Virus record (IMG/VR): IMGVR_UViG_3300035133_000028
Span: 1-25,024 of that record
Strand: one strand, 5' to 3'
Length of the DNA stretch: 25,024 nucleotides
Source of the DNA: a virus
This document shows, one piece after another, positions 1 to 25,024 of the stretch; the stretch's first letter is position 1; every line of letters begins with the position of its first letter. The translations under genes were made by a program, and so were the position numbers. The notes under the pieces are model-generated. The model had not been told where the DNA came from, did not search any database, and saw nothing but the letters and a program-made list of their open reading frames with translations.

Positions 1-324
1 GTCCGAAATGGATCGGGAGCAAGCACTACTTTGGTTGCCAACTATTCATTTATAATTACTGGATTAGAATTAAATACTGAAGTAACCATTGTCACAGCAG
101 GAACCAGTACCGAATTGTTTCATGCTGAAAATGCAACCACTTCAGATGGTGAAGGAAAATATCAGGTAACGTACAGTCATTCGGGTGGTGCTTCTGTAGA
201 TATATTGATTCACCATGTAGATTATCAACCTGATGTTAATAATACTTATGGTCTAACATTACCAAGTTCAAATTCATCTATTAAAGTATCAATGTTTGAA
301 GATTTGAATTATGAAAATCCTTAA
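1..324 (+). CDS. Phage structural protein, C-terminal part only (5' end outside window)
   Basis: The reading frame is open from base 1, so the gene begins upstream of the window. A TTG at 31 lies in this frame, but nothing before it looks like a ribosome binding site. The visible 107 residues are beta-rich: a short domain starting near FIITGLELNTEVTIV, with a GEGKYQVTYSHSGGASVDILI strand region, resembles the C-terminal Ig-like or carbohydrate-binding-like domains often appended to phage virion proteins. It ends in EDLNYENP, almost the same last residues as the next gene (DELNYENP). The next gene follows after 24 bases with a clear AGGAGG site, so the two are probably co-transcribed. The exact virion role cannot be told from this fragment. 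Confidence 0.7.
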   Translation, partial: VRNGSGASTTLVANYSFIITGLELNTEVTIVTAGTSTELFHAENATTSDGEGKYQVTYSHSGGASVDILIHHVDYQPDVNNTYGLTLPSSNSSIKVSMFEDLNYENP

Positions 325-348
325 TTACTTATTAGGAGGAAACAGATT

Positions 349-2247
349 ATGGCTAAATTGGTCGATCCTGATGATCTCAGTTACGTTGTAGATACTACCG
401 CAGGTGGTTCAGATGAGGTAGAAATACAAACTGGAGCAAAAACCATTGAACTTTTGGCTCAAGGAACTTTATCTGATGCATCTCCAGGTGCTACTTCAGG
501 GGTCACAGGAAAATGTCTTTATTCTAAGTGCAAAGAAATTTGGAAATCGGATAGTAATTTGAACAAACATAGGTTTCCTATCCAAATGATTTATGAAGCA
601 TCATTTCAATGGATCAATGGATGGGGGCCAGCAAATGATCAAACCAGAGATTTGATCAGAGATGCAGGTTTTAAAGAAACCGATGGTAGAGAAAATGCTT
701 GTATTATTTCTCTTGGTTCAATGTACACTTCTCCAGGTGATCAAGCTTATTATACTCAGGCAGCAGGTTTTGATCAAACTAAAACAGATTTTGATAAGAC
801 CGGAGAAGTAAATGAAAATATCCAGATTAAAGGTACTGGTGGAACACCCGACAATACTGGATACCTAAAGGTTTTCTTGAGAGAGGAGCAAACGACATTT
901 GCTTCTTATAATCTTATCGATGAACAGGGTCTTGCTTTACTTAAATATGAAGCATACAGACTTCCCCTTGCTAATTCCGATGATTCTTTGAATGCCGTTG
1001 ATAATGATACTACAATATCAGGGGATGCTGGATCTATTTCTGGAGTTAAATACTCAGAACTGACAATTGATTACTTGGTTGGCAGTTTGTTTGCACAGGT
1101 GGATGATACCAGTTATACATTAAATCAAGTTGTACAAGAAGATAATGGTTCGGGATCTCATTGGTTTAGATGTACCGGAGCAGGAACAGTTACCGGATCA
1201 ACCGGAGTGGCGCAAGCATCTTGGGGTGGAACGGCAACATGGGAAGCATACCCTGGAGAACGATTGATTGGTACAGAGTATTATGCTTTTAATAGAATCC
1301 TTGATGTGCAGGATACAACCAATAGTTACAAAGCACGATTAAAAGAAATTCATTCCTGGGCGCAATGGAAACTCCGTCAGACCGGAGACATTAATGATGA
1401 CGTTAATGGAGATACCTTTGGAACAGTTAATGGAAATGTTGCCTTACCATTTACTGATTTTGTCGGTGACGTTTTACATACCAAAGGTGGAGTTTTCATT
1501 GATAACTACGATGCGAATGATAAAAATAATATTCGCATGTGGGATATTACGGTAGGTGATGGTGCTTCTTACGGTCTTAATTCAGAATCCTTTCCGAATA
1601 CCACAACTGAAAGACAATTCCCATTTACTGCTGCTGGAACAATGAACTTTTCACAAAACTATGTGGATGAAGTTGATAACACTACCAGATATACAATGTA
1701 CTTTCAGTATATCACTGATACCAGTGTCACTAATCTTAAAGTAACCGGAGCTTCAGGGGCAAGTGCTACCCTGGATTGGGCAGCAGATGCCGGAGCATTA
1801 GATCATTTATCAAATGGTGATTATGTCAAAATTTCTGGTTTTGTGACTGAGACAAGTAACAACGGTTTATGGTTATTGACAGGCGCACCTTCATCTAACA
1901 CGGTTACAGCGGATAAGGTCGATGGAGTCAATCCAGTAACAGAAGCAACCGGAGAAGCAGCAACAGTCAAAGAGAATCCCTTTGAATCTCCAGGGGCAGT
2001 AATTGTCGATGATAATGGTGGAACGGACATTGATGGTGAAATTAGTTCTTCTGCTATTCAATTTGACTTTGACTATACCAATAACAATCAAGGTGGAAGG
2101 ACACCAAATTCAGATGCACCTGTTTATGTCGTGGCAATTGCCTATGATGGAGCGCAGTACGTGGTGGCTGAACATACCATAACTGAATCAACAGGCCAGA
2201 ACATTGCAGTTAATGGTGCTGACGAACTTAACTACGAAAATCCATAA
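349..2247 (+). CDS. Large phage structural protein (632 aa), role unresolved
   Basis: The ATG start is preceded by AGGAGG at a good distance. The 632-aa product is acidic and rich in Gly, Ser, Thr, Asp and Asn with many beta-prone stretches, and has no signal peptide, membrane segment or catalytic motif that I recognise. Residues 1-130 form a compact N-terminal part with WINGWGPANDQTRDLI. The middle (about 245-310) has a WFRCTGAGTVTGSTGVAQAS segment typical of surface-exposed beta modules, and the last 170 residues read as further beta domains. It ends in DELNYENP, shared with the upstream gene. Its place before the tail chaperones and tape measure suggests a major virion component, such as a tail tube, neck or decoration protein. 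That is inference from position. A likely terminator hairpin follows the gene. Confidence 0.75.
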   Translation: MAKLVDPDDLSYVVDTTAGGSDEVEIQTGAKTIELLAQGTLSDASPGATSGVTGKCLYSKCKEIWKSDSNLNKHRFPIQMIYEASFQWINGWGPANDQTRDLIRDAGFKETDGRENACIISLGSMYTSPGDQAYYTQAAGFDQTKTDFDKTGEVNENIQIKGTGGTPDNTGYLKVFLREEQTTFASYNLIDEQGLALLKYEAYRLPLANSDDSLNAVDNDTTISGDAGSISGVKYSELTIDYLVGSLFAQVDDTSYTLNQVVQEDNGSGSHWFRCTGAGTVTGSTGVAQASWGGTATWEAYPGERLIGTEYYAFNRILDVQDTTNSYKARLKEIHSWAQWKLRQTGDINDDVNGDTFGTVNGNVALPFTDFVGDVLHTKGGVFIDNYDANDKNNIRMWDITVGDGASYGLNSESFPNTTTERQFPFTAAGTMNFSQNYVDEVDNTTRYTMYFQYITDTSVTNLKVTGASGASATLDWAADAGALDHLSNGDYVKISGFVTETSNNGLWLLTGAPSSNTVTADKVDGVNPVTEATGEAATVKENPFESPGAVIVDDNGGTDIDGEISSSAIQFDFDYTNNNQGGRTPNSDAPVYVVAIAYDGAQYVVAEHTITESTGQNIAVNGADELNYENP

Positions 2248-2259
2248 TTCAAAATTGAT

Positions 2260-2304
2260 AAGAGTACCTAATTTGCTTGTTTAGAGATTAGGTACTTTAC
2301 TCTT
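2260..2304 (+). terminator. Inverted repeat, likely factor-independent terminator or attenuator
   Basis: A perfect 10-bp stem pairs AGTACCTAAT (2263-2272) with ATTAGGTACT (2287-2296) around a 14-base loop. It is followed by TTTACTCTTTAT, which is T-rich but not a pure T run. Outer bases AAG and CTT could extend pairing across a bulge. It lies in the longest gap of this part of the window (2248-2317), directly after the 632-aa structural gene, where a partial transcription stop would separate high- from lower-level structural genes. The stem is AT-heavy, so strength is uncertain. Confidence 0.55.
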
Positions 2305-2317
2305 TATAAGGAATGAT

Positions 2318-2656
2318 ATGTTAGATGTTAAACAAATAAAAAGATTTTTGGCTTTATTGAAAGCGGAAGTGGAACTTGATAGAACACATGAGGGCATTGA
2401 ATATCCTAAAGGTTTTAAAAAATCTTTTGAACAACAAAAACATTTCATGGGATGGATCAATTATAAAGAAACATGGTACATTGATGAATTTGGTGATCCT
2501 TGGAAAGTAATTTTAATAGAAAGACCTTTAGTTGATGAATGGCATGAACATTTAAAAACAATCGTTCCTGTCCTTACACCGGAAGGTGAAATAGTTACTG
2601 CTGAAGAATGGGATCAAAGGAGTTTAAATAATGGGGGCGAAAGTAACGTTCAATGA
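2318..2656 (+). CDS. Hypothetical phage protein (112 aa)
   Basis: The ATG start is preceded by AAGGA about six bases upstream. The 112-aa product is charged and soluble, with no signal peptide, membrane helix or recognised motif. It starts with a basic helix (VKQIKRFLALLKAEVELDR) and has an aromatic middle (MGWINYKETWYIDEFG). The last 26 bases overlap the next gene, whose AAGGAG ribosome binding site lies inside this coding region, so the two are likely translationally linked. It sits between structural genes, so it is probably a small virion or assembly protein. I do not recognise the family. Confidence 0.7.
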   Translation: MLDVKQIKRFLALLKAEVELDRTHEGIEYPKGFKKSFEQQKHFMGWINYKETWYIDEFGDPWKVILIERPLVDEWHEHLKTIVPVLTPEGEIVTAEEWDQRSLNNGGESNVQ

Positions 2657-3965
2657 AATAACAAAGATTATTGAGATTGATGAAGCTCCTGATGTCAATG
2701 GTGAAATTTTCATTGATGTTAAAACGGATTTGTATAGTGATGGCAAAGAAGATTGGGTTGTTAATGAGAATTTACGAAAATTTTTATTTCCGATTGAAGC
2801 GGTTGGTGGAAATCCCTTACCTGGAGAAAAAGCCCTTGGTACAACATTCTTTTTAGCTTCTGATTGGAAAATTAGACCATACAATTCATCACATCGTTTG
2901 ATTATCAATGGTAATCTTTATGCAGAGGATGGTTCTGATCCTTTCCTTGATACTATTGGAACCTATACTGTCCGTATCATGCAGCAGGTTTCATCTCTTG
3001 TCGATTCAACAGTTCAACAATTATCCGAAATAGAATATGCATCATATAATGGTGGTGTCACCGTTGATGTTTTGTCTTCTTATTCTGGAACCGATTATCC
3101 CGTAGGAACCCCACAGCAACCAGTTAATAATTTATCTGATGCATTAGACATTGCAGCAGATAGAGGGTTTACTGTTTTTTATATTCTTGGAGATATTACT
3201 ATAGGGGATGGTTTGGATTTTACCCAAATCTCTTTTATAGGAGAATCCATTGATAAAACTGAATTGACCATTGAATCTGATGCTAATGTTGATTCCTGTG
3301 AATTTTATGAAGCTACGATTACCGGAACTTTAGATGGTCAATGTAAAATAAAAGAATGTAGAATTTCTGATGCTAATTACATTTCAGGAGTGGTTGAATT
3401 ATGCATACTCAGCGGAGAGATTACATTAGGAGGAGGGGCAGAAGCTTACTTTCTCGATTGTTGGGCAGGAACCAATTTGGGAATCCCTCCATCAATAGAC
3501 TTAGGAGGAAGCGGTCAAACGTTGGTAATGCAGAACTTCAACGGATACATAAGTTGGAAAAACAAAAGCGGAGCAAGTGATCAGGCGAACGCAAGTCTTA
3601 ACGCTGGATGGGTTGTTTTAGAATCCACCATCACCGCAGGAAATATAACCATCATAGGAACTGGACACGTAGAGAATTATTCTACTGGAAGTGCGGTGGT
3701 GAATACCGATCATTTGGTAAATCCCGATAATATAACCAATCATGTTTGGAATCATACAACGGCAATGAAGATACTTGGTTTGGTTCAGGAAAATTATGTC
3801 ATGGATCAACAGGTATATGAAGATTATAATGGTGCTAAACTTTTAACAAGTGCCAGGATAAGAACATATCAGGATAATTTAAAAACCCAATTGATCGCAT
3901 CATATTTGGTGACAGCTACTTGGTCATCCGGTCAATGCACATCATATGAAATGTTATTAATATGA
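2631..3965 (+). CDS. Beta-helix-like phage virion protein (444 aa)
   Basis: The ATG at 2631 is preceded by AAGGAG inside the upstream gene, giving a 26-base overlap. Residues 1-125 make an N-terminal domain (VTFNEITKIIEID, DLYSDGKEDWV, FFLASDWKIRPYN, LIINGNLY) of a type I associate with phage virion proteins. Residues 150-290 contain NNLSDALDIAADRG followed by short, regularly spaced strands (FTVFYILGDITI, ISFIGES, TELTIES, CEFYEATITG), the look of a right-handed parallel beta-helix as in pectin-lyase-like tail proteins. The C-terminal 100 residues include LVNPDNITNHVWN and are partly helical. It stops in an ATGA overlap with the next gene. A tail- or head-associated exposed protein is likely; enzymatic activity cannot be claimed. 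Confidence 0.7.
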   Translation: MGAKVTFNEITKIIEIDEAPDVNGEIFIDVKTDLYSDGKEDWVVNENLRKFLFPIEAVGGNPLPGEKALGTTFFLASDWKIRPYNSSHRLIINGNLYAEDGSDPFLDTIGTYTVRIMQQVSSLVDSTVQQLSEIEYASYNGGVTVDVLSSYSGTDYPVGTPQQPVNNLSDALDIAADRGFTVFYILGDITIGDGLDFTQISFIGESIDKTELTIESDANVDSCEFYEATITGTLDGQCKIKECRISDANYISGVVELCILSGEITLGGGAEAYFLDCWAGTNLGIPPSIDLGGSGQTLVMQNFNGYISWKNKSGASDQANASLNAGWVVLESTITAGNITIIGTGHVENYSTGSAVVNTDHLVNPDNITNHVWNHTTAMKILGLVQENYVMDQQVYEDYNGAKLLTSARIRTYQDNLKTQLIASYLVTATWSSGQCTSYEMLLI

Positions 3966-4216
3966 GTTTAGCATTAGCAACCAAAGGAATATTACCGGAC
4001 TTTACCGGAACGGGATCAAGCACAGGCCCAGGAGAAACGGTTTATGTCCTTGAGGAGTTTAATGTGGAAGTGGCACATGAAGATGTGAATATTTTGGTCA
4101 CTCAGATGGACGATGTGACCGTTAATATATCTGAGGTAAGGGTCAATATCGATCTTGATGAAGATCAGGCCGAGATCGTTGTCTCAGAGGACGAAACAAT
4201 CAATATTGAGGTATAA
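3962..4216 (+). CDS. Small acidic phage protein (84 aa)
   Basis: The start ATG overlaps the previous stop as ATGA, the usual arrangement for coupled translation; no strong ribosome binding site of its own is visible. The product is very acidic, with a Gly/Ser/Thr-rich N-terminus (about residues 10-27) followed by alternating hydrophobic and acidic residues (FNVEVAHEDVNILVTQMDD, VRVNIDLDEDQAEIVV), a pattern for several beta strands. There are no cysteines and no membrane helix. It sits between the beta-helix protein and an Ig-like protein, so a small virion subunit or connector is plausible. Family not recognised. Confidence 0.65.
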   Translation: MSLALATKGILPDFTGTGSSTGPGETVYVLEEFNVEVAHEDVNILVTQMDDVTVNISEVRVNIDLDEDQAEIVVSEDETINIEV

Positions 4217-4218
4217 TC

Positions 4219-4557
4219 ATGGCGAATGCAATTAAATTAAAACAAGGTGAAGCTAAAACAGTTAATTTTGCTATTACCAAAGGTGGATCTCCGGTTCAAT
4301 CGGCAACATTGTCCTTTGAGGTAAAGGAAAAAGCGTCTGATACATCTCCAGCTATATCAAAATTGGATGCTGATTTTGATAAAAGTGATCAATCCAATGG
4401 TAATTATACCCTTACCTTTGAAGTTGACGATACTAAAGGTCTTAAAGCTAAGACGTATGTATCGGAATTGAAAACAGTGATCACAGCAGACACCGATGTT
4501 GATAAAAGCTATGATATACCTTTTGTCGTAGAACGTGCGGTTATCGCAGATTCGTAA
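4219..4557 (+). CDS. Ig-like phage virion protein (112 aa)
   Basis: The start is two bases after the previous stop, with GAGGT upstream. The sequence reads as a single immunoglobulin-like beta sandwich: IKLKQGEAKTVNFAITKGG, then SATLSFEVKE, then a GNYTLTFEVDD strand and YVSELKTVITADTDVDKSYD, ending in FVVERAVI. This resembles the small N-terminal baseplate or Ig-like domains that phages use to describe a quantity added to a virion surface (BppU-N-type layout). It could decorate the tail tube or capsid or be a baseplate component. The fold call rests on strand pattern, not on a catalytic or binding motif. Confidence 0.65.
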   Translation: MANAIKLKQGEAKTVNFAITKGGSPVQSATLSFEVKEKASDTSPAISKLDADFDKSDQSNGNYTLTFEVDDTKGLKAKTYVSELKTVITADTDVDKSYDIPFVVERAVIADS

Positions 4558-4590
4558 ATAAAAACTAATTGTTAATTAAGGAGAATTAAA

Positions 4591-4947
4591 ATGAGTGAAG
4601 TATTGGATTTAAATGATCTGGTTCAATCGGTAAAATTTACAGTGTTGGAAAAAACTTATGAGATTGCACCTATGAATGATGTAAAAATGAAAAAGGTGAT
4701 GGATCTCAGCAAAAAGATTTCGGAACTTAGTTCTGATGATAAAATGTCGGATGAACAGGAAGCAGAACTTTTAGATACTCAAAACACCATTCTTCATAAT
4801 TGTGTCAGTTTAAATACCAATGATAATTTGACACAAATTGATAAAAAAGATTTTTCTCTTTGGCCTATGAAATTAAAAAATAAAGTGTTGGAATTGGTTT
4901 TTAATCAAATAAGTGGTGGTGTAGAAGGAGAAGCGGAAAAAAACTAA
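4591..4947 (+). CDS. Tail assembly chaperone, gpG-like
   Basis: The ATG is preceded by AAGGAG at seven bases. The 118-aa product is small, helical and charged (VKMKKVMDLSKKISELSSDD, EQEAELLDTQNTILHNC), the expected size and nature of lambda gpG-type tail assembly chaperones, which hold the tape measure protein soluble while the tube polymerises. It lies just ahead of the tape measure gene, the standard place. Its last sense codons are GAA AAA AAC followed at once by TAA, so it ends on a canonical -1 slippery heptamer (4938-4944), and the -1 frame stays open for 107 more codons. A minority of ribosomes should therefore make a longer gpGT-like form of about 225 aa. The assignment combines position, size and frameshift; sequence motifs alone would not decide it. 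Confidence 0.88.
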   Translation: MSEVLDLNDLVQSVKFTVLEKTYEIAPMNDVKMKKVMDLSKKISELSSDDKMSDEQEAELLDTQNTILHNCVSLNTNDNLTQIDKKDFSLWPMKLKNKVLELVFNQISGGVEGEAEKN

Positions 4948-4960
4948 TTGCACGTTGCAA
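4925..4960 (+). promoter_or_regulatory. Programmed -1 ribosomal frameshift signal
   Basis: The slippery heptamer A AAA AAC occupies 4938-4944 and is read in the zero frame as GA[A AAA AAC], followed by TAA at 4945-4947. An internal Shine-Dalgarno-like AAGGAG lies at 4925-4930, seven bases upstream of the heptamer; such sites stimulate -1 shifting in bacteria, as in dnaX. Just downstream, TTGCA-CGT-TGCAA (4948-4960) can form a five-bp hairpin, though its three-base spacing from the heptamer is short. The -1 frame continues to 5267. Frameshifting between two chaperone genes just before the tape measure is a conserved trait of siphophage tails. Confidence 0.88.
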
Positions 4961-5267
4961 GGAATTTGCAGCGATTATTAATTTCCTTGGTGGGGCTTAC
5001 ACATTCGATGATCTTAACAACATGCCATATAGAAAATATTATTATGTTAAAATGGCAGTTGATTTTGAAATGATTCGACAACGTAAGCTAAATATAAGTG
5101 ATATTGCTTCTGCCTTTTCTGATCCAAAGAAGGGAGTTCAGCAATTAGAAAAACAAGAAACTCAGTTATCAATGATTTATAAAGGATCTACATCTGAACC
5201 ATCTTCTAAAATCAATTGGGATTTTCCAGAGGATGCAGCAGACAAAATGAGAAGATGGCAAAGGTAA
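4944..5267 (+). CDS. gpGT-like extension of the tail chaperone, made by -1 frameshift
   Basis: This is the 107-codon extension read after ribosomes slip at 4938-4944; the complete fusion spans 4591-5267. After the shift the frame continues LIARCKEFAAIINFLGG, through a Met at 5022, to DFPEDAADKMRRWQR. The Met at 5022 begins a nominal 81-aa reading frame but has no ribosome binding site before it (the upstream bases are GATGATCTTAACAAC), while the frame is open all the way back to the slip site. In lambda, the T part of gpGT binds the major tail protein while the G part binds the tape measure, and the ratio of the two forms matters for assembly. That role is assumed here from family knowledge. 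The tape measure gene follows after ten bases. Confidence 0.85.
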   Translation, partial: LIARCKEFAAIINFLGGAYTFDDLNNMPYRKYYYVKMAVDFEMIRQRKLNISDIASAFSDPKKGVQQLEKQETQLSMIYKGSTSEPSSKINWDFPEDAADKMRRWQR

Positions 5268-5277
5268 GGAGATAAAA

Positions 5278-8200
5278 ATGGCTGGTGAATCTGGTGCAGG
5301 AACAGAAATGGAAGTCACTAAGATTGTTTTAAGGTTAGAAACTAACTTTCAAAAAGTCTTAAAACAGCAAGTTGCAAATTTTGATCAGTTTACAAGACAA
5401 GCTAATCAATTGACACGACAAGTGGGTACTAATATGACCCAACTTGCCCGAACTACGTCAAAGACGTTTAATGCTGTTTATAAAAGCAATCGTAAAGAGA
5501 TTCAAGAATTTGTTTCCTTCACCAGAAACGCCTTGCAGGGTGTTCGTAAAGAAACCCTTCAGATGCAAGTTTGGCAGGATCGTATATCGCAAAAGACTAT
5601 TGAAAATTATAAAAAGATGCAATCTGAGATAGAGAAGGTACAACGTAAATCTACCTTAGTTAGTAAATCAAAAGGATTTACCGAATCTCAGAAAAAATCA
5701 GCACTTAAAGTATTTGATGAACAAGCGCAAGTAATAGAGGCAAAATATACCGAAACAATTGATAGAATGAAATCATTGACAGCTTCTTTGATGTCAAAAC
5801 ATCTTGCTGGTGCTGTGAAAGAATCGATGGCGACAATTGAAAAAGGGTCTCGATCCGCAGCAGTTACAGTTAAAAATGTTGTCCATGATATGCAAAGTAG
5901 GTTTAATCAGCTTTATTCACAAAGAAAGTTTATGGGCCAAGCTGATTTTGCATCGGCAGGTACACAGTTTTTAAAAGATCGTGAACAACAAATAAAAGTT
6001 TTAGAATCTTTACTCACTGCTCATCAGAAAAAACAAATTCAAGCTGAACAATATTTACAAAAACAAAAACAATTATTATCTCTGCAAACAAATGAAACTT
6101 TAAGAAAAAATCAAGAAAAGATGGTTGCTGATGCCAGAGCAGTTGTCAGAAAACTTGGTGGTGAATATGAATATATGTTTAATCAGATTCAAAAGTTTTC
6201 CAGAGGACAAACTGCAATTACAGGAGTTTTTAAAACTCAAGTAGAACAAGGCATTAAAGCAATTAAACAGACTTTAAGAGGTTTAAATTTAAAAAGAGAT
6301 TTTGAAAATTTATGGAAAAATTCAGTACAGGTGGCAAAGCTATCTGGAGAAAAATCAGGTGAAGCTTTTTATGAAGCTGCTAAAAAAGGAAAAGCATTAG
6401 ATACGGCATTAGTTGATAAATTAAAAAATCTTCAAGGTTTGTTGACAACAGCTAAACAGCTTAAAACTACTGGATTGGTTCCAAATGTAGAGCGAACAAT
6501 TTCCAGTTTAAAAAGATCCATTGATAGTATCAAAGAATTCCGAAAAGAATTTGCTTTAACTAAAAAGGAATTATCAAATATTCCTAAAGTTTCTTTTCAA
6601 CAATTTGCTAAAGGTGGGGTTAATCAGGCAAGAGATCTTGCAGTTGAAGTTAGAAAAGCAATTGGTGTTTTAAGGTCTTTAGGGCCAGTATCAGAAGACA
6701 ATTTTCTTGCAGTTCAAAAACAATTAAAAAAGATTGAGGGTTTATATAAACAACATTCCACTAAAGTAGTTGCTACTCAAAATACCCTTTCAAGAATAGT
6801 CAGGGAAATTGCCAGAGCAAGGGCTGCATCGCAAATTGCTACAAATGAAAAAGTTATTGATGCTTGGAAAGCATATGAACGACAATTAAAAGCGATTGCT
6901 AAACGAATAGCTGAAAAATTAAAATCAGCTACATTGCCAGCAGATCCTTATGAGCAATATAGAAAAGATACAATTGCAACATTACATCGTGTTAGGCAAG
7001 AAGTAGCAAAAAGTTTGTTTCCAAAAGATAAGATTAAATCTGATTCTGATTTTATTCAAGCAGAGTTTGAAAAAATAGCTACCCGATTAGAACAGATAAG
7101 TAAAAAAAGATTTATTAGACCAAAAAATATGACGGAAGCAAAGGATTTTATTGAAAAGGTAAAAATTAAAGTAAAAGAGTATAATCAACAAATTGTTTTA
7201 TTAGGTAAACAGTTAGACAGGTTGCGTAGAGTACAAAAATCAGCTTTTGGAGGAACAGGTGTAGAGGATCAAATATCTCAAACAAAAGCTCAATTAACAC
7301 AATTAAAACAAGCTGTCAGAGAATATGAAAGAGCGCAAGTTCAAATGCAACGTAAAATGGCAGTTTCCCATAAACAATCAATTAAAACCATGCTTAGATC
7401 TGGATGGGAAATGATTAGAAATTTCAGATGGCAGGTTGCAGCAGTTATTTATTTAATAACCAGAGCAGTTAGAGCCGTTCAAAGGGTATTCCTTGATGTA
7501 ATGGGTGAGATTGCTAAATATAGGCGTGAAGCAATGACCCTTGCAGCGCAATTTACCTTTAAGATGTTAGGTGATATGCGTGAAAATTTTGAAGGTGTTT
7601 ATCAATATTCACGTCAATTGATGAATAAAATGGAACAGGTTGCTGCAAAGACCATTTTAACAATGGAAGATATGACCATGCTTGTTAGGACATTTGCACA
7701 AGCAGGAATGATTCCCGATACTGATAAAGATGTTGAAAAAATTGCAATCATTGGTACTGCTATTAAAACATTGACTGAAGGTATGGCAAATGCTGGTACT
7801 CAGATGCGCCAGGAATTATACGCTATTATTGCTGGTAGGCAACGGGCGACTGACCAATTAGCAATGATGTTTCAGATGATGGGTGTTAATATTCAAAAAA
7901 TTATTGAGGAAGAAAGGGCAGGAGGTAAAAATTTAATTGATTCTTTGTCTGAGGCATTGGCTCCTTTTGGTGTTCTTAATGAAAAACTTGCTATGGAATG
8001 GGAAGCAATTCTTAATAAAATGAAATTGGCATGGCAGGTTATTAAGCGTATTGGTTTAGAGGATGCTTTATTAAGGACAACAAAAGAACTCAATGAAATT
8101 GCTGATAAATATTATTCTACTATGTCAGGTGCTACTGAAAAAGGTAGAGAATTAGCTGCATTATTACGTGCTGCTTTTGAAATAATTAAAGCTCCGGTTA

Positions 8201-10797
8201 AACTCATCGGTGAAATAATAAAAGTTGTTATAAATAATTTAAAATTAGTAGGTAAATTATTTGGAAATATTTATGGAGACTTTGCGACAACTACAAATAA
8301 AATGGAAGGATTGAGTACCGCAATGAAGGGGGTACTTACTATTACTGAAGTTGTATTAAAAGCTTTTGTTATATTAAGAGCAGTAGTAAGAACAATTGGT
8401 AAAATAATGGGTATTGCCTATAAGGTTCTTGTTGCGATTCATGGCGTGATAATGCTTATTGTGAAAGAAGTCATTAAAAGTTTAGGTGTATTTGGAGAAT
8501 TATTTGATACACTAAGTTTTGGTGCTGCTTCTCATGCTCTTGAAAAAATAAAAGGTTTATTAGGTAATTTAGTTCCTGATGATCTTAAAAAAGATTTTGA
8601 AGAAGTTAATGATATTATAAAGGAGATGCAAAAAAATCTTCAAAATCTTAATAAATTTCCTGTTGATATACAAAAAGCTTTATCGTTGAAATATGATCCA
8701 ATGCAGGTAGCAGATAAGGCAGCAGAACTTAGAAATAAATTAGATGATATTGAGTTAGCAGGACTTGGTGTTGTAGAAAGAGCAAACCGTGAACTTGAAA
8801 TGCGTAAGGAAGAAATTGAGTGGTTAAGAACAGCAGCAACATCTAATCTTGCTGCTATTCGGGCTTATTATTCTGAAATGACACGTATGGGAGTTAAATT
8901 TACTGAAGATGATAAAAAACGAATGAATGAACGAATTAAAGGTCATTTAAATGCATTAAAATTTGCAAATGATTATGAAAAATTCGCCATAAGGGATCGT
9001 AATAAAATAGTTGCTGAATACTATGAAAAACAAAGAAAACAAATGTCAACTTGGAAAGAGGAATATAAAGATTTTTGGAATAATCTTATTCCTAAAGATT
9101 TAACCAGAGCAGAGAAAACTAAAAAATGGTTTGAGGATATGGAAGCTGCATTGGAGGATTTAAGAGTTAAAAATCCTCTTGTTGCAAAAGAGTTTGAAAA
9201 ATTTTCTGATCGATTAAATGAAGCTCTTGGTCAAAGAAAATTAGATGATATAAAGGCTATTAATCAAGAAATTGAAAAGATGCAATTAAAATTAACTTCG
9301 CATCGTCCGGTTGATTCTATCAGTAAAATTAATACTGAATTTGATAAGATGAAAATAGCAATCAGAGATAATATTGATTGGACTGATAAACAAAAAGAAT
9401 CAATGGATAAATTGCTGGAATCAACTCGTAAAGAACGAATTGAAATTGAAAAAATGGGGATGGCTTATAAAGCTGCTGCTGCTGAAATGGAGGTACAATC
9501 ACAAAGAGCGCAATATTTGGCAGGTAGTTATTCCCCTGCAAAAAGAGCAGAAGGTGAAATTAAACAATTAAAAAATGAATACGGTAAACAGTTATTAGCA
9601 ATTCAAAAGGAAATTGATAAAACATATAAGCAATGGGTTGAAAACGGTCAATGGGCAACCAGAGAAGGATCTGCTGAAGCTCAAAGATATGTTTTAGCCT
9701 TACAACAGCAGATGGAGGAATTAAGTAAGACAACCGAAAGGGAGTTAAAGAAAAAACAATTTCCTATTTGGAATGATTTGGTTGAAGCGTCAAATCAATG
9801 GGCTGATGGATTTACCGATGCTTTGTCACAGATAGTCGATGGTGTTGATTCAGTATCAGAAGCTTTGGATGCACTACAAAAACAAATTTTAAAAGATACT
9901 TTAAAAATAGTTATTAAAAGAGGTATTACCGACCAATTACAAAGTGCCTTGGGATCTGGTTCGGATTCTCCAATGTCGAAATTTTTTGGAATGCTTCCTG
10001 GTGGTAAGGCAAAAGAAGGTGGAGCGCAAGAAGTTACGGCAACTAAACCATTACCTGTTATGATTTATAATCCTCAAGATATGATGGAGGATACAAAAGA
10101 TATAATAGGTAAATTTAATACATCCGGTGGATCACCAATACCTGTTTACGTTACCAATTTAGGTAGTGGTCAAATGGGTGCTGGTGGTATTGGTACTGCT
10201 GGTACAATATATCAAGCTGCTGGAGAGGTTGCAGAAAATGGTGTGGAAGTCGTACAGGGGGTCTCACAAGACCTTGCTGACATATCTGCTGAAATAGCTG
10301 AAAATACAGAAGCAGCAAGTCAAAGCACTAAATCTTGGTATAGTGGTATTCAGGAAACTTTTTCAAGTATAGGCAGTTGGTTTTCCAGTTTATTTAGTAG
10401 TGGTGGTGGCGGTGGTGGAGGATCAAGTGCTGGTAATTTAGCAATGACCGCAATATCAGCCTATGGTCGTGCCTATGGTGGTGGGGGTTATGGCTTTGCT
10501 GATGGTGGTGTTATTTCAGAACCGATTGTTGGAAAAGGAATGAGATCTGGAGAGATTTACAATTTTGGAGAAAATACTAAATACGGAGAAAATGAAATAG
10601 TTGCTCCAATGAAGAAGATGCAAAGATCGGTTCCTCAAAATAAAGTCACATATAATATGCCAATTCATTTGAGTGCTATTGATACTCAATCAGGTGTACA
10701 ATTTTTAACTAAAAATTCTGATGTTATTCAGGCTCAATTTGCAAGGAGTTTGAGAAGCAATAAACCTATTAGAAAGGGAATTCAAAACGCCTATTAA
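5278..10797 (+). CDS. Tail length tape measure protein (1839 aa)
   Basis: The ATG follows TAAGGAG. This is among the two largest genes in the window and directly follows the frameshifted chaperones, the defining place for a tape measure protein. Residues 1-700 are Lys/Gln/Glu-rich coiled-coil helix without long hydrophobic stretches. A hydrophobic helix lies at about 712-735 (AAVIYLITRAVRAV), and another hydrophobic cluster at about 968-1085, where family members may insert into the host membrane during DNA entry. Residues 1090-1600 return to charged helix. The C-terminus has a Gly/Ser linker (about 1700-1725) and the family-typical FADGGVISEPIVGKGM and IYNFGENTKYGENEIVAPM. At roughly 0.15 nm per residue this predicts a tail near 270 nm, about twice lambda's. 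No lysozyme or peptidase motif is evident. Confidence 0.95.
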   Translation: MAGESGAGTEMEVTKIVLRLETNFQKVLKQQVANFDQFTRQANQLTRQVGTNMTQLARTTSKTFNAVYKSNRKEIQEFVSFTRNALQGVRKETLQMQVWQDRISQKTIENYKKMQSEIEKVQRKSTLVSKSKGFTESQKKSALKVFDEQAQVIEAKYTETIDRMKSLTASLMSKHLAGAVKESMATIEKGSRSAAVTVKNVVHDMQSRFNQLYSQRKFMGQADFASAGTQFLKDREQQIKVLESLLTAHQKKQIQAEQYLQKQKQLLSLQTNETLRKNQEKMVADARAVVRKLGGEYEYMFNQIQKFSRGQTAITGVFKTQVEQGIKAIKQTLRGLNLKRDFENLWKNSVQVAKLSGEKSGEAFYEAAKKGKALDTALVDKLKNLQGLLTTAKQLKTTGLVPNVERTISSLKRSIDSIKEFRKEFALTKKELSNIPKVSFQQFAKGGVNQARDLAVEVRKAIGVLRSLGPVSEDNFLAVQKQLKKIEGLYKQHSTKVVATQNTLSRIVREIARARAASQIATNEKVIDAWKAYERQLKAIAKRIAEKLKSATLPADPYEQYRKDTIATLHRVRQEVAKSLFPKDKIKSDSDFIQAEFEKIATRLEQISKKRFIRPKNMTEAKDFIEKVKIKVKEYNQQIVLLGKQLDRLRRVQKSAFGGTGVEDQISQTKAQLTQLKQAVREYERAQVQMQRKMAVSHKQSIKTMLRSGWEMIRNFRWQVAAVIYLITRAVRAVQRVFLDVMGEIAKYRREAMTLAAQFTFKMLGDMRENFEGVYQYSRQLMNKMEQVAAKTILTMEDMTMLVRTFAQAGMIPDTDKDVEKIAIIGTAIKTLTEGMANAGTQMRQELYAIIAGRQRATDQLAMMFQMMGVNIQKIIEEERAGGKNLIDSLSEALAPFGVLNEKLAMEWEAILNKMKLAWQVIKRIGLEDALLRTTKELNEIADKYYSTMSGATEKGRELAALLRAAFEIIKAPVKLIGEIIKVVINNLKLVGKLFGNIYGDFATTTNKMEGLSTAMKGVLTITEVVLKAFVILRAVVRTIGKIMGIAYKVLVAIHGVIMLIVKEVIKSLGVFGELFDTLSFGAASHALEKIKGLLGNLVPDDLKKDFEEVNDIIKEMQKNLQNLNKFPVDIQKALSLKYDPMQVADKAAELRNKLDDIELAGLGVVERANRELEMRKEEIEWLRTAATSNLAAIRAYYSEMTRMGVKFTEDDKKRMNERIKGHLNALKFANDYEKFAIRDRNKIVAEYYEKQRKQMSTWKEEYKDFWNNLIPKDLTRAEKTKKWFEDMEAALEDLRVKNPLVAKEFEKFSDRLNEALGQRKLDDIKAINQEIEKMQLKLTSHRPVDSISKINTEFDKMKIAIRDNIDWTDKQKESMDKLLESTRKERIEIEKMGMAYKAAAAEMEVQSQRAQYLAGSYSPAKRAEGEIKQLKNEYGKQLLAIQKEIDKTYKQWVENGQWATREGSAEAQRYVLALQQQMEELSKTTERELKKKQFPIWNDLVEASNQWADGFTDALSQIVDGVDSVSEALDALQKQILKDTLKIVIKRGITDQLQSALGSGSDSPMSKFFGMLPGGKAKEGGAQEVTATKPLPVMIYNPQDMMEDTKDIIGKFNTSGGSPIPVYVTNLGSGQMGAGGIGTAGTIYQAAGEVAENGVEVVQGVSQDLADISAEIAENTEAASQSTKSWYSGIQETFSSIGSWFSSLFSSGGGGGGGSSAGNLAMTAISAYGRAYGGGGYGFADGGVISEPIVGKGMRSGEIYNFGENTKYGENEIVAPMKKMQRSVPQNKVTYNMPIHLSAIDTQSGVQFLTKNSDVIQAQFARSLRSNKPIRKGIQNAY

Positions 10798-10807
10798 GGA
10801 GTAAGTT

Positions 10808-11173
10808 ATGGCAGCAGGTGATCCTTTTAATTTTGAAGTTCATTCTATTAATCCTGGTACTCCAGCATGGAATGTTTTAATGACGGATATGGAGGGATGG
10901 AAAAGAAAAACACGTTTAAAGTCAACAGAACCTATTCGTAGATGGACGGTTGAGGTTCGTGGACGGACAAACACGGAAAAAGATTCAATCATTACTCATT
11001 TTAATGATAACAGTGGGCCATTAACAAATTTTGCCTGGAATGTTCTTCCTGCTATTTGGAATGCTGGATATGGAACACAATATCAAGTTCAATATGAATC
11101 TTTAGAATATGACAATCCAGATGGAATTGCAAATATTTGGGATTTTGTTATTACTTTCAGGGAGTGGTTATAA
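10808..11173 (+). CDS. Distal tail / minor tail protein (gpM-like or GTA g12-like)
   Basis: The ATG is preceded by AAGGAG. The 121-aa product has the layout of small tail-tip adaptor proteins: an N-terminal strand, RRWTVEVRGRTNTEKDSII in the middle, then FAWNVLP and a final strand FVITFREWL. The pattern of a basic-aromatic strand followed by a 'T-x-x-E-x-x-x-I-x-x-hydrophobic' helix is that of lambda gpM and related distal tail proteins, which close the tube and join it to the hub. It is the first gene after the tape measure, exactly where gene transfer agents carry the distal tail gene (g12). Its stop TAA shares its final A with the ATG of the next gene. The gpM versus DUF2460 type is not settled by eye. 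Confidence 0.78.
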   Translation: MAAGDPFNFEVHSINPGTPAWNVLMTDMEGWKRKTRLKSTEPIRRWTVEVRGRTNTEKDSIITHFNDNSGPLTNFAWNVLPAIWNAGYGTQYQVQYESLEYDNPDGIANIWDFVITFREWL

Positions 11174-12006
11174 TGCCAAAAGATATTGATAGTGATGAAT
11201 TAAAATATTTTTTTCAAAGTGGTGTAACTGCTTTGACCGGATATGTATTTAGTCTTTCAAGTGGAACGGAAAGATATGTAGCTAATAATGCCGATGTTAG
11301 AGATGGTTCAAATATATATTCAGCATTATCAATTAAAAGAAATCCAATTCGATCTGAAGAAGGTACAATAATGAACGAATTAGATATTGGATTGGATCAT
11401 GTTGATCTTAGTTTTAAGAATGATGTAATGGCAGGTAAGTATAATAATATTCCTGTTAGTATATATTTAATTATCCCTTATTGGCATTTTGCTGATTATT
11501 GGGCGGTTGGTGCGTCTGTGCTTTTATTTAAAGGATATACTGATGAACCTAAAGGAGATGAACATTGGGTAACTTTTTCTGTTAAACCTTTTCCCTATCT
11601 TGATCGGCAATATCCAAAAAGAGTATATCAATCTGGTTGTAATTGGACTTTTTGTAATGCTGGTACATGCGATTTAGATTTAGCCGATTATACTACTAAT
11701 GTTAATTTATCTTCTCAATCTGATGGAATTACTTTAACGTGTTCACATGGAAAGGCAGCAGATTATTTTATTCCAGGGTATGTACAAATAAAAAGCGGTG
11801 CTTTGATAGGACAAGTGAGACCAATTTTAAGTAATACTACAAGTACGGTAATTGTAAGAGTACCTTTTGATGGTACTATTTCAAATGGTGTCAATGTAGA
11901 TATTGTAAAATTGTGTGCTAAAAATTATGAAACTTGTGATAATGATTTTGGAAATTATACTGAATATGGAGGGTATCCGTGGGTTCCAAGAGAACCGATA
12001 ATATAA
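11173..12006 (+). CDS. Tail tip hub protein, Phage_BR0599/DUF2163 type, probable Fe-S binder
   Basis: I chose the ATG at 11173 (TAATG overlap, GGGAG upstream), giving 277 aa; an in-frame upstream start at 11137 would lie deep inside the previous gene. The N-terminal 140 residues match the DUF2163 pattern (VFSLSSGTERYVANNADV, LLFKGYTDEP), and the rest matches Phage_BR0599: YPKRVYQSGCNWTFCNAGTC (about 147-166), an ADYFIPGYVQIKSG strand, then VKLCAKNYETCDNDFGN and GGYPWVPREP. Cysteines lie at 156, 161, 166, 190, 248 and 255. The final Cys-x6-Cys pair and the upstream Cys cluster parallel the cysteines by which lambda gpL holds a [4Fe-4S] cluster. This corresponds to the hub protein (g13) of gene transfer agents. 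Its 3' end overlaps the peptidase gene by 28 bases. Confidence 0.88.
   Translation: MPKDIDSDELKYFFQSGVTALTGYVFSLSSGTERYVANNADVRDGSNIYSALSIKRNPIRSEEGTIMNELDIGLDHVDLSFKNDVMAGKYNNIPVSIYLIIPYWHFADYWAVGASVLLFKGYTDEPKGDEHWVTFSVKPFPYLDRQYPKRVYQSGCNWTFCNAGTCDLDLADYTTNVNLSSQSDGITLTCSHGKAADYFIPGYVQIKSGALIGQVRPILSNTTSTVIVRVPFDGTISNGVNVDIVKLCAKNYETCDNDFGNYTEYGGYPWVPREPII
11968..11973 (+). promoter_or_regulatory. Ribosome binding site for the GTG-started peptidase gene
   Basis: GGAGGG ends five bases before the GTG at 11979, inside the upstream hub gene. It is the best Shine-Dalgarno match near the peptidase N-terminus, and no ATG follows in frame before the conserved catalytic region. It therefore decides the GTG start. 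Confidence 0.7.
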
Positions 12007-12455
12007 AAGATTTAATTGTTCAAAACGCACGAAAACTTATTGGTACTCCATTTAGAAATTCCGGCAGATCGACATTAGGCATTGATTGTGCCGGATTATT
12101 ATATTTGGCTTTTAATCGTGCGAACATTCCTTTTCCTTCAAAATCTCCTGAAGGATCATATACCGTTGCATGGTGGAAACATACTGATGCAGAAGAACGT
12201 TTATATAATTTATTATTAAGTGCAGGATTTAGATTTTTATCTGATGATGAATTAATAGATAAAGTGGATATTGTTTGTTTTAAATTATATGGTGATAAGT
12301 ATCCTGCTCATCATTGTGGTATTATGGTAGATCAATTTAATTTTATCCATGCTAAATGTGGGTGGAAGTCTAATGAAAATAAAGTAGGATTTGATTCTTT
12401 ATATCCATCTTATTTTAAGAGATTAGCAAAGGTAATGCGTCATAAGGAGTTTTAG
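11979..12455 (+). CDS. Tail-associated NlpC/P60 cell-wall peptidase
   Basis: The start is GTG with GGAGGG five bases upstream, overlapping the hub gene by 28 bases. The 158-aa product is a single NlpC/P60 papain-like domain. ARKLIGTPFRNSGRSTLGIDCAG carries the expected nucleophile Cys37; His112 in HHCGIMVD is the catalytic base; His124 in NFIHAKCG is the third polar residue. Length and motif spacing are complete for the family. Such enzymes cut peptide bonds in peptidoglycan, and in tail modules they sit between the hub and the central tip protein, as does g14 in gene transfer agents, where they open the cell wall locally during DNA entry. There is no signal peptide, as expected of a virion part. 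It ends directly against the next ATG, whose AAGGAG lies in this gene. Confidence 0.92.
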   Translation: MGSKRTDNIKDLIVQNARKLIGTPFRNSGRSTLGIDCAGLLYLAFNRANIPFPSKSPEGSYTVAWWKHTDAEERLYNLLLSAGFRFLSDDELIDKVDIVCFKLYGDKYPAHHCGIMVDQFNFIHAKCGWKSNENKVGFDSLYPSYFKRLAKVMRHKEF

Positions 12456-14708
12456 ATGGGGCAAACAACCGGACAAACATTAGGAATGATAGGTGGTGGT
12501 ATTATTGGTGGTCTTATTGGTGGTTATCCAGGGGCTATGATAGGCATGGCTCTTGGTGGTCAACTTGGTTTGTGGATTGATCCACCAGATGCACCAAAAC
12601 CGCCTCCTTTAGGAGATCTTGGTCAGAATTCCTGGGTAAAATCTACTCCAGTTCCTATATCTTTTGGTCAAGTTAAAATATATGGTGGTGTAATTTGGGT
12701 AGGATCAATTGAAGCTGATTGGTATAATCAAGGATCAAGAAAAAATCCAGAATATTCTCCTAAAATGGATTGTGACTTTGCGGTAGCTCATTGTGAAGGG
12801 CCAGTTGGTAGTTATAAAAAATATTGGATGAATGAAAAATCTCTTGGTGAAATGAAAGATGAGGGTTTTAAATTATCTACTACAAGTTATCCAGGCACAG
12901 CAACACAATCAATTGATCCCACAATATCTTCTTATCAATCTGGTCAAGCTATTGGAGCAATTAATCTTAAATATACCGCTTATACAGTATGTCAATTAAG
13001 AGTAAAAGATCAAATTATTCAAAGATTGCCTACCATTGCTGCTGAAATAGAAACTTTTAATTTGGAATCTGGAGAAGAAGATGCTAATCCTATTCGTTGT
13101 GTTTACGCTTTTTTAACTAATACAAGATGGGGAATGGGATTAGATACATCTCTTATGAATGGAGATCCAGATACAGCAGATAGTCCTTGGAAAATAGCAT
13201 CAGATTATTGTGATGAATTGGTTCAGTTTATTGATTGGGATGATTCAGTAGTGAATGAACCACGATTTAGATATTCAAATTATTTTGATGCAAGATCGAA
13301 AGCTTTTGATATTATCACTGATATAATGTTGACTTGTAGGGGGATTGTTAGATTAAAACAAGGTTTAATTGAACCTGTTATTGAAAATGCAGATGAAACC
13401 CCTGAAGCATATTATTCTGATAGAAGAACAGAATGGTTTCAAGCTGGAGGATCAAGTACGGTAAACAGACTTTACGCTGATTTTTCATCTTATAATAATA
13501 TTTATTGGTTTGGTGATGAGGGCAAAATAACTATATCAGGAATAGATTACACATTTATAGTTAAGGATCAGACTTCAACATATATTGATCTTTTTGAGGA
13601 TCTTCCGGTATCTCCGAATTTAAATGATGATTTTAAATTAGTAAAAGACAATATTAAAGAAGGATCATTTAATTTTAAATATACTGCTGATTTTGATACA
13701 TCAAATAGACATAGAGTTGAATATATATTAAGGAAAGTTAAAGACGCAGATGATAATTGGTCGAATGAATATATTTGGGATGTAGTTGAAAAGGACAATG
13801 AAGATTTTTATCAATATATTGATCAATATGGAGAACAACAAGCAGATACTAAATTAAAAACAGTTCGATTGCCAGGAATAAAAAGAAAATCACAAGCAAT
13901 GAGGATGTGTCAGTTTTATTCAGATTTTGTTTTGTATAATAGAAACTGGTGTGAATTTATTACTGGATTACAAGGTTATTATCATGCCATTGGTGATATT
14001 ATTGGAATAAGTCATGCTCAAACTGGATGGAATGGTAAATGGTTCAGGATCATAGGAATGGAAGAATCGGAAGGAGATGAAATTAAATTACAATGTTTTG
14101 AATTTAATCCTAATGTCTACAGTGATACTATTCCTAAAGTAACCGCACCAAATGATAATTCTACACCGACACCATATGTTGCTCCCGATATAGTTGAACG
14201 TTTTTATGCTGTGCAAGATTTTTCTGAAAATAAAATTTATATTCTTTTTAAAAGACCAGATGATAATCCATATTTTATAGGAGCAAATATTTTTGTAAGT
14301 GTAAATGGTGGTGATTGGATTTGGAAAAAACTTGTAGGATATGTGACCGCTTCAGTAAAACTTGATGCAGGAATTAATGATTCGCAAACTACCATTGGAT
14401 ATGACAATTCAACGTTATATGGATCTTTTCCATCTTCCGGTTCTTTTTGGATTGAAGATGAATTGATTACCTATACAGGGATTTCCGGTGATCCTGATTA
14501 TGAATTTACAGGATGTGGTAGAGGGATCAGTCCGGTTGCTCATACAATAGATAAATACTGCATGTTAAAAGATGATTATGTTGATTATATTACTTTTGAA
14601 GATGATGAAATTGGTCAACAATGGAATATAAAAGCGGTATCGGTAACTGTTTATAATTTAACAGCGGATTTTTCTACTTCTCCAAGTAAGGTTATTACTT
14701 TATCATGA
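12456..14708 (+). CDS. Central tail hub / host-specificity protein (gpJ or GTA g15 'megatron' type), copy 1
   Basis: The ATG is directly after the peptidase stop, with AAGGAG upstream. The 750-aa product opens with a glycine-zipper hydrophobic stretch (GGLIGGYPGAMIGMALGG, about residues 18-35). Then come motifs typical of tail-tip proteins of this class: STPVPISFGQVKIYGGVIW (63-81) and FAVAHCEGP (108-116). Residues 336-405 contain a small ADFS...QTSTYI...KDN module, and TGWNGKWFRI lies at 523-532, followed by C-terminal beta domains (about 570-750). These proteins form the trimeric centre of the tip that contacts the envelope and carries the fibres. It is short for the class (gene transfer agent versions exceed 1200 aa), and the following gene is a larger paralogue. 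The stop overlaps the next ATG as ATGA. Confidence 0.85.
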   Translation: MGQTTGQTLGMIGGGIIGGLIGGYPGAMIGMALGGQLGLWIDPPDAPKPPPLGDLGQNSWVKSTPVPISFGQVKIYGGVIWVGSIEADWYNQGSRKNPEYSPKMDCDFAVAHCEGPVGSYKKYWMNEKSLGEMKDEGFKLSTTSYPGTATQSIDPTISSYQSGQAIGAINLKYTAYTVCQLRVKDQIIQRLPTIAAEIETFNLESGEEDANPIRCVYAFLTNTRWGMGLDTSLMNGDPDTADSPWKIASDYCDELVQFIDWDDSVVNEPRFRYSNYFDARSKAFDIITDIMLTCRGIVRLKQGLIEPVIENADETPEAYYSDRRTEWFQAGGSSTVNRLYADFSSYNNIYWFGDEGKITISGIDYTFIVKDQTSTYIDLFEDLPVSPNLNDDFKLVKDNIKEGSFNFKYTADFDTSNRHRVEYILRKVKDADDNWSNEYIWDVVEKDNEDFYQYIDQYGEQQADTKLKTVRLPGIKRKSQAMRMCQFYSDFVLYNRNWCEFITGLQGYYHAIGDIIGISHAQTGWNGKWFRIIGMEESEGDEIKLQCFEFNPNVYSDTIPKVTAPNDNSTPTPYVAPDIVERFYAVQDFSENKIYILFKRPDDNPYFIGANIFVSVNGGDWIWKKLVGYVTASVKLDAGINDSQTTIGYDNSTLYGSFPSSGSFWIEDELITYTGISGDPDYEFTGCGRGISPVAHTIDKYCMLKDDYVDYITFEDDEIGQQWNIKAVSVTVYNLTADFSTSPSKVITLS

Positions 14709-17700
14709 ATTTAGATTTAGAGAAAATTTTTAAAGATAAATCCAATCGAAAGCATTATATCGCACAGGGTACAGGTGCAGTAATAGGTGGGTTTATTGGT
14801 GGATACCCTGGAATGATGATTGGTATGTCTATTGGAGGGTATTTATTTAAACCTGATGAAGCAAAAAAGAAACAATATTCAAATTATGATATTCAATTAA
14901 GGACAAGCAGACTTGATTCAGTACCCCATGTAATAGGTACTGATATGTGTGCTGGAAAAGTAATTTTTTTTAATAATAGAGTATTTGCATATTATGATCA
15001 AAGCCATATACCAAAAATGGCAAATTCAACAAGTAAAGATAAATGGCAAAAATTTATTAATTCTGTTTCTAAAGCAGGTATGCCAGCAAGAAATGTTGAA
15101 TATGCTGTTAATTTTTCTGGTAAGTATAATGCCAATCAACATATAGGAGTAGTTCATATTAATGACATTCCTTTTTGGTTTTGGGTTTTGCTCAGTGATA
15201 TGTTTGAAAATCATGATGATGCATTAAATCCTGATCCTCCTTTAGCAATACTTGATGCTTCACAATTTGGAGAACAATCTGGAAGAATTGATATAGAAGA
15301 ATTAATTGGTACACCAATTGAAAAAAATACAATAATGTATTATCAGGGATATTTTGCTGATTTTACAGGTTTGTCTACTGCTCCTTCTACTTCTAATTTA
15401 CCTTCATTATCTCAACTTGGTTTTCTTAATCCTTCTAATACTGTTGGTATGCCTTTAGAGCAAATGCCCAAATTTACCGCCGAAATGAATTCAGATCGTG
15501 TTTGGTTGAGTCCTGAATCACATAAAGGTGGAGATGGTATGCCTAATTCAGGAAAACACTATTTTGAAACTGAAAGTCGATATGATTTAGATAATTATTC
15601 AATAGTAATGAGTAGATATTGGGGTTGTCGGGATGCAAAAAATAATTGCTTTGTAGGAATGGAAAATGGGGATTATGCTCCAATTTACATGGAGGGCAGT
15701 GATCGCAATTGGACGTATGCAGGAAATGATGCAACTTTACCAGCGATAGGAAGTCCTCAAACAGCTATTCGGGATTGGTTTAAAGCAAATATATGTCCAG
15801 ACATTAATTATAGCGAATTTGGTTATACAAGATCTCCAGCATTTTTACAAGCTACAGATGTCAATGATAATCGAGTTTATATTTGCGTTCATAGACATTG
15901 GTGGAATCCTAATCAGGGTAGAGGTGTCTATGGGTTAGATAAATGGGATCATCATCATGCAGAATATGGTGTTGAGTTTGATATTTTTTATTTTGATAGA
16001 AGTGATCCTGATTATAAAGTACAGTCTCTTATTTATAATCAAAGATATAATTTACCAGATCCAGAAGGAGGAATTACTGCTGATGCCCCTGCCAATCCTG
16101 CAATTGAATTAGATAGTATGGTAGTATCTGAAGATCATGTTTATCTATTTGGTAGTAGAGTTCAAACTGATGTTCTATTAAGTGATTACAGGACAATTGA
16201 AAGTGGTGATAACTCTTATACAAAAATATATGCTGACTTTTCACAATATCCTGATGGATGGTGGGAGGGAAAATATGCTGCATTAGGTCAAAATGATTAT
16301 AAAATTTGGAGAGAAATAACTGAACAAACCAGTACCTATATAGTGGTAGCTAAAGAATTTGCAGCATTGCCCACTGCTGGAGAAGTAGTTCAACTTTGTA
16401 AATATCCTAAATGGGTTGCTGATTGGGGAATAGTTGGAGAGGGCAGCACAACCACAAAATTAATTTGTAATTCTCCAACGTGGAATTCTGATGGATGGCT
16501 TGATAGTTCCTATAGTGGTCATACCTATTGGGATAAAGTTTTTTTTATAGGTCAATGGTTGTATGGTGTTGGGGCTTCTAATCCTGGGGATGGAACAGAA
16601 ATAAATTTATCATCTCCATTAGATAGAGAACCAATTCCAGGTGAACGAATTTGCTTTACAATGGATTCATCAACTGATTTTGATGAAAACGATACTAATC
16701 CTAATTTTAGTTCTGACTATGTAGGAATATTTTTTGATGACTTGGGATTTGATAACCCTACAAAAGCTGATTTGGGAAATTTAAATGCAAGTCGTATAGA
16801 TAGTAATGAGTTTAATCGATCTCATCATGTTTGTTTGAAAATTGATAAAAGCACCGGAGCAATAGAAGTACATGATACACAGCGATTGACCACTCCTACC
16901 TATTATGTTGGGCCAGCACTTACTTGGACAGGTGATGTAGTGGTGTATGCTTGTGCAACCGATGTGCAGGCTTTTGTTTATTCTCATGAATCTCAGTATG
17001 GTACTCAAATGGCAGTTTATTCTTATTTGCTTGATTTTGATGATGGTGAGATTCATGAACAGATTCATCGTAGAAATGAATATTCAGGTGGTCATGCTCC
17101 TGCGTGGTGTTACATGGGTTGTGTTTCAGCGAAAGAATGGGATGGTGTATTACAGCAATATGTAGATGTTTGGTATACTGTTCTCAGGGTTTATGATAGT
17201 TATGGATCATTGAATGATGCGGTAGATCCAGGTACATATTTTTTAAGATTGGGTGAGGGTCATTTTTCAAATAAACAAGTATGGTCAGATTTAACTGTTT
17301 TAGGTGGGTATCATGGTCTTGATCTTAATCGAAAAAGTATTTCTATATTATTATTTCGTAAGCAAATAGCTACAGGCCCATTATATGTTGATACTTATAC
17401 TAATTCTTATCCAGATGAAAATGATTATCAAATTGGGAAATTTGGTATCACTGAAGATATTTATTTTTATGTGGAAAAAGTTGCAGGATTGGGAGGAACA
17501 GGTATTTCTTCTGGCCCATTTGAAATGTGGCGATTTACGATTCCTACTGAACAAAATGCAGCAGGGGAATTATATTGCATTGCTAAAAGCCATTTATGGG
17601 ATGCAGAAACAGATTTAACTTTTGATTGGTTAGAAATTCCAAGTGTAGGTAATTTTAGAATGTGTAGGTATGGTTGGTATGCAAGTACTTTAACACAATA

Positions 17701-20296
17701 TAACTCAGGTGTATGGTATCAATGTGATGAATCTCCTCCACAAATTATTGAAGACCTTCTTGGAATGACAGAACCAAGATATATTCATGGTTATATAGAT
17801 GAATCACTTTTTAATTTTGATGAAGCTTTAGAGATTTGTAATGAAATAATTGATGCAACAATATACACTCCCAAAGAAGAAATTGATTTAAGAGAAAGAA
17901 GATTTCAATTTTCTAAAAATTATGATTCTCCAATAAAATTTGTAGATGCTCTTAAAGAGGTTTTGGATACTTGTCAGGGGTTTTTGTCTATTTGTCATCA
18001 TAGAACTTATTATAATATATATACTACTGAACGTGTATCTGATCCAGATGAATATGAATCTTGGGAACTATTTAGTAAGGTAGATGATTATAAAATGATA
18101 GTTCCTAATAAGGATGAAACACCTGTACATTATTTTGGACTTGATAAAGCAGTTTTTGTTAGTACTCAATTGTCAGATGAAAATAATCTTATATATGGTG
18201 ATTTTTCAGCCTATCCTAATAATTATTGGAAAGGAGATTTTGTTTATTATGGTGAAACAAAGGATCACTTATTAACAAGTAGTTTTGCACCTGAAGCTCC
18301 ACCAAAATATAGAAATTGGGATGTTATAATTAAACAGACTTCTACTTATATAGAAATAGGTGGTGGTCTTGCTTCTTTTTTTCCAGCTTCAGAATCATTT
18401 ACTTTAAGAAAAGATAATATAAAAGAGGGTAGTTTTACTTTTGCAGAAAAATCAGAAATAGATCGTCCTAATAAAGTTAGGATAGAATTTAAAAATAGAT
18501 TAAATAAATATATGAAAGAAGTTGCTGAAGCTGAAGATACATATCGATTAGAAATTTTAGGTGAACTTGAAAAAATTGATTTTTATCAGATGCATGGAAT
18601 TAAAAGAGCTACACAAGCATCTCGTATGGCTACAAGAATTCTTGATCAATGGAATTATCAAAAATATATTTGTGGATTTGAAACTGACTTATTAGGTTAT
18701 TCTCTTTGTATGGGAGATATAATAGGGGTCTCACATGATATAACTGGATGGAATGGTAAATGGTTTAGAATTGTGAGTATGGAAGAATTAATAGATTTTG
18801 AAGTTAAATTTGAATTAGAAGAATTCAATCCCTATTGTTATCATGATTATGGTGTTCCTATATTTCAAGGATTTCCTTATACTGGATTTCCAAAACCATA
18901 TGTACCATTGCACGTTGAACGATTTGAGATAAAGGAAGACATAGAATTTAATCGATTATATTTTACGTTTAAAAAATCTGATTTTGATGGAGGATTTTTT
19001 GTTGGTGCAAGAATATATCGAGAAGTTGGAGATACTTATGAATATATAGATATTATAAATCAAACAGTATCTTCTGTTAAATTATCTCAAAGTGTTGGAT
19101 TAAACGATACTACAATTTATTATGACAATGATACTTTGTCTGGTTCATTTCCTGCTCAAGGAGTTATTTGGATAGGAAATGAGTTAATGTATTATCATGG
19201 TATTGATACTACTAATTACGCATTCACAAACGTTGTGAGAGGATATAAAGAAACAGATCAGGTAGAACATTTAATTGATGAAGAAAATGATGAACTTAAT
19301 GTTTATATTATTTTAAAAGATGATGCTACTCTTTATTATGAAATACCTGAATCATGGGTAGGAACGACACAAACATTTAAAGCATCAGCATTTACTGTTC
19401 ATAATAATACAGTACCGCTTGATTTATCTCCATCGTTTACCATTGATATAGTTGGTTATGGGGTACTGCCTTATTTTCCTGAATCAATTCAAAACGCATT
19501 GCCTGGAACTGAAAATATATTTGAAACTCTTGGATTGGAGGAGGTCACAAAAGAACTTTCGATTGAAGAAGTAATTGAAATTCTTGGTTTAGGTACTTCA
19601 GAAACAATTACTGAAACATTAACCTTTTTAATTGAATCTCTTGGCTTGGGCGATAGTTTAAAGGATGTATCTATAATTAATATCGTAGAATCTCTTGGAT
19701 TAGGAGATGTTAAGTATCAACCAGATTATGCAAGTATAATTGAAGCTATTGGTTTGGGTGATTCAAAAACAGTTATTGAAACCTTGGCTCATTTAACTGA
19801 AACCCTTGGTTTAGGAGATTTTGTTGAAATTATAGAAGTAATTACTGAAACCCTTGGTTTGGGTGATTCAAATATAATCGTTGAAACATTGGCCCAATTG
19901 GTTGAAGCTATTGGTTTGGGTGATATAAAGACAGTTTCAGAAACATGGACTCAATTTATTGAAACCCTTGGCCTTGGTGATAGTAATTATGTATTAACTG
20001 AAGAATCGATTACTGAAACTCTTGGTTTGGGTGATGTTACGATTGTGGAAGTAACAGAGTATATTGTAGAATCTCTTGGTTTAGGAGATTCAAAAGAAGT
20101 TACTGAAACATTAGCTCAAATATTTGAATCTCTTGGATTGGGTGATTCGGTATCTGATGAAATAGTTTCAACAGGTGATGGCCTTGCTCTTGAAAGTTCC
20201 GGTTCTCTATTACTTGAGAGTAGTGGTAAATTGTTATTAGAAACTCAGGAAAGTTTAGAAGAACAAATGATGATCTTAAATAATAATATGTTATAG
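14705..20296 (+). CDS. Enlarged paralogue of the central tail hub with C-terminal GLGD repeats, copy 2
   Basis: The ATG sits in an ATGA overlap with copy 1; its own ribosome binding site is weak, so translation is probably coupled. The N-terminus repeats copy 1's zipper (GGFIGGYPGMMIGMSIGG, about 28-45) and next segment. Residues about 100-1040 are an insertion without counterpart in copy 1, Trp/Tyr-rich and beta-like, with one extra QTSTYI module (507-565) and His-rich patches (396-398, 416-418). From about 1040 similarity resumes: EICNEIIDATI, a second QTSTYI/KDNIKEGSF module (1161-1245), TGWNGKWFRI (1347-1356) and SVKL-YDN-L-GSFP-IW strands. Residues 1607-1814 are twelve short repeats centred on ESLGLGD, then a LLLESSGKLLLE tail. 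It likely forms the outer tail tip or fibre base. The inserted region's fold is not recognised. Confidence 0.82.
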   Translation: MNLDLEKIFKDKSNRKHYIAQGTGAVIGGFIGGYPGMMIGMSIGGYLFKPDEAKKKQYSNYDIQLRTSRLDSVPHVIGTDMCAGKVIFFNNRVFAYYDQSHIPKMANSTSKDKWQKFINSVSKAGMPARNVEYAVNFSGKYNANQHIGVVHINDIPFWFWVLLSDMFENHDDALNPDPPLAILDASQFGEQSGRIDIEELIGTPIEKNTIMYYQGYFADFTGLSTAPSTSNLPSLSQLGFLNPSNTVGMPLEQMPKFTAEMNSDRVWLSPESHKGGDGMPNSGKHYFETESRYDLDNYSIVMSRYWGCRDAKNNCFVGMENGDYAPIYMEGSDRNWTYAGNDATLPAIGSPQTAIRDWFKANICPDINYSEFGYTRSPAFLQATDVNDNRVYICVHRHWWNPNQGRGVYGLDKWDHHHAEYGVEFDIFYFDRSDPDYKVQSLIYNQRYNLPDPEGGITADAPANPAIELDSMVVSEDHVYLFGSRVQTDVLLSDYRTIESGDNSYTKIYADFSQYPDGWWEGKYAALGQNDYKIWREITEQTSTYIVVAKEFAALPTAGEVVQLCKYPKWVADWGIVGEGSTTTKLICNSPTWNSDGWLDSSYSGHTYWDKVFFIGQWLYGVGASNPGDGTEINLSSPLDREPIPGERICFTMDSSTDFDENDTNPNFSSDYVGIFFDDLGFDNPTKADLGNLNASRIDSNEFNRSHHVCLKIDKSTGAIEVHDTQRLTTPTYYVGPALTWTGDVVVYACATDVQAFVYSHESQYGTQMAVYSYLLDFDDGEIHEQIHRRNEYSGGHAPAWCYMGCVSAKEWDGVLQQYVDVWYTVLRVYDSYGSLNDAVDPGTYFLRLGEGHFSNKQVWSDLTVLGGYHGLDLNRKSISILLFRKQIATGPLYVDTYTNSYPDENDYQIGKFGITEDIYFYVEKVAGLGGTGISSGPFEMWRFTIPTEQNAAGELYCIAKSHLWDAETDLTFDWLEIPSVGNFRMCRYGWYASTLTQYNSGVWYQCDESPPQIIEDLLGMTEPRYIHGYIDESLFNFDEALEICNEIIDATIYTPKEEIDLRERRFQFSKNYDSPIKFVDALKEVLDTCQGFLSICHHRTYYNIYTTERVSDPDEYESWELFSKVDDYKMIVPNKDETPVHYFGLDKAVFVSTQLSDENNLIYGDFSAYPNNYWKGDFVYYGETKDHLLTSSFAPEAPPKYRNWDVIIKQTSTYIEIGGGLASFFPASESFTLRKDNIKEGSFTFAEKSEIDRPNKVRIEFKNRLNKYMKEVAEAEDTYRLEILGELEKIDFYQMHGIKRATQASRMATRILDQWNYQKYICGFETDLLGYSLCMGDIIGVSHDITGWNGKWFRIVSMEELIDFEVKFELEEFNPYCYHDYGVPIFQGFPYTGFPKPYVPLHVERFEIKEDIEFNRLYFTFKKSDFDGGFFVGARIYREVGDTYEYIDIINQTVSSVKLSQSVGLNDTTIYYDNDTLSGSFPAQGVIWIGNELMYYHGIDTTNYAFTNVVRGYKETDQVEHLIDEENDELNVYIILKDDATLYYEIPESWVGTTQTFKASAFTVHNNTVPLDLSPSFTIDIVGYGVLPYFPESIQNALPGTENIFETLGLEEVTKELSIEEVIEILGLGTSETITETLTFLIESLGLGDSLKDVSIINIVESLGLGDVKYQPDYASIIEAIGLGDSKTVIETLAHLTETLGLGDFVEIIEVITETLGLGDSNIIVETLAQLVEAIGLGDIKTVSETWTQFIETLGLGDSNYVLTEESITETLGLGDVTIVEVTEYIVESLGLGDSKEVTETLAQIFESLGLGDSVSDEIVSTGDGLALESSGSLLLESSGKLLLETQESLEEQMMILNNNML
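19523..20146 (+). repeat. Twelve in-frame ~54-base repeats encoding E-[ST]-[LI]-G-L-G-D
   Basis: Cores of 21 bases start at 19523, 19577, 19634, 19688, 19742, 19799, 19847, 19904, 19961, 20015, 20069 and 20126, so spacing is 48, 54 or 57 bases (16, 18 or 19 codons). Ten cores encode GLGD exactly; the first two are degenerate (GLEE, GLGT). Spacers often read T-x-x-E-T-L-A-x-L. Codons vary between copies (GGT/GGA/GGC, TTG/TTA/CTT), so the repeat is held at protein level and is not a recent DNA expansion. Confidence 0.93.
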
Positions 20297-20308
20297 GATG
20301 AAAAAATG
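20276..20308 (+). repeat. 33-base junction repeat, copy 1 (upstream of tail fibre gene)
   Basis: This stretch covers the last codons and stop of the large hub gene and runs to the ATG of the fibre gene. It matches 22165-22197 at 29 of 33 positions, with differences at repeat positions 13, 15, 25 and 27. It contains the TATAGGAT ribosome binding region. Low complexity tempers its significance. Confidence 0.6.
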
Positions 20309-22168
20309 GCAGATTCAAAATTAACGGAATTGACAGAGAATACAAGTCCTGCATTAGAAGATCTTTTATATTCAGTGGATGATCCAGGTGGTAGTCCTGT
20401 TGAAAGAAAAATAACCATTGAAAATATATTAAAATTACATACTCCAAATACTTTTGTGGATAGGGGAGGATTATCTTCACCTGATTATTCGATTGGGGAT
20501 TTAACTACTGATGGTACTTGGCGTGATTTGGATTTATCAAGTATTGTTCCAGCAGGAGCCACACATATCGAATTAACAGTCCAGATATGGGATGAATCTA
20601 CGGATGTGAGAATAAGATTTAGAGAGAATGGTATTTCGGGTGAATATAACGTAGCAGAAGTAAGAACCCATACAGCTTGGATAACAAGTAATGGACGTTT
20701 TTTAGTTAAATGTGATTCTAATAGAGTCATAGAATATTTTGCCACAAATACTACTATCTCAGGGATATATATTTCGGTTACTGGTTGGATTACCAATGTC
20801 AATGATTCGGTTTTAGGGTTTTCTGATAAACTTATAGATCGTGGTGATCCTTCTGATTGGGATTTTGAAGAAACTGATCTAACTACTGATGCTACTTGGA
20901 GAGATTTAGATTGTTCAAGCATTGTTCCGGCAGGAGTTACCCATATAGCTTTTAGAGGATATATTAATGGTAGTACCAATAATTATTTTCAGATACGAAA
21001 AAATGGAAACTCCAATGCTTATACTGCACAGACAATAACTTGCCAGAGAACGGGTGCAATAGAGTTTAGTTGGATCGTTCCTTGTGATACATCACGGATA
21101 GTTGAATATTTAGCATCAAATGTTTCTTGGACAGGAATAAAAATTGTAATCACTGGCTGGATAATAGATAGTGCTGATATATCATTTGATTATGCTCCTA
21201 ATGAATTAATAAATGGAGAATTTGCTCTTTGGCAAGAAGCATCAAGTATTGATTCAACTACCACTCCAGCTAACAATGATGATACCTATATATGTGATCA
21301 ATGGATATTGTTATCAGATGGAAATGATGTGGTTGATGTAAGTCGTGGATCGACAAGCCCTCCAACTGGCAGTAAATATTTTTTACATTCTGAAGTTGAA
21401 ACGATTAATAAAAAATTTGGGTTTTTTCAGCCAATAGAAAATTTAGATTCATTGAAGTATACTGGAGAAAAAGCATCTTTATCATTTCAGGTTAAAGGCA
21501 CATTAGATAATTGTAGGGCAGCAATCATATCATGGGATGGAACGGCAGACACGATAACATCAGATATAGTTTCAGCTTGGAATGCTGAAGGTACAGATCC
21601 GACATTAGTAACCAATTGGACATATGAAAATACCCCATCAAATATAGCCTTAACAACTTCATGGGTAGAACATAAAATAGAAAATGTTTCCATTGATACT
21701 TCTGGTATGACAAATATCGGAATATTTATATGGGCAGATGATACTGATGGAGCATTATCTGAGACATTGGAAATCGGAAAAGTAAAATTAGAATTAAATT
21801 CTGTTTGTACAAAATTTATTCCTTTACCCTTTTTTGAAGAAGTAAAAAAATGTCAAAGATTTTTTGAAAAAAGTTATAATTTGGAAACAGATCCAGGGTC
21901 TTCAAGTGCATGGTCTAATTCTTGGCAAGTTCAAGCTTATTCTGCCACTATGGTCGGTTTTCATATTCAATATGAAGTTAGAAAACGTAATACTGCTGCT
22001 GTGGTGGTTTATTCTCCAAGTACCGGAGATTCAGGTAAGGTATATGATGGTGCAGGAGATGAAAACTCAGATGATGTGGATGAAGGTGAATCTGGATTTC
22101 TTGTTAGAAATGATGGAACAGTAACATCATTTATAAGCTGTCATTGGACAGCGAATTCAAGGCTTTAA
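20306..22168 (+). CDS. Tail fibre / receptor-binding protein (620 aa)
   Basis: The ATG is preceded by TAGGAT. The N-terminus (LTELTENTSPALEDLL, then KITIENILKL) is a widespread phage fibre attachment motif. Next come two copies of a roughly 97-residue beta domain: residues 65-162 and 191-286, both starting DLTT-TWRDLD, with SSIVPAG-THI after it and ending TGWI. From about 299 (NELINGEFALWQE... YICDQWIL) follows a jelly-roll-like module as found in carbohydrate-binding fibre parts, and at 516 CQRFFEKSYN begins the C-terminal region common to many phage fibres. There is no enzymatic motif. It probably binds a cell-surface glycan or protein. The position just after the hub, and a near-repeat of its upstream junction directly after its end, suggest an exchangeable cassette. 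Confidence 0.82.
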   Translation: MADSKLTELTENTSPALEDLLYSVDDPGGSPVERKITIENILKLHTPNTFVDRGGLSSPDYSIGDLTTDGTWRDLDLSSIVPAGATHIELTVQIWDESTDVRIRFRENGISGEYNVAEVRTHTAWITSNGRFLVKCDSNRVIEYFATNTTISGIYISVTGWITNVNDSVLGFSDKLIDRGDPSDWDFEETDLTTDATWRDLDCSSIVPAGVTHIAFRGYINGSTNNYFQIRKNGNSNAYTAQTITCQRTGAIEFSWIVPCDTSRIVEYLASNVSWTGIKIVITGWIIDSADISFDYAPNELINGEFALWQEASSIDSTTTPANNDDTYICDQWILLSDGNDVVDVSRGSTSPPTGSKYFLHSEVETINKKFGFFQPIENLDSLKYTGEKASLSFQVKGTLDNCRAAIISWDGTADTITSDIVSAWNAEGTDPTLVTNWTYENTPSNIALTTSWVEHKIENVSIDTSGMTNIGIFIWADDTDGALSETLEIGKVKLELNSVCTKFIPLPFFEEVKKCQRFFEKSYNLETDPGSSSAWSNSWQVQAYSATMVGFHIQYEVRKRNTAAVVVYSPSTGDSGKVYDGAGDENSDDVDEGESGFLVRNDGTVTSFISCHWTANSRL

Positions 22169-22197
22169 ATAATAATTTATTATAGGATAATAAAATG
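22165..22197 (+). repeat. 33-base junction repeat, copy 2 (downstream of tail fibre gene)
   Basis: It starts at the stop codon of the fibre gene and runs to the ATG of the 254-aa gene, matching 20276-20308 at 29 of 33 bases. In copy 1 the same bases are partly coding (the end of the hub protein), here they are non-coding, which makes shared protein function an unlikely cause of the match. Confidence 0.6.
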
Positions 22198-22959
22198 ACT
22201 AATTGGAATCTTAAATCTCCTGGTATTTGCACTCCGGTTAGTGGTTCTGTGAATGCTACTGTTATTAATACAAAAACGGCATGGAGTCAATTACATGCAG
22301 GAGTACCATATACAGGGTTTTTAGACTTAGAAACTAATGTTAATAATAATTCTTGTGGTTGGTTATTTGATATTGGAATAGGTGCTTCTGGATCTGAAGT
22401 AGTAATTGCAAATAATATGTATTTTGCCCCTGGAACGAATTATAAATATGGTATTAGTTTTAGATTACCAGTTTTAATTCCAAAGGGTGAAAGGCTTGCT
22501 TTTAGAGCGCAATCGTCAAATTCATTATATGGTGGATTTTATGTTAGAGGATCGTTTTCACCAATTGGATTTATGGGAAATGGTAGAGTTTATTCTTTAT
22601 CAAAAACTTACGGAGCAAATACCGCAGATTCAGGTGGTACAAACATAACAACAAATAATGGATGGTACACCTTTGCTGCTTCTGCTGATTATGATTTTAA
22701 AGCTATAATGCTCTTTTGGGGGGAATCAGGGGCACAAGCATCACATTCTAAATTTCATTTTGATGTTGGAACAGGAGCTACACCAGTAGAAGTTATCAGT
22801 AATTTATTAGGTGGCGCACATACTACTAATGATATTATAAACCCTGGATTTTGTTCTTTTAGAAGTGTTACATTACCTAAAGGCGATGCTATAAAGATAC
22901 AAGCAACTCATACAGATGCAGTAGCAACCATTGATGTAGTTGCATTATGTTTTGCATAG
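22195..22959 (+). CDS. Phage virion protein with two related halves (254 aa), probable fibre accessory
   Basis: The ATG follows TATAGGATAATAAA. The product is Gly/Ser/Asn-rich and beta-like, without signal peptide or membrane helix. It has an internal duplication: residues 57-106 (FDIGIGASGSEVVI to LIPKGERLAFRAQ) correspond to 188-238 (FDVGTGATPVEVI to TLPKGDAIKIQAT). In each half an F-D-[IV]-G-x-G-A strand is followed about 30 residues later by LPKG[ED]-x-[LI]. The flanking strands (GVPYTGFLDLE and ASADYDFKAIMLFW) may also correspond. Position in the fibre cluster suggests a receptor-binding or fibre-tip protein; that is inference. No known family is asserted. Confidence 0.72.
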   Translation: MTNWNLKSPGICTPVSGSVNATVINTKTAWSQLHAGVPYTGFLDLETNVNNNSCGWLFDIGIGASGSEVVIANNMYFAPGTNYKYGISFRLPVLIPKGERLAFRAQSSNSLYGGFYVRGSFSPIGFMGNGRVYSLSKTYGANTADSGGTNITTNNGWYTFAASADYDFKAIMLFWGESGAQASHSKFHFDVGTGATPVEVISNLLGGAHTTNDIINPGFCSFRSVTLPKGDAIKIQATHTDAVATIDVVALCFA

Positions 22960-22969
22960 GAGATAAAAA

Positions 22970-23299
22970 ATGTCAGTTACAAGTGTAGGGTCAGGAAGTC
23001 AAGTAATAGCAGCATTAAATACTGAATACACCCTTGATACGGAGACAGATGTAGGAGTTTATGTTTTGGTGGTAGATACAAATGTTTTAGCTAATGGGGA
23101 TGTATTAGTTATTAGGTTATATACTAAAACTAAATCAGGGTCTACTTCCAGACTTGCTTATGAAGCCACATTTGCCAATGTTCAGGGGGAACCTAATAAA
23201 TATTCTCCAGCAATTCCTATTGATACTGAGCTTGTTTGTAAAATTGAACAGACAAATGGAACTACCAGAACCTTTGATTGGAATCTTTTAAAGATGTGA
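22970..23299 (+). CDS. Small phage virion protein (109 aa)
   Basis: The ATG has TAGGAG at a normal spacing. The 109-aa product is a single beta-rich domain: TEYTLDTETDVGVYVLVVDT, then LANGDVLVIRLYTKTKSGS, then LVCKIEQTNGTTRTFDWNLL. The 'D-T-x-x-x-G-V-Y-x-L-x-V-D-T-N...G-D-V-L-x-x-R' run resembles small virion proteins common in phage structural regions, whose exact place is generally unknown. It lies between the duplicated 254-aa protein and the GLGD-repeat protein, so it is likely part of the fibre or tail-tip surface. No motif identifies a function. Confidence 0.7.
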   Translation: MSVTSVGSGSQVIAALNTEYTLDTETDVGVYVLVVDTNVLANGDVLVIRLYTKTKSGSTSRLAYEATFANVQGEPNKYSPAIPIDTELVCKIEQTNGTTRTFDWNLLKM

Positions 23300-23303
23300 T
23301 GCC

Positions 23304-24047
23304 ATGAAAGTATTAAAATTTGTTGGTGATGTTGAATTACCAGAAATAGAATACTTAGAAGAAACAATGGGATTGGGAGATGCTTATTCTTTAGGGTTTA
23401 TTGGTTTTGAAGAATTTGATGAAACCATTGGTTTTAATGATAGCATGTATACGATAGTTGAAATGTATCTTACTGAATCTCTTGGATTGGGAGATACCCC
23501 TGCTGAATTAGTATCCATTACCGAAACGATGGGTTTGGGAGATGTGGTCTATCAATATGATTATACCCATATAATCGAAACTCTTGGTTTGGGTGATGAA
23601 TTAACTAATACAATGGACATATATGTAGAAGTAGATGAATCCCTTGGATTAGGTGATGGAGGATTTGGTTATTTAGAAATTAATTATAATTTAAGATGGA
23701 GAACCCGAACAAAAAAATTAAATTATGGTTTTGGAACTGCTCCTTTTGGTGATGTTGTTTCTTACGGAGATGGAGATGTAATCGATGAGCTTAAAGAATT
23801 TAAGGTAAAGGTGATTCGATTATCTGATGAAACTGTTTTGAGAACAGCTACTATTACCATTGCCAATAAACAATTTCCTGATGGATCTGCTCAATATGTT
23901 TATACGAGTGCAATGAACATATCCGATAATACTACCTTTGATCCTAATTTAAGATTTGAAGTTTATCAAGTTGATGTAAATGATGTTTGGTCTCCAGCTA
24001 AATATTTAGATATAACAGTTACCGATGAAGGGGGAGATTTTGTATAA
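23304..24047 (+). CDS. GLGD-repeat tail protein with C-terminal FN3-like domain (247 aa)
   Basis: The start ATG is four bases after the previous stop, with no good ribosome binding site, so re-initiation by ribosomes from the upstream gene is likely. Residues 20-118 hold six E-[TS]-[ML]-G-L-G-D repeats (one degenerate, GFND), the same motif as the C-terminus of the large hub paralogue three genes upstream. Residues about 160-243 (ELKEFKVKVIRL, ETVLRTATI, YVYTSAMNI, LRFEVYQVDVNDVWSPAKY) read as a fibronectin-III-like domain of the kind that ends many tail hub proteins. One reading is that this is the displaced C-terminus of an ancestral hub protein. Another is a separate partner that binds the hub through like repeats. 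The stop shares its last A with the next ATG. Confidence 0.75.
   Translation: MKVLKFVGDVELPEIEYLEETMGLGDAYSLGFIGFEEFDETIGFNDSMYTIVEMYLTESLGLGDTPAELVSITETMGLGDVVYQYDYTHIIETLGLGDELTNTMDIYVEVDESLGLGDGGFGYLEINYNLRWRTRTKKLNYGFGTAPFGDVVSYGDGDVIDELKEFKVKVIRLSDETVLRTATITIANKQFPDGSAQYVYTSAMNISDNTTFDPNLRFEVYQVDVNDVWSPAKYLDITVTDEGGDFV
23361..23657 (+). repeat. Second GLGD repeat array (six units)
   Basis: Cores begin at 23361, 23421, 23475, 23523, 23577 and 23637, spaced 60, 54, 48, 54 and 60 bases. Five encode GLGD and one GFND. The core protein sequence and period match the array at 19523-20146, and core DNA matches closely (for example 23577-23597 against 20015-20035, identical over the 21-base core). 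Confidence 0.9.
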
Positions 24048-24298
24048 TGGCTTATACAACAGCATTTAATTTATCAAAACCTGCATATCGTACAGTGAGG
24101 TATGATGAAGAAACCAATGATAACATGGATCGATTGGAAGCAATGGCACTTGGATTTCCAGGTACAACTGCCCCAGGAACAGCAGGTAATTGGCCCGATG
24201 TAACTCCGACAACAGGTATGCGTTGGATTGATACAGCAAATGATCAGGAAAAAGTTTATTATAATAGTTCGTGGCAAGTAGTAAAAACATTCACTTAA
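24047..24298 (+). CDS. Small phage tail-fibre-type protein (83 aa)
   Basis: The ATG overlaps the previous stop as TAATG, and a GGGGGAG ribosome binding site lies upstream. The 83-aa product has an N-terminal FNLSKPAYRTVRYDEETNDNMDRLEAM stretch resembling segments of collar and fibre proteins that begin 'with N particles/points to set', and ends in TTGMRWIDTANDQEKVYYNS plus W-Q-V-V. The latter has the G-x-x-W-x-D-T...Y-x-x-x-W form frequent in short phage tail-fibre modules. It is complete and without membrane segments. Probably a small fibre or baseplate accessory; function unproven. Confidence 0.72.
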   Translation: MAYTTAFNLSKPAYRTVRYDEETNDNMDRLEAMALGFPGTTAPGTAGNWPDVTPTTGMRWIDTANDQEKVYYNSSWQVVKTFT

Positions 24299-24300
24299 TA

Positions 24301-24307
24301 GGAGGAG
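24301..24307 (+). promoter_or_regulatory. Ribosome binding site setting the start of the 198-aa gene
   Basis: GGAGGAG ends five bases before the ATG at 24313. It shows that translation starts there and not at the in-frame GTG at 24271, which lies inside the upstream gene and lacks such a site. Confidence 0.75.
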
Positions 24308-24312
24308 TCAAA

Positions 24313-24909
24313 ATGAAAAAAGTTATCCCTTTTAATAATCCCTTAGTCAGAAAAGTTGTTAAAGGTTTATTAAAAAAATCTGGTTTAGGTACTCTTGGTT
24401 TTCATAACATTTATGATTTTACCTGTGGTAATTATGTTATGCAAAATGGTATTAGGACATTTGTACCTATTTGGAGAGAAGTTGTTCATAATTTGGTAGT
24501 CAATGAATCATTAGATGATGTACTTGACGTTTATTTCAAGTCAGGTACGCAATCGGCTAACTGGTATATAGCTATCTTTGGTTCGGACTCTACCCCTGCT
24601 GGCACATGGACATATGCCACTCCGGTTTGTACAGAGTTTACCAATTATGATGAGTCAACAAGAGAGGCATGGACTACAGGATCGGTATCTTCGCAAAGTC
24701 TTGATAACTCTGCATCTCCAGCGGAATTTACCTGTACTTCTGGAACCAATACCATTTATGGTGCAATGCTCAACAATGTTTCAACCAAAGGGGATACTGC
24801 CAGTGGTACGGGTATTTTATATTCGGCAGCAAGGTTCGGAGCATCCAGACCTTTTAATGCAGCGGAGGTATTAAAAATAGTCATCACGATAAACAGTGAA
24901 GATGTTTAA
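24313..24909 (+). CDS. Phage virion protein (198 aa)
   Basis: I place the start at ATG 24313 after GGAGGAG. The 198-aa product has a basic N-terminus (about residues 1-25: KKVIPFNN, RKVVKGLLKKSG), then a soluble beta-rich body. The central VNESLDDVLDVYFKSGTQ and WYIAIFGSDSTPAGTWTYA (W at residue 84) form a pattern often seen in phage structural proteins of unknown role (N-x-x-x-x-x-x-L-L-D...SG-T-x...WY-[IV]-[AG]-[IL]). The C-terminus ends ASRPFNAAEVLKIVITIN. The basic start is not a signal peptide, as it lacks a hydrophobic core. Its AT-content is lower than that of the fibre genes before it. It is probably an accessory virion protein, head or tail not decided. Confidence 0.72.
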   Translation: MKKVIPFNNPLVRKVVKGLLKKSGLGTLGFHNIYDFTCGNYVMQNGIRTFVPIWREVVHNLVVNESLDDVLDVYFKSGTQSANWYIAIFGSDSTPAGTWTYATPVCTEFTNYDESTREAWTTGSVSSQSLDNSASPAEFTCTSGTNTIYGAMLNNVSTKGDTASGTGILYSAARFGASRPFNAAEVLKIVITINSEDV

Positions 24910-24919
24910 GGAGTAAACT

Positions 24920-25024
24920 ATGTCTGAATCACAGATTGCCGTAACTGAAGGTTCGGGTAAAAATGTCTCAACTGTGCAGGTATCTATTAGTGGAAATACC
25001 AGACAGATTGAACGAGACATTCAG
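24920..25024 (+). CDS. Phage structural protein, N-terminal part only (3' end outside window)
   Basis: The ATG is preceded by AAGGAG, nearly the same junction as before the distal tail gene. Only 35 codons are visible: SESQIAVTEGSGKNVSTVQV followed by SISGNTRQIERDI. The ITEGSGKN-x-x-T start is one I associate with phage virion proteins, usually short beta-rich ones. The open frame runs off the window end, so length and function are unknown. Confidence 0.65.
   Translation, partial: MSESQIAVTEGSGKNVSTVQVSISGNTRQIERDIQ

Follow-up and report, generated by a model that had tools for sequence, protein, structure and literature searches.

A probable -1 frameshift at A_AAA_AAC, directly on a stop codon, in a presumed tail assembly chaperone gene (G/GT) of an unclassified tailed phage

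Are two neighboring reading frames in this virus record, one of 118 and one nominally of 81 amino acids, two genes, or one gene whose second part is reached by a shift of frame? The window, by which we mean the whole stretch of DNA that was analyzed, is a 25,024-base virus record with a G+C content of 34%; it is A-rich, and its genes are tightly packed. The features of the junction and the two genes flanking it are all on the plus strand. The zero-frame gene G (positions 4591 to 4947) is preceded by a strong Shine-Dalgarno (SD) sequence and encodes 118 amino acids (13.4 kDa), presumably the short product of a tail assembly chaperone gene. Its 3' end reads GCG GAA AAA AAC TAA, in which the heptamer A_AAA_AAC (4938 to 4944) is in frame, made up of the A at 4938 and the last two sense codons, and directly abuts the zero-frame stop TAA (4945 to 4947). 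After a slip of one base back, reading would continue as AAA AAA CTA ATT GCA CGT and end at the TAA at 5265 to 5267. This -1 frame extension, T (4944 to 5267), comprises 107 codons plus the stop and would form the C-terminal part of a GT fusion predicted to have 225 residues (about 26 kDa). The nominal 81-aa open reading frame (ORF; 5022 to 5267) lies inside the T frame and is most likely part of T. A preliminary description of this DNA had reported a slippery heptamer placed directly on the stop, a -1 frame open for 107 codons past the shift (until 5267), an internal AAGGAG upstream, and a small hairpin downstream. We found the first three as described, with AAGGAG at 4925 to 4930, and structure prediction returned a hairpin of 8 bp that pairs 4953 to 4960 with 4966 to 4973.

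Taken alone, the heptamer and the open -1 frame both lack significance, each being expected by chance or from gene packing. Our chance test covered 17 chosen ORFs of the window (7852 codons), with the ORFs at 31 to 324, 5022 to 5267, and 24271 to 24909 and short overlapping ones excluded. These ORFs contain 69 in-frame heptamers of the form X_XXY_YYZ, of which A_AAA_AAC is one. When codons were resampled by amino acid, the last 12 codons of G held a mean of 0.72 heptamers, and in 89% of runs at least one gene had a heptamer among its last 12 codons; the rarity of the heptamer was thus not significant by codon resampling across the 17 window ORFs. Similarly, the -1 frame remained open for at least 107 codons beyond the stop in 6 of the 17 ORFs, G among them, as the following gene often occupies this frame. 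Given that the heptamer and the open frame are not significant alone, the case rests on conservation in relatives.

Relatives were sought in IMG/VR with T and with G, in searches seeded by short exact peptide patterns, which find near relatives only; one of the T searches used patterns that exclude the slippery site. Six relative contigs, carrying six different data-set numbers, span the junction. As L005 and L006 are identical in G and T, they were counted once, giving five distinct relatives and, with the window, six distinct sequences. The G match began between residues 1 and 5 and extended to residue 118 in all six contigs, and identity to the window was 69 to 84% for T over its whole length and 57 to 75% for G. 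A seventh contig (L023), found with G, matched only at its end and stops inside G, which makes it uninformative on the junction, and L002 to L004, L011 to L022, L024, L025, and L034 are on the same contigs as L005 to L010. Wider searches added nothing to this set: G and T had no match at an E value of 1 among 50,697 phage records, none of the 70 stretches of a genome collection that matched a T pattern was confirmed as a relative, searches by way of the tape measure and hub proteins returned no additional junction-spanning contig, and a six-frame HMM search in which G and T were run against the window and L001 to L038 recovered already known contigs only.

Across this divergence, the window and all six spanning contigs share an identical 14-base junction, GGAAAAAAACTAAT, in the same phase and with TAA in the zero frame. 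The comparison with relatives that had been proposed as a check therefore came out in favor of a conserved heptamer, and none of the six contigs had kept both frames while lacking a slippery site. In all six distinct sequences, G ends in the same three codons, nucleotide for nucleotide. Identical codons also occur at 14 of the 41 invariant G residues other than Met and Trp, so we regard the identity of the end codons as supportive rather than decisive.

The two candidate stimulators flanking the heptamer are weaker than the preliminary description implied. Both are where it had put them, but the SD-like element is present in only four of the six distinct sequences and the hairpin shows no compensatory change. 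In the window, AAGGAG ends 7 bases before the heptamer, and its duplex with a pairing energy of -8.8 kcal/mol makes it a possible 5' stimulator. Defining as SD-like any element of -6.0 kcal/mol or lower, we found such elements upstream of the heptamer in the window, L008, and L009 (-8.5 to -8.8 kcal/mol) and in L010 (-6.0 kcal/mol), and none in L005 and L007 (-2.6 kcal/mol); the exact AAGGAG occurs in two of the six. For comparison, 400 positions picked at random in the following gene gave a 5th percentile of -7.2 and a 10th percentile of -6.2 kcal/mol. Given its absence from L005 and L007, the SD-like element is not a constant component of the signal. The predicted hairpin (4953 to 4973), a possible 3' stimulator, follows the heptamer after an 8-nt spacer. 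It has a minimum free energy (MFE) of -9.9 kcal/mol, with a z score of -1.47 on 46 nt and -0.30 on 80 nt. Over the 46-nt stretch, which is identical in L005 and L007, the six sequences had z scores from -1.2 to -2.05. The stem is part of the MFE structure of five of the six, L008 adopting a different predicted fold, and the consensus stem obtained from RNAalifold and pair counts keeps 44 of 48 pair cells; the same two methods gave no compensatory changes in the stem among the six sequences. The stem also overlaps a strongly conserved coding stretch, so the conservation of its sequence cannot be credited to RNA structure. We consider the hairpin a plausible, unproven 3' stimulator. The earlier label "unusually close" does not seem to us to fit the two elements, whose spacings of 7 and 8 nt look ordinary beside cases such as dnaX.

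RNA polymerase, rather than the ribosome, might instead slip on the run of adenines and produce mixed mRNAs encoding the same fusion; in its favor, the window and all six contigs keep exactly seven A. We nevertheless think such transcriptional slippage very unlikely. A stretch of seven A is short for RNA polymerase to slip on efficiently, and this one keeps the exact X_XXY_YYZ phase, with a C closing it at the stop. The SD-like element (in four of six distinct sequences) and the hairpin lie nearby as well. In addition, lambda and many other phages are reported to make GT by ribosomal frameshifting (PMC5009743).

If ribosomes do change frame at the junction, the codons directly beyond it should matter as protein, and they do. 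The amino acids of T codons 1 to 12 are invariant in the six distinct sequences. Over the 15 pairs, codons 2 to 27 differ by 110 synonymous and 45 nonsynonymous codon differences, compared to 229 and 325 for codon 28 to the end. Pairwise dN for codons 2 to 27 ranged from 0 to 0.145 and dS from 0.06 to 2.02, with one pair saturated. Overall, then, conservation in the -1 frame is stronger for the 26 codons that separate the shift from the Met at 5022 than for the remainder of T. From the stop that precedes it up to codon 28, the T frame contains no ATG, GTG, or TTG in any of the six distinct sequences. The extension is therefore under selection before Met28 with neither an ATG, GTG, or TTG of its own nor a real SD. 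The -1 frame thus encodes protein, and ribosomes enter it by some route other than an ordinary start; frameshifting is the simplest route to these 26 codons.

A ribosome might also enter the T frame by stopping at the TAA and restarting at the ATT or ATA that overlaps it (TAATT or TAATA), yielding a separate T protein. The geometry would allow it, in that ribosomes ending at 4945 adjoin an Ile codon of the -1 frame, with the SD-like element of the window 16 nt upstream. The overlapping codon, however, is ATT in three and ATA in three of the six distinct sequences, both very poor start codons; L005 and L007 do not have the SD-like element; and the invariant AAA AAC would be left unexplained. 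On these grounds termination and reinitiation seem to us highly improbable.

Two separate genes, the second starting at 5022 and the heptamer being a chance by-product of Glu-Lys-Asn codons, would agree with the frequency of heptamers near the G C terminus under codon resampling and with the conservation of Met28 of T (the ATG at 5022) in all six distinct sequences. The start itself argues otherwise. SD pairing in the 20 nt before the ATG at 5022 amounts to 0 kcal/mol in the window, compared to -9.2 kcal/mol at both the 4591 and 5278 starts, which bears out the observation that the 81-aa ORF has no ribosome binding site. The codon-28 ATG is preceded by a pairing of only 0 to -1.0 kcal/mol in all six distinct sequences, in each of which the starts of G and of the downstream gene reach -9.2 kcal/mol or better. 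Together with the 14-base junction identity and the stronger overall conservation of the T-frame codons before 5022 than of those after it, this leaves separate genes extremely improbable. That the 81-aa ORF is the end of a frameshift protein is, by contrast, strongly supported by the junction shared with six of six contigs and by selection upstream of 5022. A sequencing or assembly indel that split one gene deserves next to no credence, as indel errors are common in homopolymer runs such as this one but the same frame break in six of six contigs, with six data-set numbers and 57 to 75% G identity, contradicts it.

What, then, would the frameshifted gene encode? Beginning 10 bp past the T stop, a gene of 1839 amino acids (5278 to 10797) is by its length and position presumably the tail tape measure gene, the neighbor expected after G/GT; searches of PHROGs and Pfam gave no telling match for it. 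In all six distinct sequences, an ATG with an SD stands close behind the T stop. Beyond it comes a hub-type protein (PF09356, E = 2.1e-12; phrog_778, E = 5.1e-33). Just upstream of G, a 112-aa gene (4219 to 4557) matches phrog_1084 (unknown function; E = 7e-05), and no major tail protein match was obtained among the upstream genes scanned. G and T gave no chaperone match in PHROGs and Pfam, the listed rows being weak and unrelated. An AlphaFold model of G (pLDDT 77.7) aligned best, among 452 PDB chains, with the HK97 tail assembly chaperone 2ob9 (Z 7.8, under the safe level of the tool; next best 5.5), at a root mean square deviation of 4.1 over 96 residues and 6% identity, a likeness in structure. 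With Foldseek, the G model gave nothing significant against the PDB (best E = 0.47) and no match at an E value of 0.001 or better against predicted viral proteins, among which 6 of the first 25 hits bear the name tail assembly chaperone (E = 0.0086 to 0.051). The T model is of low confidence (pLDDT 64.6) and had no useful structure match. The modeled fold of G is thus suggestive of a tail assembly chaperone, and the presumed identification, which the present analysis adds to the earlier one, is carried by gene order and the frameshift, with the fold in agreement.

The arrangement resembles lambda G/GT in having a short gene right before a presumed tape measure, a heptamer at the end of G, and a -1 extension without a start. 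It differs in that neither G nor T has a matching family in PHROGs or Pfam and in its heptamer, which is G_GGA_AAG in lambda and here A_AAA_AAC directly on the stop. The frameshift of tail assembly genes is described as conserved among double-stranded DNA phages (Xu, Hendrix, and Duda, 2004, cited in PMC5009743), and AAAAAAC recurs among the reported cases. It is the slippery site reported for phiCbK-like phages, and in Caulobacter phage phiCbK (gp93/gp94) it belongs to a chaperone gene that precedes the tape measure, as is presumed here (PMC3556154); in the haloarchaeal virus HCTV-2 it is a reported slippery site (PMC5009743), and in Paenibacillus phage Dragolir a possible one (PMC6003738). 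A parallel at the stop itself is gp12/gp13 of Acinetobacter phage vB_AbaS_Loki, whose heptamer is described as lying directly next to the stop (PMC5313236). Checking the sequence of record LN890663, we found ...TCAAAAAACTAATC, in which A_AAA_AAC is followed at once by a zero-frame TAA, just as in the window. Loki differs from the window in that its chaperone genes are separated from the tape measure by another gene, and searching the phage collection showed no sequence relation of G. In the SEA-PHAGES training data, slippery site and stop are reported to lie 26 nt apart on average (PMC10885494); set against this mean and the zero distance of Loki, the zero distance seen here is short, yet with precedent.

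We conclude that this locus, from a tailed phage that is unclassified, very probably encodes the G/GT tail assembly chaperones, with a -1 frameshift of the lambda G/GT type at A_AAA_AAC that would yield a GT fusion. Both frames, the conserved site, selection on the -1 frame as coding sequence, and the long gene just downstream are seen in the sequences; we infer the slippage itself, its rate, the tape measure identity, and the chaperone function. Most ribosomes would terminate at the TAA at 4945 and release the 118-aa G. In a minority, the Lys- and Asn-tRNAs on AAA AAC would slip one base back onto AAA AAA, and these ribosomes would read 107 codons in the -1 frame to give the 225-aa GT. By analogy with lambda, G would be in large excess over GT, both might bind the presumed tape measure protein encoded at 5278 to 10797, and the T part might recruit the major tail protein. 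It is reported for the lambda type that there are many G per GT, that G binds the tape measure, and that T recruits tail protein (PMC5009743).

How readily such a site would slip depends on the ribosome. On mammalian ribosomes, A_AAA_AAC is reported to rank with the shiftiest sites, and in Escherichia coli it is much less shifty than A_AAA_AAG (PMC5009743). Re-pairing from AAC to AAA seems to be poorly tolerated by bacterial ribosomes, and one insertion-sequence cluster with A_AAA_AAC is a proven case, with no established stimulator in the account given of it (PMC4066793). A low rate of slippage would suit a chaperone pair whose long form is rare. We also considered whether, in this phage group, the stop is itself part of the signal, such that a pause with the stop in the A site aids a weak heptamer and the ratio of GT to G follows the supply of release factor. 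We think this unlikely; the TAA, invariant in the window and all six relatives and placed alike in Loki, fits selection for frameshifting, for termination, or for the T-frame codons CTA A alike.

On the frameshift reading, two apparent ORFs become one gene with two products and a likely function, which corrects the reading of a group of uncultivated phages. The arrangement is well known in tailed phages, and the understanding of frameshifting is unchanged. A clean, conserved A_AAA_AAC that abuts a stop should nonetheless be useful for learning how a site that is weak in E. coli works in other hosts.

We made several further observations elsewhere in the window. The stretch from 11137 to 14708 encodes hub-type (PF09356, PF09931), NlpC/P60, and J-like tail proteins in ORFs that are close or overlapping, an arrangement as in other long-tailed phages. 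An E(S/T)LGLGD-type repeat occurs eight times in the last ~230 residues of a tail protein of 1863 amino acids (14705 to 20296). The repeat returns six times, the variants ETMGLGD and ETIGFND included, in a separate 247-aa protein (23304 to 24047) 3 kb away; motif copies are often 16 to 19 residues apart. Finally, the neighboring ORFs at 31 to 324 and 349 to 2247 share their last six residues, LNYENP, before their stops (304 to 321 and 2227 to 2244), and NYENP is also found once each in L024 and L025.
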